DNA of 64,000 bases from the NCBI RefSeq assembly GCF_006716425.1, contig NZ_VFOZ01000002.1:496001-560000 (forward strand), in the 5' to 3' direction. The notes beneath the pieces are model-generated. The model made no database searches and was not told the origin of the DNA. It saw nothing but the letters and a program-made list of their open reading frames with translations. This stretch comes from Actinoallomurus bryophytorum. Its GTDB lineage: Bacteria; Actinomycetota; Actinomycetes; Streptosporangiales; Streptosporangiaceae. Of the stretch, positions 1 through 64,000 are shown one piece after another. Both the position numbers and the translations under genes were made by a program. The stretch's first letter is position 1. Every line of letters starts with the position of its first letter.

Positions 1-2
1 GC

Positions 3-284
3 TACACCGGAGCGACACCGGCCCAGCAGAACTTCACGAGCAACCTGTCCGCCACCGGCGGCGGGGTCGGTCTGCGCGACACGAGCGGAGCACTGGTCGA
101 CAGCGTCGGCTGGGGCACCGCCACCAACGCGCTGGTGGAGAACTGCGCGGCACCGGCTCCCCCGTCCACGGCCCCGCCGGGCTCGAGCATCATCCGGCAG
201 CCGAACGGGCGGGACACCGATTCCGGCTGTGACGACTTCGCAGCCACCTCCACCGCGACGCCAGGCGCGTCGAACCACTCCTAA
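3..284 (+). CDS. Lamin-tail-domain secreted protein, C-terminal end only
   Basis: The reading frame is open from the window edge to a TAA stop, giving the last 93 residues of a protein whose start lies outside. The residues show the end of a lamin-tail (LTD) domain: a GLRDTSG turn, a VDSVGWG strand, an SIIRQPNGRDTDSG segment and a closing TPGAS. LTD domains are extracellular beta-sandwich modules often attached to secreted nucleases or other exo-enzymes. The catalytic part, if there is one, cannot be seen, so no reaction is assigned. The gene converges on the GH62 gene and the two are separated by a strong hairpin. Confidence 0.7.
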   Translation, partial: YTGATPAQQNFTSNLSATGGGVGLRDTSGALVDSVGWGTATNALVENCAAPAPPSTAPPGSSIIRQPNGRDTDSGCDDFAATSTATPGASNHS

Positions 285-299
285 CCGCAGCATCCGAGC

Positions 300-334
300 G
301 TCTGGGAGCGCAGCCGTGCGCTGCGCTCCCAGAC
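300..334. terminator. Bidirectional hairpin terminator
   Basis: Perfect 15-bp inverted repeat (arms 300-314 and 320-334) around a 5-nt loop, between two convergent genes. There is no U-tract, as is common in actinomycetes. Confidence 0.8.
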
Positions 335-428
335 CGGCTCGACACCGTCGGTTCCTTTTACGGGAAGGGCACCCGGCTCACCTACACACTGGCGGCCACC
401 GGCCCGCGATCACCGTGGATCACGCGGG

Positions 429-3529
<3,101 letters not shown>

Positions 3530-3539
3530 TCAAGACTTT

Positions 3540-3552
3540 CGAAAACATTTCG
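3540..3552. promoter_or_regulatory. Palindromic operator candidate 1 (xylanase promoter)
   Basis: CGAAAACATTTCG: CGAAA and TTTCG arms with a 3-nt spacer, about 195 bp upstream of the GH10 start. Similar to the LacI-family type operator described for Streptomyces xylan genes. Confidence 0.55.
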
Positions 3553-3609
3553 AGTAATGATCATGATTCGCGTACGTCATCTCCTCCCTCTAATGGGCGG
3601 GTACGCCAC

Positions 3610-3621
3610 CGAAAACTTTCG
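3610..3621. promoter_or_regulatory. Palindromic operator candidate 2 (xylanase promoter)
   Basis: CGAAAACTTTCG, with CGAAA and TTTCG arms and a 2-nt spacer. It shares its core with site 1 and with the site at 7870. Confidence 0.6.
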
Positions 3622-3647
3622 ATGATCTCTTACCGAGCAAAGGGCGC

Positions 3648-3663
3648 CATGAAAGTTTTCATG
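3648..3663. promoter_or_regulatory. Palindromic operator candidate 3 (xylanase promoter)
   Basis: CATGAAAGTTTTCATG: seven-base perfect arms around GT, with the same GAAA/TTTC core as sites 1 and 2. Part of a cluster of three palindromes within about 125 bp. Confidence 0.55.
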
Positions 3664-4017
3664 CCCGGCCAGGCGTCCACGCGGATAACACCAGCTGAGC
3701 CGGGGTCGGCTCCGTCGCGTTTTTCACGATACGCATCGGGCGCTTGACAGACCTCTCCGGCTCATATTTGCTCCAGCGCACCACCACCTTCGACCGGCCC
3801 CCTGAAGAAAGGACCTCAATCGACCGTCCGAATCGTCAGCGATGACATTCCGCCTACGGTGCCCGAGGTCGCGTCCGGCGCTCCGATCAAACGTGAGCGC
3901 CGGTGGCGACAACGACGACGCGGCCGTGGGCGACCCCCTACTAAAGACCCACCCCTGGCCGATGTGCAGCCCGGCCACGGCTCCAACGGCCGTCACCGAC
4001 CTCTGTGGTCAATACAC
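3664..4017. other. Intergenic region upstream of the GH10 unit
   Basis: No convincing gene or hairpin is seen. It lies between the end of the GH43 gene and the operator cluster of the GH10 gene, both read leftward. Short open frames here have no family features. Confidence 0.5.
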
Positions 4018-5508
4018 CTAGAGTTCGCGGTATTCGAAATAGGCGAAGTCGGCGGTGGTCGTGCTGGGCTCTCCGTTGCTGCTGGCGTACATGCCGAGGT
4101 AGGCGCCGGTGAACGACCCCGCCGGCTCGTGGCCCAGGACACGGCCGTCGGCCGGTGCGCCGAACTCCGCGCCGTCCAGACGGAACCGGTACTCCTGGTC
4201 GTGGGCCTCGACACCGATCCGGATGCGGCCACCCGCGATCGGCCGGTCGGCGAGGAGCTCGTCGGTCCCTTCGGCGCGACGTATCAGCCGGGCCGTGCCG
4301 AGCGAGATCTCACACCGGAGCTGGAACGCGTCGTTCTGCAGCAGGACCAGGCCGGCGCATTCGTTGCCGGACGCGGGCGTGAAGTCCAGGGCGGTGTACG
4401 CGGCGAAGTGCGCGTGCTGCTGGCGCCGGGCGATCAGACTCGGGCAGGCGCGTTCGGTCAGGGTCTCGGGTCGCAGGCGCAGCCTGAGCCGGCCGGGCGT
4501 CAGGTCCCAGAACCGCTCGCGCGGCGTGCGGAGCTGGTTCCAGCACGGGCGGAGTCCGGGTTCGTCGAAGGTGTCGCAGGCGGACTCGGCGGGCCAGCGG
4601 TGTTCGGGCAGGGCGGGACGTGTCTCCGCCTCCCGTACGCCGGGGATGACCGGCCAGCCGTCCGCCCAGCCGACGGGGGTCAGGAAGGTCTCCCGGCCCA
4701 GGTTGAGACCAGGTCTGATGGCCAGCAGCACCGCCCACCAGTCGCCGTCGGCGGTCTGGATCAGGTCGGCGTGGCCCGTGGAGCCGATCGGATGGTCCGC
4801 GCCGAGATGGCGGTGGGTGAGCACCGGGTTGCGCGGGTTCCCCTCGTACGGCCCGGTGACGTCGGCCGAGCGGGCGACGCTGACCGCGTGGTCGAGGGCG
4901 GTCCCGCCCTCGGCGGCGAGCAGGTGATAGGACTCGCCGATCCGGTAGAGGTGCGGTCCCTCGGCCCAGGTCGCGTCCCGGAGCGCTCCGTTCCAGATGA
5001 CGTGCTCGGGACCGACGAGCGTCAGTGTGGCCAGGTCCAGCTCTCGTAGCCAGACCTCGGTGTGCCCGGAGGCGTCCGCCGGCCGGGTGGCGTGGAACCA
5101 GACTCGGCCGTCGTCGAACAGCAGCGACGGGTCGAAGCTCGACGGCTCGCCCAGCCAGTGCGGCGCCGACCAGGGCCCGGCCGGGTCGGTGGCCGTCGCG
5201 ATGAAGTTGCCGGTCTCCGCGGTCCCGTACATCAGTGTGCAGACGACGTAGTAGGTGCCGTCGTGGTGCCGGATCGTGGGGGCGTACAGGCCGCCGGAGG
5301 CACGGACGCCGTCCAGCGGCAGCTGTTCGGGCCGGTCCAGCACATGGCCGAGCGGTCGCCAGTGCACGAGGTCGCGGCTGTGGAACACGGGCAGCCCGGG
5401 GAACCATTCGAAGCTGGAGGTGACCAGGTAGAAGTCCGGCCCGACCCGGCAGATCGACGGGTCGGGGTGTGAGCCGGGCAGGATCGGGTTGCGGAACTCG
5501 GTCAGCAC
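4018..5508 (-). CDS. GH43 beta-xylosidase / alpha-L-arabinofuranosidase
   Basis: Predicted to cut xylo-oligosaccharides or arabinosyl side groups. The 496-residue protein has no signal peptide, so it probably acts in the cytoplasm on imported oligosaccharides. A five-bladed GH43 propeller spans about residues 5-300, followed by a beta-sandwich domain at about 310-496. The catalytic triad is visible: Asp16 in HPDPS, Asp126 in SSFDPS and Glu183 in WAEGPHLY. The length and the C-terminal domain fit the XynB-like GH43 subgroup. Its start overlaps the end of the GH3 gene by 7 bp, so the two are translationally coupled and together would finish xylan breakdown. Confidence 0.92.
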   Translation of the reverse strand: MLTEFRNPILPGSHPDPSICRVGPDFYLVTSSFEWFPGLPVFHSRDLVHWRPLGHVLDRPEQLPLDGVRASGGLYAPTIRHHDGTYYVVCTLMYGTAETGNFIATATDPAGPWSAPHWLGEPSSFDPSLLFDDGRVWFHATRPADASGHTEVWLRELDLATLTLVGPEHVIWNGALRDATWAEGPHLYRIGESYHLLAAEGGTALDHAVSVARSADVTGPYEGNPRNPVLTHRHLGADHPIGSTGHADLIQTADGDWWAVLLAIRPGLNLGRETFLTPVGWADGWPVIPGVREAETRPALPEHRWPAESACDTFDEPGLRPCWNQLRTPRERFWDLTPGRLRLRLRPETLTERACPSLIARRQQHAHFAAYTALDFTPASGNECAGLVLLQNDAFQLRCEISLGTARLIRRAEGTDELLADRPIAGGRIRIGVEAHDQEYRFRLDGAEFGAPADGRVLGHEPAGSFTGAYLGMYASSNGEPSTTTADFAYFEYREL

Positions 5509-7808
5509 GGCGTGATCTCCACGGGTACGGTCAGCACCCGGTCGGTGCCGAGCTCGCGGACCGGGCCCTCCAGGGTGGTCGACCCGCGCAGCGGAAGGTC
5601 GGCGCTGGACCGGCCCACGCCGACCACGATCTCCCCCGGCTCGACGATGCGTCTCAGGTCGCGACCCGTGAACGAGGTGCGGTCGGCGTGCACGGCGAAC
5701 TCCACCCGGGCGGCCTGTCCGGGCTCCAGCGCGACCCGTGCCCAGCCGGCCAGCCAGCGAAGCGGCCGTACGACCGAGGCGACCGGGTCGGAGAGGTAGA
5801 GCTGCACGACCTCGGTCGCGGCGTGCTCACCGGTGTTGCGTACGGTCGCGGCGACCGTGATGGTCCCGTCGGTAGACGCGCCCGTGGACACCGTCAGCTC
5901 GGAGTAGTCGAAGGTGGTCCAGGTCAGCCCGTGGCCGAAGGGGAACAGCGGCGCCGCGTCCACCGCGCTCCACTGCGAGCCCAGCCCGGCGGGCGGTTGC
6001 AGGTACGTGCCAGGCTGACCGCCGGCGTCCCCCGGCATGCTGAGCGGCAACCGCCCGGAGGGCGTGACCCGTCCGGTGAGCACCCCGGCGATCGCCGGCG
6101 CGCCCTCTTCGCCGGGGAAGAACGTCTGGACGATCGCCGCGGCCCGTCCGGCGATGCCACCGAGCGCGTACGGCCGGCCGGTGACCAGTACGACCACGGT
6201 CGGCGTTCCGGTGGCCAGCACGGCGTGGGCCAGTTCGGCCTGCCGCCCGGGCAGCTCGAGGGTCGTCGCGTCGCAGCCCTCGCCCGAGGTGCCACGGCCG
6301 AACAGTCCGGCCCGGTCGCCGAGCGCCAGCACGCAGACGTCGGCCTCGCGAGCTGCGGCCACCGCGCCCGCGATGTCCTCGTCGGTGACCAGGACGTCGG
6401 TGCCGGCCGCCACGGTGAGCCCGGGCAGCTCGGCGCCCAGCGCCCCGGCCAGTGAGGGGATCCGTACGCCGATGGGCAGGTCCGGGCGCCGCGTGCCCAC
6501 GTGGTTGGGGAAGGAGTAGCAGCCGAGCATGGCACGCGGCTCGTCGGCCAGCGGACCGGTCAGCGCGACCCGGGCGGCGCGCAGCGGCAGGGTGCCGTCG
6601 TTGGCGAGCAGCACCACCGACTCCTCGGCGATCCGCCGGGCCAGATCCCGGCCGGCGGGCGGGTCGAGCTCCACCTCCTCCTCCTCTGGTTCCGGAACTC
6701 CCTCGTCCAGCAGGCCGAGTTCGGCCTTCAGCGTGAGGACCCGCCGTACCGACCGGTCCAGGAGCTCCATCGGCACCTCGCCGGACTCCACCAGGGCGGT
6801 CAGGGGCTCGCCGTAGCAGCGGGTGGTGGGCAGCTCGACGTCCACGCCGGCGTGCAGCGCGAGCGCGGCGGCCTCGGCCTGGGACCCGGCGACCGCGTGC
6901 ATACCCTCCAGCAACGAGATGCCGTAGTAGTCGGCGACGACCACGCCGGTGAAACCGAGCCGCTCGCGCAGCAGCCCGGTGAGCAGCGCGGCGTCGGAGT
7001 GCGCGGGGATCCCGTCCACGTCGGCGTAGGACGGCATCACGGCGCGGGCCCCGCTCTCCCGCAGCGCCATGACGAACGGCTCGGCCACGATGTCGGCGAA
7101 CTCGCGCGCGCCGAGCGCGGCCGGGGCCATGTTGCGACCGGCCCGCGAGGACGCGTAACCGGCGAAGTGCTTCAGTGTGGCGACGATCCCCGAGCGTTCG
7201 AGCCCACGGGCGTAGGCCGCGCCGATCACGCCGACGAGCTGAGGATCCTCGCCGATCGCCTCCTCCGTACGGCCCCAGCGGTAGTCCCGCACCACGTCGA
7301 GCACCGGCGCCAGGCCCTGGTGCAGGCCGAGCCGCCGCATCGTGGTGCCGATGAAACCGGCCATCTCCTCGACGAGGCCCTGGTCGAAGGTGGCGCCCCA
7401 GGCCGGCGGCGAGGGGAAGAGGGTCGCGGTCCACGTCATCAGCCCGGTGAGGCACTCCTCGTGCGCGATCGCCGGGATGCCGAACCGATTGCCCGCGGCC
7501 ACCTGCTGCTGCAGCTCGCGCAGCCGGGCGGCCCCGTCGGCCGGGCTGATCGGCGCGGTGCCGAAGACCCGGGTGAGCTGGCCCAGACCGTTGGTCAGCA
7601 TGCCCTCCAAAGGCGGCGGATCGCCGAGGTCGTCCGGCTGCGGCGCCACCTGCTCTCCGGGGCGCGCCGACTCGGCCCAGAACGATGCCAACTGGCCGAT
7701 CTTCTCCGCCACCGTCATCCGGGTCATCAGGTCCGCGGCCCGTACGGCGGCCGGCTGCACCGGGTCCCGCCAGATTCCTGTCAGGTCCTGCTGGAGTGCT
7801 TCGGCCAT
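5502..7808 (-). CDS. GH3 beta-xylosidase/beta-glucosidase
   Basis: Exo-acting glycosidase, probably releasing xylose from xylo-oligosaccharides. The 768-residue protein has the standard order: GH3 N-terminal barrel (about 30-330), alpha/beta C-terminal domain (about 390-600) and fibronectin-III-like domain (about 660-735). The nucleophile is Asp293 in VVVADYYG, and the KHFAGY motif is at 213-218. No signal peptide is present, so it is predicted to be cytoplasmic. A GGGAGAG ribosome site precedes the ATG. It is the first gene of a unit with the GH43 gene and diverges from the sugar importer, an arrangement close to the described Streptomyces bxl (beta-xylosidase/xylobiose uptake) loci. Confidence 0.93.
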   Translation of the reverse strand: MAEALQQDLTGIWRDPVQPAAVRAADLMTRMTVAEKIGQLASFWAESARPGEQVAPQPDDLGDPPPLEGMLTNGLGQLTRVFGTAPISPADGAARLRELQQQVAAGNRFGIPAIAHEECLTGLMTWTATLFPSPPAWGATFDQGLVEEMAGFIGTTMRRLGLHQGLAPVLDVVRDYRWGRTEEAIGEDPQLVGVIGAAYARGLERSGIVATLKHFAGYASSRAGRNMAPAALGAREFADIVAEPFVMALRESGARAVMPSYADVDGIPAHSDAALLTGLLRERLGFTGVVVADYYGISLLEGMHAVAGSQAEAAALALHAGVDVELPTTRCYGEPLTALVESGEVPMELLDRSVRRVLTLKAELGLLDEGVPEPEEEEVELDPPAGRDLARRIAEESVVLLANDGTLPLRAARVALTGPLADEPRAMLGCYSFPNHVGTRRPDLPIGVRIPSLAGALGAELPGLTVAAGTDVLVTDEDIAGAVAAAREADVCVLALGDRAGLFGRGTSGEGCDATTLELPGRQAELAHAVLATGTPTVVVLVTGRPYALGGIAGRAAAIVQTFFPGEEGAPAIAGVLTGRVTPSGRLPLSMPGDAGGQPGTYLQPPAGLGSQWSAVDAAPLFPFGHGLTWTTFDYSELTVSTGASTDGTITVAATVRNTGEHAATEVVQLYLSDPVASVVRPLRWLAGWARVALEPGQAARVEFAVHADRTSFTGRDLRRIVEPGEIVVGVGRSSADLPLRGSTTLEGPVRELGTDRVLTVPVEITPC

Positions 7809-7869
7809 GGGGGATCGCTCTCCCGTCTCTGGGTCTCGAAAGGATCAGGCCGACGGCTTCGAACGATAT

Positions 7870-7881
7870 CGCAAACTTTCG
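7870..7881. promoter_or_regulatory. Operator candidate 4 (GH3/importer divergent promoter)
   Basis: CGCAAACTTTCG, one mismatch from the perfect palindrome at 3610-3621, located 62 bp upstream of the GH3 start. Confidence 0.5.
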
Positions 7882-7996
7882 AACTGTCTAGAAGCTGGCT
7901 TGACCTCCTGGAAAAGCAGGCCCGGCGAGAAAAGTCGGTGGAGGTGTTGACCCTCCTTTACCACGCTTTTAGAGTACGGCAGCACGGCATAGTTTT

Positions 7997-8008
7997 CGAT
8001 ACTTTTCG
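7997..8008. promoter_or_regulatory. Operator candidate 5 (importer promoter)
   Basis: CGATACTTTTCG, an imperfect version of the same motif overlapping a TTTCGAAA palindrome, about 40 bp upstream of the binding-protein start. Confidence 0.45.
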
Positions 8009-8047
8009 AAATGTATCGCTGCCGTTCATCCATTCTGAGGAGATCCG

Positions 8048-9337
8048 ATGGGCGAGCAATCCCTCTCGCGCCGCACCTTCCTGTCCGCGACGGCAACGGC
8101 CGGCCTCACCGCGCCGCTCCTCAGCGCCTGTGGCGGCAGCAGCAAGAAATCCTCGAACGGCAAGGTCACCGTCGAGTGGTGGAACATCTCGACCACCGAG
8201 CCGGCGAAGACCCAGTTCGCGAACGCGGCCAAGACGTTCATGGCTCAGAACCCCAACGTCACGCTCAAGCTCGTCACCCTCGAGAACGAGGCGTACAAGT
8301 CCAAGATGACCGCGCTCACGGCCTCGGGGAAGCTGCCCGACATCTTCCACACCTGGGGTGGAGGTGTGTTGAAGCAGCAGGTCGACGCGGGACTGGTCAA
8401 GAACCTCACCTCCGGCATCGCCCCCTGGTCGGGGACCTTAAGCAAGCTCTCGCTGCAGCCGTACCAGTTCGGCGGGCAGACCTACGCGGTTCCGTGGGAC
8501 ATCGGCATGGTGGGCTTCTGGTACAACAAGGCGCTGTTCCGCAGGGCCGGGATCACGACGCCCCCCGCGACCTGGACGGACTATCTCGAAGCGGTGAAGA
8601 GGCTGAAGGCGGCCGGGATCACTCCGATCGCCGTCGCGGGCAAGGACAAGTGGCCCGAGATGTACTACTGGGCCTACCTGGTCATGCGCGTCGGCGGCAT
8701 CGCGGCGCTCAAGCAGGCCGAGACCAGCAAGGACTTCAGCGGGCCTCCGTTCGTCGCGGCCGGCGAGCACCTCAAGGAGCTGACCGCGCTCTCGCCGTTC
8801 CAGCAGGGATACCTCGGGGCGGGATTCGACGCGCCCGGGGGCGAGGCCGCCACGATGGGCAACGGCAAGGCGGGCATGGAGCTGATGGGCCAGTGGGCGC
8901 CCTCCGTCCAGGCGGCCACCGGCAAGGGCCTCGGCAAGGACCTCGGCTTCTTCCTGTTCCCGACGGTCGAGGGCGGCCAGGGCGTGGCCACCGAGGTGTT
9001 CGGCGGCGGCGGCGCGCACGCCCTCCGCAAGGGCGCGCCCAAAGAGGCCGTCGACGTGCTCAAGTTCTTCTCCTCCCTGGACGAGGCCAAGAAGCTCGTG
9101 TCCTCCGGTGCCGCGATGCCGGTGGTCGCCGGATCCGAGTCCGCCCTGACCGACCCGAACAAGCAGGTGGTCGCCAAGTCGCTGGCCGGTGCCACCGGCT
9201 TCCAGCTCTTCTTGGACCAGGCGTTCCCGCCGGCCGTGGGGCAGGAGGTCAACGACAGCGTCGCCGCGCTGGTCGAGGGGAAGAAGACACCGCAGCAGGT
9301 CGCCCAGGCGATCACGCAGACGGCGAAGAGCCAGTGA
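8048..9337 (+). CDS. Xylo-oligosaccharide ABC importer, substrate-binding lipoprotein
   Basis: Binds sugars outside the membrane and delivers them to the permeases that follow. The 429-residue protein is an extracellular solute-binding protein family 1 member. The N-terminus carries twin arginines (SRRTFL, residues 7-12) and a lipobox LLSAC with Cys28, so it is probably Tat-exported and lipid-anchored. AGGAG lies 7-8 nt upstream of the ATG. The substrate is inferred to be xylobiose or longer xylo-oligosaccharides because every neighbour acts on xylan. The stop overlaps the next start by 4 bp. Confidence 0.92.
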   Translation: MGEQSLSRRTFLSATATAGLTAPLLSACGGSSKKSSNGKVTVEWWNISTTEPAKTQFANAAKTFMAQNPNVTLKLVTLENEAYKSKMTALTASGKLPDIFHTWGGGVLKQQVDAGLVKNLTSGIAPWSGTLSKLSLQPYQFGGQTYAVPWDIGMVGFWYNKALFRRAGITTPPATWTDYLEAVKRLKAAGITPIAVAGKDKWPEMYYWAYLVMRVGGIAALKQAETSKDFSGPPFVAAGEHLKELTALSPFQQGYLGAGFDAPGGEAATMGNGKAGMELMGQWAPSVQAATGKGLGKDLGFFLFPTVEGGQGVATEVFGGGGAHALRKGAPKEAVDVLKFFSSLDEAKKLVSSGAAMPVVAGSESALTDPNKQVVAKSLAGATGFQLFLDQAFPPAVGQEVNDSVAALVEGKKTPQQVAQAITQTAKSQ

Positions 9338-10308
9338 CCCTCGCCGCCACCCGTCCCGTGGACGTGGCGGCGGCGTCCGCCCCCACCCCGTCACGCGGAC
9401 GTCGCAACCTCCGTACGTGGGCGACGATCGTCTCGTTCCTGCTTCCCGCGTTGGTGCTGTTCGGCTCGCTGGTGCTGATCCCGATCGGCGTGGCGCTCTA
9501 CCTCAGCATGTTCAAGTGGGGCGGCTTCGGGCCTCCGACCGACTTCGTGGGGCTGGACAACTTCACCCGGATGTTCCAGGACAGCGTCTTTCTCGGCGAT
9601 CTTTGGCGCGGGTTCCTGCTGATCCTGTTCTCCGTCGGGATCCAGCTGCCGTTCGCGCTGGCCATGGCCGTGCTGCTCAACCAGAAGTTGCGTGGCCGCG
9701 CGATCTACCGCCTGCTGTTCTTCGCCCCGTACGTGCTGTCCGAAGCGATCACCGGCGTCCTGTTCAGCATGCTTCTGCAGCCCGGGGCCGGGCCGGCCGA
9801 CCACCTGCTCGGCTCCGTCGGGCTGCAGAGCCTCGGCGGGAAGTGGTTCGCCGACGGCTCGACCGTGCTGGTGACGATCTTCCTGGTGATCACCTGGAAG
9901 TACTTCGGCTTCCACATGATGCTCTATCTCGCCGGGCTGCAGGGAATCCCGACCGAGGTGCTGGAGGCGGCATCGATCGACGGCGCCGGAGCCTGGCAGC
10001 GGTTCCGGCACGTCACCCTGCCGCTGCTCGGACCGACGATCCGGATCAGCGTCTTCCTGTCCGTCATCGGGGCCATCCAGCTGTTCGACCTGGTCTGGGT
10101 GATCACACGAGGCGGCCCGACCCACGCCTCGGAGACGATGGCGGTCACGATGTTCCAGTTCGGTTTCAAGCGTTTCGAGGTCGGCTACGCCAGCGCGATC
10201 AGCGTCGCGATCCTCGGCATCAGCCTTGTCTTCGCCCTCATCTACCAGCGCTTCGTGATGCGCCGGGACCTCGAAGGAGCCGTGACGAACATGCGAGCCA
10301 GGCGATGA
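9334..10308 (+). CDS. Sugar ABC importer permease 1 (MalF-type)
   Basis: Integral membrane subunit of a carbohydrate uptake (CUT1) transporter. The 324-residue protein has about six membrane helices, and the EAA-loop motif EAASIDGAGAWQRFRHVTLP sits before the last helices and would contact the ATPase. The GTG start overlaps the upstream stop (GTGA) and the stop overlaps the next start (ATGA), so the three importer genes are one operon. No ATPase gene accompanies them; a shared MsiK-type ATPase encoded elsewhere is the likely energy source, as known for related Streptomyces systems. Confidence 0.92.
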   Translation: MTLAATRPVDVAAASAPTPSRGRRNLRTWATIVSFLLPALVLFGSLVLIPIGVALYLSMFKWGGFGPPTDFVGLDNFTRMFQDSVFLGDLWRGFLLILFSVGIQLPFALAMAVLLNQKLRGRAIYRLLFFAPYVLSEAITGVLFSMLLQPGAGPADHLLGSVGLQSLGGKWFADGSTVLVTIFLVITWKYFGFHMMLYLAGLQGIPTEVLEAASIDGAGAWQRFRHVTLPLLGPTIRISVFLSVIGAIQLFDLVWVITRGGPTHASETMAVTMFQFGFKRFEVGYASAISVAILGISLVFALIYQRFVMRRDLEGAVTNMRARR

Positions 10309-11117
10309 GACGGCTTTCTCAGCACGCGATCCTCTGGGTGGTCGGGATCTTCGTCGTCGGCCCGCTCATCTACGGCGTGATCTCCGGCTTCAAGAGCACC
10401 GCCCAGCTGTCCGGCAACATGTTCGGGCTGCCCTCCCCCTGGGTCACCTCGAACTACACCGCGGTCCTCGGCTCGGCGGGCTTCTGGCGGCAGATCTTCA
10501 GCAGCACGTTGATCGCCGTGGCCACCACGATCATCGCCGTCGGGGTGTCGGCCCTGGCGGCCTTCGTGTTCGCCCGGTTCGCCTTCCGCGGCCGCGAGGT
10601 CGTGTTCACGCTGTTCACGATCGGGCTGATGTTCCCGTTCGCGGTGGCGATCCTGCCGCTGTTCGTGCTGCTCCGCAGCTTCGACCTGCTGGACAACCCG
10701 CTCGGCGTGATCCTGCCGCAGGCCGCCTTCGCGCTGCCGCTGACCATCATCGTGCTGCGCGGGTTCTTCCGTACGATCCCGGCCGAGCTGGAGGAGGCCG
10801 CCATCATCGACGGCTGCAGTGCCTTCGGGTTCTTCTGGCGGGTCCTGCTGCCGATGGCCCGGCCGGCGCTGGGCACGGTCTCGGTGCTGGCGATCGTGAC
10901 CTCCTGGAACAACTACCTCCTCCCCCTGCTGGTCTTCAACGAACCGAAGTGGTGGACGATCCCGCTCGGCGTGCAGCAGTTCCAGGGCCAGTACGCCGCC
11001 GACACCGCCCGCATCCTCGCCTACGTCGTCGCGGCCATGGTGCCCGCGCTCGCCTTCTACTCCGTCGCCGAACGACAGCTCATCGGCGGTCTCACCGCCG
11101 GCGCCACCAAAGGCTGA
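10305..11117 (+). CDS. Sugar ABC importer permease 2 (MalG-type)
   Basis: Second transmembrane subunit of the same importer, 270 residues, with about six predicted helices and an EAA loop (EEAAIIDGCSAFGFFWRVLLP). The ATG overlaps the stop of permease 1 by 4 bp. The second GH10 gene follows after a short gap, so import and hydrolysis are probably expressed together. Confidence 0.92.
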   Translation: MRRLSQHAILWVVGIFVVGPLIYGVISGFKSTAQLSGNMFGLPSPWVTSNYTAVLGSAGFWRQIFSSTLIAVATTIIAVGVSALAAFVFARFAFRGREVVFTLFTIGLMFPFAVAILPLFVLLRSFDLLDNPLGVILPQAAFALPLTIIVLRGFFRTIPAELEEAAIIDGCSAFGFFWRVLLPMARPALGTVSVLAIVTSWNNYLLPLLVFNEPKWWTIPLGVQQFQGQYAADTARILAYVVAAMVPALAFYSVAERQLIGGLTAGATKG

Positions 11118-11146
11118 TCCCCAGCCGGCCATCCAGGAGGAGCCTC

Positions 11147-12190
11147 ATGTCGCATCGCCCCGTACGGAAACTTCTCGCCGTGCTCGCCGCCGCCACGGTC
11201 ACGCTCGGCCTGACCACTGGCACCGCATCGGCCCACCGGGTCAAGACCTTAGGCGAGCTCGCCCGGCAGCACGGAAGGTACTTCGGATCGGCCACCGACA
11301 ACCCCGAGTTCAGCGACGCCGCCTACCTCAAGATCCTCGGCAGCGAGTTCACCTCCATCACCCCCGGCAACGGGATGAAGTGGTACGCCACCGAGCCGCA
11401 GCAGGGCGTCTTCGACTGGACGAACGGGGACCAGATCGTGAACTTCGCCCGCCGGCACCACCAGCTGGTCCGGGCGCACACGCTCGTCTGGCACAGCCAG
11501 CTCCCGGACTGGCTGACCACCGGTACATGGACCGCCGAGCAGCTACGGGCGATCCTGAAGAAGCACATCACCACCGAGGTCAGGCACTACCGCCGCAAGG
11601 TCTACTCCTGGGACGTGGTCAACGAGGCGTTCAACGAGGACGGCACGTACCGCGAGACCCTCTGGTACAACACGCTCGGCCCCGGTTACATCGCCGACGC
11701 GCTGCGCTGGGCGCACGAGGCCGACCCGCACGCCAAGCTCTACGTCAACGACTACAACATCGAGGGCATCGGGCCGAAGAGCGACGCCTACTACGACCTG
11801 GTCAAGTCGCTCAAGGCCCGGCACGTGCCGATCGACGGCGTCGGCGTGCAGGGCCACCTCGCGCTGCAGTACGGCTATCCCGCGACGCTGGAGGCCAACC
11901 TGCGGCGCTTCGCCGGCCTCCGCGTGGACACCGCCATCACCGAGCTGGACATCCGGATGCTCCTGCCGGCCGACGCCGGCAAGCTGGCCACCCAGGCCAC
12001 CTGGTACGCCGACGTCACCAAGGCGTGCCTGGCCGTACGGCGCTGCGTGGGCATCACGATCTGGGACTACACCGACAAGTACTCCTGGATCCCGGGCTTC
12101 TTCCCCGGGGAGGGCGCGGCCCTGCCCTACGACGAGAACCTCCAGCCGAAGCCCGCCTACGACGCGATCCGCGACGCCCTCTCCTCGTGA
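11147..12190 (+). CDS. Secreted GH10 endo-xylanase, single domain
   Basis: A second endo-1,4-beta-xylanase of 347 residues. A signal peptide ends near TASA (residue 29); the rest is one GH10 barrel with acid/base Glu160 (WDVVNEAF) and nucleophile Glu266 (TAITELDIR). Unlike the GH10 enzyme at 1874-3346 it has no carbohydrate-binding domain, which fits action on soluble or short xylan chains. AGGAGGAG lies just upstream of the ATG. It is the last intact gene of the importer operon; its stop overlaps the GTG start of a decayed esterase gene. Confidence 0.94.
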   Translation: MSHRPVRKLLAVLAAATVTLGLTTGTASAHRVKTLGELARQHGRYFGSATDNPEFSDAAYLKILGSEFTSITPGNGMKWYATEPQQGVFDWTNGDQIVNFARRHHQLVRAHTLVWHSQLPDWLTTGTWTAEQLRAILKKHITTEVRHYRRKVYSWDVVNEAFNEDGTYRETLWYNTLGPGYIADALRWAHEADPHAKLYVNDYNIEGIGPKSDAYYDLVKSLKARHVPIDGVGVQGHLALQYGYPATLEANLRRFAGLRVDTAITELDIRMLLPADAGKLATQATWYADVTKACLAVRRCVGITIWDYTDKYSWIPGFFPGEGAALPYDENLQPKPAYDAIRDALSS

Positions 12191-12675
12191 CCGAGGTGCC
12201 ACTGCTGGACGGTCCGGTCCGGTCCGGTCCGGTCCGGATCCGCGGAGCGCTGGAGCTGGAGCGCACCACGGTGGGGGTGCGACCCCGCCGTCCGGCCGCG
12301 CTGGGTGCACCACGGGAGTTCGATCAGCCACTGCTGTGAGGCCGAGGGCCCACTGGGCACCTGGCCGGTGGTGGCCGCCCGGCTGGCCGGTGCGGATCTG
12401 CTCAACCTCGGGCTGGCCGGTAACGCCATGGTCGACCACTTCACCGCACGGACGATCCGGGACCGGCCGGCCGACCTGATCAGCCTCAAGCTCGGCATCA
12501 ACGTGGTCAACGGGGACACCCTGCGGCCACGCACCTCCACTATCTCGACGGCCCCGGACTCTTCGGGTCCATCGATCTCCCTGACGGCCTGCACCCCGAC
12601 GCCGCCGGCTACCGGCGGATGGGTGAGCGCTTCGCGCCTGTGCTCGGCGCCCATCTCCGGTCCGGCACGGCATGA
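12187..12675 (+). pseudogene. Decayed SGNH/GDSL-type hydrolase (probable carbohydrate esterase)
   Basis: Three pieces in shifting frames fit one SGNH-hydrolase-like protein. The first (GTG at 12187) reads like an N-terminal beta domain (GALELERTTVGVRP). The second, in another frame from about 12301, carries the nucleophile-block motif WVHHGSSISHC and then DLISLKLGINV. The third, from about 12540, carries the C-terminal catalytic block DGLHPDAAGYRRMGERF. Compared with an intact family member the central region is largely missing and at least two frame changes are present, so no active enzyme is expected. The start overlaps the GH10 stop, so the ancestor was the last gene of the xylan operon, plausibly an acetyl-xylan esterase. 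Its position and family fit are inference. Confidence 0.8.
12211..12235. repeat. Five tandem GGTCC pentamers
   Basis: GGTCC repeated five times without interruption inside the decayed esterase. A 5-bp unit in coding DNA can shift the frame when copies are gained or lost. Confidence 0.9.
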
Positions 12676-12790
12676 CCGGCTCAGCCGGTGCCCGGACCGG
12701 TGAAGGAGTCCGCGGCATCCCCACCACGCCCAACGTCACGGCGGCGGTCGACGCCTGCCGCCGCAGGCCGCGCCCGAAACGGAAGGCTGG

Positions 12791-13603
12791 TCAGGCGCCG
12801 TCGAGGCGGGCGACGCCGCCGAGGAGCCAGTCGGTCTGCGGGCCCTTGACACCGTACTCGGGCCGCCACTGCCAGGGACGGGTGATTCCGGGGTCGGTCA
12901 GCTCGAAGCCGTCGAAGAGACCGGTGATCTCCTGCCGTGGGCGGAACACGATCGGGCTCGTGGCGTTCTTGTAGACGTCGACGACCTGATCGACCTCGCC
13001 GGCGTCCGGCCCGTCCGTGGTGAGGTGGGACAGCGCGAGGTAGGAGCCCGGCGCCAGACGCTTGCGGAAGGCAGCGAGGATGCCGGCCGGATCCTCACTG
13101 TCGCGGATGAAATGGAAGATCGCCATGAACAGCACTGCCACCGGCTGGGAGAAGTCGATCAGCGCACCCAGGTCGACGTTGTCCAGGATCGCGGCCGGAT
13201 CGCGTATGTCGGCCGTGATCACGGTGGTGGTGGCGTTGGTCGCCAGCAGGGCGCGGCCGTGGGCGAGCACGATCGGGTCGTTGTCGACGTAGACGACGCG
13301 AGCCTCGGGCTCGAGGTCCTGAGCGATCTCGTGCACGTTTCCCTGCGTCGGCAGACCCGTGCCGAGGTCGATGAACTGCTTGATCCCCGACTCGGTCAGA
13401 TAACGGACGGTGCGCTGCAGGAACCGGCGGTTCTCCCACACGATGTCATGGGTCATCACGTCACCGAGGGCGGCGTTGACCTTGGCACCGGCCTCGCGAT
13501 CGGCCGGGAAGTTGTCCTTGCCTCCGAGGAAGAAGTCATACATCCGCGCTGGTGAGGGCTTAGAGACGTCGAACGAAGGGATCTCGTCGTTGCCAGTGCT
13601 CAT
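12791..13603 (-). CDS. DUF574-type S-adenosylmethionine-dependent methyltransferase
   Basis: A 270-residue member of the actinomycete-expanded Methyltransf_19/DUF574 family. Features seen are the N-terminal signature SPARMYDFFLGGKDNF (about 17-32), the SAM-binding loop FIDLGTGLPTQGNVHE (about 77-92), an acidic strand VVYVDNDP and a C-terminal LDGA end. The substrate is unknown for nearly all members, and no partner gene here identifies it. It stands alone, on the strand opposite the xylan operon, and converges on the decayed esterase. Confidence 0.9.
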   Translation of the reverse strand: MSTGNDEIPSFDVSKPSPARMYDFFLGGKDNFPADREAGAKVNAALGDVMTHDIVWENRRFLQRTVRYLTESGIKQFIDLGTGLPTQGNVHEIAQDLEPEARVVYVDNDPIVLAHGRALLATNATTTVITADIRDPAAILDNVDLGALIDFSQPVAVLFMAIFHFIRDSEDPAGILAAFRKRLAPGSYLALSHLTTDGPDAGEVDQVVDVYKNATSPIVFRPRQEITGLFDGFELTDPGITRPWQWRPEYGVKGPQTDWLLGGVARLDGA

Positions 13604-13747
13604 CGATACCTCAGTAGATATTCGCCGGAATAGCCATCTCCGCGCGTTTTGTTGTCCGAGACCACAAAACTCCGGATCATCCTAACCGCTCTGGACCGTG
13701 CCGCAGGAGCGAAGATTCTCGCCCGGGAGCTTCACGAAGGCCTCATG

Positions 13748-15553
13748 TCACGGCTCGATCGCGCTGAGTCGGTGCAGCCGGAGCACGAGTCGCAGTTCCA
13801 GATCGTTCTCGTGGCGCCAGTTCGGGCCGAGGATGTCGCCGACGCGATCCAGCCGCTTGAGCAGCGTATTGACGTGCACGTGCAGAGCCCGAGCGGTCGC
13901 CGCGACATTGGCGCGGTGGTCGTAGTAGGCGCCGAGGGTGTCGACGAGATCGGTGCCACGTCGCCGGTCGTAGTCGAGAAGCGGGCCCAGGGAATCGGAG
14001 ATGAAACGGTCGAGCTCGTGGACCCGTCCGGTGTCGAAGATCATGGCGTAGAGCGCGTACCGACCCGTCGTGGCGCCGAGGTCGGTGTGTCCGATCGCTC
14101 GCATCACGGCGGCACAGCGACCGGCCAGGGAGAAAGCGCGTGACCAGTCGTGATCGACCACCCGTTCTCCGGCGACCACGACAGGGCCGCCCACCGTACG
14201 ACGCAGTCGATGGTGGACCTCGCCGACGGCCTGGTCGTCGTCGGCGCTGTGGAGGATCATCGTGGCCCTGCCCAGATGTTCACCGGCCAGTCCGGAGCGG
14301 TCCCGGGCGATGTCGTGCAGGTGGCGCGCGAGCTCGGTCGACGACACCGTGGAGGAGTCCGCGACGAGGACCAGGTCCAGGCGGTCTGAGTCGATGTTGC
14401 GGGCCCGGGTGCGGGCGCGCTGGGCCGGGCTGATCCCGGGGCTGCCGAGCATGAGCTCGGTCAGGAGCTCTCCGCTCAGTCGCTCGCCGGCCTCGGCGAC
14501 GGCCCGCTCCTTGAGGACGAGCAGCCCCAGGATGTGAGTGGCCCACTCGAGGGTTCGCAAGTCGATGTCGTGCGAGGCGTCGTGGTCGGCGACCGCCTCT
14601 CGGCTCCACGCGAGTGCGCCGAGGTCACCATCGCCTGCCTGGATCGAAGCCACACTGCAGGCGACTCCGGCGGCGTCGACCGTGGTCGTACAGCGGCCCG
14701 GCCGGTGTGCGTTCCTGACCGCATCGGCCAGATCTATCTCCGATGGAGTCCGGCACGGACTGGACGCCGAGTCTCGGCTGACCAGAGCGGCACCGGCCCG
14801 GTCGAGGAAGGTGACGCTTCCACCCAGTCGATCGGCGAGAAGCTGCGTGACATCGCCTGGTGTCCCGCCCGCCAGCACGACCCCGGTCAAGGCTTCGTGG
14901 ATCGCCTGCGCCCGCTCCACGACGGCCATGTGTTCCTCGATCTTCCGGTACGCGATCCGCAGCTCCTGCAGGGCGGTCCGGCTCTCCTCATAAAGACGGG
15001 CATTGTCGAGGGCGACCGCGGCATGATCGGCGAATGCGCTCAGCAGCGCGATCTCATCGGCGTGGAAGGATCGCTCGGCGCGGTCCGCGACGAACAGGGC
15101 GCCCACCGCTTCACCTCGTATGACCAGTGGCACCCCGAGAAGCGCGACGAGTGCCTCGGTCGCGGCCAGGCGGTCGAAGTCCGGATCGTGGTCGATAAGG
15201 GGCGCGGCGAAGTAGTTGCGCACCCAGTACGGGCTCTGGGATGCCAGCACCTTGCCGCCCACCCCTATCTCGGCCGGTACGGACGCCGCGAGGAAAGAGG
15301 CGGAGATCGTCCCCTCTGACGCTCTGGCCGACAGTCTGCCGTCCGCGCCGATCAGCGAAAGGTAGGTGAAGTCCGTGCCGATCAGATCGTGGGCGTTACG
15401 GACGATCGACTGCAGTACGTCGTCGAGCTCGCCCAGCGCGGTGAGCGACCTGGCGGTGGCGTACAACGACGCGAGTTCGCGCTGTCGGCGTACAAGCGAG
15501 TGCTCCGCCTCGCCATCGAGGTCGCCGGCCACAGTGCCGTCCATTCTCAGCAT
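13748..15553 (-). CDS. GAF-domain PucR-type transcriptional regulator
   Basis: A 601-residue regulator. An N-terminal GAF sensor domain spans about 20-195 (motifs LGVPLVIRGEAVGALFVADR and SAFADHAAVALDNARLYEE). A middle region covers about 215-530, and a PucR/CdaR C-terminal helix-turn-helix lies at about 540-598 (AATARALHVHVNTLLKRLDRV). PucR-type regulators usually activate nearby catabolic genes in response to a small molecule. This one is divergent from the acyl-CoA ligase/cupin pair across about 160 bp, so those genes are the likely targets. The GAF ligand is not known. Confidence 0.9.
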   Translation of the reverse strand: MLRMDGTVAGDLDGEAEHSLVRRQRELASLYATARSLTALGELDDVLQSIVRNAHDLIGTDFTYLSLIGADGRLSARASEGTISASFLAASVPAEIGVGGKVLASQSPYWVRNYFAAPLIDHDPDFDRLAATEALVALLGVPLVIRGEAVGALFVADRAERSFHADEIALLSAFADHAAVALDNARLYEESRTALQELRIAYRKIEEHMAVVERAQAIHEALTGVVLAGGTPGDVTQLLADRLGGSVTFLDRAGAALVSRDSASSPCRTPSEIDLADAVRNAHRPGRCTTTVDAAGVACSVASIQAGDGDLGALAWSREAVADHDASHDIDLRTLEWATHILGLLVLKERAVAEAGERLSGELLTELMLGSPGISPAQRARTRARNIDSDRLDLVLVADSSTVSSTELARHLHDIARDRSGLAGEHLGRATMILHSADDDQAVGEVHHRLRRTVGGPVVVAGERVVDHDWSRAFSLAGRCAAVMRAIGHTDLGATTGRYALYAMIFDTGRVHELDRFISDSLGPLLDYDRRRGTDLVDTLGAYYDHRANVAATARALHVHVNTLLKRLDRVGDILGPNWRHENDLELRLVLRLHRLSAIEP

Positions 15554-15712
15554 CGGGTGGAAGAAAGACCTACCGAATCGGCGCTAGATGTGGACGATAC
15601 CTACCTCAGCCGCAGATTGACAGCGCCCTAACATGACCGCCATCACCTGCCTGCGCTATCGCCATTCCTGCCGGCGGTCGCCGGCGTATCCGAGAGAGAA
15701 GGTGCTCCACGG

Positions 15713-17341
15713 ATGCTCGGGTTGATGCAGGACCGTCCGCTGTCATTGCCGCACGTCTTCCGGCGGGTCGAACGCTACTTCAGGCACAAGACCGTGGTGT
15801 CAGGCCGCGTCGGCGGCGAGACGACCATGACATGGGCCGAGGTCTGTACGCGGGTGCGGCGCCTGACCACCGTCCTCGACGAGCTCGGCGTACCCGCCGA
15901 CGCCCGGGTGGGCACATTCGCGTGGAACAGCCACCGGCACGTCGAGCTGTATCTGGCGGTGCCCTGCACCGGGCGGGTGCTGCACACCATCAACCACCGG
16001 CTCTTCGGCGAGCAGATCACCTATATCGTCAACGACGCCGCCGACGACGTGTTGTTCATCGACCGCTCCATCCTGCCTGCCGTCTGGCCCCTGGTCGACT
16101 CCTTCACCACCGTGCGCGCGGTGCTGGTCATGGACGACGGAAGCGACGCCGAGATCCCCGACGACGCCCGCATCCTCGACTACGAAGGCCGTCTCGGCCG
16201 GGCCGAGGACACGGAGCGGGAGTTCACCGTCACCGACGAGAACACCGCCGCCGCGCTGTGCTACACCTCGGGCACCACCGGCAATCCCAAGGGTGTGCTC
16301 TACAGCCACCGCTCCGTGGTCCTGCACGCCGCCCTGTTGCTGATGGTCGATACCTTCGGCATCAACGAACGCGACGTGATCATGCCGATCGTGCCGATGT
16401 TCCACGTCAACGCCTGGGGCCTGCCGTACAGCGCCATGCTCTGCGGGGCCGACCTCGTGCTCCCCGGACCGGCGATGACCCCACGGGAACTGGCGGGAAT
16501 GCTCGCCCGCCACAAGGTCACTTTCGGCGCCGCGGTCGCCACCGTCTGGCGCGGACTCCTGCCCTTGCTCGACCAGCACGACCTGTCAGCCGTACGCCAG
16601 ATCGTGAGCGGCGGCGGCGCGGTCGACGAGGCGCTCACCCGTGCGTACCAGGACGCCATCGGCGTGCCGCTGACCAATGCCTGGGGCATGACCGAAACCA
16701 GCCCGGTGGTCACCACCTCCCGCATCGGCACCGCGCACGACCGGTACACGCGCGAGGAGCGACGCGCACTGCTGGCCACGCCCGGGCCGGCCATCCCGCT
16801 CACCGAGGTCCGCGTCGTCGGCGACGACGGGCGCGAAGCACCCTGGGACGGCCGTACGCCCGGTGAACTGCAGGTCAGCGGCCCCACCATCGCCGCGCGC
16901 TACTTCAGTACGCAGGCCGTCGCAGACGCGGTCACCGACGATGGCTGGCTGCACACCGGTGACGTGGCCACCGTCGACGACCACGGCTACATACGCATCG
17001 TCGACCGCACCAAGGACCTCGTGAAATCGGGAGGTGAATGGATCTCCTCGGTCGAGCTGGAGAACGCCATCATGGACCACCCTGATGTCGCCGAAGCCGC
17101 CGTTATCGGCGTCGCCGATGCCAAATGGGGCGAACGACCTGTGGCCTACGTCGTCGCCCGGCCCGGGGCCACATTGACCGCCGAGACCGTACGCGATCAC
17201 GCCCGCGCCCGCGTGGCCTCCTGGTGGCTGCCCGACCAGGTGTTCTTCCTCGACGAGATACCCAAGACCGCCACCGGGAAGTTCTCCAAACAACGACTCC
17301 GGTCCCTCTACCTCACCGACACCCAGCGATCCGCGCAGTGA
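15713..17341 (+). CDS. Acyl-CoA ligase (AMP-binding, fatty-acid CoA ligase type)
   Basis: Activates a carboxylic acid to its CoA thioester through an acyl-adenylate. The 542-residue protein has the A3 phosphate-loop motif YTSGTTGNPKG at about 184-195, an A5-like NAWGMTETSP motif and an A8-like HTGDVATVDDHGYIRIVDR motif. The A10 lysine lies in KTATGKFSK near the C-terminus. These fit medium/long-chain or aromatic acyl-CoA ligases. The substrate cannot be read from sequence. It is followed after 14 bp by a cupin gene and lies divergent from the PucR regulator, which suggests an inducible catabolic unit. Confidence 0.92.
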   Translation: MLGLMQDRPLSLPHVFRRVERYFRHKTVVSGRVGGETTMTWAEVCTRVRRLTTVLDELGVPADARVGTFAWNSHRHVELYLAVPCTGRVLHTINHRLFGEQITYIVNDAADDVLFIDRSILPAVWPLVDSFTTVRAVLVMDDGSDAEIPDDARILDYEGRLGRAEDTEREFTVTDENTAAALCYTSGTTGNPKGVLYSHRSVVLHAALLLMVDTFGINERDVIMPIVPMFHVNAWGLPYSAMLCGADLVLPGPAMTPRELAGMLARHKVTFGAAVATVWRGLLPLLDQHDLSAVRQIVSGGGAVDEALTRAYQDAIGVPLTNAWGMTETSPVVTTSRIGTAHDRYTREERRALLATPGPAIPLTEVRVVGDDGREAPWDGRTPGELQVSGPTIAARYFSTQAVADAVTDDGWLHTGDVATVDDHGYIRIVDRTKDLVKSGGEWISSVELENAIMDHPDVAEAAVIGVADAKWGERPVAYVVARPGATLTAETVRDHARARVASWWLPDQVFFLDEIPKTATGKFSKQRLRSLYLTDTQRSAQ

Positions 17342-17355
17342 AGGGGCACGACGCC

Positions 17356-17883
17356 ATGACCATCGAACCCCGCCTGATCGTCACCGGCCGTGAGGCCGAC
17401 GGCACCTCCGTGTTCGTGACCGACGAACCCGCCGACCCCACCACCATCGCCGCGTTCCCCGGCACCTTCTACCTGATGTGGGGCACGGACGACGGCGGCA
17501 CCACCGTGGGCACCGAACCCCAAGAACCGAAGGTCTTCCCCTTCTTCCCCGGCCCCGGCGGCACCCGTGCCCTGTTCCTCCGCTTCGCCCCCCACTCCTC
17601 CGAACCCGCCGGTGACCCCGAGGCCATCGCCGCTGAGGGAGCCGAAAAACTCCCCGGCCTGCTCGATGTGTTCGAGCCCGACAACCCCGGCATGCACACC
17701 ACCGACAGCATCGACTACGGAATCTGTCTCGAAGGTGAACTTCACCTCGAACTCGACGACGGCAAAGAAGTCAAACTCGTCCCCGGCACCCTCGTGGTCC
17801 AGCAAGGCACCCGCCACGCATGGCACAACAAGAGCGACACACCGGCACTCATGTGCTACGTCCTCATCGGCGCCGGGCGCTAA
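17356..17883 (+). CDS. Cupin-domain protein
   Basis: A 175-residue single cupin. The beta-barrel lies at about 95-170 with YGICLEGELHLELDDG and a second half VPGTLVVQQGTRHAWHNKSD. The second motif keeps the expected His residues; in the first motif the usual metal His pair is not obvious (DSIDYGIC), so metal-dependent catalysis is uncertain. The N-terminal 90 residues are a less typical extension. Its position directly behind the acyl-CoA ligase suggests a role in the same pathway, either as a small-molecule-binding protein or as an isomerase/dioxygenase-like enzyme. The function is not known. Confidence 0.85.
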   Translation: MTIEPRLIVTGREADGTSVFVTDEPADPTTIAAFPGTFYLMWGTDDGGTTVGTEPQEPKVFPFFPGPGGTRALFLRFAPHSSEPAGDPEAIAAEGAEKLPGLLDVFEPDNPGMHTTDSIDYGICLEGELHLELDDGKEVKLVPGTLVVQQGTRHAWHNKSDTPALMCYVLIGAGR

Positions 17884-18109
17884 CGCCCATCGGCCCACGA
17901 CAGCCGGGGACATTCCAGCACTTGCTTCATCCAGCGCATCGTCCCAGCCGGCCTTGCCCAGCGGTCCAGGTGTCGCGTTGGTGGCCCGACCAGGCGGTGC
18001 GGGTGAAGGGCCGCGGCGGCCGCCCCGATCGTCATCACGCGCAGCCTCACTAATTCGTCGCCGCGGGCGCTCCGGAGAGCCCGGTTTCTTCTGCAGAATC
18101 TGCGGCACT

Positions 18110-18742
18110 GGTTGCGGGGCATTCCATCCAGGAATCCTCACCGTCGGCAGGGGCCCGTTGACCACGTCAGGGGACACGTCTACACCGAATTCCCTCTCAA
18201 CCGCCAGCAATACCATTTCTGCAGAGTTCCAATCATCGAAGTCATCGCTCTCATCGTGAAAGAATCCGACTTCCTACAACGCCCAATTGAGGCGACCAGG
18301 GTTCACTCCCTTCGCCGGCGCGAAGTCCCAGTCAATGTAGGTGGCCAGGATTTCCCCGTCGCGCGCATGTGTGGCCTTGGCCGTGCTGTCCAGCAGCTTC
18401 TGCACGCAGATCGCCTCAGTTCCAACAGACAGGCGGGAAAGTGTTCAACCTGAAACACCTCGTCGGCGAGGTTAGGATCGACCTCAAGCAGGAGAGTCCA
18501 ATCACCGCCGACGTGTACACGCAGGACCGGACGCCATGACCGAAGTGCTGCACCGCCTCGACCGGCATGTACTGCGGATGTGACTCCTGACCGGCAACGC
18601 CCAGCCTGACCAGCACCCCATCCAGCGGGAGGCCGCGCACGCACGTGACGCAATATTGGTCATCTGCCACACAGGAATAAACCTTCGATCGCAGGTTAGT
18701 CACCTCGCCGCTGAACTCATACTCTCTACTCGCCTGCACCAA
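18110..18742 (-). pseudogene. Broken DUF6461-like gene
   Basis: Pieces in three frames line up as one actinomycete DUF6461-like protein. Piece one starts with ATG at 18742 and contains DDQYCVTCVRGLPLDGVLVRLG. A frame change near 18530 leads to VLRVHVGGDWTLLLEVDPN. Another near 18437 leads to LSRLSVGTEAICVQ and then ARDGEILATYIDWDF. An in-frame TAG at 18274-18276 follows, after which the frame reads on sensibly as EVGFFHDE and VEREFGVDVSP up to GPLPTV. That makes two frameshifts plus one nonsense codon (most simply CAG to TAG). The function of the family is not known. The gene lies 65 bp from a dead insertion sequence. The family name rests on motif memory, so the assignment is moderately sure; the decay itself is clearer. 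Confidence 0.68.
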
Positions 18743-18807
18743 TACGGATCAGGCCACCCGGTTCCACGTGACTACCGCGCACCCTCAACATAGTTCACGA
18801 GGAAATA

Positions 18808-18835
18808 TCGGTGTGGGTGCCGAATATCGTGTCAC
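18808..18835 (+). repeat. Left terminal inverted repeat of the IS
   Basis: Begins TCGGTGTGGGTGCC; pairs with 19956-19983 with three mismatches. Confidence 0.88.
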
Positions 18836-18891
18836 AGGGGCTGATCTGGGGTTTCGCTGTGGTGGTGGCTCGGCTCCGGCAGGATCGCAGG

Positions 18892-19954
18892 ATGGCGCTG
18901 CGGTTGTTGTACTTGATCGTCTTACGGGTGTTCGGCTGGATCGCGCTGCTCGCCCGATCACGAGCGTCGAAAGACGCCGAGGTCTTGGTACTGCGTCATC
19001 AGCTCGCGGTACTCCGCCTCCAGGTCGCGACTCCTCGGCCATCGTGGGCGGACCGGGCGATCATTTCCGCGCTCGCGCGACTGCTACCGCGACACCGCCG
19101 GCACAATCTGTTCGTCACCCCACGAACGCTCTTGCGCTGGCATGCCGATCTTGTGAAGCGACGTTGGACCTACCCCAAGCGCGGGCCAGGGCGACCACCG
19201 ATCCGACCCACCATCCGAGCCCTGGTGCTGCGGCTGGCCGCCGAGACCCGGCCTGGGGGTACCGGCACATCGCCGGGCAGATCGCCAGCCTGGGCCGGAA
19301 GGTATCTCCGGCCACCGTTTGAGCGATCTTGAAGAAGGCCGGCTTCGATCCAGCGCCCCGGCGCAGCGACCCGACCTGGGCTCAGTTCCTCAAAGCCCAA
19401 GCATCCGGAATCTTGGCTTGTGACTTCTTCAGCGCCGAGACCGTCATGCTCGCGTGGATGTACTGCTTCGCCGTGGAAGAGCACGCCACGCGGCGGGTCC
19501 ACATCTTGGGTGTCACGGCGCATCCAACCGCCGGCTGGGTCGCCCAGCAAGCCCGCAACCTGATACTCGACCTGGGTGATCGGGCCGGCGACTTCCGATC
19601 TTGATCAGGGACCGGGACAGCAAGTTCACCCGGCTGTTCGATGAGGTGTTCACGACCGAGGGCATCCGCGTGGTGCTCACCGCACCGCAGGCCCCTCGGA
19701 TGAACGCGATCATGGAACGGCGGGTTGGCAGCGTACGCCGCGAACTTCTTGGCCGGATACTCATCATGAACGAACGCCACCTGCGCACGGTCCTCGCCGA
19801 GTACGAAACCTACTTCAATGAACATCGCCCGCACCGGGCCCTGAACCAGGCCAGCCCGCTGCAAGCGCTGCCCGATCCGGTCGACGCCGACATCAAGGTC
19901 ACCCGACGGGACTGACTCGGCGGCCTCTTACCCGAATACGCCCAGGTCGCATGA
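18892..19954 (+). pseudogene. Inactivated DDE transposase (integrase core)
   Basis: The frame opens with MALRLLYLIVL and a helix-turn-helix region (LVLRHQLAVLR). It breaks near 19253 at a run of five G, continues in a second frame (GYRHIAGQIASLGRK) and meets a TGA at 19321-19323 where relatives usually have Trp. It then reads on as [19 protein letters not shown] (first catalytic Asp) and [15 protein letters not shown] second shift near 19600 leads to IRDRDSKF (second Asp) and MNAIMER (catalytic Glu). A TGA at 19913-19915 appears to replace an Arg codon before a final LGGLLPEYAQVA. With so many lesions, programmed frameshifting is unlikely and the element is dead in cis. Confidence 0.85.
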
Positions 19955-19955
19955 G

Positions 19956-19983
19956 GTGACGCAATATTTGGCACCCACACCGA
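19956..19983 (-). repeat. Right terminal inverted repeat of the IS
   Basis: Ends GGCACCCACACCGA on the plus strand, the exact reverse complement of the outer 14 bases of the left end. Confidence 0.88.
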
Positions 19984-20138
19984 CGCTATGGCTAACGGTT
20001 AGCTCTCAGCACCAACTCAGCACGGGGCCGGGCAGCAACGGGAAACGATCAGGACTGACGGGCATTCGCCGATGGCCGTGTGACCCGCCTTCAACCCAAG
20101 AGGTGGCCATCCGACGATGCCTCTGACCTGCGAAAAGG

Positions 20139-21368
20139 CTACCGGACCGGCAGTCCGGTGATCGTGCGGCCGATGACGAGGCGCTGGATCTCCGACGTGC
20201 CCTCGAAGATGGTGAAGATCTTGCTGTCGCGGTGCCAGCGTTCGACCGGATAGTCGCGGGTGTAGCCGTTGCCGCCCAAAACCTGGATGGCGTCCTCGGT
20301 CACCTTCACGGCCGTCTCGCCGGCGTGGAGTTTGGCCATGGAGCCCTCCGCGCTTTCGAAGTCCTTGCCGTTGCGCGCCATCCATGCCGCGCGCCAGACC
20401 AGGAGGCGTGCCGCGTCGACCGACATCTTCATGTCGGCCAGTTTGAACGCGACCGCCTGGAAGTCGCCGATCTTGCGGCCGAACTGCTCGCGTTCGCGGG
20501 CGTAGTCGAGGGCGTACTCGTACGCGGCGCGGGCGATGCCCACGGCCATGGCGCCTACCACCGGGCGGGACGCCTCGAAGGTTCGCATCGCGGCCTGGCC
20601 CGCGGAGCGCTTGCCCTCGCGGGCCCGGGCCAGTCGCTCGTCCAGTTTCTCCTTGCCGCCGACCAGGCACGCGCCCGGGACGCGTACGCCGTCCAGGATC
20701 ACCTCGGCGGTGTGGGACGCGCGGATTCCGTGCTTCTTGAACTTCTGGCCCTGGGAGAGGCCGGGCGTGCCCGGGGGGACGATGAAGTTCGCCTGGCCGC
20801 GGGAGCCCAGGGAGGAGTCGACCGAGGCGACGACCACGTGCACGTTCGCGATCCCGCCGTTCGTGGCCCATGTCTTGGTGCCGTTCAGGACCCATTCGTC
20901 CTTGGCCTCGTCGTAGGAGGCGCGGGTACGGATCGCCGAGACGTCCGAGCCCGCGTCCGGCTCCGAGGCGCAGAACGCGCCGAGCTTGACGTCATCGGCG
21001 GTGCCGAACATCTGCGGGACCCACTCCCCCGTCTGCTCGGGCGTACCGGTCGCGGCCACCGAGACGGCGGCCAGGCCGGAGCCCACCAGTGACAGGCCGA
21101 TCCCCGCGTCACCCCAGAAGATCTCCTCGAAGGCGACCGGGATGCCCAGCCCGGAGGGCTCGAACCACTGCTGGGCGAAGAAGTCGAGCGAGTACAGGCC
21201 GATCTTGGCCGCCTCCTGGAGGATCGGCCACGGCGTCTCTTCGCGCTCGTCCCACTCCTCGCCGGCCGGCCGGATGACGTCCTTGGCGAACTCGTGCACC
21301 CATTCCTTGACCTGCTGGATGTCCTCGGGCAGTTCGAGGGAGAAGGCCGAGGCGCCGTCGTCGGACAT
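20139..21368 (-). CDS. Acyl-CoA dehydrogenase
   Basis: FAD-dependent alpha,beta-dehydrogenation of an acyl-CoA. The 409-residue protein has the normal three-part fold. The N-terminal helical part is at about 15-130, the beta domain has the signature FCASEPDAGSDVSAIRTRA (about 150-168), and the C-terminal helices end in the dehydrogenase signature QVLGGNGYTRDYPVERWHRD and FEGTSEIQR. The start MSDDGASAF was preferred over longer forms because GGAGG lies at the right distance. The acyl chain length is not evident. It is a single-gene unit; the nearest acyl-CoA ligase is 3 kb away across the dead IS. Confidence 0.93.
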   Translation of the reverse strand: MSDDGASAFSLELPEDIQQVKEWVHEFAKDVIRPAGEEWDEREETPWPILQEAAKIGLYSLDFFAQQWFEPSGLGIPVAFEEIFWGDAGIGLSLVGSGLAAVSVAATGTPEQTGEWVPQMFGTADDVKLGAFCASEPDAGSDVSAIRTRASYDEAKDEWVLNGTKTWATNGGIANVHVVVASVDSSLGSRGQANFIVPPGTPGLSQGQKFKKHGIRASHTAEVILDGVRVPGACLVGGKEKLDERLARAREGKRSAGQAAMRTFEASRPVVGAMAVGIARAAYEYALDYAREREQFGRKIGDFQAVAFKLADMKMSVDAARLLVWRAAWMARNGKDFESAEGSMAKLHAGETAVKVTEDAIQVLGGNGYTRDYPVERWHRDSKIFTIFEGTSEIQRLVIGRTITGLPVR

Positions 21369-22137
21369 GTTTCCTCCGTCTCGGCCGATCCGCAGGGAGC
21401 GGGCCGGCCGACTATTGGACTCGCTGTCACTTAAGCGTAGCCCCCCAGGCGTTACCGGCGGTAACATCGTGGCCGGATTCACAGTCGAGCGGCTCCAGTA
21501 GCGGCCCGCCCATGCCGCCGAGATCACGGCGTCGCCTCGTAGCCCCGCCAGGTAATCCACCGGCGAGCGAATTGAATGCCGAAGTCGAACTTTGCCGACC
21601 GGAGAAGAAGGTTGAACGAGCATCTATCCCGCCGACACTTGAAGCGCACCAAAGGCGGACGGGCCGCCATCCTCAGGCCGCCGGACAAGGCCGAGTTCAC
21701 CCGGGGGCCATCGCCAGACGATTGGCGATCTGTCAAGTAACAGATTGCCCTGCGAGCGGTGACCACTCAACTCCGGAGCGGATGAACGCGATAGGCCGAC
21801 ATACAAAAAACCATCCGGGCGAATGCGGCTTACCATACCGCGCTACGGGGGCGACGGCATGGAGCATCGATAGAGGTCAACGGCCATATTCGGCGCCGTT
21901 ACAGTAGAGCTGAGTGATCTACGTCACAGACCACTTTACGGTCGACCGATCTCCTCATTACGAGCCCTTGCCTCTCCGCTAGAGATAGGTATAGTGCTGG
22001 GTTGTTCACCCTATTTCCGGGATAGGCGCGGTACGCGAAAGGTTGTGATGCCGCGGGGTCATTGAAGAAGGCTTGGTAATGGCAGTACATCCTATCCGGC
22101 GCATTTTCTATTTATGATGTTTCGAAAGGGAGAAGTC
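21369..22137. other. Long non-coding stretch upstream of the peptide cluster
   Basis: No gene with recognisable features on either strand. The last 250 bases are visibly richer in A and T than the surroundings. They probably contain the promoter of the six-cysteine peptide gene. A short inverted repeat CCTAT/ATAGG lies near 22012-22026. No clear sigma-factor motif could be assigned with confidence. Confidence 0.5.
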
Positions 22138-22305
22138 ATGAGCCGTCTCATTGATCGCATGATCGAACGGATCGTTCCCCAGACGACCGCGTCCGCCTGC
22201 CAGGGCCTCTACTTCTGCAACTCCGCAGGACACTCGGGCTACTGGTACCGCTTCTGCTGCCCGCAGACCGGCTGTGAGTGGGACAAGGTCAGAAGCACCT
22301 GCTGA
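22138..22305 (+). CDS. Six-cysteine precursor peptide, knottin-like (novel candidate)
   Basis: A 55-residue peptide. Residues 1-20 form a charged, amphipathic leader (MSRLIDRMIERIVPQ) ending in ASA. The remaining 35 residues hold six Cys at 21, 27, 40, 41, 46 and 55, a C-X5-C-X12-CC-X4-C-X8-C pattern, and are rich in aromatic residues (YWYRF). The C-C-CC-C-C order is that of inhibitor-cystine-knot toxins, although the second loop is longer than usual. Ala18-Ser-Ala20 before Cys21 fits an AxA signal-peptidase site. AAGGGAG sits 8 nt upstream of the ATG. The gene leads a cluster encoding redox proteins, an ABC exporter and a signal peptidase. I do not recognise the family; whether it is an antimicrobial, signal or structural peptide is not known. 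Confidence 0.75.
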   Translation: MSRLIDRMIERIVPQTTASACQGLYFCNSAGHSGYWYRFCCPQTGCEWDKVRSTC

Positions 22306-22320
22306 CCTGACCGTCAGAGC

Positions 22321-22355
22321 GTGCCGGACGGTGGTGTGACGCCGCCGTCCGGCGC
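22321..22355 (+). terminator. Hairpin between peptide gene and processing operon (attenuator candidate)
   Basis: A 14-bp stem with two G-T wobbles (22321-22334 with 22342-22355) and a 7-nt loop. It would allow strong expression of the peptide gene and lower read-through into the enzymes. Confidence 0.65.
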
Positions 22356-22376
22356 CGGCGAGGAGAAGACACAGGC

Positions 22377-22883
22377 ATGGAATACGTGAGGGCGGGTTGT
22401 GCCAGCTTGATCGCCTTGGTGTTCGTGGCCTCGGCGGTCTCGAAGATGCGGGACTTCGACGGGTTCGCACGATCGCTGCCCGCGCTTGCGACGGTGAGAC
22501 CCGGCCTGGTCCGGCCGCTGGCGATGGTGGTCGTCGTCGCGGAGGCGGTGACCCCGGTTCTCTTGGTGATCCCGCCGGTGACCTCCTACGGCTTCGCGCT
22601 CGGCTTCGTGCTGCTCGCCGCGTTCACTACCGCCATCGCCGTCGCCGTCCGGCGCGGGCGGCATGCCCCCTGCCGATGCTTCGGAGTGTCCAGCACGCCG
22701 GTCGGCCCCCGTCATCTGGTCCGCAACACCGCGTTGGCGTTCATGGCCGCGCTCGGTGGCCTGGCGCCCCAGCAGATCCCACCGCCGGCCGGTCTGGCGG
22801 TGGCGGCCGCCGCCGGTCTCATCGGGGCGATCCTGATCGTCTCCTTCGACGACATCGTCGATCTGTTCGCGAGGAGTTCTTGA
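22377..22883 (+). CDS. MauE/DoxX-like redox-associated membrane protein
   Basis: A 168-residue integral membrane protein with about four helices and the MauE-like cysteine motif PCRCFG (Cys99, Cys101). Known relatives support disulfide formation in methylamine dehydrogenase maturation. Here it would pass electrons between the membrane and the thioredoxin-like protein encoded next. GAGGAG precedes the ATG, and its stop overlaps the next start (TGATG). The redox role is inferred from family and context; no methylamine dehydrogenase gene is present. Confidence 0.88.
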   Translation: MEYVRAGCASLIALVFVASAVSKMRDFDGFARSLPALATVRPGLVRPLAMVVVVAEAVTPVLLVIPPVTSYGFALGFVLLAAFTTAIAVAVRRGRHAPCRCFGVSSTPVGPRHLVRNTALAFMAALGGLAPQQIPPPAGLAVAAAAGLIGAILIVSFDDIVDLFARSS

Positions 22884-23416
22884 TGCCCTACCTTGCCGCC
22901 GCCGTCGTGCTGCTCGGTGTGCTGTGCGTGTTGAACCTGCTGCTCACGATCGGGATCCTGCGCCGGATGAGGGCGCAGGGCGACCGGTCCGGGCGGCATC
23001 CCGGGCCCCTGTTCGCGCTGGGGCCAGGCTCGCCCATCGGCGAGTTCGCCGCCGTGACGACCACCGGTGAGCCGGTGTCCCACGACACCTTGACCGGCAC
23101 GGTGGGATTCTTCTCCGCGGCCTGTGAGGCATGCCACGTCATGCTTCCGCGTTTCGTCGAGCACGCGCGTCAGGCGGGCCGCGAGAACATGCTGGCGGTC
23201 GTCGGCGGCGCCGACGCCGAATTGGTGGAGACCCTCACCCCGGTCGCCCGGGTCGTCGTGGCCGACCTCGACGGCGGACCCGTGGCGCGAGCGTTCCAGA
23301 ACACCTGGACTCCGGCGCTCTACCTGGTCGGGGATGACCACAGGGTCGCCGCCGCGGCGGCCACGATCGAGGAACTACCCACGCTCACGTACGACCGCGT
23401 CGCCGGCCGGGGGTGA
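22883..23416 (+). CDS. Membrane-anchored thioredoxin-like protein with CEAC site
   Basis: A 177-residue protein with one N-terminal membrane helix (about 4-26) and a TlpA/MauD-like thioredoxin fold facing outward. The active site CEAC (Cys81, Cys84) follows the strand VGFFSA, and the cis-Pro strand is probably TWTPALYLVG. With the MauE-like partner it forms a likely thiol-disulfide pair acting on the six-cysteine peptide. It overlaps the MauE gene by 1 bp and abuts the exporter gene, so the three are co-transcribed. Confidence 0.87.
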   Translation: MPYLAAAVVLLGVLCVLNLLLTIGILRRMRAQGDRSGRHPGPLFALGPGSPIGEFAAVTTTGEPVSHDTLTGTVGFFSAACEACHVMLPRFVEHARQAGRENMLAVVGGADAELVETLTPVARVVVADLDGGPVARAFQNTWTPALYLVGDDHRVAAAAATIEELPTLTYDRVAGRG

Positions 23417-25252
23417 GTGTTGAGCGCCGCCCCGGACGGGGACCTGCGGATCGGCGCACGGGAGCTGTGCGCCTCCGCCGCGGAGGCCGTATCGCTCATC
23501 TGGCGGGCCGCCTCGGCGAACGTAGCGGTGTTCCTGCTGGCGACTGTGGCCGCGGCCGCGGCGCCGATCGCGACCGCGTGGTCGACCAAGCTCGTGATCG
23601 ATCGGTTGACGACTCCGCACGGCGCGGTCGGCGGCCTGGCGCTCGTACTGATCACCACCGGACTCGGCGCCGCCGCCCTCCCGGTCCTGGTCCAGTACCT
23701 GAGGGGTCAGATCGGGCGGTCGGCGGGTCTGACCGCGACCGAACAGCTGTTCACCGCGGCCGAACGCCAGGTGGGCCTGCGTAACTTCGAGAATCCGGCC
23801 TTCCAGGACCGGCTCCGGCTCGCCCAGGAGGGCGTCGCCCGCATCGCCGAGATCGTGGACGGCCTCGGCAGCACTCTCGGTGGTGTGCTCGCCCTCACCG
23901 GGTTCATCGGTTCGCTGCTGATCCTCAGTCCGCCCATGACGATCGTGGTGCTCGCGGCCGCCATCCCAGCGCTCGTCTCCGAGATGCTCCTCTCCCGGCG
24001 CCGTTCGGCGATGGAATGGAGCATCGAACAGTTCTACCGGCGAGAGTTCTTCTACAGCCAGCTGCTCACCGGAGTCGCCGCGGCCACGGAGATCCGTTTG
24101 TTCGGCATCGGGGCGTTCCTGCGCTCCCGGATGATGGACGAACGGCGCAGCGCCAACGCGGCCAACCGGCGGATGGACCTTCGAGAGGTCCGCACGCAGG
24201 GTGGGCTGACAGTACTGAGTGCGACGGTGGCCGGTGTCGGCCTGTGGTGGGCGATCACGGCGGCCCGGCGTGGCGCGCTCAGCATCGGGGACGTCTCGAT
24301 GTTCCTCGCGGCCGTCATCGGCGTGCAGTCCGCCCTGTCGACGCTGACCGCGGCGATCTCCGGCGGGCAGGCGAGGCTGCTGGCCTTCACCCACTATGTC
24401 GCCGTGGTCCGGGCCGAGTCCGATCTCCCCCAAGCGCGACAGGGAGTTCCCCCGCGGTTGCGGCAGGGCATCGAACTGCGGGACGTGTGGTTCCGTTACA
24501 GCGACGACCACCCCTGGGTGCTGCGGGGGGTGAGCCTCACGATCCCCTCCGGTCGCGCCGTCGCGCTCGTCGGCCTGAACGGCGCGGGCAAGAGCACGCT
24601 CGTCAAGCTCCTGTGCCGGATGTACGACCCGACCCGAGGACGGATCCTCTGGGATGGCGTCGATCTGCGGGACATCCCTCCCGCGCTCCTGCGCGAACGG
24701 ATCAGCGCCGTTTTCCAGGACCATATGAATTACGACATGACGGCCGAGGAGAACATCGCCATCGGCGACCTGACCGCGCTGGGCGACCCAGGACGGCTCC
24801 AGGAGGCGGCCGGCCGTGCGGGGATCCACGACAGGCTCACCACGCTGCCCCGGGGTTACGCCACCCTGCTCAGCCGCATCTTCGTCGTCGGTACGGACAA
24901 GGACGACCCGGTGACGGGCGTCGTCCTGTCCGGCGGGCAGTGGCAACGCCTCGCACTGGCCCGCGCCTTCGTCCGGAACGACCGGGATCTGATGATCCTC
25001 GACGAACCCAGCTCCGGTCTGGATCCCGAGGCGGAGCACGAGATCCACACCCGGATGCGAGAACACCGCGGCGGCCGTACGAGCCTGCTGATCTCCCATC
25101 GGCTCAGCGCCGTCCGTGACGCCGACCACATCGCGGTCCTGGACGGCGGCCGCATCACCGAGCACGGGTCGCACGACGCCCTGCTCGCCGCCGACGGCAG
25201 CTATGCCCGGCTCTTCCGGCTCCAGGCCGCCGGATACCAGGAGGCGCTGTGA
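23417..25252 (+). CDS. ABC exporter, fused membrane and ATPase domains
   Basis: A 611-residue half-transporter: six-helix membrane domain (about 35-330) and ATPase domain (about 350-600). The Walker A motif is GLNGAGKST at about 388-396, the signature is LSGGQWQRL and the Walker B is LMILDEP, followed by an H-loop (LISHR). There is no N-terminal C39 peptidase domain, so it cannot cut a leader itself; the signal peptidase encoded next could do that. The GTG start lies immediately after the upstream stop. It probably works as a homodimer exporting the six-cysteine peptide; that substrate is inferred from the cluster. Confidence 0.9.
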   Translation: MLSAAPDGDLRIGARELCASAAEAVSLIWRAASANVAVFLLATVAAAAAPIATAWSTKLVIDRLTTPHGAVGGLALVLITTGLGAAALPVLVQYLRGQIGRSAGLTATEQLFTAAERQVGLRNFENPAFQDRLRLAQEGVARIAEIVDGLGSTLGGVLALTGFIGSLLILSPPMTIVVLAAAIPALVSEMLLSRRRSAMEWSIEQFYRREFFYSQLLTGVAAATEIRLFGIGAFLRSRMMDERRSANAANRRMDLREVRTQGGLTVLSATVAGVGLWWAITAARRGALSIGDVSMFLAAVIGVQSALSTLTAAISGGQARLLAFTHYVAVVRAESDLPQARQGVPPRLRQGIELRDVWFRYSDDHPWVLRGVSLTIPSGRAVALVGLNGAGKSTLVKLLCRMYDPTRGRILWDGVDLRDIPPALLRERISAVFQDHMNYDMTAEENIAIGDLTALGDPGRLQEAAGRAGIHDRLTTLPRGYATLLSRIFVVGTDKDDPVTGVVLSGGQWQRLALARAFVRNDRDLMILDEPSSGLDPEAEHEIHTRMREHRGGRTSLLISHRLSAVRDADHIAVLDGGRITEHGSHDALLAADGSYARLFRLQAAGYQEAL

Positions 25253-25755
25253 CCATCGTCGTCCCGGTCATCGGGTCGCTGCTGGCGGCCGGGCTGCTGG
25301 TGCTGACGCTTCGCCGTCGTTTCCTCGTCACCGTCGTCGACGGCGCGAGCATGGAACCGGCGCTGCGATCCGGCGACCGCGTCCTGGTACGCAGGACCAA
25401 ACGGGTCCGCCTGGGCCAGATCGTCGTCCTGGAGTTCCCCGATCTCCCGAGCGGGCGGGCACCGGTGACCGCACGAGGCCACCGCCAACTCCTCCTCAAA
25501 CGGGCCGTGGCGGTGCCGGGCGACCGGCTGCCCGCCGAGTGGGAGGACCCGGACCTCGACGCGATAGCCGGCACGGTCGTGCCGCCCGGGTCGGTCGTGG
25601 TGCTCGGCGACAACCGTGCGACGAGCTGGGACTCACGCCACTACGGCTTCGTACGCCGTGAGCGGCTGGTGGGCGTGATGATCCGGCACCTGCCCCGATC
25701 AGGCGTGGCCGAGGTGGAGCCGGGCTCCGAGCGAGCGCGCGAGCATCACGCCTAA
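25249..25755 (+). CDS. S26 family signal peptidase
   Basis: A 168-residue type-I signal peptidase with one N-terminal membrane helix. The catalytic Ser34 is in DGASMEPAL, the general base Lys84 in LLLKRAVAVPGD, and a GDNR box (VLGDNRATSWDSRHYG) is present. It is short compared with housekeeping SipS/LepB proteins, which fits a dedicated role. The start overlaps the exporter stop by 4 bp. The AxA site before the first Cys of the peptide at 22138 makes that peptide the natural substrate; this is inference. Confidence 0.9.
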   Translation: MTIVVPVIGSLLAAGLLVLTLRRRFLVTVVDGASMEPALRSGDRVLVRRTKRVRLGQIVVLEFPDLPSGRAPVTARGHRQLLLKRAVAVPGDRLPAEWEDPDLDAIAGTVVPPGSVVVLGDNRATSWDSRHYGFVRRERLVGVMIRHLPRSGVAEVEPGSERAREHHA

Positions 25756-25921
25756 CGCCCGGAACCAGTCCAGGCGCGCCCAAGGCAGCCGTACCCCGGC
25801 GAAGAGCCTGTCTTGATTGATAAGTTTCCAACCGTCAGTGACGGCACAGGTGCGTAAGTGGTAACTTATTGCGCGCCTCGCCCTGTGATTCCGGGGTCAC
25901 TTCTGAAGATTGGGAGCCTGA

Positions 25922-27181
25922 GTGGGTCTGCTCCGTGGCCGAAATGCCCGTGCTCCCCGCGCGCTGACGTACGGCGCCCTCCTGCTCGCCGTCGTCATGG
26001 TCGCCGCGTTGACGGCCATTCTGTGGCCCGGTGGACCACAGACCCACGTCACCGCCTACTTCGAGCGGGCGACCGGCGTCTATCCCGGCACCGAGGTACG
26101 CATCCTGGGCGTCAAGGTCGGCAAGGTCACCAAGGTGACGCCCAAGGGCAACATGGTCGAGGTCAAGATGGCGTGGACGGCCGAGCACAAGGTGCCGGCC
26201 ACCGCCCAGGCCGTGATCATCGTGCCGTCCCTGGTCGCCGACCGCTACATCCAGTTCACGCCGGTCTACCGCGGTGGCGCGGCCCTCAAGGACGGCGCCA
26301 CGCTGTCGCTGTCCAGCACGGCCGTGCCGGTCGAGCTCGACGACGCCAACTCGGCGGTCAACGACCTGACCAAGGCCCTCGGCCCGCAGGGCGCCAACGC
26401 CAACGGCTCGTTGTCCAAGCTCCTCTCGACGAGCGCGCAGACCGTCGACGGGCAGGGCGAGAACTTCAAGCAGACCCTCCAGGACCTGTCCGACGTCAGC
26501 CGGGTCCTGTCGGACAACCGCGGCAACGCCACCCAGACGGTCCAGAACCTCGCCAAGATCACCCAGGCGATGGCCGCGAGCGACCGTCAGATCCGCTCGT
26601 TCTCCCAGAACCTCGCCTCGGTCTCGAGCACCCTCAACGGCGAGAAGGCCGAGCTGCGGGCGGCGGTCAAGAGCCTGTCGGTGGCGCTGCGCGAGGTCGC
26701 AGGCTTCGTCAAGCAGAACAAGTCCGAGATCGCCGCGAACGTCCAGGGGCTCGCCCAGATCACCGGGGTCCTGGTCAAGGAGAAGGCCGCGCTGCAGCAG
26801 TTCCTGGACAAGGCGCCGGTCGCCGCGTCCAACGCTCTCAGCGTCTATGACCCCCAGGACGGGTCCCTGCACGCCCGCCTCAACCTGCAGCAGTCACAGA
26901 ACATCGCGATGTGGCTGTGCTCGCTGGCCTACTCGCTCGGCGCCCCGCCCAAGCAGTGCGAGACGCTGCTCAAGCCGCTCAACGCGCTCGGCATCCCGCT
27001 GAGCAAGCTGAGCCTGGACGCGTCGTCACTGACGACGGCGACGACGCAGTACGACGTCGTGCCGCCGCCCGCGGACGCGTACGGCGGCAACGCCCCGGCG
27101 CAGGGGACGAGCGGCAAGAGCACCGCCCGCACCAACCCGGACCCGACGTTCGGCGGGATCCTGTCCCCGCCGGGCAACTGA
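25922..27181 (+). CDS. Orphan MCE-family (MlaD-like) protein
   Basis: A 419-residue protein. One membrane helix (about 16-34) is followed by an MCE/MlaD domain (about 40-118; GVYPGTEVRILGVKVGKV), a long helical and coiled-coil region (about 140-300), and a C-terminal part with two Cys (CSLAYSLGAPPKQC) ending in a low-complexity tail. MCE proteins form periplasm-spanning lipid shuttles with YrbE permeases and an Mkl-type ATPase. None of those genes is here, and the usual six-gene mce array is absent, so this is a solitary member. GGGAG lies upstream of the GTG. The substrate is not known. Confidence 0.88.
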   Translation: MGLLRGRNARAPRALTYGALLLAVVMVAALTAILWPGGPQTHVTAYFERATGVYPGTEVRILGVKVGKVTKVTPKGNMVEVKMAWTAEHKVPATAQAVIIVPSLVADRYIQFTPVYRGGAALKDGATLSLSSTAVPVELDDANSAVNDLTKALGPQGANANGSLSKLLSTSAQTVDGQGENFKQTLQDLSDVSRVLSDNRGNATQTVQNLAKITQAMAASDRQIRSFSQNLASVSSTLNGEKAELRAAVKSLSVALREVAGFVKQNKSEIAANVQGLAQITGVLVKEKAALQQFLDKAPVAASNALSVYDPQDGSLHARLNLQQSQNIAMWLCSLAYSLGAPPKQCETLLKPLNALGIPLSKLSLDASSLTTATTQYDVVPPPADAYGGNAPAQGTSGKSTARTNPDPTFGGILSPPGN

Positions 27182-27187
27182 GCCGGG

Positions 27188-28186
27188 TCAGACCGTCGAG
27201 CCGACGTAGTCCGGCACCACGATCGCCGGTGGCCGCTCGTCGACCGCCACGCTGCTGGTCCGCACCTCGTGTCCGTCTCCGTCGCGACGGAACTGCGTCA
27301 GCGTGGTGGACGGCGGCTCCAGCCGTACGACCCTGCCCTGCCGTTCGAGCCGTGACCACGCGGTCTGCATGATCTGGCCGGACATGCCGCCGAGCGCCTC
27401 GGCGGACTGGTGCCGGTGCAGGCGTACGCCGAGGTCGACCTGGGCGATCGCGTCCAGTCCGGCGAGTTCGAGCACGTCGATCAGCATGCCGAGCTCGACG
27501 CCGTACCCGGTGACGAAGGGCAGGCGTTCGAGCACCTCGCGCCGGCCGGCGTACTCGCCCGACAGAGGCTGGAGGACTCCCGCCAGCACGGGCCAGTGCA
27601 TGTTGATCAAAGGCCGTGCGACGAGCTCGGTCACCCGGCCGCCGCCGTGTGCCACGGTCGTGCCGCCGCTGACGTACGGGCGGTCGTAGCAGGCCTTGAC
27701 GTAGCGGACGGACGGGTCGGTCAGCAGCGGGCCGAGCAGTCCGGTGACGAACGACGACGAGAACTCGCGCAGGTCGGCGTCCACGAAGACGATCACGTCA
27801 CCGCGCGCGACGTGCATCGACTTCCACAGCGCCTCTCCCTTGCCGGACATCGGTGGGAGCTGGGGCAGCACCGCGTCCTGGGCGACCACCCGGGCTCCGG
27901 CGGCCGCCGCCACCTCGGCGGTGTCGTCGACCGACCGGGAGTCGATGACCACGATCTCGTCCACGAGCGGCGCGCTCTCGACGAGGTCACGGCGGATCGC
28001 GCCGACGATCTCACCGACCGTCTCGCGTTCGTTCCGTGCGGGCAGGACGACACTCACCGTCGTGTCACCCTTCGCCGCGAGCAGCTTGTCGACCGGCCAG
28101 TCCGCAGCCGAGCTCATGCGGTTGCGCAGCCATTCCTGGACCTGAGGCAGCAACGGGTCCCCCTCTCGTTTTTGCGACTCGGCCAT
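27188..28186 (-). CDS. gpgS: Glucosyl-3-phosphoglycerate synthase
   Basis: Transfers glucose from an NDP-glucose donor to 3-phosphoglycerate, the first step towards glucosylglycerate and methylglucose lipopolysaccharides. The 332-residue protein is a GT81-type glycosyltransferase. Features are VLPARNERETVG (47-58), EIVVIDSRSVDDT (77-89), GKGEALWKS (115-123) and the metal-binding DADLR (136-140). The later Arg/His region VRLHRHQ also fits. MAESQ was chosen as the start; in-frame extensions overlap the ramB-like gene. It converges tightly on the MCE gene. Confidence 0.9.
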   Translation of the reverse strand: MAESQKREGDPLLPQVQEWLRNRMSSAADWPVDKLLAAKGDTTVSVVLPARNERETVGEIVGAIRRDLVESAPLVDEIVVIDSRSVDDTAEVAAAAGARVVAQDAVLPQLPPMSGKGEALWKSMHVARGDVIVFVDADLREFSSSFVTGLLGPLLTDPSVRYVKACYDRPYVSGGTTVAHGGGRVTELVARPLINMHWPVLAGVLQPLSGEYAGRREVLERLPFVTGYGVELGMLIDVLELAGLDAIAQVDLGVRLHRHQSAEALGGMSGQIMQTAWSRLERQGRVVRLEPPSTTLTQFRRDGDGHEVRTSSVAVDERPPAIVVPDYVGSTV

Positions 28187-28239
28187 TGACCCCCGCCGCC
28201 GTTTCACCGCCGTTTCGGCAACGTCACACGCAGGCAACG

Positions 28240-29709
28240 TCATCCCGACGCGTGCTGGTCGAGGAACGCGTACACGTCCGCCTCGTCCACTCCGGGGAAC
28301 GCCCCGCGCGGCAGAACGGCCAGGACGTGGGAGTGCGCACGGGCCGAGGGCCACGCGTAGCCCTGCCAGCGCTGGGCGAGATCGGCCGGGGGCAGCTGGC
28401 AGCAGTCGCCGTCCGGGCAGGCGGACCTGACCCTCCGGTTGGTCTCGCGGCCGCGGAACCAGCGGGAGTGCTCGAACGGGACGCCGAGGGTGATCGCGAA
28501 CTCGCGTTCGTGGCTCGGGTCGATGTGAGAGAGACACCAATACGTGCCGGTCGGCGTGTCGGTGTACTGGTAGTAGATCGAGAAGCGGTCGTCGGCCGAG
28601 AACACGTGCCTCCCGGCCCACTCGCGGCACATCCGTTGCCCCTCGATGGCCCCGTGCTCGTCGGAGGGGAAGATCAGCCCGTCGTTGGCGTACGCCTTGT
28701 AGATCGTGCCGCTCTCGTCGTTCTTGGTGAAGTGCACCGGCAGCTCGAGGTGGTGCGTGGCCAGGTTGGTGAAGCGGTGCGCGGCCATCTCATAGGACAC
28801 TGAGAAGACGTCGCACAGGTCCTCGATGGACAGCTCCCGGTCGGCCTTGGCCTCCTGGAGATAGGGCACGACGGTCCGTTCGGGCAGAAGCGTCGCGGCG
28901 GCGTAGTAGTTGGCCTCGACCCGCTGGCGGAGGAAGTCGCCGAAGTCCTTGGGCACCGCGTGGCCGAGGGCGATGTGACCGAGGGTCTGCAGGAGGATCG
29001 TGCGCGGCGTGTGCATGCCGAGCTGCTGGCGTTCGAGGTAGATCCGCCGGTTGCGCAGGTCCGTGACGGACCGCACCGAGCGCGGCAGATCCTGCACGTA
29101 GCGAAGAGTGAAGCCGAAGTAGGTGACGAGGGCGAGCAGCATGCCCTGCGAGAGCGCACCGGCCCGGTAGCCGACGGCCTCCAGGGTCTTGGCGGCGCTC
29201 TCCTCGATCTCACCGAAGTAGTTGCCGCGCTCGTGCATCTGCTGGCGCAGCTCCGCGTTGGCCTTCCGCGCGTCCTCGGGGCTCGCGGTCGGCTTGGTGC
29301 GGCTCCGCCTGACCTCGTCGTACATGGCGAGGAGGTGTTCGAGCACGTCATTGGGCACCCGCTTGCCGATCTTCAGGTGCGGCAGGCCGAGGCTCTGGTA
29401 GAGCGGGTCGCGCTGGGCCTCCTCGATCGCGATCTCGAGCTGGGCACGCCGGTTCGGGGGCTGCTTGCGCAGGAGCTCCTCGATCGGCACCTCGAGGGCG
29501 GTGGCGAGCCCCTGGAGCAGCGAGAGCTTCGGCTCGCGCCGGCCGTTCTCCAGCAGCGAGAGCTGCGAAGGCGCCCTGCCGACACGTTTTCCCAGGTCAG
29601 ACAGGGTGTAGCCGTGAACCTTACGAAGATGACGCAGTCGCTGACCGAACGTCACAAGGTCTAGACCATTCGTCAAGTTCAGCGGTTCTTCTTTTTGAAA
29701 GCCCGTCAC
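28240..29709 (-). CDS. ramB: RamB/ScfR-type regulator of acetate metabolism
   Basis: A 489-residue regulator. The XRE helix-turn-helix is at about 20-80 ([21 protein letters not shown]), an IrrE/ImmA-type peptidase-like domain lies in the middle ([13 protein letters not shown]), and a C-terminal DUF2083-like domain contains Cys residues ([11 protein letters not shown]). In Corynebacterium and Mycobacterium, RamB controls isocitrate lyase and acetate genes; here the gene is divergent from isocitrate lyase across 113 bp, the same pairing. The start is uncertain: the GTG used lacks a clear ribosome site, and a later GTG at VTFGQRL is possible. Confidence 0.88.
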
Positions 29710-29822
29710 AGGTTCACGCTAGCAGAATTTCGGGCGTTCTTCTTGTTACTTACCGGTTCACTAACACTGCCCTCACACGGAGACTGAGGACATACGCACC
29801 CAGGGGACGACATAGGAGGGCA

Positions 29823-31124
29823 ATGGCAATGACTGACCGTCGCCTCAAGGGCGCAGCCAAGGAGCTGCAGCAACAGTGGGAGACCGACGCACGCTGGGCG
29901 AACATCGAGCGTGACTACACCGCCGAGGACGTCGTACGGCTGCGGGGGTCGGTGCAGGAGGAGTACACGCTCGCCCGTCTGGGCGCCGAGCGTCTCTGGA
30001 AGCTGCTGCACGAGGACGATTACATCAACGCACTGGGCGCGCTGACCGGAAATCAGGCGGTTCAGCAGGTGCGCGCCGGCCTGAAGGCCATCTACCTGTC
30101 GGGCTGGCAGGTCGCGGCGGACGCGAACCTCGGTGCGCAGACCTACCCGGACCAGAGCCTCTACCCGGCCAACTCCGTGCCGGCCGTCGTGCGCCGCATC
30201 AACAACGCGCTGATGCGCGCCGACCAGATCACCTGGTCGGAGGGCGACGACGACGCGCCGTACTGGCTCGCGCCGATCGTCGCCGACGCCGAGGCCGGCT
30301 TCGGCGGAGTGCTCAACGCGTTCGAGCTGATGAAGGGCATGATCGCCGCGGGTGCGGCGGGCGTGCACTGGGAGGACCAGCTCGCCTCGGAGAAGAAGTG
30401 CGGCCACCTCGGCGGCAAGGTCCTGATCCCGACCGGGCAGCACATCAAGACGCTGAACGCCGCCCGCCTCGCCGCGGACGTGTCCGGCGTGCCATCGCTG
30501 ATCGTCGCGCGGACCGACGCCCAGGCCGCGACCCTGATCACGAGCGACGTCGACGAGCGCGACCAGGAGTTCGTCACCGGCGAGCGCACCGCGGAGGGCT
30601 TCTACCGGGTGCGCAACGGCATCTCCTCGTGCATCGCCCGCGGCCTGGCGTACGCGCCGTACTCCGACCTTCTGTGGATGGAGACCGGCACGCCGGACCT
30701 GGACGTCGCCCAGGAGTTCGCCGAGGCGATCAAGGCGGAGTACCCGGACCAGATGCTCGCCTACAACTGCTCGCCGTCCTTCAACTGGAAGAAACACCTC
30801 GACGACTCGACGATCGCCAAGTTCCAGCGCGAGCTGGGACACATGGGGTACACGTTCCAGTTCATCACGCTGGCCGGCTTCCACTCGCTCAACCACTCGA
30901 TGTTCCACCTCGCCAAGGGCTACGCCGAGGACGGCATGACGTCCTACGTGGAGCTGCAGGAGGCGGAGTTCGCCGACGAGGCGGACGGCTACACCGCGAC
31001 CAAGCACCAGCGCGAGGTCGGGACGGGCTACTTCGACCTGGTCAGCACGGCGATCTCGCCGGACTCCTCAACGGTGGCGTTGAAGGGCTCCACCGAGGAG
31101 GAGCAGTTCGTTAAGGCTCACTGA
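29823..31124 (+). CDS. aceA: Isocitrate lyase
   Basis: Splits isocitrate into glyoxylate and succinate, the first step of the glyoxylate shunt, in the cytoplasm. The 433-residue protein is collinear with bacterial AceA. The signature [10 protein letters not shown] (191-200) contains the catalytic Cys193, and VHWEDQL and [11 protein letters not shown] active-site segments are also seen. GGAGG stands close to the first ATG; a second ATG two codons on is equally well placed. It diverges from the RamB-type regulator, so acetate or fatty-acid control is likely. A strong terminator follows. Confidence 0.96.
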
Positions 31125-31145
31125 CGCACTCGTCCAGGTCGTTGG

Positions 31146-31174
31146 AGATCCCCCGGTACTTTGCCGGGGGATCT
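31146..31174 (+). terminator. Terminator of the isocitrate lyase gene
   Basis: Perfect 11-bp stem (AGATCCCCCGG with its complement) around a 7-nt loop, starting 22 bp after the stop. Confidence 0.85.
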
Positions 31175-31287
31175 TCTACTTGTGGCGCTATGCGGTCAAT
31201 GCCACTTTGTGTAAGCCTTACGGTCAGAGGGCCCTATCGTCAGATAGTGGTCTTTGTCCTGTTCGATCCTCAGTAGTAGGGACCGAC

Positions 31288-32733
31288 ATGCGCAAAACCC
31301 GCCGACTGCTCGCCATCGGCACGACGACCGTCTGCCTTGCCGCGATCACTCCGGCCGCGGTCGCCGAGAAAAGACCGCAGTTCACCCCCGGTGCCAACGG
31401 CATCGGAGACCCGTACTTCCCTCTCGAGGGCAACGGGGGTTACGACGTCCAGCACTACGATCTCGCCCTGTCCTACGACCCGCAGACCAAGCGACTCGAC
31501 GGCACGAACACGATCACCGCGCGGGCGACGCAGAACCTGTCCCGTTTCGACCTGGACCTGCAGCAGCTCGACGTCAGCAAGGTCACCGTGGGCGGGCGGA
31601 ACGCGAAGTTCACCCGCGACGGCCAGGAGCTGCGGATCACGCCGCGGAAGGGGCTGCGGAAGAACTCGCGCTTCGTCGTCGCCGTGACGTACGGCGGCGT
31701 GCCCCAGACGATCGTCGGCTCGCCGGTCGTGTTCGGCTCGCCGTACGGGTTCGTGCACACCGACGACGGCTTCTTCACGGGTGACGAGCCGAACGCCTCC
31801 TCGACCTGGTTCCCCAGCAACGACCACCCGAGCGACAAGGCCACCTACACGTTCCACGTGACGGTGCCCAAGGATCGCTCCGTGATCGCCAACGGGAATC
31901 TCGTGTCGCAGCGGACCAAGGGCGACAAGACCACCTGGGTGTGGGACGAGAAGTACCCCATGGCGACCTACCTGGCCACGGCCGACATCGGCCAGTGGCA
32001 GTTCAAGAACGGCAGGACGCCGGGCGGGATCCGGGAGACGGTCGCGGTGGACCCGAAGCTGGTCGGGCGCGACCCGAACCACCCGGACCCGATGGCCTTC
32101 TTCTGGGACACCACCGCCCAGGTGACGGACCTGTGGTCCAAGACCTTCGGCAAGTACGCCTTCGACTCCACCGGGGCCATCGCCGACCTGGCGACGTACA
32201 ACGGGCAGGCGATCGGCTTCTCGCTGGAGACCCAGACCCGGCCGCTGTACTCCGACGTGCGCAGCGCGGGGACGATCGCGCACGAGCTCGCCCACCAGTG
32301 GTTCGGTGACGCGGTCTCGGTGCAGGACTGGAACGACATCTGGCTGAACGAGAGCTTCGCGACGTTCGCCGCCAACCTGTACACGGAGAAGAACGGCGGC
32401 GCACCGGTGCACGACACGGCCCTAGCCGTGTACAACCGGCACAGCGCGACCGACCCGTGGTGGAACGTCAAGATCGCCGACCCGCAGCGCGACACCATGT
32501 TCCACGACCGCGTCTACAGCGGTGGCGGCATGGTGCTGGAGTTCCTGCGCGAGAAGATCGGTGACGACAAGTTCTTCGCCCTGCTGCACACCTGGTACGA
32601 GCAGCACAAGTACGGCAACGGCAGCACCGAGCAGTTCACGGCGCTGGCGAGCAAGATCTCCCACCAGGACCTGAGCTCGTTCTTCCAGACCTGGCTCTAC
32701 TCGACCGGCAAGCCCGCCCTCCCGACGAGCTGA
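31288..32733 (+). CDS. Secreted M1 family metallo-aminopeptidase
   Basis: Zinc aminopeptidase probably acting outside the cell. The 481-residue protein has a signal peptide (about 1-26, AVAEK), an N-terminal beta domain (about 50-230) and a catalytic thermolysin-like domain. Zinc ligands are His332, His336 (HELAH) and Glu355 (NESFA), and the substrate-anchoring motif appears as IGFSLETQ rather than the classical GAMEN. It lacks the long C-terminal helical domain of full-size aminopeptidase N, as is usual for short actinomycete members. AGGG precedes the ATG. Single-gene unit with its own terminator. Confidence 0.92.
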   Translation: MRKTRRLLAIGTTTVCLAAITPAAVAEKRPQFTPGANGIGDPYFPLEGNGGYDVQHYDLALSYDPQTKRLDGTNTITARATQNLSRFDLDLQQLDVSKVTVGGRNAKFTRDGQELRITPRKGLRKNSRFVVAVTYGGVPQTIVGSPVVFGSPYGFVHTDDGFFTGDEPNASSTWFPSNDHPSDKATYTFHVTVPKDRSVIANGNLVSQRTKGDKTTWVWDEKYPMATYLATADIGQWQFKNGRTPGGIRETVAVDPKLVGRDPNHPDPMAFFWDTTAQVTDLWSKTFGKYAFDSTGAIADLATYNGQAIGFSLETQTRPLYSDVRSAGTIAHELAHQWFGDAVSVQDWNDIWLNESFATFAANLYTEKNGGAPVHDTALAVYNRHSATDPWWNVKIADPQRDTMFHDRVYSGGGMVLEFLREKIGDDKFFALLHTWYEQHKYGNGSTEQFTALASKISHQDLSSFFQTWLYSTGKPALPTS

Positions 32734-32743
32734 CCCGCACCGA

Positions 32744-32782
32744 GCGCCGCCCGCCGCACCGTAAAGGTGTGGCGGGCGGCGC
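32744..32782 (+). terminator. Terminator of the M1 peptidase gene
   Basis: 17-bp inverted repeat (arms 32744-32760 and 32766-32782, one non-Watson-Crick pair) with loop GTAAA, 11 bp after the stop. Confidence 0.85.
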
Positions 32783-32868
32783 CGCGTCATCCGTACGGTG
32801 GTGCCCGGTACGCCCGGCACCCTCCGCCGTGCCCGGCCCCTGTCACCGGTGGTGAGGAGAGCGTCACG

Positions 32869-33654
32869 ATGCGGCTCTACGCCTGGATCGCGGCGTACGC
32901 CTTCCGGCGCTACAGCACCTACCGCATCGCGGCCCTGTCGGCGACCTTCACCAACACCGTCTTCGGCTTCATGCGCGCGGGCGTGCTGATCGCGCTGTGG
33001 CACGCGCGGCCCTCGCTCGGCGGGTACGACGTCACGGACGCGGTGACGTTCAGCTTCCTCACCCAGGCGATGATCGAGCCGGTACGCATCTTCGGCGGCA
33101 GCCTGGACCTGACCGAGCGGATCCGCAGCGGCGACGTCTCGATCGACCTGCACCGCCCGGCCGACCTGCAGGGCTGGTGGCTGGCCGACGACCTCGGCCG
33201 CGCCGCGTTCGCGTTGATCTCACGCGGGCTGCCGCCGATGCTCGGCGGCGCGCTGGTCTTCTCGCTGCACTGGCCCTCCCCCGCGACCTGGCTCGCCTTC
33301 GCCGGCGCGGTGTTGCTCGGCGTGCTGGTCAGCTTCGGGCTGCGCTACCTCGTCTCGCTGGCCGTCTTCTGGCTGCACGACGACCGCGGCATCCATGGGA
33401 TCTCCCTGGTCACCTCGATGTTCTTCTCCGGACTGCTCGTCCCGCTCACCGTCTTCCCCGGCCGGCTCGGGACGGTCGCGCACGCCCTGCCCTGGGCCGC
33501 GCTGGTCCAGCTCCCCGCGGACGTCTACCTCGGCAAGCGCACCGACCTCCTGCACGTGTACGCCTTCCAGGCGGGATGGGCGGTGGCCCTGCTCGCGGCC
33601 GGGCGGCTGCTCACGATGGGCGCGCGCCGGAAGCTGGTGGTCAACGGTGGTTGA
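32869..33654 (+). CDS. ABC-2 type exporter membrane protein 1
   Basis: A 261-residue protein with six predicted helices of the ABC-2/DUF990-like kind. Landmarks are AYAFRRYSTYRIA at the N-terminus and a long helix pair around 145-210. It forms the membrane pore together with the next protein. GAGGAG precedes the ATG. The start of the second permease overlaps its stop by 8 bp, so both are co-translated. The substrate is not evident. Confidence 0.87.
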   Translation: MRLYAWIAAYAFRRYSTYRIAALSATFTNTVFGFMRAGVLIALWHARPSLGGYDVTDAVTFSFLTQAMIEPVRIFGGSLDLTERIRSGDVSIDLHRPADLQGWWLADDLGRAAFALISRGLPPMLGGALVFSLHWPSPATWLAFAGAVLLGVLVSFGLRYLVSLAVFWLHDDRGIHGISLVTSMFFSGLLVPLTVFPGRLGTVAHALPWAALVQLPADVYLGKRTDLLHVYAFQAGWAVALLAAGRLLTMGARRKLVVNGG

Positions 33655-34450
33655 GGCGGTACGCGTCTACCTGCTGCTGGCCGGCACCTGGATGCGCTCG
33701 GCGGCGCAGTATCCGGCGTCGATGGTCATGCTGGTCGCCACGCAGGCCGTCGCGACCTCCCTCGACCTCGCCGCGATCCTGATCATCTTCGCGCACACGC
33801 CACGCCTGGGCGGCTTCTCCCTGCCCGAGGTGATGTTCCTGTACGGCACGGCGGGCGTGTCGTTCGCCGTCGCCGACGTCACCCTCGGCACCTCCGAACG
33901 CCTCGGCGAGCACATCCGCCAGGGCACGCTCGACACCCTGCTGGTCCGCCCGGTCGGTCCCCTGGTCCAGATCGCCACCGAGGACTTCTCCCCGCGCCGG
34001 ATGGGCAAGCTGGTCCCCACGGTGACCGTGCTCGTGGTCTCGCTCGTACGCCTGCCCATCGCCTGGACGCCCGTCCGTGTCATGGCCGTCCCGCTGATGA
34101 TCGCGTGTGGCATCTGGATCTTCGGGGCGCTCTGGGTGCTCACCGCCGCCTGGCAGTTCGCGGTCGTGGACGGCAAGCAGGCGGGCAACTCGGTCACCTA
34201 CGGGGGCGCCTACCTCACGCAGTACCCGCTGAGCCTGTTCGGCCGCGACGCCCTGCGCGGACTGACGTGGGTGCTGCCCCTGGCGTTCGTCAACTGGGAG
34301 CCGGCGCTGTACGTCCTCCGCCGCGCCGATCCGCTCGGCCTGCCGGTGTTCTTCCGCTTCGCCGCGCCACTCGTGGCGGCGGTGCTGTCCGTTCTCGCCG
34401 CCCTCGCCTGGCGTACCGGGCTGCGGCACTACCGATCCACGGGGAGCTGA
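33647..34450 (+). CDS. ABC-2 type exporter membrane protein 2
   Basis: A 267-residue protein, about six helices, related to the protein encoded before it: both share an N-terminal amphipathic segment followed by a helix, then an RIRSGDV- or HIRQGTLDTLL-like cytoplasmic motif. The GTG start overlaps the upstream stop. It is presumed to form a heterodimeric channel with permease 1. Confidence 0.87.
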   Translation: MVEAVRVYLLLAGTWMRSAAQYPASMVMLVATQAVATSLDLAAILIIFAHTPRLGGFSLPEVMFLYGTAGVSFAVADVTLGTSERLGEHIRQGTLDTLLVRPVGPLVQIATEDFSPRRMGKLVPTVTVLVVSLVRLPIAWTPVRVMAVPLMIACGIWIFGALWVLTAAWQFAVVDGKQAGNSVTYGGAYLTQYPLSLFGRDALRGLTWVLPLAFVNWEPALYVLRRADPLGLPVFFRFAAPLVAAVLSVLAALAWRTGLRHYRSTGS

Positions 34451-34451
34451 C

Positions 34452-35411
34452 GTGATCGAGGTGGACGAGATCGCCAAGTCCTTCACCGTACGGCGCCGCT
34501 CCGGGCGGCTGCGCCGGAGCCGTGTCCACGTCGCCGCGGTCGACGGGATCTCCTTCACGGTCGCCGCCGGTGAGTTCGTCGGCTATCTCGGCCCCAACGG
34601 CGCCGGCAAGTCGACCACGATCAAGATGCTCACCGGCATCCTCACCCCCTCCTCCGGGCGGGTACGGGTGGCCGGGCTCGACCCGTCACGGCAGCGTACG
34701 GCGCTGGCGCGGCGGCTGGGCGTGGTGTTCGGCCAGCGGACGACCCTCTGGTGGGACCTGCCGCTGCGCGACAGCCTGACCCTCATCCGGCACCTGTACC
34801 GGGTCGAGCGTTCGGTGCACCGGGCCCGGCTCGCCGAGCTCACCGAACTGCTCGAGCTCGGGCCGTTCCTCGACACGCCGGTCCGGCAGCTCAGCCTCGG
34901 GCAGCGCATGCGCGGCGACCTGGCGGCCGCGCTGGTGCACGACCCGGAGCTGCTCGTGCTGGACGAGCCGACGATCGGCCTCGACGTCGTCAGCAAGGCG
35001 ACCGTGCGCGCCTTCCTGACCCGGCTCAACACCGAACGCGGCACGACGATCCTGCTGACCACCCACGATCTCGGTGACATCGAACGCCTCTGCCGCCGGG
35101 TCATGATCATCGACCACGGACGGCTGGCCTACGACGGGTCGCTGGACGCGCTGCGCGCCACCGTCGACGCGGACCGGATCCTCATCGTGGACCTCGCCCG
35201 GCCGGCCCCGCCGATCGAGGTGGAGGGCGCCAGCGTCGTCCGCACCGACGGCCCGCGGCAGTGGCTGGCGATCCCGTCCGCGGTGAACGCCGCCGCCGTG
35301 GTGGCGGCCGTGGCGGGGCGCCACGAGGTGGAGGACATCTCCCTTCGCGAGCCCGGCATCGAGGACCTCATCACCCGGCTCTACCGCGGCGGGGTCCCCG
35401 CCGGCCACTGA
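34452..35411 (+). CDS. ABC-2 type exporter ATPase
   Basis: A 319-residue ATPase powering the two membrane proteins encoded upstream. The Walker A is GPNGAGKST at about 47-55, the signature is LSLGQRMR, the Walker B is LLVLDEPTIGLD and the switch His is in LLTTHD. A C-terminal extension of about 90 residues (from DADRILIV) is typical of this exporter group. The GTG start is 1 bp after the upstream stop. The group includes drug or lipid exporters; no resistance gene or other substrate clue is nearby. Confidence 0.9.
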   Translation: MIEVDEIAKSFTVRRRSGRLRRSRVHVAAVDGISFTVAAGEFVGYLGPNGAGKSTTIKMLTGILTPSSGRVRVAGLDPSRQRTALARRLGVVFGQRTTLWWDLPLRDSLTLIRHLYRVERSVHRARLAELTELLELGPFLDTPVRQLSLGQRMRGDLAAALVHDPELLVLDEPTIGLDVVSKATVRAFLTRLNTERGTTILLTTHDLGDIERLCRRVMIIDHGRLAYDGSLDALRATVDADRILIVDLARPAPPIEVEGASVVRTDGPRQWLAIPSAVNAAAVVAAVAGRHEVEDISLREPGIEDLITRLYRGGVPAGH

Positions 35412-35714
35412 CGCCGCACGCGTAAGTGACACACCGCCGGACGTGCTCGGTGCGCCAATACTTCAGTGCCACTTCGTATTCCGTCGGCAAAAGGCGCGCA
35501 TTCTCGAAATGGCTGTGCATGCTTGCCCGGAAATTGGATATAGACGGTTCGCGTCCGAGAACGATCACCAACACCGAACCCCACCACAGGAAGTGTCACT
35601 ATCAGGCGTTCACTCGGCAACCGGAACCTTCCCGGCAATCGTATTGAAGACGATTCGAGGCCGCCTGAGGTCGACTTCACACAAAGCAGTAACAATGACT
35701 TCGGGGGATTACAA
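35412..35714. other. Intergenic region between ABC exporter and secreted repeat protein
   Basis: About 300 bp, richer in A and T than its neighbours. It must carry the promoter of the secreted protein that follows, whose ribosome site is GGGGGA. A minus-strand frame across 35400-35574 has no recognisable motif and is not called. Confidence 0.5.
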
Positions 35715-36626
35715 ATGGGCTCAATCACGAGAACGGCGGGCGGAATCGGTGCCGCGGTGCTCGCGGGAGCGGCGCTGACGATGGCACAGGCACCCGCGCA
35801 GGCCGCGGCGAAGAAGCAGGTCGTCACGGTGCCGTGCAGCTCTGCGGCGCTGGCGGCCGCGATCACCGCTGCCAACGCGACGCCGGCCACGCTCCGGCTC
35901 GCCGCCAACTGCACCTACGACATCACGACCGCGGCGACGGCCGCGGACGCACTGCCGATCATCACGGGGAACGTCCGTCTCATCGGCGGGCCGTCCACGA
36001 CGATCAGGCGTAACGTTGCCGCGGGCGCGGTCCGCCTTCTGGAGGTCGCCACCACCGGCACGCTGCGCATCGACGGGATCTTCCTGCTGAACGGCACCTC
36101 CGCCACGTCGGGCGGCGCCATCATGAACGCCGGTTCGCTGACGCTGAACCAGGTGACGCTCAGCGGCAACACGGCCGCCACCAACGGCGGCGGCGTGGAC
36201 ATCGCGGTCGGCGGACGCGCACTGATCTTCCGCACGATCGTCAGCGCGAACACCGCCCTCGCCGGCTCCGGCGGCGGTGTCAACAACAACGGCACCCTCA
36301 GGTTCGAGCAGAGCCGCGCCTCCGCGAACAGCGCCGTCAGCGCGGGCACGGGCGGCGGAGGCATCAACACCGCGCTCGCCGCCACCTCGAGCGTCATCCA
36401 GAGCACGCTCGACCACAACACCACCACCGGCAGCGGCGGCGGGATCCGGAACCTCGGCACCACGCTGGTCGACCACACGCTGATCGAGCTCAACGCGGCC
36501 ACGCTCAGTGGCGGCGGCATCTTCAACCTGCCGCCCGGCACCGTGACCATCTTCACGTCGATCATCCGCAACAACACGCCGACCAACTGCTTCCCGCTGA
36601 ACAGCATCGCGGGCTGCACCAACTGA
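35715..36626 (+). CDS. Secreted parallel beta-helix-like repeat protein
   Basis: A 303-residue protein with a signal peptide ending near AQAAA (residue 32) and a Ser/Thr/Gly/Asn-rich body. The body is made of repeated turns such as SGGAIMN, NGGGVDI, SGGGVNN, GGGINT, SGGGIRN and SGGGIFN, spaced as in right-handed beta-helix proteins. Two Cys pairs (PCSS/NCTYD near the start; NCFPLNSIAGCTN at the end) may cap the helix. Relatives include pectate-lyase-fold and polymorphic outer membrane-like proteins, but no catalytic motif is seen. GGGGGA lies upstream. A broken copy of the same gene follows at once. Confidence 0.85.
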   Translation: MGSITRTAGGIGAAVLAGAALTMAQAPAQAAAKKQVVTVPCSSAALAAAITAANATPATLRLAANCTYDITTAATAADALPIITGNVRLIGGPSTTIRRNVAAGAVRLLEVATTGTLRIDGIFLLNGTSATSGGAIMNAGSLTLNQVTLSGNTAATNGGGVDIAVGGRALIFRTIVSANTALAGSGGGVNNNGTLRFEQSRASANSAVSAGTGGGGINTALAATSSVIQSTLDHNTTTGSGGGIRNLGTTLVDHTLIELNAATLSGGGIFNLPPGTVTIFTSIIRNNTPTNCFPLNSIAGCTN

Positions 36627-36653
36627 TCCCGGCATGACTCCTGGAGAATTCAC

Positions 36654-37410
36654 ATGGGTTCATCCTCAGCGATGACCAGTGGAATCGGAGCCGTCGTGCT
36701 CGCCGGCGCCGCGCTGACGATGGCGCAGGCGCCGGCCCAGGCCGTGGCGAGAAAGCTCATCGTCGTGCCGTGCAGCTCGTCGGCGCGATCACGGCGGCGA
36801 ACGCCGTCCCGGCCACGATCCGGCCGGCCGCGAACTGCACGTACGACATCACGGCGCCGGCGGTGGCCGGTGACACGCGGCGCTGCCGCCGATCACCGGT
36901 AACGTCACCATCGTCGGCGGGCCGTCCACCACCCTGCGGCGTGACCCGGGCATCGCCGTCGCGCGCGTCCTCAGGGTCGACGCGGGCGGCAGGCTCGACC
37001 TGGAACGCGTCTTCGTCCTCGCCGGGACCGGTCCCGGCGCCGGCGCGATACTGAACAACGGCACGCTGGTGCTGAGGTCCGACACGCTCAGTGGCAACAC
37101 CGGGCCCAACGGCGGCGCGGTCTCCAACGGCGCCGCCGCGAGCGCGCTGATCTCGCGCACCGTCATCAGCGCCAACTCCACTCCGGGCACCGGAGGCGGC
37201 ATCATCAACCTCGGCACCCTGACGGTCTCCGAGAGCCGCCTCTCCGGCAACAACTCCGGCGATGACGGCGGTGGCATCGCGACGATCGCCGGCGCCACGA
37301 CCCGTCTCGTCCAGACCACGATCGACCACAACGTCGCGACCGGCACGGGCGGTGGTGTCTACCCGGACAACTGCTCACCGGCGAACACCATCCCGGGCTG
37401 CGTCGGCTGA
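36654..37410 (+). pseudogene. Frameshifted tandem copy of the beta-helix-like secreted gene
   Basis: Starts with the same kind of signal peptide (GAVVLAGAALTMAQAPAQA), then loses the frame at about 36777. Compared with the upstream copy, 10 bases are missing between the conserved VPCSS and AITAAN segments. The frame continues as ITAANAVPATIRPAANCTYD and is shifted again near 36880, where about five bases are extra before LPPITGNV. The rest reads well (VGGPSTTLRR, SGNTGPNGG, GTGGGIINLG) to CSPANTIPGCVG. The net change is not a multiple of three, so no full-length product is possible. The copy is shorter than the intact one. Confidence 0.85.
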
Positions 37411-37422
37411 CCCACCCGCGGT

Positions 37423-37451
37423 GAGGGGCCGGGCCTGTCGCCCGGCCCCTC
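37423..37451. terminator. Bidirectional hairpin terminator
   Basis: Perfect 12-bp stem (GAGGGGCCGGGC with its complement), loop CTGTC, between convergent genes. Confidence 0.88.
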
Positions 37452-37457
37452 TCCACG

Positions 37458-38381
37458 TCAGGCGGCCGAGGTGCGCATGATCTCCCGGGTACGGGCCAGG
37501 CCGTCGCGGTATCCGCTCACCGACGGCTTCCAGCCGAGCTCGTCCCGTGCCCTGGCGGTGGACAGCCGCATCGAGGTGCGGGTCATGAGCACGCCGGCGT
37601 ACGGAGCCATGAGGCGCACCAGCGCACCGGGCGCGCCCATCGGCCTGGGCAGCTCGAAGACGCGGGCCACCTCGGTGACGACGTCGAGCCAGGTCGCCGC
37701 CTCGTCGTCGCAGATGTTGTAGGCCCGGCCGCCCCGGCCGTGTTCGAGCGCGGCGACCGTCGCGCCTGCCGCGTCGTCCACGTAGGTCCATGGCGCGACA
37801 CCGCCACGCGCGACCGGCAGCCGCCGCCGGCGCAGCGCCTCCAGCATCCCGTCCACCGATCCGGGGCCGTAGAAGCCGCCGTAGCGCAGCGAGATTCCCT
37901 CGACGCCCCCGGCGGTGAGGATCTGCTCCTCCGCCGACCGCATCGCGGCGACCGTACGCGCGAACGGGCCGCCCGGCTCGCCGAACGGGGCGTCCTCGGT
38001 GAGCGGTGCCGCGCCGTGGTCGCGGAAGCCGTAGCCGCCGAAGAACGACTGGCTGACGAACCGGTGCGCCCCGGTGGCACCGGCGACCGCCAGCAGGTTC
38101 GTGGTGCCCTCGGTGCGCAGCGCGTTGGTCGCGGCCATCAGCCCCTCGCGCGTGGGCACCTTCTTCAGCGCGGTCAGCTGGTGCACGACGGCGTCGAGCC
38201 GCAGCCCGTCCACTGCCGCGAGCAGCTTCGTACGGTCCAGGGCGTCGGCGACGACCGTGGTCGCGCCGGGGACCGGCTGCCGGGATCGGGTGAGGGCGAA
38301 CACCTCGTGCCCGCCCTCGGCCAGCATCCGTACCAGGGGGCGTCCAACGGCACCGGTGGCGCCCGCGATCAGAACCTTCAT
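37458..38381 (-). CDS. NAD(P)-dependent epimerase/dehydratase-like protein (extended SDR)
   Basis: A 307-residue Rossmann-fold protein. The nucleotide loop is GATGAVGRPLVRML (residues 7-20), followed by VVADALD and a tyrosine region SLRYGGFYGPGS. The motif does not match classical sugar epimerases fully (the YxxxK is not obvious), so an atypical SDR role is likely. The substrate is not known. It lies 57 bp downstream of the response regulator start region on the same strand, but a separate transcript is possible. Confidence 0.85.
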   Translation of the reverse strand: MKVLIAGATGAVGRPLVRMLAEGGHEVFALTRSRQPVPGATTVVADALDRTKLLAAVDGLRLDAVVHQLTALKKVPTREGLMAATNALRTEGTTNLLAVAGATGAHRFVSQSFFGGYGFRDHGAAPLTEDAPFGEPGGPFARTVAAMRSAEEQILTAGGVEGISLRYGGFYGPGSVDGMLEALRRRRLPVARGGVAPWTYVDDAAGATVAALEHGRGGRAYNICDDEAATWLDVVTEVARVFELPRPMGAPGALVRLMAPYAGVLMTRTSMRLSTARARDELGWKPSVSGYRDGLARTREIMRTSAA

Positions 38382-38438
38382 CTCTCGGTCTCCTTGTCTC
38401 TCACCGCAGGAGACGAGAGACAGGGAGCCGGCGTGACA

Positions 38439-39119
38439 TCACCTCGCGAGCGGCCCCGACTGTCCCGGCCGCCAGAGGTACTCGTGCTCGGGCCGTCCCG
38501 TACTGCCGTACCGCAACGACACGAGCACCCGGCCGGCCTGGGCGAGTGACGCGAGGTAGCGCTGGGCGGTCGCCCGCGAGATGCCGACCTCCTCGGAGAT
38601 CTCGGCCGCCGAACGGGGCTCGCCGGCCCGCCGGAGGGCCTCGGCCACGAGGCGCGAGGTGACCGGCGACTGTCCCTTGACCACCTTCGGCGCGCCGCGC
38701 GCGGTCTCGTGCAGCGTACCGAGGGCGCGGTCGACGTCGGCCTGGGTCAGCCGGTCCCCCACCGAAAGGCGGCTGCGGTAGCGCGCGTAGGCCTGGAGTC
38801 GCTCGCCCAGCTCGGCGGCGGTGAACGGCTTGATGAGGTAGTGCAGCGCGCCGCGGGAGAGTGCCGTACGCACCGACTCCGGGTCGGTCACGGCGCTGGC
38901 CATGATGACGTCGGCGGACAGGCAGGGCAGCAGGTCCAGACCCGACTCGTCCGGCAGGTAGACGTCGAGCAGCACGAGGTCGGCACGTGCCGCCTTGTCC
39001 CGCGCGTCGGCGGCCGTACGTGCGCGGCCCGCAACGCGGAAGCCCGGCACCAGGTCGACGAACCCGGCATGGACCTGCGCCACGCGGAAGTCGTCGTCGA
39101 CGACCAGCACGTCGATCAA
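38439..39119 (-). CDS. CitB/DcuR-type response regulator
   Basis: A 226-residue DNA-binding response regulator. The receiver domain spans 1-120 with acidic pocket VVDDD, phospho-acceptor Asp52 in VLLDVYLP and Lys97 in LIKPF. A C-terminal winged helix-turn-helix (AAEISEEVGISRATAQRYLASL) follows. It pairs with the sensor kinase encoded just upstream; the coding sequences overlap by 4 bp. The type usually responds to external di- or tricarboxylates. The divergent importer is the probable target. Confidence 0.92.
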   Translation of the reverse strand: MIDVLVVDDDFRVAQVHAGFVDLVPGFRVAGRARTAADARDKAARADLVLLDVYLPDESGLDLLPCLSADVIMASAVTDPESVRTALSRGALHYLIKPFTAAELGERLQAYARYRSRLSVGDRLTQADVDRALGTLHETARGAPKVVKGQSPVTSRLVAEALRRAGEPRSAAEISEEVGISRATAQRYLASLAQAGRVLVSLRYGSTGRPEHEYLWRPGQSGPLAR

Positions 39120-40708
39120 CTGAGCACCCCCGGAAGCCGGGCCACGAACACCGCGCCGGTGTCGTCCTCCCCCGTGCCGGCCAGCGTCACGTCGCCGCCG
39201 CGCGTCCGCGCGGCCGTACGCGCCAGTGCGAGGCCGATGCCGCGCGGCCGTCCGCCGTCGCCCTCGCGGGTGGACACGCCGTCGAGGAAGATGGCCTCGC
39301 GCAGATGCTCCGGCACGCCCTCGCCGGAGTCGGCGATGGTGGCGTGCAGGTCGGCGCCGTCGCCGAGGAGCTCGACCTCGACCCGCGCGGGCCGCCGCCC
39401 TCCGAGGCGCGCCGCCTCCAGCGCGTTCTCCACGAGGTTGCCGAGCACGGTGGTCACGTCCAGCGGCTCGGACACGCGTCCGGGCACCCAGGTGGTCTCG
39501 AGGATCTCCAGCTCGACGCCTTTCTCCGCCGCGACGGCGGCCTTGGCGGCGAGGAACGCCCCCAGGTACGGATCGGGTACCGTGCCCGGCGGCTCGCCCT
39601 TGGTGGTGGGGATCTCGGCGAGGGCCTGGATGTAGCCCGCCGCCTCCTGGTAGTGGCCGAGCTGGAGCAGCCCGGACAGTGTGTGCAGGCGGTTGGCGTA
39701 CTCGTGCCGCTGGGCGCGCAGCGCGTCGAACAGGGTGCGTACCGCGTCCAGCTCGCGGGCGAGCGACTCCACGTCGGTACGATCCCGCAGGCTGATCACC
39801 GCGCCGAGGCGGCGGCCGTCGTGGCTGACCTCGCGCCGGTTGACGACGAGCACCCGGTCGCCGGAGACGACGAAGACGTTCGGCGGCACCTCCTCGCCCT
39901 CCAGGACGGCGCGGAGCCGGCCGTTCACGGGCAGGTCCGCGACGAGCGTCCGGCGGGCGGGCGTGGCGTCGAGCAGCCGCGCGGCCTCCTCGTTGCAGAC
40001 GGTGACCCGGCCGCCGGTGTCCAGGGCGAGCACGCCCTCGCTGATGCCGTGCAGCACCGCCTCGCGTTCCTGGACCAGCTCGGCCAGCTCGTGGGGCTCC
40101 AGGCCCAGGGTCTGGCGTTTCAGCCGCCGGCCGATCGCGGCGGAGGCGAGCGCGCCGAGCAGGACCGTACCGGCGGCGAACAGGGCCGCCACCGCGAGCG
40201 TGCGGTGCACCCGGCGGTCGATCTCGCCGGCGTCGAACCCGACGCTGACCTCGCCGACCAGGGTGCCCACGTGGTCGTACAGCGGGACCTTGCCACGGGC
40301 GGACAGGCCGAGCGTGCCGCGTTCGATGACCATGACCTCGTGCCCGGACAGTGCCGCGGAGGGATCGGTGCTGACCCGCTTGCCGATCTCGGCGCGGTTG
40401 GGGTGGGCCAGCCGGATGCCGCGTCTGTCCGTCACGACGACGAACAGCGCGCCGGTGGCCCGCCGGATCCGCTCCGCCCGTGCCTCGACGACACCCTGCG
40501 GGTCGCCGTTCTCCACGGCGTCGCCGATCACCGGGTCGGACGCGACGGAGCGCGCGAGGGTGAGCGCCCGCCAGCCGAACTGGTGCCGCAGCTCATCACG
40601 CTGCACCCAGGCGGCGAGACCGCACCCTGTCGCGGCGACGAGCACCACGACACCGATCTGCAGGATCAGCACCTGGTGCACGAAGCGGATGCGCGGACGC
40701 CGGGTCAT
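39116..40708 (-). CDS. CitA/DcuS-type sensor histidine kinase
   Basis: A 530-residue membrane sensor. The first helix is at about 12-32; an extracellular PAS-like (CitA) domain follows at about 40-165 (GALFVVVTDRRGIRLAHPN). A second helix lies at about 175-195, then a cytoplasmic PAS domain (GVLALDTGGRVTVCNEEA). The phospho-acceptor His is in QRHEYANRLHTLSG and the ATPase domain has NLVENALEA and GIGLALAR. MTRRPRIRF was chosen as the start because it directly precedes the first helix. The ligand is predicted to be a small carboxylate-like molecule, but this is family inference only. Confidence 0.92.
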   Translation of the reverse strand: MTRRPRIRFVHQVLILQIGVVVLVAATGCGLAAWVQRDELRHQFGWRALTLARSVASDPVIGDAVENGDPQGVVEARAERIRRATGALFVVVTDRRGIRLAHPNRAEIGKRVSTDPSAALSGHEVMVIERGTLGLSARGKVPLYDHVGTLVGEVSVGFDAGEIDRRVHRTLAVAALFAAGTVLLGALASAAIGRRLKRQTLGLEPHELAELVQEREAVLHGISEGVLALDTGGRVTVCNEEAARLLDATPARRTLVADLPVNGRLRAVLEGEEVPPNVFVVSGDRVLVVNRREVSHDGRRLGAVISLRDRTDVESLARELDAVRTLFDALRAQRHEYANRLHTLSGLLQLGHYQEAAGYIQALAEIPTTKGEPPGTVPDPYLGAFLAAKAAVAAEKGVELEILETTWVPGRVSEPLDVTTVLGNLVENALEAARLGGRRPARVEVELLGDGADLHATIADSGEGVPEHLREAIFLDGVSTREGDGGRPRGIGLALARTAARTRGGDVTLAGTGEDDTGAVFVARLPGVLS

Positions 40709-40863
40709 GACGTCTGAACCGTAACGGAAGCGGCGTTCGCCCGCCCTGCGAGCAGAATGCACAAAACAACGATTTAAACACGCAACATGGTGAAACGCGT
40801 TCTTGTGAGTAGAAGGCGGGCAAGGCTTAACGCAGTGGAAACACGGTCGTAGCGTCTGGCGAC

Positions 40864-41694
40864 ATGCCCACGCAAGCAGGCTCTGACGGTCCCGCGATCG
40901 AGCTTCGCGGCGCCACCAAGCGTTTCCGATCATCGGGCGGAGTGCACACGGCCGTCCGTGACCTCGACCTCACCGTGAACTCTGGGGAGTTCGTGGCGGT
41001 GGTCGGCCCCACCGGCTGCGGCAAGTCCACCACACTCTCGCTCGTCTCAGGGCTGGAGCCGGCCTCCGCCGGCGAGACACTGGTGTACGGCAGACCGGTC
41101 AACGGCATCCCCGACGGTGTCGGCTACATGTTCCAGACCGACGCCGTCCTCCCCTGGCGATCCGTGCTCGACAACGTGGCGACCGGCCCTCGCTACCGGG
41201 GGGCGAGCCGGCGCGCCGCACGAGAGAAGGCCCGCGACTGGGTGGAGCGCGTCGGCCTCGGCGGCTTCGAGTCCTATTACCCGCACCAGCTGTCCGGTGG
41301 CATGCGCAAGCGGGTCGCGCTCGCTCAGACGCTGGTCAACGAGCCGTCGATCCTGCTGATGGACGAGCCGTTCTCCGCGCTCGACGTGCAGACACGCGGG
41401 CTGATGCAGGACGAGCTGCTGCGGCTGTGGTCGGGCGGCACGTCGCGCGGCGCCGCGGTCGTCTTCGTCACCCACGACCTGGAGGAGGCGGTCGCGCTCG
41501 GCGACCGCGTGGTGGTGATGACCGCCGGGCCCGCGACCGTCAAGGCGTCCTTCCACGTCCCCCTGGAGCGGCCGCGCGACGCGGAGGAGATCCGGCTGAC
41601 GCCGGAGTTCCTGGCGATCTACCGCGAGGTGTGGGAGTCGCTGCGCGAAGAGGTCCAGATCACCCGAGAGAGGAGTTCCGGCCGTGCTGCCTGA
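40864..41694 (+). CDS. ABC importer ATPase (nitrate/taurine/pyrimidine type)
   Basis: A 276-residue ATPase of the SsuB/TauB/ThiZ group. The Walker A is GPTGCGKST at about 48-56, the Q-loop is YMFQTDAVLPW, the signature is LSGGMRKRV and the Walker B is ILLMDEPFSALD. It overlaps the permease gene by 11 bp. With the permease and NMT1-type binding protein it forms one operon, divergent from a CitA/CitB-type two-component system. Confidence 0.92.
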   Translation: MPTQAGSDGPAIELRGATKRFRSSGGVHTAVRDLDLTVNSGEFVAVVGPTGCGKSTTLSLVSGLEPASAGETLVYGRPVNGIPDGVGYMFQTDAVLPWRSVLDNVATGPRYRGASRRAAREKARDWVERVGLGGFESYYPHQLSGGMRKRVALAQTLVNEPSILLMDEPFSALDVQTRGLMQDELLRLWSGGTSRGAAVVFVTHDLEEAVALGDRVVVMTAGPATVKASFHVPLERPRDAEEIRLTPEFLAIYREVWESLREEVQITRERSSGRAA

Positions 41695-42559
41695 CCTTAC
41701 GATCGACTCCGCCCCCGAGGACACCTCGGGCGATGACCACGCGATCGCGCAGGCGCGCGGCGCGCAGCGGCGCCGGCTCATCGTGATCAACACCGTACGG
41801 ATCCTGCTGGTCGTCGCGGTGCTCGGCTCGTGGGAGCTGGCCGCGTCCCACTGGATCGACCCGTTCTACTACTCCAAGCCGAGCGCGATCTGGCACCGCC
41901 TGGTCGACTGGTTCACGAACGGCACGTCGCAGGGCTCGATCTGGCAGCAGATCGCGTACACGCTGGAAGAGGCACTGATCGGCTTCGCCCTGGGCAGTGT
42001 GGGCGGCGTCGTGCTCGGCATCGTGCTCGGCCGCAGCCGCTTCCTGTCCGACGTGTGCGCGCCGTTCATCAAGGCCGCCAACGCGATTCCCCGCATCATC
42101 CTGGCCTCGCTGTTCGTCATCTGGTTCGGCCTCGGCATGTCCTCCAAGGTCGCGACCGCGTTCGTCCTGGTGTTCTTCGCGGTGTTCTTCAACGCCTTCC
42201 AGGGGGCACGCGAGGTCGACCGCAACCTGGTGAACAACGCTCGGATCCTGGGGGCCGGCCGGTTCCAGGTGCTCAGCACGATCGTCGTGCCCAGCGCCAC
42301 CTCCTGGATCCTCGCCTCGCTCCACTCGGCGTTCGGCTTCGCCATCATCGGCGCGGTCGTCGGCGAGTACAGCGGCGCGGACAAGGGTCTCGGCCTGCTC
42401 ATCAACCACGCCCAAGGCACTTTCGACTCGGCCGGCATCTACGCCGGAATGATCATCATCACGGTGATCGCCCTGCTGGCCGAGTGGCTGCTCACCCTGC
42501 TCGAACGCCGCCTGCTGCGGTGGCGTCCTCCCTCGTCCAGCGTCGAAGTACAGATCTAA
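41684..42559 (+). CDS. ABC importer permease (SsuC/TauC type)
   Basis: A 291-residue membrane protein with about six helices after a 35-residue cytoplasmic N-terminus. The coupling loop NNARILGAGRFQVLSTIVVP matches this importer group. The GTG start lies within the ATPase gene, with GAGAGGAG upstream. It carries the ligand delivered by the lipoprotein encoded next. Confidence 0.91.
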   Translation: MLPDLTIDSAPEDTSGDDHAIAQARGAQRRRLIVINTVRILLVVAVLGSWELAASHWIDPFYYSKPSAIWHRLVDWFTNGTSQGSIWQQIAYTLEEALIGFALGSVGGVVLGIVLGRSRFLSDVCAPFIKAANAIPRIILASLFVIWFGLGMSSKVATAFVLVFFAVFFNAFQGAREVDRNLVNNARILGAGRFQVLSTIVVPSATSWILASLHSAFGFAIIGAVVGEYSGADKGLGLLINHAQGTFDSAGIYAGMIIITVIALLAEWLLTLLERRLLRWRPPSSSVEVQI

Positions 42560-42569
42560 GGAGCCACCC

Positions 42570-43622
42570 ATGCGTACGGCCACCCGCATCGCCGCGGCCG
42601 CGATCGCCGCCACCACCGCACTGTCGCTCTCCGCCTGCCGCGACTCCCATGCCTCCTCCTCGGGCGGGAGCGGCGGCAAGAACGACACCATCAAGATCAT
42701 GGTCGGCGGCATCGACAAGGTGATCTACCTGCCGGCCAAGCTCACCGAGCAGCTCGGCTACTTCAAGGAGCAGGGCGTGAACGTCCAGCTGCTCACCGAG
42801 CCGGCCGGAGCGCAGGCGGAGAACGTGCTGATCTCCGGCGACGTGAGCGGCGTCGTGGGTTTCTACGACCACACGATCGACCTGCAGACCAAGGACAAGT
42901 GCATCGAGAGCGTGCTGCAGTTCGCCGACGTGCCGGGCGAGGCCGAGATGGTGTCGACCGCGAAGGCCGGCCAGATCACCTCGCCCGCGGCGTTCAAGGG
43001 CAAGAAGCTCGGCGTCACCAGCCCCGGCTCGTCCACCGACTTCCTCACGCAGTACCTGGCGACCAAGAACGGCGTGCCGACGTCGGGCTACACGACGGTG
43101 AAGGCGGGTGCGGGCCAGACGTTCATCGCCGCGCTCAACAACGGCGGCATCGACGGGGGCATGACGACCGACCCGACCATCGCCCAGCTGACGAACACCG
43201 GCAAGGGGAAGGTCCTGATCGACATGCGCACCGAGGAGGGAACGCGCGCGGCACTCGGGGGCCTGTACCCGTCGAGCTCGCTCTACATGAACTGCGACTA
43301 CGTCAAGTCACACGCGGAGGCCGTACAGAAACTGGTGAACGCGCTGGTCAAGACCCTGGGCTGGATCAAGGCGCACAAGCCGGCGGAGATCGCGGCCAAG
43401 ATGCCGGCCGACTACGCGGGCGGCAACCCCAAGCTGTACGAGAAGGCGATCGCGGACAGCATCGGCATGTTCAACGCCGACGGCGTGATGCCGGCGGACG
43501 GCGCGAAGAACGTTCTGAACGTCCTGGCGCAGTTCTCCCCCAACGTGAAGGGCAAGAAGGACAGCATCGACCTGTCCACGACCTACACGACGGAATTCGC
43601 GTCCAAGGCTCCCAAGCAGTAA
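42570..43622 (+). CDS. NMT1/THI5-type substrate-binding lipoprotein
   Basis: A 350-residue binding protein with lipobox LSLSAC (Cys23) and a low-complexity Ser/Gly linker. The NMT1/THI5-like fold begins at KIMVGGIDKVIYLPAKLTEQLGYF and includes the GVTSPGSSTDFLTQYL and DGGMTTDPT segments. Known members bind pyrimidine precursors, taurine, nitrate or aromatic sulfonates. The CitA-like sensor next door hints at a carboxylate-like ligand, but sequence alone does not decide. It is followed by a strong terminator. Confidence 0.9.
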   Translation: MRTATRIAAAAIAATTALSLSACRDSHASSSGGSGGKNDTIKIMVGGIDKVIYLPAKLTEQLGYFKEQGVNVQLLTEPAGAQAENVLISGDVSGVVGFYDHTIDLQTKDKCIESVLQFADVPGEAEMVSTAKAGQITSPAAFKGKKLGVTSPGSSTDFLTQYLATKNGVPTSGYTTVKAGAGQTFIAALNNGGIDGGMTTDPTIAQLTNTGKGKVLIDMRTEEGTRAALGGLYPSSSLYMNCDYVKSHAEAVQKLVNALVKTLGWIKAHKPAEIAAKMPADYAGGNPKLYEKAIADSIGMFNADGVMPADGAKNVLNVLAQFSPNVKGKKDSIDLSTTYTTEFASKAPKQ

Positions 43623-43642
43623 CGGGAGCGGCGGCCGAGGCT

Positions 43643-43673
43643 GCGGGGCGGGCACCGGGGGTGCCCGCCCCGC
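43643..43673 (+). terminator. Terminator of the NMT1-type importer operon
   Basis: Perfect 14-bp stem (GCGGGGCGGGCACC with its complement), loop GGG, 21 bp after the stop. Confidence 0.9.
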
Positions 43674-43733
43674 ACCATTTCCCCGCCTGCCGTTCCGGGG
43701 CGAATGCCGGACGGCTCGCGCGGCGGTCTCCCG

Positions 43734-44375
43734 TCACATGCCGAACCGTGCGCGCCGCACGGCTTCGACCGCCGCGGCGGGCCCGCTCACCTCGACCTGT
43801 GCGACGCTCTGCCGGCCGAAGAGATAGAGCAGCAGCTCGCCGGGAGGTCCGGAGATGCGCGCCGTGGGTACTCCCCGCCGCGCTCGAACGGTCTTGGCGG
43901 TCCCCGCCCACTGAAGCTCGAGACCCGCGCCGCGCAGCCGCCGCGCGAGGAACCAGCGCGCGCGACCGACGTTGCGCCAGAGGGCCTCGTCCATCGCGTG
44001 CTCGTTCGCCCGAGGACCACGGCCGTCGGCCCTGCGTACGTCCTCGTGGTGGACGAAGAGCTCGTTGAGGTTCGGGACCTCGCGTACCCATCCGATGCGG
44101 AAGACGCCTGGTGGCGGTCCCGATCGGATCGCCTCGGTGAGCCCGGCGAAGTCGCTCAGCGCAAGCGCTCTTCGTCGTCGTTCGGCGAAGCGTGCCCACG
44201 TACCGGGCAGGACGAGCCCGGGGCCGGCGAGGTGGTCGCGCTCGCGGATGACGAGGTGCGCGGCGAGGTCGCGGGTCGTCCACGGCGCGAGGAGAGTGGG
44301 CGCCTCGGGACCGAGCTCGTCCAACAGGTCGCTGAGCCGTGCTCTCTCGGCGGCGTCGAAGAGCGGATCGGCCAT
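43734..44375 (-). CDS. TIGR03085-like (DinB/maleylpyruvate isomerase-fold) protein
   Basis: A 213-residue cytoplasmic protein. The N-terminal half has the helical-bundle signature of this group: LLAPWTTRDLAAHLVIRERDHL (about 29-50), with the His that ligates metal in relatives, and LNELFVHHEDVRRADG (about 104-119). The C-terminal third resembles an MDMPI C-terminal domain (ISGPPGELLLYLFGR). Some relatives are mycothiol-dependent enzymes. The exact reaction is not known. The start at MADPLF follows a plausible GGCGACATGG context but no strong ribosome site. Confidence 0.85.
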   Translation of the reverse strand: MADPLFDAAERARLSDLLDELGPEAPTLLAPWTTRDLAAHLVIRERDHLAGPGLVLPGTWARFAERRRRALALSDFAGLTEAIRSGPPPGVFRIGWVREVPNLNELFVHHEDVRRADGRGPRANEHAMDEALWRNVGRARWFLARRLRGAGLELQWAGTAKTVRARRGVPTARISGPPGELLLYLFGRQSVAQVEVSGPAAAVEAVRRARFGM

Positions 44376-44499
44376 GTCGCCGGAGTGTAGCGAGGCCGTC
44401 GGCCGACTTCGAGGCTTTCCGAGGACGAGCCACATTCCGGCATAGATCAGTCGCTCCCGGCCTGCCCCGGAACTGCTGTCCCGGTCGAGATCGCCCCGG

Positions 44500-44904
44500 T
44501 CAGGACCGGCCGGCGCCCGCGGAACCGGGCGCCGCCCCACCGGCCCGCGCGGTGGCGGGGTCATCGTCCGTCGTCGTCGTCCCTTCGGCCAGCACGAGGG
44601 CCAGCAGTCCGGGGAAGCACGCATCGAACTCGGATCGCCGGAGGCGGTTGAGGCGGCGTGCGCCCTTGTCCAGTTGTTCCAGCAGGCCGGCGGCGCGGAG
44701 TACGGCGAAGTGGTGGCTGGCGGTGGCCTTGGAGACCGGCAGGTCGAAGGTGCCGCAGGCGCGGGTGAAGTCGGGCTCGCCGGCCAGCTCGCGCAGGATC
44801 GAGCGGCGCACCGGGTCGGTGAGCGCGTCCAGTGCGTCCTGCAGCGCCACGTCAGCCGGGTCGACGTGGACCAGGTTCCCGCGGCGGCGGGTCGGCTCGG
44901 TCAT
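44500..44904 (-). CDS. ArsR-family transcriptional regulator
   Basis: A 134-residue winged helix-turn-helix protein: ALTDPVRRSILRELAG (about 27-42), recognition helix SKATASHHFAVLRAAGLL (about 78-95), then a low-complexity Ala/Thr tail. No metal-binding Cys cluster is visible, so it is more likely a general repressor. It is divergent from the remnant of an SDR gene that may once have been its target. Confidence 0.88.
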   Translation of the reverse strand: MTEPTRRRGNLVHVDPADVALQDALDALTDPVRRSILRELAGEPDFTRACGTFDLPVSKATASHHFAVLRAAGLLEQLDKGARRLNRLRRSEFDACFPGLLALVLAEGTTTTDDDPATARAGGAAPGSAGAGRS

Positions 44905-44977
44905 GGCGGATCCTTACCGGTTCGATGTGTTCGATCGTTATCGTACACTCCCAAGTGTTCGATCCAGATCTAACGCT

Positions 44978-45196
44978 TGGGGGGCCGGGACCGGCGCCAC
45001 CGTCTACGTGACCGGGCGCAGCACGTCGCCCGGCGACTCATTCCACGACGGAACGATCGCCGAGACGGGGGCGCTCGTCGACCGCGCCGGGGGCACGGGT
45101 GTTCCCGTGCGGGTCGATCACTTCGGCGGCGGCACACCACGGTCGCTACGCCATGAGCTGGGCGGGCCGCCGGAGCTCCACCCCAGCCTCCGGTGA
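44978..45196 (+). pseudogene. Remnant of a short-chain dehydrogenase gene
   Basis: Only about 60 residues with SDR character remain: GATVYVTGRST (strand and helix after the nucleotide loop), GTIAETGALVDRAGGTG and VPVRVDHF. The normal glycine-rich loop upstream is shortened and there is no ribosome site or start. No active-site Tyr/Lys region follows before the stop. The piece starts just after the ArsR promoter region, consistent with a deleted ArsR target gene. Confidence 0.7.
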
Positions 45197-45209
45197 CGCC
45201 GGCGGCGGC

Positions 45210-45956
45210 TCAGCCGACCCGGACGGTCTCGTCCTCGCGCACCACGTCGACGTCTCCGTCGTAGGACCTGCGGGCCGCCTCCTCGGCCCGCACGGCGAGA
45301 GTGCCGGGCCACAGGTGCGTGAGCATCAGGCGCCCGGCGCCCGCGCGGGTGGCGTGCTCACCGGCCTGCAGTGCGCTCGACAGGTAGCGCGCGTCGGCGG
45401 CCGGGACCTGATCGGGGTAGGTGGCCTCCGCCAGGAAGAGGTCGGCGTCGCGGGCGAGGTCGGCCAGCTCACGGCACGGGCCGGTGTCCCCGGTGTAGGC
45501 GAGTACCTTGCCGCCGCTGGTGAGCCGCAGACCGGCGTTGGGCACGAAGTGCGGCAGCGCCCAGCTGTCCACGGTGAACGGCCCGATCTCGAACCGGACT
45601 CCCGCCGTGAACGAACGCAGCGTGAAGGCGTCGTCGAGCATGCCGGGCCGGTCCAGGGCCAGGACACGGTCGAGCGCGCCGGGCAGCGCGTGGACCGGCA
45701 GCTTCGGTGCCGGATCGGGGTCGAGCGCGCGTGCCCGCAGGAGGGGGTTCAGGTCGGCGCAGTGGTCGGGGTGGCCGTGGCTGACCAGGACCGCGTCGAC
45801 ACCCGCCGCGGCCACGTGCCGCAGCAGGCGCGGCAGCGTCGCGTAGCCGGGGTCCACGAGCAGCCGGAAGCCGTCGTCCTCGATCAGATAGCCACTGCAC
45901 GCGCGTCCGGCCGCGGGCCAGGCACCGCAGCTGCCGAGTACCGTCATCCGCATCAC
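45210..45956 (-). CDS. Metallo-beta-lactamase-fold hydrolase (RNase Z-like)
   Basis: A 248-residue hydrolase with the motif SHGHPDH (about 59-65), a GDTGP metal-ligand segment (about 153) and a final His in LTHLWPG. These are the zinc-binding positions of the MBL superfamily. The N-terminus MTVLGSCGAWPA is typical of the actinomycete group annotated as RNase Z-like or AHL-lactonase-like. The true substrate is not clear. Either of two nearby Met codons could be the start. Confidence 0.9.
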   Translation of the reverse strand: MMRMTVLGSCGAWPAAGRACSGYLIEDDGFRLLVDPGYATLPRLLRHVAAAGVDAVLVSHGHPDHCADLNPLLRARALDPDPAPKLPVHALPGALDRVLALDRPGMLDDAFTLRSFTAGVRFEIGPFTVDSWALPHFVPNAGLRLTSGGKVLAYTGDTGPCRELADLARDADLFLAEATYPDQVPAADARYLSSALQAGEHATRAGAGRLMLTHLWPGTLAVRAEEAARRSYDGDVDVVREDETVRVG

Positions 45957-46165
45957 GCCGGCTCCCGTCCACCGAGAAATGACCTGCCAGGGACCGTCTC
46001 GAAGTCCCCGGGAAGGCGGCGGACTTCTGGGCAGGACCTGGGCCGATCGGGGTCATCATTCCCGCGGACGCCCGTCGGACGGGCGCGGCGGCGGCGATTT
46101 GCCGGGAAAAGTAGTGTTCGCACCTTAAATTGAACCTCCGGCATGGGTTATCCGTTGTTCAAAAC

Positions 46166-46699
46166 ATGGCACCTCGCAACGCGCTTCCGCATCATGCCCG
46201 GTCCGCGTCGGTCCCCGGCATCCGGGGTGTGGCGACGGTGACCTCGGCTCTGGTGATGCGCGCCCCCGCCCACGTCGTCTACGCGTTCCTCTCCCGGCTT
46301 CCCAACCACGGGCTGATCACCGGCCGCCGCCTCCGGCTGGAGAGCGTGACGGCCGACGGCATGGGCGCCCGTATCGCGATGCGCGGGCCGCTGGGCATCC
46401 GCCGTACGGCCCGCACCTGTGTCACGGACCTTCATCCGCCTCGTGGCTTCGGCGGTACGGCGGCGGTCGGCCGCCGTACCGAGGCGTACGTGCAGTGGAC
46501 GATCGAGCGCGCCGGGACCGGCTCGCTCGTCACCCTGACCGCGACGATCTTCAGGGCCGGCGCGCTCGACCGGCTGCTGCTCACCCTCGGCGGCCGGCGG
46601 TGGCTGGCCCGCAGCTTCGACCGCGCGCTCGTCCTGCTCGCCGTGGCCATGGAGAGCGCACTCGACACCGGCGAGCCGTGCGCGCGGATGGCCGGTTAG
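46166..46699 (+). CDS. SRPBCC-like (START-fold) protein
   Basis: A protein of about 177 residues. From ATVTSALVMRAPAHVVYAFLSRLPNH onward it looks like the first strand and helix of a polyketide-cyclase/START fold, with later strands (EAYVQWTIERAGTGSLVTLTAT) and a C-terminal helix. Such proteins bind small lipids. No ribosome site supports any start; TTG at 46130, ATG at 46166 or GTG at 46228 are all possible. Stand-alone gene. Confidence 0.6.
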   Translation: MAPRNALPHHARSASVPGIRGVATVTSALVMRAPAHVVYAFLSRLPNHGLITGRRLRLESVTADGMGARIAMRGPLGIRRTARTCVTDLHPPRGFGGTAAVGRRTEAYVQWTIERAGTGSLVTLTATIFRAGALDRLLLTLGGRRWLARSFDRALVLLAVAMESALDTGEPCARMAG

Positions 46700-46997
46700 C
46701 ACGGGGCGGGCCCCGGCCCGGGCCTTCTCCGGCGCGTAAGGGATGTCCGCGCCGCCGAATACGCAAGTGACCTGGCGAGACACCGGATTCCCCTGCGTCG
46801 CGACGGGGGCGGTGAGTCGTCTTGCGAACAGAGGGAACAACGGTCGCGGTAAGTGATCGGATAACGCGTTTTCGTGGTGGCATCGCCGCCACGCGGAGCG
46901 GTACTCGCATTCCCTCGCAAAGCACCTCTAGTCGGTTGTTTTAGGACGTTTTGCGGGGGCAAAGAACGCTCGCAACTGCAACCCACCGGAGGCAACC
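46700..46997. other. Intergenic region upstream of the acidic protein pair
   Basis: About 300 bp without a gene. It contains GC-rich inverted segments just after 46700 and a T-rich stretch (GGTTGTTTTAGGACGTTTTG) about 65 bp before the next start, possibly promoter DNA. No defined element recognised. Confidence 0.45.
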
Positions 46998-47864
46998 ATG
47001 TCGACCGTCATAGTGGTCGTCATCGTCATAGTCGTGATCGTCGCACTCGGAGCCGCCGCGTTCTTCGCGCGGGGACAGGCCCGCCGACGTGGCCTGCAAC
47101 AGCGTTTCGGTCCCGAGTACGACCGGACCGTCGAGAGCCACGAGAGCACCCGCGAAGCCGAGCAGGAGCTCAAGGCCCGCGAGAAGCGGCATGACGAGCT
47201 GGAGATTCATCCGCTGGACCCGGCGGCGCGTGAGCGTCATCTCGCCGAATGGCGTCAGGTCCAGGAGCGTTTCGTGGACGCGCCCGAGGAGGCCGTGACC
47301 GAGGCGGACCGTCTGCTCGTCCTCGTGATGGGCGAGCGGGGTTACCCGACCGAGGGCTACGAGCAGCAGGTCTCCGACCTGTCCGTCGAACACGCCAGCA
47401 CCATCGACCGGTACCGGCAGGCGCACGACATCAGCGCGCAGGCCGAGGCCAAGAAGGCGTCGACCGAGGACCTCCGTCAGGCCATGGTGCACTACCGCGC
47501 GCTGTTCACCGAGCTCCTCGACACCGACGAGGACGCCGTCACCAACGGGCGTGCGAACGGTGCCGTCACCGAGCACGGGACCAGGGCCGATGAGCCCGTG
47601 GCCGAGCCGGTCGTCGAGCCCGCGGCGGCCGAGCCCGTGGTCAGTGAGCCCATGGCCGATGAGCCCGTCGTGAGTGAGCCCGTGGCGGAGGAGCCCGTGG
47701 TGAGTGAGCCCGTGGTGAACGAGCCGTCGGGGACCACCGAGCGCGACGCCACCGAGACGGAGGCGCGGGACGAGGTCGGAGAGGGCACCGAGGCCAAGAC
47801 CGGCGCTCGTACGAGGAGCGGCAGGCGGACCGCACGCCGTGACAGCGATGACGAGGGAGTGTAG
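46998..47864 (+). CDS. Membrane-anchored acidic protein with EPV repeats
   Basis: A 288-residue protein. A strongly hydrophobic N-terminal helix (about 3-25) is followed by a charged helical region. A domain at about 72-165 begins AARERHLAEWRQVQERFVDAPEEAV. A repetitive E-P-V-rich segment (about 195-246) and a basic tail (ARTRSGRRTARR) follow. The W-x-x-V-x-x-x-F-V-D-x-P-x-x-A-V signature recurs in the protein encoded directly behind it. The function is not known; it is predicted to be a membrane protein with the domain inside. Good ribosome site GGAGG before the ATG. Confidence 0.8.
   Translation: MSTVIVVVIVIVVIVALGAAAFFARGQARRRGLQQRFGPEYDRTVESHESTREAEQELKAREKRHDELEIHPLDPAARERHLAEWRQVQERFVDAPEEAVTEADRLLVLVMGERGYPTEGYEQQVSDLSVEHASTIDRYRQAHDISAQAEAKKASTEDLRQAMVHYRALFTELLDTDEDAVTNGRANGAVTEHGTRADEPVAEPVVEPAAAEPVVSEPMADEPVVSEPVAEEPVVSEPVVNEPSGTTERDATETEARDEVGEGTEAKTGARTRSGRRTARRDSDDEGV
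47631..47720 (+). repeat. Six 15-bp coding repeats (EPV-type)
   Basis: Six near-identical 15-bp units starting GAGCCCGTGGT, coding EPVVS, EPMAD, EPVVS, EPVAE, EPVVS and EPVVN. Confidence 0.9.
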
Positions 47865-47867
47865 GCG

Positions 47868-48740
47868 ATGAACGAGTACAACGACCGTCCCGCCGACGAA
47901 CCGGAGCCAGGGACCGATGACCGGCCCGTCGCCGGGTTCGGCTGGGCCGGGCACAACCCGGACCACCACACGGACGAGCACACGGGCGAGCACACGGGCG
48001 AGCAGACCGGCGAGCACACGGACGAGCTCGAGGACCAGCGCACCGACGACGAGACGCCGGGCGAGGACGAGCCCCTCGTCGGCGAGGTGTGGAACGACGA
48101 CTCCGCCGCCGGGACCGGCGAGCAGGCCGGGCACGAGGCCGGTACGGACGAGGCCGGGTCCACCGACCTCGCCGACGAGGAGCGCGCCGAGGGGACCGAG
48201 GCCGGCCGCGACCACGTCGGCGAGCCGTTCGGCACCGAGGAACCGATGATCGTCACCGAGGACGAGAGCCCGGAGGACACCACTGAGGCCGAGAGCGCCG
48301 AGGAGGAGCCCGCCGAGGTCGCGGAGACGCCCGAGTCCGTCGAGCCGGTCGCGGTCACCGAGCCGTCCGATGTCGCCGAGCCCACCGCGGACGACGCCGA
48401 ACCCGTGACCGAGCCCGCGGCCGAACCGGTCGTGGACGGCGCACGGCCGACGAACACCGACGAGTTCGCCATCGACTACCTCGTCGACCCTGAGGCCGCC
48501 GAGCGGTTCCGCAACCGCTGGCGCGACGTCAAGGGCGTCTTCGTCGACGACCCGGCGGACGCCGTCCGGCAGGCCAGCGCCCTTTCCGGCGAGGCGGTCG
48601 AAGAGCTGACCGCGGCACTGGGCCGGCTCAGGCAGAACCTCGACGATCACTGGGACGAAGGCAAGGAGACCGACACCGAACGGCTCCGCGTCGCACTGCG
48701 CGGCTACGGTTCGTTCATCGACCGCCTCCTGACCCGCTGA
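47868..48740 (+). CDS. Acidic protein paralogous in its C-terminal domain to the upstream gene
   Basis: A 290-residue, very acidic protein. The first 200 residues are low complexity, with EHTG repeats (about 37-52) and many Glu/Asp/Thr/Pro. The C-terminal 100 residues form a folded-looking domain, AAERFRNRWRDVKGVFVDDPADAVRQA, close to the domain in the protein encoded upstream. No membrane helix. It starts 3 bp after the upstream stop, so the two are co-translated and may bind each other. The function is not known. Confidence 0.8.
   Translation: MNEYNDRPADEPEPGTDDRPVAGFGWAGHNPDHHTDEHTGEHTGEQTGEHTDELEDQRTDDETPGEDEPLVGEVWNDDSAAGTGEQAGHEAGTDEAGSTDLADEERAEGTEAGRDHVGEPFGTEEPMIVTEDESPEDTTEAESAEEEPAEVAETPESVEPVAVTEPSDVAEPTADDAEPVTEPAAEPVVDGARPTNTDEFAIDYLVDPEAAERFRNRWRDVKGVFVDDPADAVRQASALSGEAVEELTAALGRLRQNLDDHWDEGKETDTERLRVALRGYGSFIDRLLTR
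47976..48023 (+). repeat. Four 12-bp coding repeats (EHTG-type)
   Basis: Four units of GAGCACACGGGC, the third and fourth with small changes, coding EHTG, EHTG, EQTG and EHTD. Confidence 0.88.
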
Positions 48741-48755
48741 CCTCCGCACGCGACA

Positions 48756-48783
48756 GCGGCGGGCGCACCATCGCGCCCGCCGC
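48756..48783. terminator. Bidirectional hairpin terminator
   Basis: Perfect 11-bp stem (GCGGCGGGCGC with its complement), loop ACCATC, between convergent genes. Confidence 0.85.
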
Positions 48784-48854
48784 GTCCGTGTGCCCGCAGA
48801 CGGCGGCGCCGGACCGTTCGCCGTAGGCCGCCGCCCGTACGAGGGGGCGAGGTC

Positions 48855-49295
48855 TCAGCGCGAGGCGCGTTCGCCCGGCCAGACCAGGAGTACGCGGCAG
48901 GGTGCGTGGTCGACGACGAAGCGCGTCACCGGGCCGACGCTGTCGGGACCCGGCAGGCCGCGCACGCCGTCGCGTACGCAGACCAGCATGTCGGCGTCGC
49001 CCGCCGCCGCGACGACCTCGTGCTCGGGGACCCCGCGTTCCCACAGACGCCGCACCGGACGGCCGATCCGGGCCTCGGCCTCGTCGAACAGCGCGGCGGC
49101 CTGGTCCTCCTCGATCCCCGCGAACGCCTCGCCGGGTTCGTGCCCGGCCGGTCCGAGCAGCCCGGTGAAGGTGTCCTGCGCGGCGATGTCCTCGGTGACC
49201 AGGAGGAGGACCACCTCGTCGCAGGCAAGGCCGGCGGCCGCGTCCACCGCGCTCTCCCACGCGGCGGCCGGGTTGATCCACACCATCACGGCCAC
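48855..49295 (-). CDS. Universal-stress-protein-like protein
   Basis: A 146-residue alpha/beta protein with the general outline of a USP domain: strand MVWINPAA, a long helix, VPEHEVVAAAGDADMLVCVR, and a C-terminal strand APCRVLLVWPG. The ATP-binding G-2x-G-9x-G(S/T) motif is weakly kept (GPDSVGPVTRFVVDHAPCRV). Possibly a stress or nucleotide-binding protein. Two Met codons near the start are equally possible. Confidence 0.75.
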   Translation of the reverse strand: MAVMVWINPAAAWESAVDAAAGLACDEVVLLLVTEDIAAQDTFTGLLGPAGHEPGEAFAGIEEDQAAALFDEAEARIGRPVRRLWERGVPEHEVVAAAGDADMLVCVRDGVRGLPGPDSVGPVTRFVVDHAPCRVLLVWPGERASR

Positions 49296-49531
49296 ACGAC
49301 CACGCTCCGATTGCCGTCGGGGGCGTCCACCCTGTCATGGTCCGCGCGATGGAGGTGCCCGGCCGACTGAGAAGACCGGCCGCACCCGCACCGATTCAGG
49401 GGTGCGGTGCGCGGATGCCGCAAGGATGCCAGAAGAACCGGCTCACGATCACCGGCACCCTCCGATCGGCGGCCGATGCCATCGGAGGTGGCCCTTCCCC
49501 GGCTCACGCCTGGTCAGGGCCACCCTCCAGG

Positions 49532-50950
49532 TCAGCCGTTCAGGAAGGCGATCACCGCGTCGCGTCCGGCGTGGCCGAGCTCGCGGTTCTGGATCGAGTG
49601 CGAGGCTCCCTTGACGATGACGACCTTGCCGTTCGGGGCGTGCCCGGCCTCCTCGTACGCCCACTCCACCGGTGTCGAGAGGTCATGGTCCCCGTTCACC
49701 AGCAGCACCGGGACGTCCGGCAGGCGTGCCGGAGGCTCGGCGGACGGCCGGGAGTGCCAGCGCAGGCACTCCTGGGTGAAGCCGCTGCCGGCGGACGTCG
49801 CGCGGGTGTACGGCCAGAACCGGCTCGGGTCGATCCGCCGGAGCGCGGCGTCCAGCTTGGCCTGACGGCCGCGCAGCGGTGTGTCCGACCGGCCCCAGGG
49901 GAAGGCGCTGTCGGAGCAGAACGTGTCGATGTGCAGGCCGGCGCTGTAGCCGGTGACGTCGTCGCCGCCGGACTTGAGGATGTCCAGGAGCGCGTCCAGC
50001 CGGGTGGAGTCGCCGTGCCGTGCGGCGTGCAGCGCGCCGATGATGTCGCCCTGACCGCCGGGGAGGGCGTCCGCGTTGCGGTACGTCGGGTCCACGAACT
50101 CGTACGACACCATCGTGTCGAAGATCCGTACGCCGTCGGCGTCACTGCGGTGCCGTACCACCCAGGCGAGGTCGTCGGCGGGGTCGAACCCGCAGGCGGG
50201 CGCCGACGTGCACGCGTCGCGCAGGACACGGGCCTCGGCGTGCAGGCCGACGATGTAGAGGCCGTCGTCGGCCTGCGGGTCGACGTGCGGCAGCACGGAG
50301 TCGAGGACGACCTTGCGTACGTGCGAAGGATGGACGGCCGCGTAGCGCGCCGCCGTGAACGTCCCGTACGACACCCCGTCGACGACCATCTTGCCGACGC
50401 CGAGCGCCTGACGGAGGGTCTCGTAGTCGGCGACGGTCTGCTCGGTGCCGTACAGGCCCTTGCGGTCGCCGATGACGCCGGAGCACTCGTCGATCGCCCC
50501 GGGCGTCGGCGCGGCGATGTCGGAGCTGCCGACCTGGGCCTGGAGCTGCGGGCAGTCGATCGCGCCGAACTCCCCGGTGCCCCGCTGGTCCAGCGTGACG
50601 AAGCGGTACTCCTTGGCGACCTCGGGGAGGCGCTGGTGGGCGATCCGGTCGCTGAACGGCACGCCGGGCTGCCCCGGGCCGCCGGTCAGGAACAGCAGGG
50701 TGCCCTTGGGCGCGTCCGCGTTGTCCGCGGTCGCCACCTGGAGGTCGAGGGTTCCCGGCACCCGGCCGCGGTGGTCCAGCGGCACGGTCAGGGTCGAGCA
50801 GGTGAACCCGGGTTGGTCCGGGCACGGATGGGATCCGGTCAGCTTCGGCTCGGCGGCGGGGGGTCGCGGCGTACGGTCCGCCGACGCCGGACCCGCGAGG
50901 CCGGCCACGAGGGCGGTGACCACCGCGGCTACGAGTACTCGTGAACGCAT
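49532..50950 (-). CDS. Secreted alpha/beta hydrolase, tripeptidyl-aminopeptidase-like (S33)
   Basis: A 472-residue secreted hydrolase with a signal peptide (about 1-24). The core carries the oxyanion motif LTGGPGQPG (about 88-96), the nucleophile elbow GVSYGTF with Ser194, Asp in GDHDLSTPVEWA and His in GASHSIQ. The C-terminal part matches the TAP-like domain of Streptomyces tripeptidyl aminopeptidases. It likely trims N-terminal tripeptides from secreted peptides. MRSRVL was chosen because it starts a normal signal peptide. It is divergent from the RNase gene. Confidence 0.9.
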   Translation of the reverse strand: MRSRVLVAAVVTALVAGLAGPASADRTPRPPAAEPKLTGSHPCPDQPGFTCSTLTVPLDHRGRVPGTLDLQVATADNADAPKGTLLFLTGGPGQPGVPFSDRIAHQRLPEVAKEYRFVTLDQRGTGEFGAIDCPQLQAQVGSSDIAAPTPGAIDECSGVIGDRKGLYGTEQTVADYETLRQALGVGKMVVDGVSYGTFTAARYAAVHPSHVRKVVLDSVLPHVDPQADDGLYIVGLHAEARVLRDACTSAPACGFDPADDLAWVVRHRSDADGVRIFDTMVSYEFVDPTYRNADALPGGQGDIIGALHAARHGDSTRLDALLDILKSGGDDVTGYSAGLHIDTFCSDSAFPWGRSDTPLRGRQAKLDAALRRIDPSRFWPYTRATSAGSGFTQECLRWHSRPSAEPPARLPDVPVLLVNGDHDLSTPVEWAYEEAGHAPNGKVVIVKGASHSIQNRELGHAGRDAVIAFLNG

Positions 50951-51151
50951 TCCGGATTGTGAACACGAAACCGCGTTCAAGGACAAACCAGAAACCCGCA
51001 TGAACCTCCCATTGACCTCTATCGGCCATTATGTCGCTATGTCGATGAGCAGGATGTCCTCGCGGCGGCCATTCGCCGTCCGGCAAGAGCAGGCGGGAAT
51101 TCATCCCCGCGTCCTTGACTGGATCCTGACCGGACTGGCAACTCTCTTCGT

Positions 51152-51547
51152 ATGAGCATCTCCCGCAGGAGACTCGGTCTCCGTTCGCTTGTCCTCGTCC
51201 CCGCCCTGGCGACGGCGGGCCTGCTGGCCCCGGCCGCCGCCCATTCGACGGCGGCGCCGCTCGCCACCGGAACCATCTGCCACTCGAAGCTGCCGCCACA
51301 GGCCGACGACACCCTCAGGCTCATCGACCAGGGCGGTCCGTTCCCCTACTCACAAGACGGCCAGGTCTTCCAGAACCGCGAGGGCGTGCTGCCCAGCGAA
51401 CCGAACGGCTACTACCACGAGTACACGGTCAAGACCCCGGGCTCATCGACCCGCGGAGCCCGCCGCATCGTCACCGCCCGTAGTGGCACGGATTACTACA
51501 CCTCGGACCACTACGTGACGTTCAACGCCATCAATTTCGGCTGCTGA
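51152..51547 (+). CDS. Secreted guanyl-specific ribonuclease (RNase Sa type)
   Basis: Cleaves RNA after guanosine, outside the cell. The 131-residue precursor has a signal peptide (about 1-35) and a mature part of about 96 residues, the size of RNase Sa. Catalytic residues are in place: Glu90 (GYYHEYT), Arg105 (GARRIVT) and His120 (SDHYVTF). Cys43 and Cys131 form the family's disulfide. No barstar-like inhibitor gene lies on either side. No good ribosome site is seen. Confidence 0.92.
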   Translation: MSISRRRLGLRSLVLVPALATAGLLAPAAAHSTAAPLATGTICHSKLPPQADDTLRLIDQGGPFPYSQDGQVFQNREGVLPSEPNGYYHEYTVKTPGSSTRGARRIVTARSGTDYYTSDHYVTFNAINFGC

Positions 51548-51663
51548 GATCCAACGGCTCGCCGTGATCGGGCAATGAGTCGATGAAACCGGCGCGTGGT
51601 CGCGGCGAGCGGCGCGGCCTGGTGACAGCGTCTGACGTGATCACTCTTTCAAGGGGGAACGTC

Positions 51664-52107
51664 ATGCGCACACTCACCGTCACCGCGCTCGCCGCCGCCG
51701 GGCTGCTCAGCCTGGCACCCGCCGCGGGTGCCGCCCGCGCCGGAAGTCACCTCACCGTCACCGGGCAGGCCAGCCACCTGCGTCCCATCGTCGGCGAGGT
51801 CGATACCGTCCGCTGGACCGTCACCAACACCGGCGACGGGCACCTGGACCACGTCAGGCTGGTCGCGTCGGTGCCGAACGGGTGGGCCGTCAAGGACGGT
51901 CCGGGCTGCACGCACGCGGGTACGAATCTCCGCTGCGACCTGGGCGGGCTGGACGCGGGCCGCCGCGCCAGCGTCCAGATCCCGATGGTCGTGCACCGGC
52001 CGCTCGGGGCGGTGCAGCTGCGCGCCTGGGCCACCGGTTCCGTCGGCAGGCTGAGCGTTCCCGGTCCCGAGACCTCCTTCCAGGTGGTCGTGGTCGCACA
52101 CCGCTAG
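51664..52107 (+). CDS. Small secreted DUF11/CARDB-like protein
   Basis: A 147-residue secreted protein with signal peptide (about 1-26) and one Ig-like beta-sandwich resembling DUF11/CARDB: VDTVRWTVTNTGDGHLDHVRLVASVPNGWAVKDG and LRCDLGGLDAGRRASVQI. One Cys pair (GPGCTHAGTNLRC) may close a loop. AAGGGGGAA precedes the ATG. A strong terminator follows. Role unknown, probably surface binding. Confidence 0.82.
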   Translation: MRTLTVTALAAAGLLSLAPAAGAARAGSHLTVTGQASHLRPIVGEVDTVRWTVTNTGDGHLDHVRLVASVPNGWAVKDGPGCTHAGTNLRCDLGGLDAGRRASVQIPMVVHRPLGAVQLRAWATGSVGRLSVPGPETSFQVVVVAHR

Positions 52108-52120
52108 GGCTTCGCACTCG

Positions 52121-52150
52121 AACGCGGCCGCCCGCACGGGCGGCCGCGTT
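52121..52150 (+). terminator. Terminator of the DUF11-like gene
   Basis: Perfect 14-bp stem (AACGCGGCCGCCCG with its complement), loop CA. Confidence 0.85.
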
Positions 52151-52263
52151 CGGCCGTGTTCCATCGCGTTCGGCGGACGGCCGGCCGAGGTTCGGCCGAT
52201 GTTCGGCGAGGTGAGTGGGGCGATTGCCACGGCTCTGCACCGCTTTGTCACTAGCATGACCGC

Positions 52264-52899
52264 GTGCCTGAACTGCTACTCCCCTTCCTCGGCGTGGTCG
52301 CGATCCTCACCATCACGCCGGGGCCCGACACGCTGCTGGTCGTACGCAACGGACTCAGCGCGGGCGTCCGCGGCGCCTGGCTCACCGGCCTGGGCTGCTG
52401 CCTGGGCATCTCGGTGCACGCCACGGCCGCCGTACTCGGCCTGTCCGCGATCCTGGCGGCCTCGGCGACGGCGTACACGGTGGTGAAGCTGGCCGGCGCG
52501 GCCTACCTCGCGTATCTCGGCGTACGCCTGCTGATCTCGACGATCATGTCCGGCGAGGAGCCCACGCCCGAGCGGATGCCCCAGGTGGCGGTACGCGGCA
52601 ACGGCGCGGCGTTCCGGCAGGGGCTCGTGACCAACCTGCTCAACCCGAAGATCGCACTGCTGTTCCTCACCCTGCTGCCGCAGTTCGTCGCGTCCGACGA
52701 GCCGCGGCTACGCACCACGGCCATGCTCGCCGCGATCTTTCTCGGCATCGCCGTGCTGTGGTGGCGGACGTTCTCGCTGGCCATCGGCCCGATCTCGCGC
52801 GTCCTGCGCGGACGCCGCTCCAGGCGCCTCCTCGACGGCGTCGCCGGCTGCGCCCTGATCGCCATCAGCGCCCGCGTGGCCTTCGAGAGCAACCGCTAG
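52264..52899 (+). CDS. LysE/RhtB-family exporter
   Basis: A 211-residue membrane protein with about six helices. The N-terminus LGVVAILTITPGPDTLLVVRNGLSAG is the RhtB/LysE signature, and LLNPKIALLFLTLLPQFV follows at about 123-140. The family exports amino acids or homoserine lactones; the substrate is not evident. GTG start. It converges on the LLM oxidoreductase gene, 4-bp overlap of ends. Confidence 0.9.
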   Translation: MPELLLPFLGVVAILTITPGPDTLLVVRNGLSAGVRGAWLTGLGCCLGISVHATAAVLGLSAILAASATAYTVVKLAGAAYLAYLGVRLLISTIMSGEEPTPERMPQVAVRGNGAAFRQGLVTNLLNPKIALLFLTLLPQFVASDEPRLRTTAMLAAIFLGIAVLWWRTFSLAIGPISRVLRGRRSRRLLDGVAGCALIAISARVAFESNR

Positions 52900-53753
52900 G
52901 AGCCGGCGGGCTCGGCGGCGATCTGCTCCAGGACCTTGAGATCGCTCGCGAACGGGCTTCTCTCGTGCGGCCAGTGCAGCGCGAGGTCGGTGATGCCGAG
53001 CTCGGCGTAGCGCCCGGCCAGATCGCGGTAGGACTCGATCGAGTCCATCCAGGGCTCGTCCGGGTCTCCGGTGCGCAGCAGCCTGCGGACCGTGCGGCCC
53101 TCGGCCGCGCACGCCTCGTCGAGCCGGGGCAGCTGGGCGCGTACGGCGTCGAAGCACGGCACGCCGGGCCGGAGGGAGCCCATCGTGATCCAGGTGTCGG
53201 CGTACTTCGCGGCCAGGCGCATCCCCCGCGGTCCCGCGCCCGCGATCGCGAACGGCACGCGTGGGCGCTGCACGCAGCCGGGCTCGGTCAGCGCGTCGTA
53301 GACCGACCAGAACCGCCCGTCGAAGGTCGTGCGTGGCCCGCGGAGCAGCAGGTCCATGAGCTCGACCCACTCGGCGAACCGGTCGGCGCGCTCGGCCAGC
53401 GGCCACTCGACGTCGTCGAGGATCCCGGCGTCCGAGGCCCGCCTTGTGCCGCCCGCGCCGATGCCGAGGTCCAGCCGCCCGCCGCTGAGATCGTCGATCG
53501 CCCTGACCGCGTGCGCGGTCGGCAGCGGATGGCGGAAGTTGGGCGAGGTGACCAGTGTCCCGATGCGGATACGTGAGGTCTCCACCGCCGCGGCGGCCAG
53601 CGTCGCGTACGCGTCCCGCCACGGCGTGATGCCGCGCCAGGCCACATGGTCATAGACCCAGGCGACGTCGAAGCCGAGCTCCTCCGCCGCTAGCCACTGC
53701 TCCCTCGTCTCACTCCAGGAGCCGATGGGCCAAAGGATCACTCCGCCGCGCAT
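52896..53753 (-). CDS. LLM-class F420-dependent oxidoreductase
   Basis: A 285-residue luciferase-like TIM barrel. Typical blocks are EELGFDVAWVYDHVAWRG (about 23-40), TSRIRIGTLVTSPNFRHP (about 59-76) and DLSGGRLDLGIGAGG (about 86-100). The last fits a flavin or F420 binding loop. These enzymes use reduced F420 or FMN on unknown substrates. A second, distinct LLM protein is encoded at 58809-59777. Divergent from the aldolase gene. Confidence 0.88.
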   Translation of the reverse strand: MRGGVILWPIGSWSETREQWLAAEELGFDVAWVYDHVAWRGITPWRDAYATLAAAAVETSRIRIGTLVTSPNFRHPLPTAHAVRAIDDLSGGRLDLGIGAGGTRRASDAGILDDVEWPLAERADRFAEWVELMDLLLRGPRTTFDGRFWSVYDALTEPGCVQRPRVPFAIAGAGPRGMRLAAKYADTWITMGSLRPGVPCFDAVRAQLPRLDEACAAEGRTVRRLLRTGDPDEPWMDSIESYRDLAGRYAELGITDLALHWPHERSPFASDLKVLEQIAAEPAGS

Positions 53754-53937
53754 ACGGGCACGCTACCGGGCCCAGGCTGCGGGCCGAGAGGCGACCCACG
53801 CGGACCGAATGTCATTCAAAAACTCCACCGCGGCCCGGCCTGTCAATGCCCGTACGGGTTCATACTGGGCGCGGGGGGCACCGGTCCACACGGATCGGAC
53901 CTGGTGTTCGGTGGTATGACGACAAGGAGCCGCTTCC

Positions 53938-54732
53938 ATGGCCGACGAGGAGTTCCTCGCGAAACTGCCTCCCCAGGAGCTGATCTTCAAGCTGCCTCCC
54001 TCGTTCGACGACGTCGAACAGGAGCGGCGGCACCGCAAGGAGCGGCTGACGGCCGCCCTGCGCATCTTCGGCAAGCTCGGCTTCGAGGAGGGCGTCGCCG
54101 GTCACATCACCGCGCGCGACCCGGAGCTGCCCGACCACTTCTGGGTCAACCCCTTCGGAATGTCGTTCAAGCACATCCGGGTGAGCGACCTGATTCTGGT
54201 CGACCACGAGGGGAAGGTCGTCGAGGGCCGCTACCCGGTCAACGAGGCCGCCTTCGCGATCCACTCACAGGTCCACCGGGCACGGCCGGACGTCGTGGCC
54301 GCCGCGCACAGCCACTCCGTGCACGGCCGGGCCATCTGCGCGCTCGGCGCGACGCTGGAGCCGATCACGCAGGACGTCTGCGCCTTCTATGAGGACCACG
54401 CCCTGTTCGACGACTACACCGGCGTCGTCACCGACCTGGAGGAGGGCAGGCGCATCGCCGCCACGCTCGGCTCCCACAAGGCCGTGATCCTGCGCAACCA
54501 CGGCCTGCTCACGGTCGGCGACACCGTCGACGCCGCGGCCTGGTGGTTCATCACGATGGAGCGCTCCTGCCAGGTGCAGCTGCTCGCCAAGGCGGCCGGG
54601 CGGGTGGTGCACATCTCCCAGGAGAACGCCAAGCTCACCCACGAGCAGATCGGCAACGACCTCGTCGGCTGGATCAACTACCAGCCGCTGCACGACCAGA
54701 TCGTGCGCGAGCAGCCCGACCTGTTCGAGTGA
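53938..54732 (+). CDS. Class II aldolase/adducin-family protein
   Basis: A 264-residue cytoplasmic enzyme of the zinc-dependent fuculose-phosphate aldolase fold. Zinc ligands are visible as HSHSVHG (about 123-129) and RNHG (about 186), and GVAGHITARDP (about 54-64) forms the phosphate-loop region. Family members cleave sugar phosphates or dehydrate methylthioribulose phosphate. The long N-terminal part (ELIFKLPPSFDDVEQER) resembles the HpcH-neighbour/adducin subgroup of actinomycetes, whose substrate is not known. AAGGAG is well placed. Confidence 0.88.
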   Translation: MADEEFLAKLPPQELIFKLPPSFDDVEQERRHRKERLTAALRIFGKLGFEEGVAGHITARDPELPDHFWVNPFGMSFKHIRVSDLILVDHEGKVVEGRYPVNEAAFAIHSQVHRARPDVVAAAHSHSVHGRAICALGATLEPITQDVCAFYEDHALFDDYTGVVTDLEEGRRIAATLGSHKAVILRNHGLLTVGDTVDAAAWWFITMERSCQVQLLAKAAGRVVHISQENAKLTHEQIGNDLVGWINYQPLHDQIVREQPDLFE

Positions 54733-54912
54733 GGTCCTGACCGCTCCCTGTCCGAGAGGTCAGTGATCGGTAAGCGGCCCCTCCTAGTGTTCGGAGAAAG
54801 CACGCCGAACGGCGGAGGGTCTCATGGTCAACACCACGGTCGGCCGCGGCTCTGTACGGATCACCTGACGAAACGACGGTGTGATCTTTCAGGCACGACC
54901 GCGTTATCCCAA

Positions 54913-54952
54913 GCACAGCGCCGGACGAGATCTCTCTCGTCCGGCGCTGTGC
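54913..54952. terminator. Bidirectional hairpin terminator
   Basis: Perfect 18-bp stem (arms 54913-54930 and 54935-54952), loop TCTC, 15 bp downstream of the HNH gene and in reach of the aldolase gene. Confidence 0.9.
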
Positions 54953-54967
54953 CGTTCACGTGCGGTC

Positions 54968-55405
54968 TCAGGGGACCAGCTCGGCCCAGCGGGGAACGCG
55001 CGGCACGAGGAGGAGCCGCATCCCGGCCTCCACCGGAGTACGGTCACGCTTGCGCGTGTTACACGGTCCGCACGCCAGGACGGTGTTCTCCCAGGTCGTG
55101 GCGCCACCACGTGAACGCGGCACGATGTGGTCGACGGTGTCTCCCCACGTGGCGCAGTACCCGCAGCGCCCCTCGTCGCGGCGGCGCAGCCCGTGCTTGC
55201 TCCAGGTCGGCGGCTGCCCGTACCTCCAACGCATGGTCACGTAACGCACCAGCCGGAGTACCCGCGGCAGCGGAAAGTGCCCGATGCGCCGGCCCTCCAC
55301 CGCCTCTTCGACGACGGCGACCCCGCGCACGAGCATGCGTACGGCGTGCCGCACGTCGACCTTGTGCAGCGGCTCGTACGAGGCGTTCAGGACCAGTACG
55401 TTCAC
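54968..55405 (-). CDS. HNH endonuclease
   Basis: A 145-residue protein: MNVLVLNASYEPLHKV at the N-terminus and the HNH nuclease motif at 81-118. Zinc Cys pairs are Cys81/Cys84 and Cys112/Cys115, and the active-site segment is DTVDHIVPRSRGG with His93. This compact form is widespread and conserved in actinobacteria with no proven target. The GTG start was chosen because GGGGAG is at the right distance; a longer frame upstream runs into the preceding terminator. Confidence 0.9.
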   Translation of the reverse strand: MNVLVLNASYEPLHKVDVRHAVRMLVRGVAVVEEAVEGRRIGHFPLPRVLRLVRYVTMRWRYGQPPTWSKHGLRRRDEGRCGYCATWGDTVDHIVPRSRGGATTWENTVLACGPCNTRKRDRTPVEAGMRLLLVPRVPRWAELVP

Positions 55406-55427
55406 CGGGCTCCCCAATCCACCGCGG

Positions 55428-55465
55428 AAAACAAAAAACGCCGCCTCCAGATTCCGGAGACGGCG
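55428..55465 (-). terminator. Intrinsic terminator with U-tract (leftward)
   Basis: A 10-bp stem with one mismatch and 7-nt loop (arms 55439-55448, 55456-55465), followed leftward by TTTTTTGTTTT. Ends the small gene at 55481-55657. Confidence 0.85.
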
Positions 55466-55480
55466 CGACATCGGGGACGG

Positions 55481-55657
55481 TCAACGTCCCCGATGGTGTT
55501 CTTCCTCCGGAAATCGCTCATGCCGGGTCAGTCGCGCCGGACCGTGCTCCTCCGACTCGACGCGGTCCGGCATCAGGGTGAGCAGCCGTGCTCGCCACTG
55601 GGGCGTGACCGGCGCCTCGCCCGGGGTCTCCCGTGCGAACTCGTCCTGTCGCGACAC
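55481..55657 (-). CDS. Small hypothetical protein, 58 aa
   Basis: A 58-residue charged protein: VSRQDEFARETPGEAP, TPQWRARLLTLMPDRVE, then His/Glu-rich HGPARLTRHERFPEEEHHRGR. No signal or membrane segment. AAAGGAGAG lies at a good distance before the GTG, and an intrinsic terminator lies right after the stop, so it is probably a real, separately transcribed gene. The function is not known. Confidence 0.65.
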   Translation of the reverse strand: MSRQDEFARETPGEAPVTPQWRARLLTLMPDRVESEEHGPARLTRHERFPEEEHHRGR

Positions 55658-55845
55658 TGTGCTCTCCTTTCTCCGGTTCGACTCGGGAACAGCATGGATC
55701 ACCTCTCCGATGACGGGCAATGCGTTTTCCGACAAAACGCGTGACCGTAATCCGGAGAGGGCGGACGCCGGCCGGCTGCTCGCGAGCCTCGGTCCATTGC
55801 CGGCAGCACGTTCGGAGGCCGGCAGGGCACGTTCTGGTGGCGTCG

Positions 55846-57642
55846 TCAGTCGTCGGCGATCGGAATCTCGGCGAGCAGCGAGGTGCCGCCTCCTGCCGGA
55901 CTCCTGATCTCGAGTCGGCCGCCTAGTGCCTCGACACGATCGGTGATGCCGAGGAGTCCCGATCCGCGGCCCGGGTCGGCTCCGCCCTTCCCGTCGTCGC
56001 GGATCGAGAGCCGGATGGTCCCGCCCTGGACGGTGACGTCGACATGCACCGCGGACGCGTCGGCGTGCGCGGCCGCGTTCGTCAGCGCCTCGGCCACGAC
56101 GTGGTAGGCGGTCGCCTCGAAACGCTGCTGCAGTTTCCCGTCGGCGCACATGGTGAGCTCGACGGGGATGGGGGAACAGCGCACGAGCGCCTTGACCGCC
56201 GGTTGGAGGCCGCGCCTGGACAGCAGCGCCGGGTGAAGGCCCCGGGCGATCCCCCGCAGGTCCTCCAGCGTCTCGTCCAGGGCCTGGCTCGTGTGGTGCA
56301 GCAGTTCCCTGACATCTTCCTGTTCGGCCGGCGGCGTGGCCTGCGCCGCACGCAGTTCGAGCATGAGCGAGGCCAGACGCTGCTGGGTTCCGTCGTGCAG
56401 ATCACGTTCGATGAGACGGCGGGTCGCGTCGGCGGCGGCGAGGACCCGGGCGCGGGAGGCTCGCAGCTTGTCGTCGCTGTCGGCGTTCGCGATGGCGGTG
56501 GCCACCAGGTCGGTGAAGTCGAGCAGGCGCTTCTCGGTGTCCTGGGGTGCCGGCTCGGACGTCGACCCGGCGATCACCGACCCCCACAGGCGCCCGCCGA
56601 CCGTGATGGGGCAGCCGACGGCGGATTTGATCCCCATGTCGCGTATCGCGGTGAGAACCTCGCCGTCGCCTTCGGTGGCCTCGATGGCGTCCATGCGCCC
56701 AGGTGCCTTCGTACGCGCCAGGAGTTCCGCGGGAGTCCCCTTCTCCAGCGGCCAGCGCATACCGAGGGGAATCGTGGAGTTCCAGACGCCGACCGTGGTC
56801 GCGACGGCGTCCGGCTCATAGCGGAACACCGCCGTGTTCGATCCCTCCCCCAGGATCTGTCCCACCTCGCGTGCGACCGCACCGAAGATCTCCCCCGGCG
56901 GCGCACCATGCGCGACGAGCGTCGCCAGGCGCCGCAACGCCGCCTGTTCGTCCATGATCCGTTGGCGTACCCGTGCCGCTTGGAGCAGCACCTCCATGGA
57001 GGGCACCACACGCTCGCCCAGACGCCGCAGCGTCGCCCGCGGCAGCCCGGTGGGGACGAGGATCGAGGCCACCTCGGCGCCGTCGTCACGCAGCGGGAAT
57101 GCCACGTACTGCTCGTCATCGGGGGCCGCGCCGAGCCGGATCGCCGCGGACGGCAGCTTCAGGGCGCGGGCCAGATGTTTCGCGGCGGCCGGCTGCGCGG
57201 CCTTCAGATCCGGCGCGTACAGCAGGATGCGGGCCAGTTCGGCGGAAAGATCGGCCTCCGCGCGTGCGTCGACCTCGACGGCCAGGGAGCGGGCCAGCTT
57301 GGAGATCGAACCGGCCAGCAGCGTGACGGCGAGGAAGACCGCGAGCACCGTCCAGCTCTCGGCCTTGTCGAGTGTCAGGCTCGCGACCGGCGGGATGAGG
57401 AAATAGTCCAGGGCGATGGTGCTGACCAGCGCGGTCGCCATCCCGAGCCACAGACCCCACACGGACGCGACCGTCACGACGCCCAGCAGATACAAGATCC
57501 CCAGCGAGCGCACCGGTGTGATCTGCTGGAGCAGCTCGCCAAGAAGCGTCTCCGCCACGACGCACAGGAGGGCTACCAGGATCCCCAGTGCGAGGGGCGG
57601 GCGCGTTCTGCGCTGCACGAGCGCCAGCAGGCCCAGGGGCAT
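55846..57642 (-). CDS. Membrane sensor histidine kinase with DUF4118-like and GAF domains
   Basis: A 598-residue kinase. About four N-terminal helices (20-120, KdpD/DUF4118-like) are followed by GAF domains (about 125-225 and 230-390). The HisKA_3 dimerisation helix carries the phospho-acceptor His416 in ERDLHDGTQQRL. The ATPase domain contains EALTNAAAHA and DDGKGGADPGRGSGLLGI. This NarL-partner type normally signals to a response regulator; none is encoded next to it. A short upstream extension of the start is possible. Confidence 0.9.
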   Translation of the reverse strand: MPLGLLALVQRRTRPPLALGILVALLCVVAETLLGELLQQITPVRSLGILYLLGVVTVASVWGLWLGMATALVSTIALDYFLIPPVASLTLDKAESWTVLAVFLAVTLLAGSISKLARSLAVEVDARAEADLSAELARILLYAPDLKAAQPAAAKHLARALKLPSAAIRLGAAPDDEQYVAFPLRDDGAEVASILVPTGLPRATLRRLGERVVPSMEVLLQAARVRQRIMDEQAALRRLATLVAHGAPPGEIFGAVAREVGQILGEGSNTAVFRYEPDAVATTVGVWNSTIPLGMRWPLEKGTPAELLARTKAPGRMDAIEATEGDGEVLTAIRDMGIKSAVGCPITVGGRLWGSVIAGSTSEPAPQDTEKRLLDFTDLVATAIANADSDDKLRASRARVLAAADATRRLIERDLHDGTQQRLASLMLELRAAQATPPAEQEDVRELLHHTSQALDETLEDLRGIARGLHPALLSRRGLQPAVKALVRCSPIPVELTMCADGKLQQRFEATAYHVVAEALTNAAAHADASAVHVDVTVQGGTIRLSIRDDGKGGADPGRGSGLLGITDRVEALGGRLEIRSPAGGGTSLLAEIPIADD

Positions 57643-57769
57643 GACTCCATCGTGAGATCGAAGGCGGGCGGCGTCATGCAAGCCACCCACTACCCCCGCG
57701 TACCCGCTAACCCCCAAACGGTCGGCCACGGACGAGGCGGGGCCCGGACCGAGGACTTCGAGACAGGTC

Positions 57770-58684
57770 TTAGCCGACGAACAGGTAGTCGGCCTGGTAC
57801 GGCACGGCCGCGGTCGGTGTGCGCTGCGGGTCGCATGTTCCCGTCGGCGCCGTCCCGCGTACCGTGTTGAGCCGCAGCACCTCGGCGACGTGGGCGAGTC
57901 TGCCGTGCGCGGCGCCCGTCTGGGTGGCCTGGAGGTCCAGCTCGGGGATGTTGTCCGGTCCGTTCGGGGTCTTGAGGATGATCTTCCCCGTCACCGAGGT
58001 GCCATCCGGGGCGACCCACTGCGGCGGGCCGTCGACGGGCTGCACGAAGGAGTGCCGGATGCCGCCCCGCAGCCGCGCCGCGACGTCGCGCTGGGTGAAG
58101 GCGAACGTGCCGTCCGCCTGCTGGGTGCAGGCGTAGATCTGCGAACCCTGGACCACGGGGGCGACGTCGATGGACGGGCCGCCCTGGCGGACCGGCTGGC
58201 TGAGCCTGTGCAGCTGACCGCGGACGGCGCCTCCGGGGAACTGCCGGGTGTCGAGGTTCGCGTAGAAGGAGCCGGGATCGGCGACGAGCGCGGTCAGCAA
58301 CGCCGTGTCGTTCACCCGCACCGAGCCGCTCGCCGTGTCGCCGGACCGCGTCGAGGAGAACAGCTCGATCTTCAGGTCGCCGTCGACGCCCGGCCCGCCC
58401 GCGTAAATGTGCGCCTCGGTCGGCGCCGAGATGCCCTGCCACCGCACCGAGTAGGAGACCTTCGAGCCGTCGATCTCGACCACCTCGAGCGCCCGGCCGT
58501 CCGGGTCGTTCACCGCGCCCCTGGCGCTGGGCACCTCGTTGCGGCCCAGCAGGCTCGACACGAGGTGCACGGTGTCCGCCGAGGGGGACGCCTGCGACGC
58601 GGAGGCCGATGCGTGCACAGCCGCGGTCGCCCCCGTGCCGGCCACGACGACGGCGCCGGTCAGAATGAGCCTCTTGCTGAACAT
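57770..58684 (-). CDS. Secreted CHRD-domain protein with DUF3455-like C-terminus
   Basis: A 304-residue secreted protein. A signal peptide (about 1-30) is followed by a CHRD domain at about 40-150 (LLGRNEVPSARGAVNDPDGRA, then GPGVDGDLKIELF, FYANLDTRQFPGGAVRGQL). A DUF3455-like part at about 165-304 contains GSQIYACTQQADGTFAF and PTGTCDPQRTPTAAVPYQADYLF. The combination appears as one reading frame. The function is not known, probably cell-surface or matrix-related. GAAGGTGAT lies upstream of the ATG. Confidence 0.82.
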   Translation of the reverse strand: MFSKRLILTGAVVVAGTGATAAVHASASASQASPSADTVHLVSSLLGRNEVPSARGAVNDPDGRALEVVEIDGSKVSYSVRWQGISAPTEAHIYAGGPGVDGDLKIELFSSTRSGDTASGSVRVNDTALLTALVADPGSFYANLDTRQFPGGAVRGQLHRLSQPVRQGGPSIDVAPVVQGSQIYACTQQADGTFAFTQRDVAARLRGGIRHSFVQPVDGPPQWVAPDGTSVTGKIILKTPNGPDNIPELDLQATQTGAAHGRLAHVAEVLRLNTVRGTAPTGTCDPQRTPTAAVPYQADYLFVG

Positions 58685-58808
58685 CAGATCACCTTCGGCT
58701 AGGGAGGGTGCTTGCCCGTTCAGCAAGGCAGTACGGCCGGGCGCAGCGGACGGTTCAACGGCCTTGAAGACCGTGCGAACCGGGACCCGCAGGGGCTCTT
58801 CGTCCCGG

Positions 58809-59777
58809 CTACTCGGTGAGCTTCCGTATCGCGCTCAGCGTGCGCTCACCGCCCGGGTCGCCCCCGGTCACCGGCACCACCGCGATCTCGTCGACGCCCG
58901 CGTCGGCGTACGCGGCCAGCCGCGCGCGTACGGCGGCGGCGTCGCCGGCCAGCCCGATCGTGCCGGCCAGCTCGAGCGGCAGGGCCGTGAGCAGCTCCCG
59001 CGGCGCGGTGCCGCCGCGCGCCAGCCTCACCGCGTCGGAGAACCCCGCCTCGGCGAGGTTGTCGGCGAAGCCCGGCGCGCTGAGGTAGGGAACGAGACCC
59101 CAGATCAGCTGCGCGTACGACTCGGGTACCGGATCGACGGCGGCCGGCATCCAGGCCGCCAGCCGCGGCGCTCGACGGCCGGCCTTCTTCGCCGCCGCGG
59201 CGAGCTTGTCCTTCAGCACGGCGGCCTGCTGCGGGGTGACGAGGTTGATCACCATCCGGTCGGCGTGCCGGGCCGCCGTCGCGATGGCGCGGTCGCCGAG
59301 CGCCGCCACGGTCAGCGGGCCCTCAGGCGGTCCCAGGCGCAGCCGGAAGCCGCTGCCGCCGGCCGCCTTGCCAGAGCGGCCCGTACGGCCGCCGCCGAGC
59401 AGTGTGGCCACCGCCCGCGCGCTCTCCTCCAGCGCGGCGGCGGAGCGGCCACGCGACCTGCCGTGCCACTCCTCGACGAGTGTGGGGTTCGAGGTGCCCA
59501 GCGCGACGCCGATCCGGCGGCGGGTGAGCGCCGTCACCGAGGCCGCTCCCATGGCGATCATGGCCGGGTCGCGGACGTTCACCGGGATCGGGCCGACCGT
59601 CATCGTGATCTTGTCGGTCGCCAGTCCGATCGCGGTCGCGAGCGCGAAGGCGTCCCAGGTGCCCGTCTCCCCGATCCACAGCTCACTGAAGCCCAGCCGG
59701 TCGGCGAGCACCGCGGTGTGCAGCCCCTCCTCCGGAGGACGATCGAGCCACATCCCGACAACGGCACTGATTTCCAT
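58809..59777 (-). CDS. LLM-class F420-dependent oxidoreductase
   Basis: A 322-residue luciferase-like protein, only distantly like the one at 52896-53753. Blocks seen: LADRLGFSELWIGETGTWDAF (about 24-44), TDKITMTVGPIPVNVRDP (about 53-70), TRRRIGVALGTSNP and DRMVINLVTP. The reaction is not known. Divergent from the MurA homologue. Confidence 0.88.
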   Translation of the reverse strand: MEISAVVGMWLDRPPEEGLHTAVLADRLGFSELWIGETGTWDAFALATAIGLATDKITMTVGPIPVNVRDPAMIAMGAASVTALTRRRIGVALGTSNPTLVEEWHGRSRGRSAAALEESARAVATLLGGGRTGRSGKAAGGSGFRLRLGPPEGPLTVAALGDRAIATAARHADRMVINLVTPQQAAVLKDKLAAAAKKAGRRAPRLAAWMPAAVDPVPESYAQLIWGLVPYLSAPGFADNLAEAGFSDAVRLARGGTAPRELLTALPLELAGTIGLAGDAAAVRARLAAYADAGVDEIAVVPVTGGDPGGERTLSAIRKLTE

Positions 59778-59915
59778 ACGCCCATCGAAGCAGAACCGTC
59801 AGGGTGCCGTGTCCGCATGTACGATGCCCGTGCGGCCCGGCCCGCTCATGGCGATCCGCTGGGTTACGGGATGCCGCAGGTAGCACCGCGACCAGACCCG
59901 CATAGAGTTGTGCGC

Positions 59916-61223
59916 GTGGCTGAAGAGGCGTGGAAGGTAGAACCGTCCGGTCCGCTGCGTGGCGACATCCACGTACGCGGCTCGAAGAACGCCGTGACGA
60001 AGCACATGGTCGCGGCCATGCTCGGCGAGGGCGAGAGTACGATCCGCAACGCGCCCGAGGTGGGTGACGTCGAGATCACCGGGGCGATGCTCCAAGCGCT
60101 CGGGCACGCCGTCACGCGCGACGGGTCGCACATCAGGATCGCGCCCGGCCCGGTGGCCGAGCCGCGGGTGCCCGAGGCGTTCACCGGGCTCAACCGCATC
60201 CCGATCCTCATGGTGGGCCCGCTGCTGCACCTGGCGGGCGAGGCCTTCGTGCCGCTCGTCGGCGGCGACCCGATCGGCCGCCGCCCGGTCGACTTCCACG
60301 TCGAGGCACTGCGTGCCATGGGCGCCGAGGTCGAGGTCGGCGACACCGGCATCTCCGCTCGCGCCACCCGCCTGCACGGCGCCCGCATCGACCTTCCGTA
60401 CCCGAGCGTCGGCGCCACCGAGACCGTGCTGATGTCGGCGGTGCTGGCGGAGGGCAAGACGGTGCTGCGCGGTGCCGCGATGGAGCCGGAGGTCGTCGAG
60501 CTGGCCCTGTTCCTGCAGCGCATGGGCGCGCAGATCGAGCTGAGCCCCGACCGCCGCATCGTCATCGAGGGCGTGAAGAAGCTCAAGGGCGCCTCCACCC
60601 GGCTCGCCGGCGACCGCCTCGAGGCGTTCTCCTACCTGGTGGCCGGTCTCATCACCGGCGGCGAGGTGCGCGTGCACGGCTGCTCGCAGGACCGCCTGGT
60701 CACCGCCATCACCACGCTCGCGCGGATGGGCGCCCGGTTCGAGATCACCGATGAGTGGATCACCGCGTCGGCGCCGGACGGGCTGCGCCCGGCGGCGGTG
60801 CACACCGACACCCATCCGGGGTACATGACCGACTGGCAGCAGCCGCTGATGGTCCTGTTCACGCAGGCCGAGGGCATGTCGGTGCTGCACGAGACGGTGT
60901 TCGAGAACCGCCTCGTCTACGTCCCGGCGCTGAAGAAGATGGGCTGTGAGATCGAGACCTTCAACGCCTGCCTGGGCGGCCCGGCCTGCCGGTTCCACGA
61001 CAGCAACTCGGTGCACTCGGCCGTGGTCCGTGGCGTCTCCAAGCTGACCGGCGCCGACGTGACCATGCCGGACGTACGCGCCGGCTTCTCCGCGGTCCTC
61101 GCGGCGGCGGCGGCGGACGGCCCGTCGACCCTGCGCGGCGTGCACCACATCGAGCGCGGCTACCACCGCCCGGCCGAGCAGTTCGTCTCGCTGGGCCTGA
61201 GCCTTCACAGCGAGACGGTCTGA
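59916..61223 (+). CDS. murA: UDP-GlcNAc 1-carboxyvinyltransferase homologue with Asp in place of the catalytic Cys
   Basis: Transfers enolpyruvate from PEP to UDP-GlcNAc, the first committed step of peptidoglycan synthesis. The 435-residue protein has the two-domain fold, with VRGSKNAVTKHMVAA (20-34; Lys24/Asn25), DIPYPSVGATE-like LPYPSVGATETVLMSAVLAEG and DWQQPLMVLFTQAEG. The loop that normally holds the catalytic Cys reads GGDPIGRRPVD, so Asp118 takes its place. In mycobacteria a natural Asp at this position gives resistance to fosfomycin. The segment LNRIPILMVGPLL resembles the second MurA copy of streptomycetes. The GTG used lacks a good ribosome site. Confidence 0.88.
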   Translation: MAEEAWKVEPSGPLRGDIHVRGSKNAVTKHMVAAMLGEGESTIRNAPEVGDVEITGAMLQALGHAVTRDGSHIRIAPGPVAEPRVPEAFTGLNRIPILMVGPLLHLAGEAFVPLVGGDPIGRRPVDFHVEALRAMGAEVEVGDTGISARATRLHGARIDLPYPSVGATETVLMSAVLAEGKTVLRGAAMEPEVVELALFLQRMGAQIELSPDRRIVIEGVKKLKGASTRLAGDRLEAFSYLVAGLITGGEVRVHGCSQDRLVTAITTLARMGARFEITDEWITASAPDGLRPAAVHTDTHPGYMTDWQQPLMVLFTQAEGMSVLHETVFENRLVYVPALKKMGCEIETFNACLGGPACRFHDSNSVHSAVVRGVSKLTGADVTMPDVRAGFSAVLAAAAADGPSTLRGVHHIERGYHRPAEQFVSLGLSLHSETV

Positions 61224-61253
61224 CCGGAGCCCGCCAGAGCGACGGAAGGGCGT

Positions 61254-62744
61254 TCAGCGCCGCCGGCTCGCGTGACGGGCGCCGGGCAGTCTCTCCACGA
61301 CCCGGCGGAGCCTGGACGGGGACCGCGCCGGGCCGATGCGGATGCTCAGGTTGCCGTTGACCGTGCGGTACGGCTCCAGACGCCCGCGGGCGGGCAGGTT
61401 CGCGGCGTAGCCGGCGAGGCGGCGCTCGTACGTCCAGCCGCCCCCGTCGATGCGCCCGACCAGGTCCCAGGTGCCGTCCGTCAGCTCCGGGAGCACGTCC
61501 AGGTCGACCAGGGCCTCCGCGGACATGACGCCGTCGGAGAGACGTTCGCGGGTGATCGTCAGCGGGAAGTCCGCGTTGTCCGACCGCCGGCGGATGTAGA
61601 GGTCAAGCAGCCATGGACGGTCGTTGACCTGCAGGACCTCGGCGGGCATGTCCAGCGGTATCGGAGGCTCCCACCGCTCGTCCGTGAACCGCAGGGGCGT
61701 CCCGTCGCGGTAGGTGAACCGGGCGGTGAAGCGCACCGCGAGCCGGTCGCCACGCCATCGCGTACCGTCCAGGACGGCCTCCAGCGCGATGTCGCGTTCG
61801 GCCGCCATGAGGCGGAACAGCGTCTCGTGGGCGTCGGCGCGAAGGAGCCTTGATCGCACCCGCATGCGTCCGGCGAGCAGGCTTTCGACGTCCGTGCCGA
61901 AGCGTTCGGCCATGATCCGCCGCGCCTCGTCGTAGAAGGCCCGGCGGTAGTCCGCCGGTGCGTCCAGGAAACTCGCGTCACCGAAGCGCTTGAGGACCTT
62001 CCCGCGGTACCAGTGCGCGTAGTACCGGTCGCGTACCGGTCCCGGCTCGACGTGCTCGTCGACGATGTCGAGCACCTCACGGAGCATGGCGAGGTAGTGG
62101 ACGGGCTCGGGGAGGTTGCGGGAGTAGCTGCCGGGCCGCTTCACCCAGTGACAGCACGGGTAGTCCGCGACCACCGAGATCGTGTGGGCGTCGAAGTACG
62201 CCTTGAGCACGAACCGGTGGTCCTCCAGGCGTACCGGGCCCTCGGGGAAGCGGATCTTGTGCTCGGTCAGGAAGGAGCGGCGGAACATCTTGTGCGGCGT
62301 GAGGATGCCCAGCAGGGCGTCCTCCAGCACGTCGGCGCGGTCGTGGTTCACCTTGAACATGAGCCGGGGCACCCGGCGCCCGTGCCCGATCATCTTGCCG
62401 ATCACGATGTCGGAGTCGTTGCGGAGCGCCATGGCGTGCATGCGCTCCAGCGCCTCCTCCCCGAGCCAGTCGTCATCGTCGAGGAAGTAGACGTAGTCGC
62501 CGCGCGCGGCGTCGATGCCGGCGTTGCGCGGGCCGCCCGGGCCGCCGCTGGGCGGCAGGTGGATCACGCGGACGCGCTCGTCCCGCGCCGCCAGCTCGTC
62601 CAGGCGCTTCTCGGTGCCGTCGCTGGAGCCGTCGTCGGCGAAGATCACCTCGTAGTCGTCCATGGTCTGGGACAGCACCGACCGGGCGCACTGGTCCAGG
62701 TCCTCGCCGGTGTTGTAGACGGGGATGATGACGCTGACCTTCAC
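61254..62744 (-). CDS. Family 2 glycosyltransferase with C-terminal extension
   Basis: A 496-residue cytoplasmic protein. The GT-A domain is at 1-240: VSVIIPVYNTGEDLDQC, VIFADDGSSDGT (Asp37/38) and the metal motif FLDDDDW (89-92). A C-terminal region of about 250 residues follows with two beta-rich repeats (LDIRAA-like turns) of the TarS/TarP type. Such proteins decorate cell-wall polymers; the acceptor is not known. The start overlaps the stop of the NUDIX gene by 4 bp. Confidence 0.87.
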   Translation of the reverse strand: MKVSVIIPVYNTGEDLDQCARSVLSQTMDDYEVIFADDGSSDGTEKRLDELAARDERVRVIHLPPSGGPGGPRNAGIDAARGDYVYFLDDDDWLGEEALERMHAMALRNDSDIVIGKMIGHGRRVPRLMFKVNHDRADVLEDALLGILTPHKMFRRSFLTEHKIRFPEGPVRLEDHRFVLKAYFDAHTISVVADYPCCHWVKRPGSYSRNLPEPVHYLAMLREVLDIVDEHVEPGPVRDRYYAHWYRGKVLKRFGDASFLDAPADYRRAFYDEARRIMAERFGTDVESLLAGRMRVRSRLLRADAHETLFRLMAAERDIALEAVLDGTRWRGDRLAVRFTARFTYRDGTPLRFTDERWEPPIPLDMPAEVLQVNDRPWLLDLYIRRRSDNADFPLTITRERLSDGVMSAEALVDLDVLPELTDGTWDLVGRIDGGGWTYERRLAGYAANLPARGRLEPYRTVNGNLSIRIGPARSPSRLRRVVERLPGARHASRRR

Positions 62745-63124
62745 CGCGTCAGCTCCAGGGCCGCCCGTACCGCGGGCGCGAGCCGATGATGATCGGCCGG
62801 GTCCACGAACATCCACTCGTCGATCTCCCCCGTGGCGGTCAGTTCGCCGTGATATTCGGCCGTGTAGCAGGCCATACGTACGCGTGTGCCGGGCGGCTGG
62901 TCGTGCGCGGGTGCCTCGACCACGCCGATCCCGCGAAAGCTCGCCTGGTCCAGCCGGACGCCGAGCTCCTCGTCCACCTCGCGCGAGAGCGCGGTCCAGT
63001 CGTCCTCGCCCGCCTCTCGCTTTCCACCGGGCAGGTAGAGCAGGTCACGGGAGCGGGCCCGTACGGCCAGCAGCCGGCCCCCGGACACGTGCACCCAGCC
63101 AACGACATCAAGCACAAGATCCAT
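62741..63124 (-). CDS. NUDIX hydrolase
   Basis: A 127-residue protein with the NUDIX box GGKREAGEDDWTALSREVDEELG (33-55). This is the GX5EX7REVXEEXG pattern, complete. Hydrolyses a nucleoside-diphosphate derivative; substrate not evident. Its stop overlaps the glycosyltransferase start, so the two are coupled. A hairpin separates it from the L,D-transpeptidase gene. Confidence 0.9.
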   Translation of the reverse strand: MDLVLDVVGWVHVSGGRLLAVRARSRDLLYLPGGKREAGEDDWTALSREVDEELGVRLDQASFRGIGVVEAPAHDQPPGTRVRMACYTAEYHGELTATGEIDEWMFVDPADHHRLAPAVRAALELTR

Positions 63125-63145
63125 CCTGCCAGCGGTCGGTGCGGG

Positions 63146-63166
63146 GCGCCGCCACAGGGGCGGCGC
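63146..63166 (-). terminator. Hairpin terminator after the L,D-transpeptidase gene
   Basis: 8-bp perfect stem (GCGCCGCC with its complement), loop ACAGG, 11 bp beyond the stop of the leftward gene. Confidence 0.7.
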
Positions 63167-63177
63167 GCCCGGCGCGA

Positions 63178-64000
63178 TCAGTGCAGCGCACTGCCCTTGG
63201 TCCAGTCGGTCCAGGACATCTGCCAGTAGCCGAACCCGTTGTCGGGCTCCAGGTCGCGGTCGGTGCCGCTGACGTTGACGATGTCGCCGCGGCGTGACAG
63301 GGCGTAGAACCACTTGGCGAACGCCGGCGGGGCGTTCACGCAGCCGTGGCTGACGTTCGTGTGCCCCTGCGAGCCGACCGACCACGGCGCGGAGTGGACG
63401 TACTCGCCGCTGGAGGAGATCTGCACGGCGTCCTTGACGGTCAGGCTGTAGTAGTTCGGGTCACTCTTGTTGGTCACGCCCTCCCAGCCGGAGGTCATCG
63501 TGACCGGGCTCTGCTTGCCCATCACCGCGTGGACGCCGTTGGTGGTGGTGTACTTGCGCAGCCCGCCCTTGCCCGCGCTGATCGGCGTGGTCTTCACCGT
63601 CTTGCCGTCGACCTGGACCTTCATGCGATGCGTCTTCACGTTGACGTCGCTGATGTGAGAGTCACCGATCTTGAACGACCGGCTGTAGTCCTTGGTGCCG
63701 TAGGTGTCCTTGGCGCCGCGTACGCCGGTCAGCAGGGCGCTCAGGTGCACGGCCTGATGCGGCTGCCAGTAGGTCTTCGTCCGGTACACCGCCTGCTGGC
63801 GGCCGAACCAGTGCCACGCGCCCTCGACGGGCTTGTCGGAGGTGACCCGCAGGGCGCGTTCGACGTCGGCCTGGTTGTAGACCGGCTTGCTGAACTTGAC
63901 GATGAGCGGCATGCCCACGCCGATCGTCTCGTCCGGCATCGGGGTGATGTCGGAGATCGCGAACGTCAGCTTCGGCGTGAGGGTCTGGAACGAGCTCGTC
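63178..64000 (-). CDS. L,D-transpeptidase (YkuD), N-terminal part outside the window
   Basis: Cross-links peptidoglycan between meso-diaminopimelate residues of two stems. The 274 residues seen start inside an Ig-like domain (IGVGMPLIVKFSKPV) and continue into a YkuD catalytic domain with the motif HTNVSHGCVNAPP, whose Cys is the nucleophile. A short C-terminal tail follows (YWQMSWTDW). The frame is open to the window edge, so the signal or lipobox and first Ig domain are missing. The order fits actinomycete LdtMt2-type enzymes. Confidence 0.93.
   Translation of the reverse strand, partial: TSSFQTLTPKLTFAISDITPMPDETIGVGMPLIVKFSKPVYNQADVERALRVTSDKPVEGAWHWFGRQQAVYRTKTYWQPHQAVHLSALLTGVRGAKDTYGTKDYSRSFKIGDSHISDVNVKTHRMKVQVDGKTVKTTPISAGKGGLRKYTTTNGVHAVMGKQSPVTMTSGWEGVTNKSDPNYYSLTVKDAVQISSSGEYVHSAPWSVGSQGHTNVSHGCVNAPPAFAKWFYALSRRGDIVNVSGTDRDLEPDNGFGYWQMSWTDWTKGSALH

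Follow-up and report, generated by a model that had tools for sequence, protein, structure and literature searches.

The window, a stretch of 64,000 nucleotides from the Actinoallomurus bryophytorum genome, encodes on its forward strand a 55-residue precursor peptide (22138..22305, with the ATG at 22138 and the stop codon TGA at 22303-22305). In-frame ATGs also occur upstream, at 22114 and 22117; the start at 22138 is favoured because of the conserved N-terminus of the peptide and the sequence GGGAG (22128..22132), a likely ribosome-binding site identified by eye 5 bases 5' of the ATG. The first 20 residues form a leader that is not hydrophobic (22138..22197) and that scores 31.2 bits against a leader profile from which its own locus was left out. 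The leader ends in ASA (residues 18-20, 22189..22197), the proposed cleavage site of an S26 peptidase, with Pro at -7 as in the family pattern P-x3-[AV]-x-A. The remaining 35 residues form the core (22198..22302), with the pattern C-X5-C-X12-CC-X4-C-X8-C. Re-reading the ORF places Cys at residues 21, 27, 40, 41, 46 and 55, the spacing described in the first-pass annotation, which had also reported that the family was not one it recognised; indeed, Pfam and NCBIfam matches were not identified for the window peptide (E 0.1, with second scans at E 1). A comparison of the peptide with plasmid records gave no match.

The peptide gene is the first of a five-gene cassette, followed by genes for MauE, a MauD-like thioredoxin, an ABC transporter and an S26 peptidase (all on the forward strand), which bears out the proposed tie between the six-Cys peptide and a MauE-redox-ABC-S26 operon. 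The interval first annotated covers the precursor alone, and the whole unit extends over about 22124-25755. The MauE family membrane protein (22377..22883) was identified with PF07291 (E 2.3e-28). The next gene (22883..23416) encodes a protein with an N-terminal hydrophobic helix and a CEAC motif, for which there was no Pfam match above cut-off. Its AlphaFold2 model (pLDDT 87, from nine sequences) has thiol-disulfide isomerase, CcmG, ResA and DsbE folds among its Foldseek matches (best E 1.9e-6). We predict a thioredoxin fold for this protein, and the second maturation gene is named MauD-like because the model resembles known structures of thiol-disulfide oxidoreductases, CcmG and ResA among them. 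The ABC transporter comprises a membrane part and an ATPase (23417..25252; PF00005, E 2.6e-30), and its PF00664 match, at 27.8 bits, is slightly below the cut-off of 28. A C39 peptidase domain was not matched on this transporter, nor on those of two other loci (L097 and L094, scanned from tblastn ranges). The last gene (25249..25755) encodes a protease of the S26 signal-peptidase family with an N-terminal hydrophobic segment (PF10502, E 1e-22; TIGR02227, 80.4 bits against a cut-off of 47). Integrase-like pieces are found 5' of the cassette (18811-19915), of which the last alone (19601-19912) matches a Pfam model (rve_3, PF13683, E 3.2e-14). The neighbouring genes, for an acyl-CoA dehydrogenase (20139-21623, reverse strand) and an Mce/MlaD-type protein (25922-27181, forward strand), are unrelated to the cassette.

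A scan of genome contigs identified nine loci of four named genera that encode proteins 75-84% identical to the window peptide (Actinomadura parmotrematis, Sphaerisporangium corydalis, six Amycolatopsis and Actinoallomurus spadix). Thus, the peptide gene is real, beyond what chance would produce. In the ten-row core alignment, six of the six Cys and 26 of the 35 core columns are invariant, and a more distant relative (L092, 67% identical) retains all six, one of its loops being a residue shorter. In each of the eight comparisons made (with L001-L008; the A. spadix locus, L009, was left out), synonymous difference exceeds nonsynonymous difference in both leader and core. The first-pass annotation had named two observations that would speak against it, loss of the Cys positions in homologous loci and loss of the peptide where the downstream genes are conserved. 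The Cys are kept in 9/9 named loci, and among these close relatives the peptide was not seen to be lost either, the whole operon being present in eight of the nine. At the A. spadix locus, the peptide gene is followed directly by those for the ABC transporter and S26 peptidase. The same genome encodes a MauE-MauD pair elsewhere (63% and 58% identical to the proteins of the window), unaccompanied by other cassette genes, and this pair could act in trans for the A. spadix peptide.

DNA similarity between the window and L001-L008, which are Actinomadura, Sphaerisporangium and Amycolatopsis records, begins at 22124-22126 (12-14 bases before the ATG) and stops at 25688-25718, near the end of the S26 gene, in 8/8 loci. 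Outside the cassette, window positions 16000-32000 have no DNA similarity to L001-L008 at E 1e-5 in the stretches compared; the Amycolatopsis loci have flanks in common among themselves. Since the similarity is confined to the cassette, the cassette appears to have been transferred as a unit from lineage to lineage. Besides the peptide, the shared block consists of MauE, the MauD-like protein, the ABC transporter and the S26 peptidase alone, and no evident immunity gene was identified in it.

Searching 394 genomes of the class with a profile of the peptide identified, in 14 of them, weak relatives that share the leader and differ in the core. We also compiled a set of loci in which the peptide was ignored, comprising all 51 further places with a match to the MauD-like protein (E 1e-8) in the same 394 genomes; these fall in 27 genomes. 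For each locus, a leader-only profile was trained on leaders of other loci less than 60% identical, and so holds no core information. It scores at least 11 bits in 46 of the 51 loci (the best small ORF with 4-10 Cys each time; L090, L100, L113, L130 and L139 lack a leader-type precursor), compared with a best score of 10.7 bits over 67 loci in a reversed-DNA control. The seed leaders were drawn from the same loci, a circularity that leaving one locus out and the 60% filter lessen and do not abolish.

With the peptide-seeded loci included, 61 of 67 loci yielded 69 precursors, defined by a leader of at least 9 bits and at least 4 Cys, with no filter on Cys parity (L009 and L146, both within the 67-locus set, are one place). 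Two Cys-free ORFs at 9.5 and 10.6 bits were dropped, and a precursor in L162 and an aberrant one in L139 stand outside the 69. Convincing Pfam or NCBIfam matches were not identified for 47 diverse precursors, the weak ones reaching E 0.021 at best and involving one member each. A whole-precursor profile matched in only four of 396 genomes of the phylum, that of the window among them, and its two matches outside the class run across in-frame stops. This route is insensitive, so the distribution of the precursors is only roughly known.

A profile search of the window genome (150 of 466 candidates scored) identified two precursors, that of the window and that of a second cassette about 110 kb away (L091, G000:C2:401500-414500; precursor at 4605-4787, forward strand), which has six Cys in another pattern. 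The same genome contains a third MauE-MauD-ABC set (L090, G000:C1:7264500-7278000), which lacks both S26 and a recognisable precursor. At six loci (L106, L108, L114, L118, L122 and L131), two or three different precursors accompany a single maturation set.

All 69 leaders end in P/L-x3-[A/V]-x-A, with the P variant in 68. The leader is conserved against highly varied cores, which form 40 clusters. Six core Cys occur in 47 precursors, eight in 19, ten in two and four in one; the number is thus even in 69/69 precursors and in 40/40 core clusters (55% identity), as disulfide pairing predicts. Background small ORFs with 4-10 Cys from the same DNA include 642 with even and 368 with odd numbers (64% even). 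The parity count refers to the core and not to the whole ORF; over the whole ORF the total is odd in two cases, one because of a single leader Cys (L114:5586-5756) and one because of a Cys in an over-long upstream part (L003). In 39 of the 40 clusters the last Cys lies at most three residues from the C-terminus.

Features of a Sec signal were looked for in the leaders. None of the 69 contains ten consecutive residues without D, E, R, K, H, N or Q, and the best 12-residue hydropathy mean is 0.19 for the window leader, with a median of 0.62 and a maximum of 1.75 over the 69 leaders; the membrane anchors of the window S26 and MauD-like proteins, for comparison, reach 2.5 and 3.1. Because the leaders are non-hydrophobic and have no such run, their sequences make it unlikely that they act as Sec signals.

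Presence of the precursor and of S26 is associated across the 51 MauD-anchored loci, with both in 45, neither in four and one discordant locus of each kind (L093 has a precursor and lacks S26, L100 the reverse; Fisher p 9.8e-5). In the wider set, 5/51 loci thus gave no leader-type precursor beside the MauD-like gene, four of them also lacking S26, and here the expectation of the first-pass annotation holds less strictly than among the close relatives. One of these loci encodes an 8-Cys small ORF just 5' of MauE (L139:7036-7218, reverse strand), whose leader is without AxA, at a locus without S26. The co-occurrence, together with this locus, which has neither S26 nor AxA, links the AxA leader to S26. 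Motifs were also counted in the partner proteins: CxxC is present in 62 of 64 MauD-like proteins (absent from L136 and L138), CxCF in 59 of 61 MauE relatives and S-[MLF]-x-P in 60/60 S26 relatives. A narrow lysine-motif pattern matched 25 of the 60 S26 relatives and a GD[NH] pattern 51, both counts coming from pattern matching. Some loci are incomplete (L009/L146 without MauE or MauD-like protein, L142 without MauE or ABC transporter, L145 with S26 alone, L144 with none of the four; L109 and L110 without a full ABC transporter within 6.5 kb, and L108, a cut stretch, without MauE). These absences are uncertain, as some stretches end at contig ends.

The window gene very probably encodes an exported, disulfide-locked mini-protein. 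We infer that the product is exported and disulfide-bonded, where it is cut, how the proteins lie in the membrane and in which order the steps follow; the scheme is this. The leader, 20 residues long and non-hydrophobic, would route the precursor to its dedicated ABC transporter. Cleavage by the S26 peptidase would take place after Ala20 (AxA, with Pro at -7), so that the mature peptide would start at Cys21; its calculated monoisotopic mass would be 4048.61 Da with three disulfides and 4054.66 Da when reduced. Outside the membrane, the three disulfides would be formed and sorted by MauE together with the membrane-anchored MauD-like thioredoxin. The usual substrates of S26 enzymes are Sec-type signal peptides, and the window enzyme could act on some other substrate. 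We nevertheless regard the scheme as a whole, an exported disulfide-rich mini-protein whose gene heads a self-contained maturation cassette, as probable.

The mature peptide is most likely a putative extracellular effector with a conserved target, either an inhibitor or an antimicrobial. The near-invariant core of the window peptide suggests one conserved target, and the unlike cores of other cassettes suggest many. On balance, we lean towards the view that secreted disulfide mini-proteins of actinomycetes form a class as yet without a name, which would be defined by removal of an AxA leader via the cassette S26 and by ABC export, and display-like in that one machine would serve varied cores under an even-Cys rule. 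The leader profile and the even-Cys rule provide a simple handle on bacterial disulfide-rich peptides missed by Pfam and NCBIfam, and the cassette opens a clear test of an S26 peptidase as the leader peptidase of an ABC-exported peptide.

The first-pass annotation had called the peptide knottin-like. The C-C-CC-C-C order of its six invariant Cys stands, but the cystine-knot fold does not follow: the AlphaFold2 model of the core, built from ten near-identical rows, has a pLDDT of 62 and a pTM of 0.29. This model was too weak to use, and assignment as a knottin by fold was dropped. The three strands that it draws favour the alternative that the mature peptide is a genuine inhibitor cystine knot (I-IV, II-V, III-VI) and works as the knottins of animals do. 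A fold search with the model gave nine PDB matches with E values of 6.9 and above (none below 0.001), and no title among them names a knottin. PDB sequences gave no match to the family profile at E 10, and the window peptide alone gave three unrelated ones at E 0.53 or worse. The Cys order also speaks for a knot: it is the commonest among the 69 precursors (26/69) and is found in 8 of 25 six-Cys clusters, when shuffling gives 2.2 (8 was reached in 4 of 2000 shuffles). However, 17 of those 25 clusters have other orders, there are members with 4, 8 and 10 Cys, and among all 40 core clusters C-C-CC-C-C comes second, with 8 against 15 for C-C-C-C-C-C, and thus does not define the family. The second loop of the window peptide has 12 residues, which is long for a knottin. 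We therefore consider a true cystine knot doubtful, though it fares best among the alternatives.

If the peptide were not an effector but an autoinducer or developmental signal, this would explain why the core of the window subfamily is near-invariant across four named genera, as expected for one fixed receptor. We judge this role unlikely, given that no receptor, kinase or regulator is encoded in the block shared with the window and that the cores of other cassettes are quite different.

That the peptide is incidental, with MauE, the MauD-like protein and S26 working in a different pathway (methylamine, cytochrome c or other), is very improbable: the link of MauE and MauD to methylamine dehydrogenase maturation (stated in PMC7794033) and the 4/51 MauD-like loci with neither S26 nor a leader-type precursor favour it, but in L001-L008 the conserved block includes the peptide, 46/51 MauD-like loci have a precursor, and the MauA model PF02975 is above cut-off in 0/197 genomes, including that of the window (13 genomes have sub-threshold matches), with the sensitivity of this last search in doubt because no control genome was above cut-off either. 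A methylamine role of the cassette is likewise unlikely, and the preferred reading remains that of an exported mini-protein with its own maturation genes.

Several known systems share parts of this arrangement. MauA is itself a small Cys-rich substrate with MauE and MauD partners, and in this the two systems are alike. A MauA mini-domain was considered, from a likeness to the YRxCC region of that protein; at E 1, none of 47 precursors was matched by the MauA model, and the genomes searched offered no genuine MauA for comparison. Animal and plant knottins have the C-C-CC-C-C order in common with the window peptide, and no sequence or fold match to them was found. In sublancin, a disulfide bacteriocin exported by an ABC transporter, the leader, the exporter and the peptide's own thiol-disulfide oxidoreductases are encoded in one operon. 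Bacteriocins of this type resemble the window cassette in combining leader, ABC exporter and thiol-disulfide enzymes, but they use a GG leader and a C39 domain in place of an AxA leader end and a cassette S26. Neither feature of double-glycine/C39 exporters is present in the window, where the transporter has no C39 match; the leaders end in [AV]-x-A. The maturation protease of nickel superoxide dismutase is also of the S26 type and encoded beside a short leader-bearing substrate. Its model, TIGR02754, matches the window S26 more weakly (E 1.8e-12, under cut-off) than TIGR02227, which fits better, and the window substrate differs in being a 35-residue core paired with an ABC exporter.

On cystine knots, PMC13352647 offers general statements with references, and a term search of the main text of a review (PMC10885120) gave no mention of S26, signal peptidase or AXA. 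Among the literature matches listed, there was no later study of clusters of MauE with Cys-rich precursors. The closest precedent is decRiPPter (PMC7794033), whose section on MauE describes three candidate RiPP families with MauE, one of them also with MauD, in Streptomyces. As in the window cassette, MauE there lies beside a short Cys-rich precursor with transporter and peptidase genes, for which those clusters had been filtered (PMC7794033). The precursors of those families have at least 8 Cys, whereas that of the window has 6; 8 or 10 occur in 21 of our 69. The leader motif, AxA, S26 and Cys parity are not described in that section, a comparison that concerns descriptions and not sequences. 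Its authors read MauE and MauD as precursor-modifying genes outside methylamine metabolism, a suggestion made in that section without a test (PMC7794033). Our findings support such a role for MauE and MauD-like proteins. MauE clusters with Cys-rich precursors had thus already been flagged by decRiPPter, and the window cassette is of the same kind.
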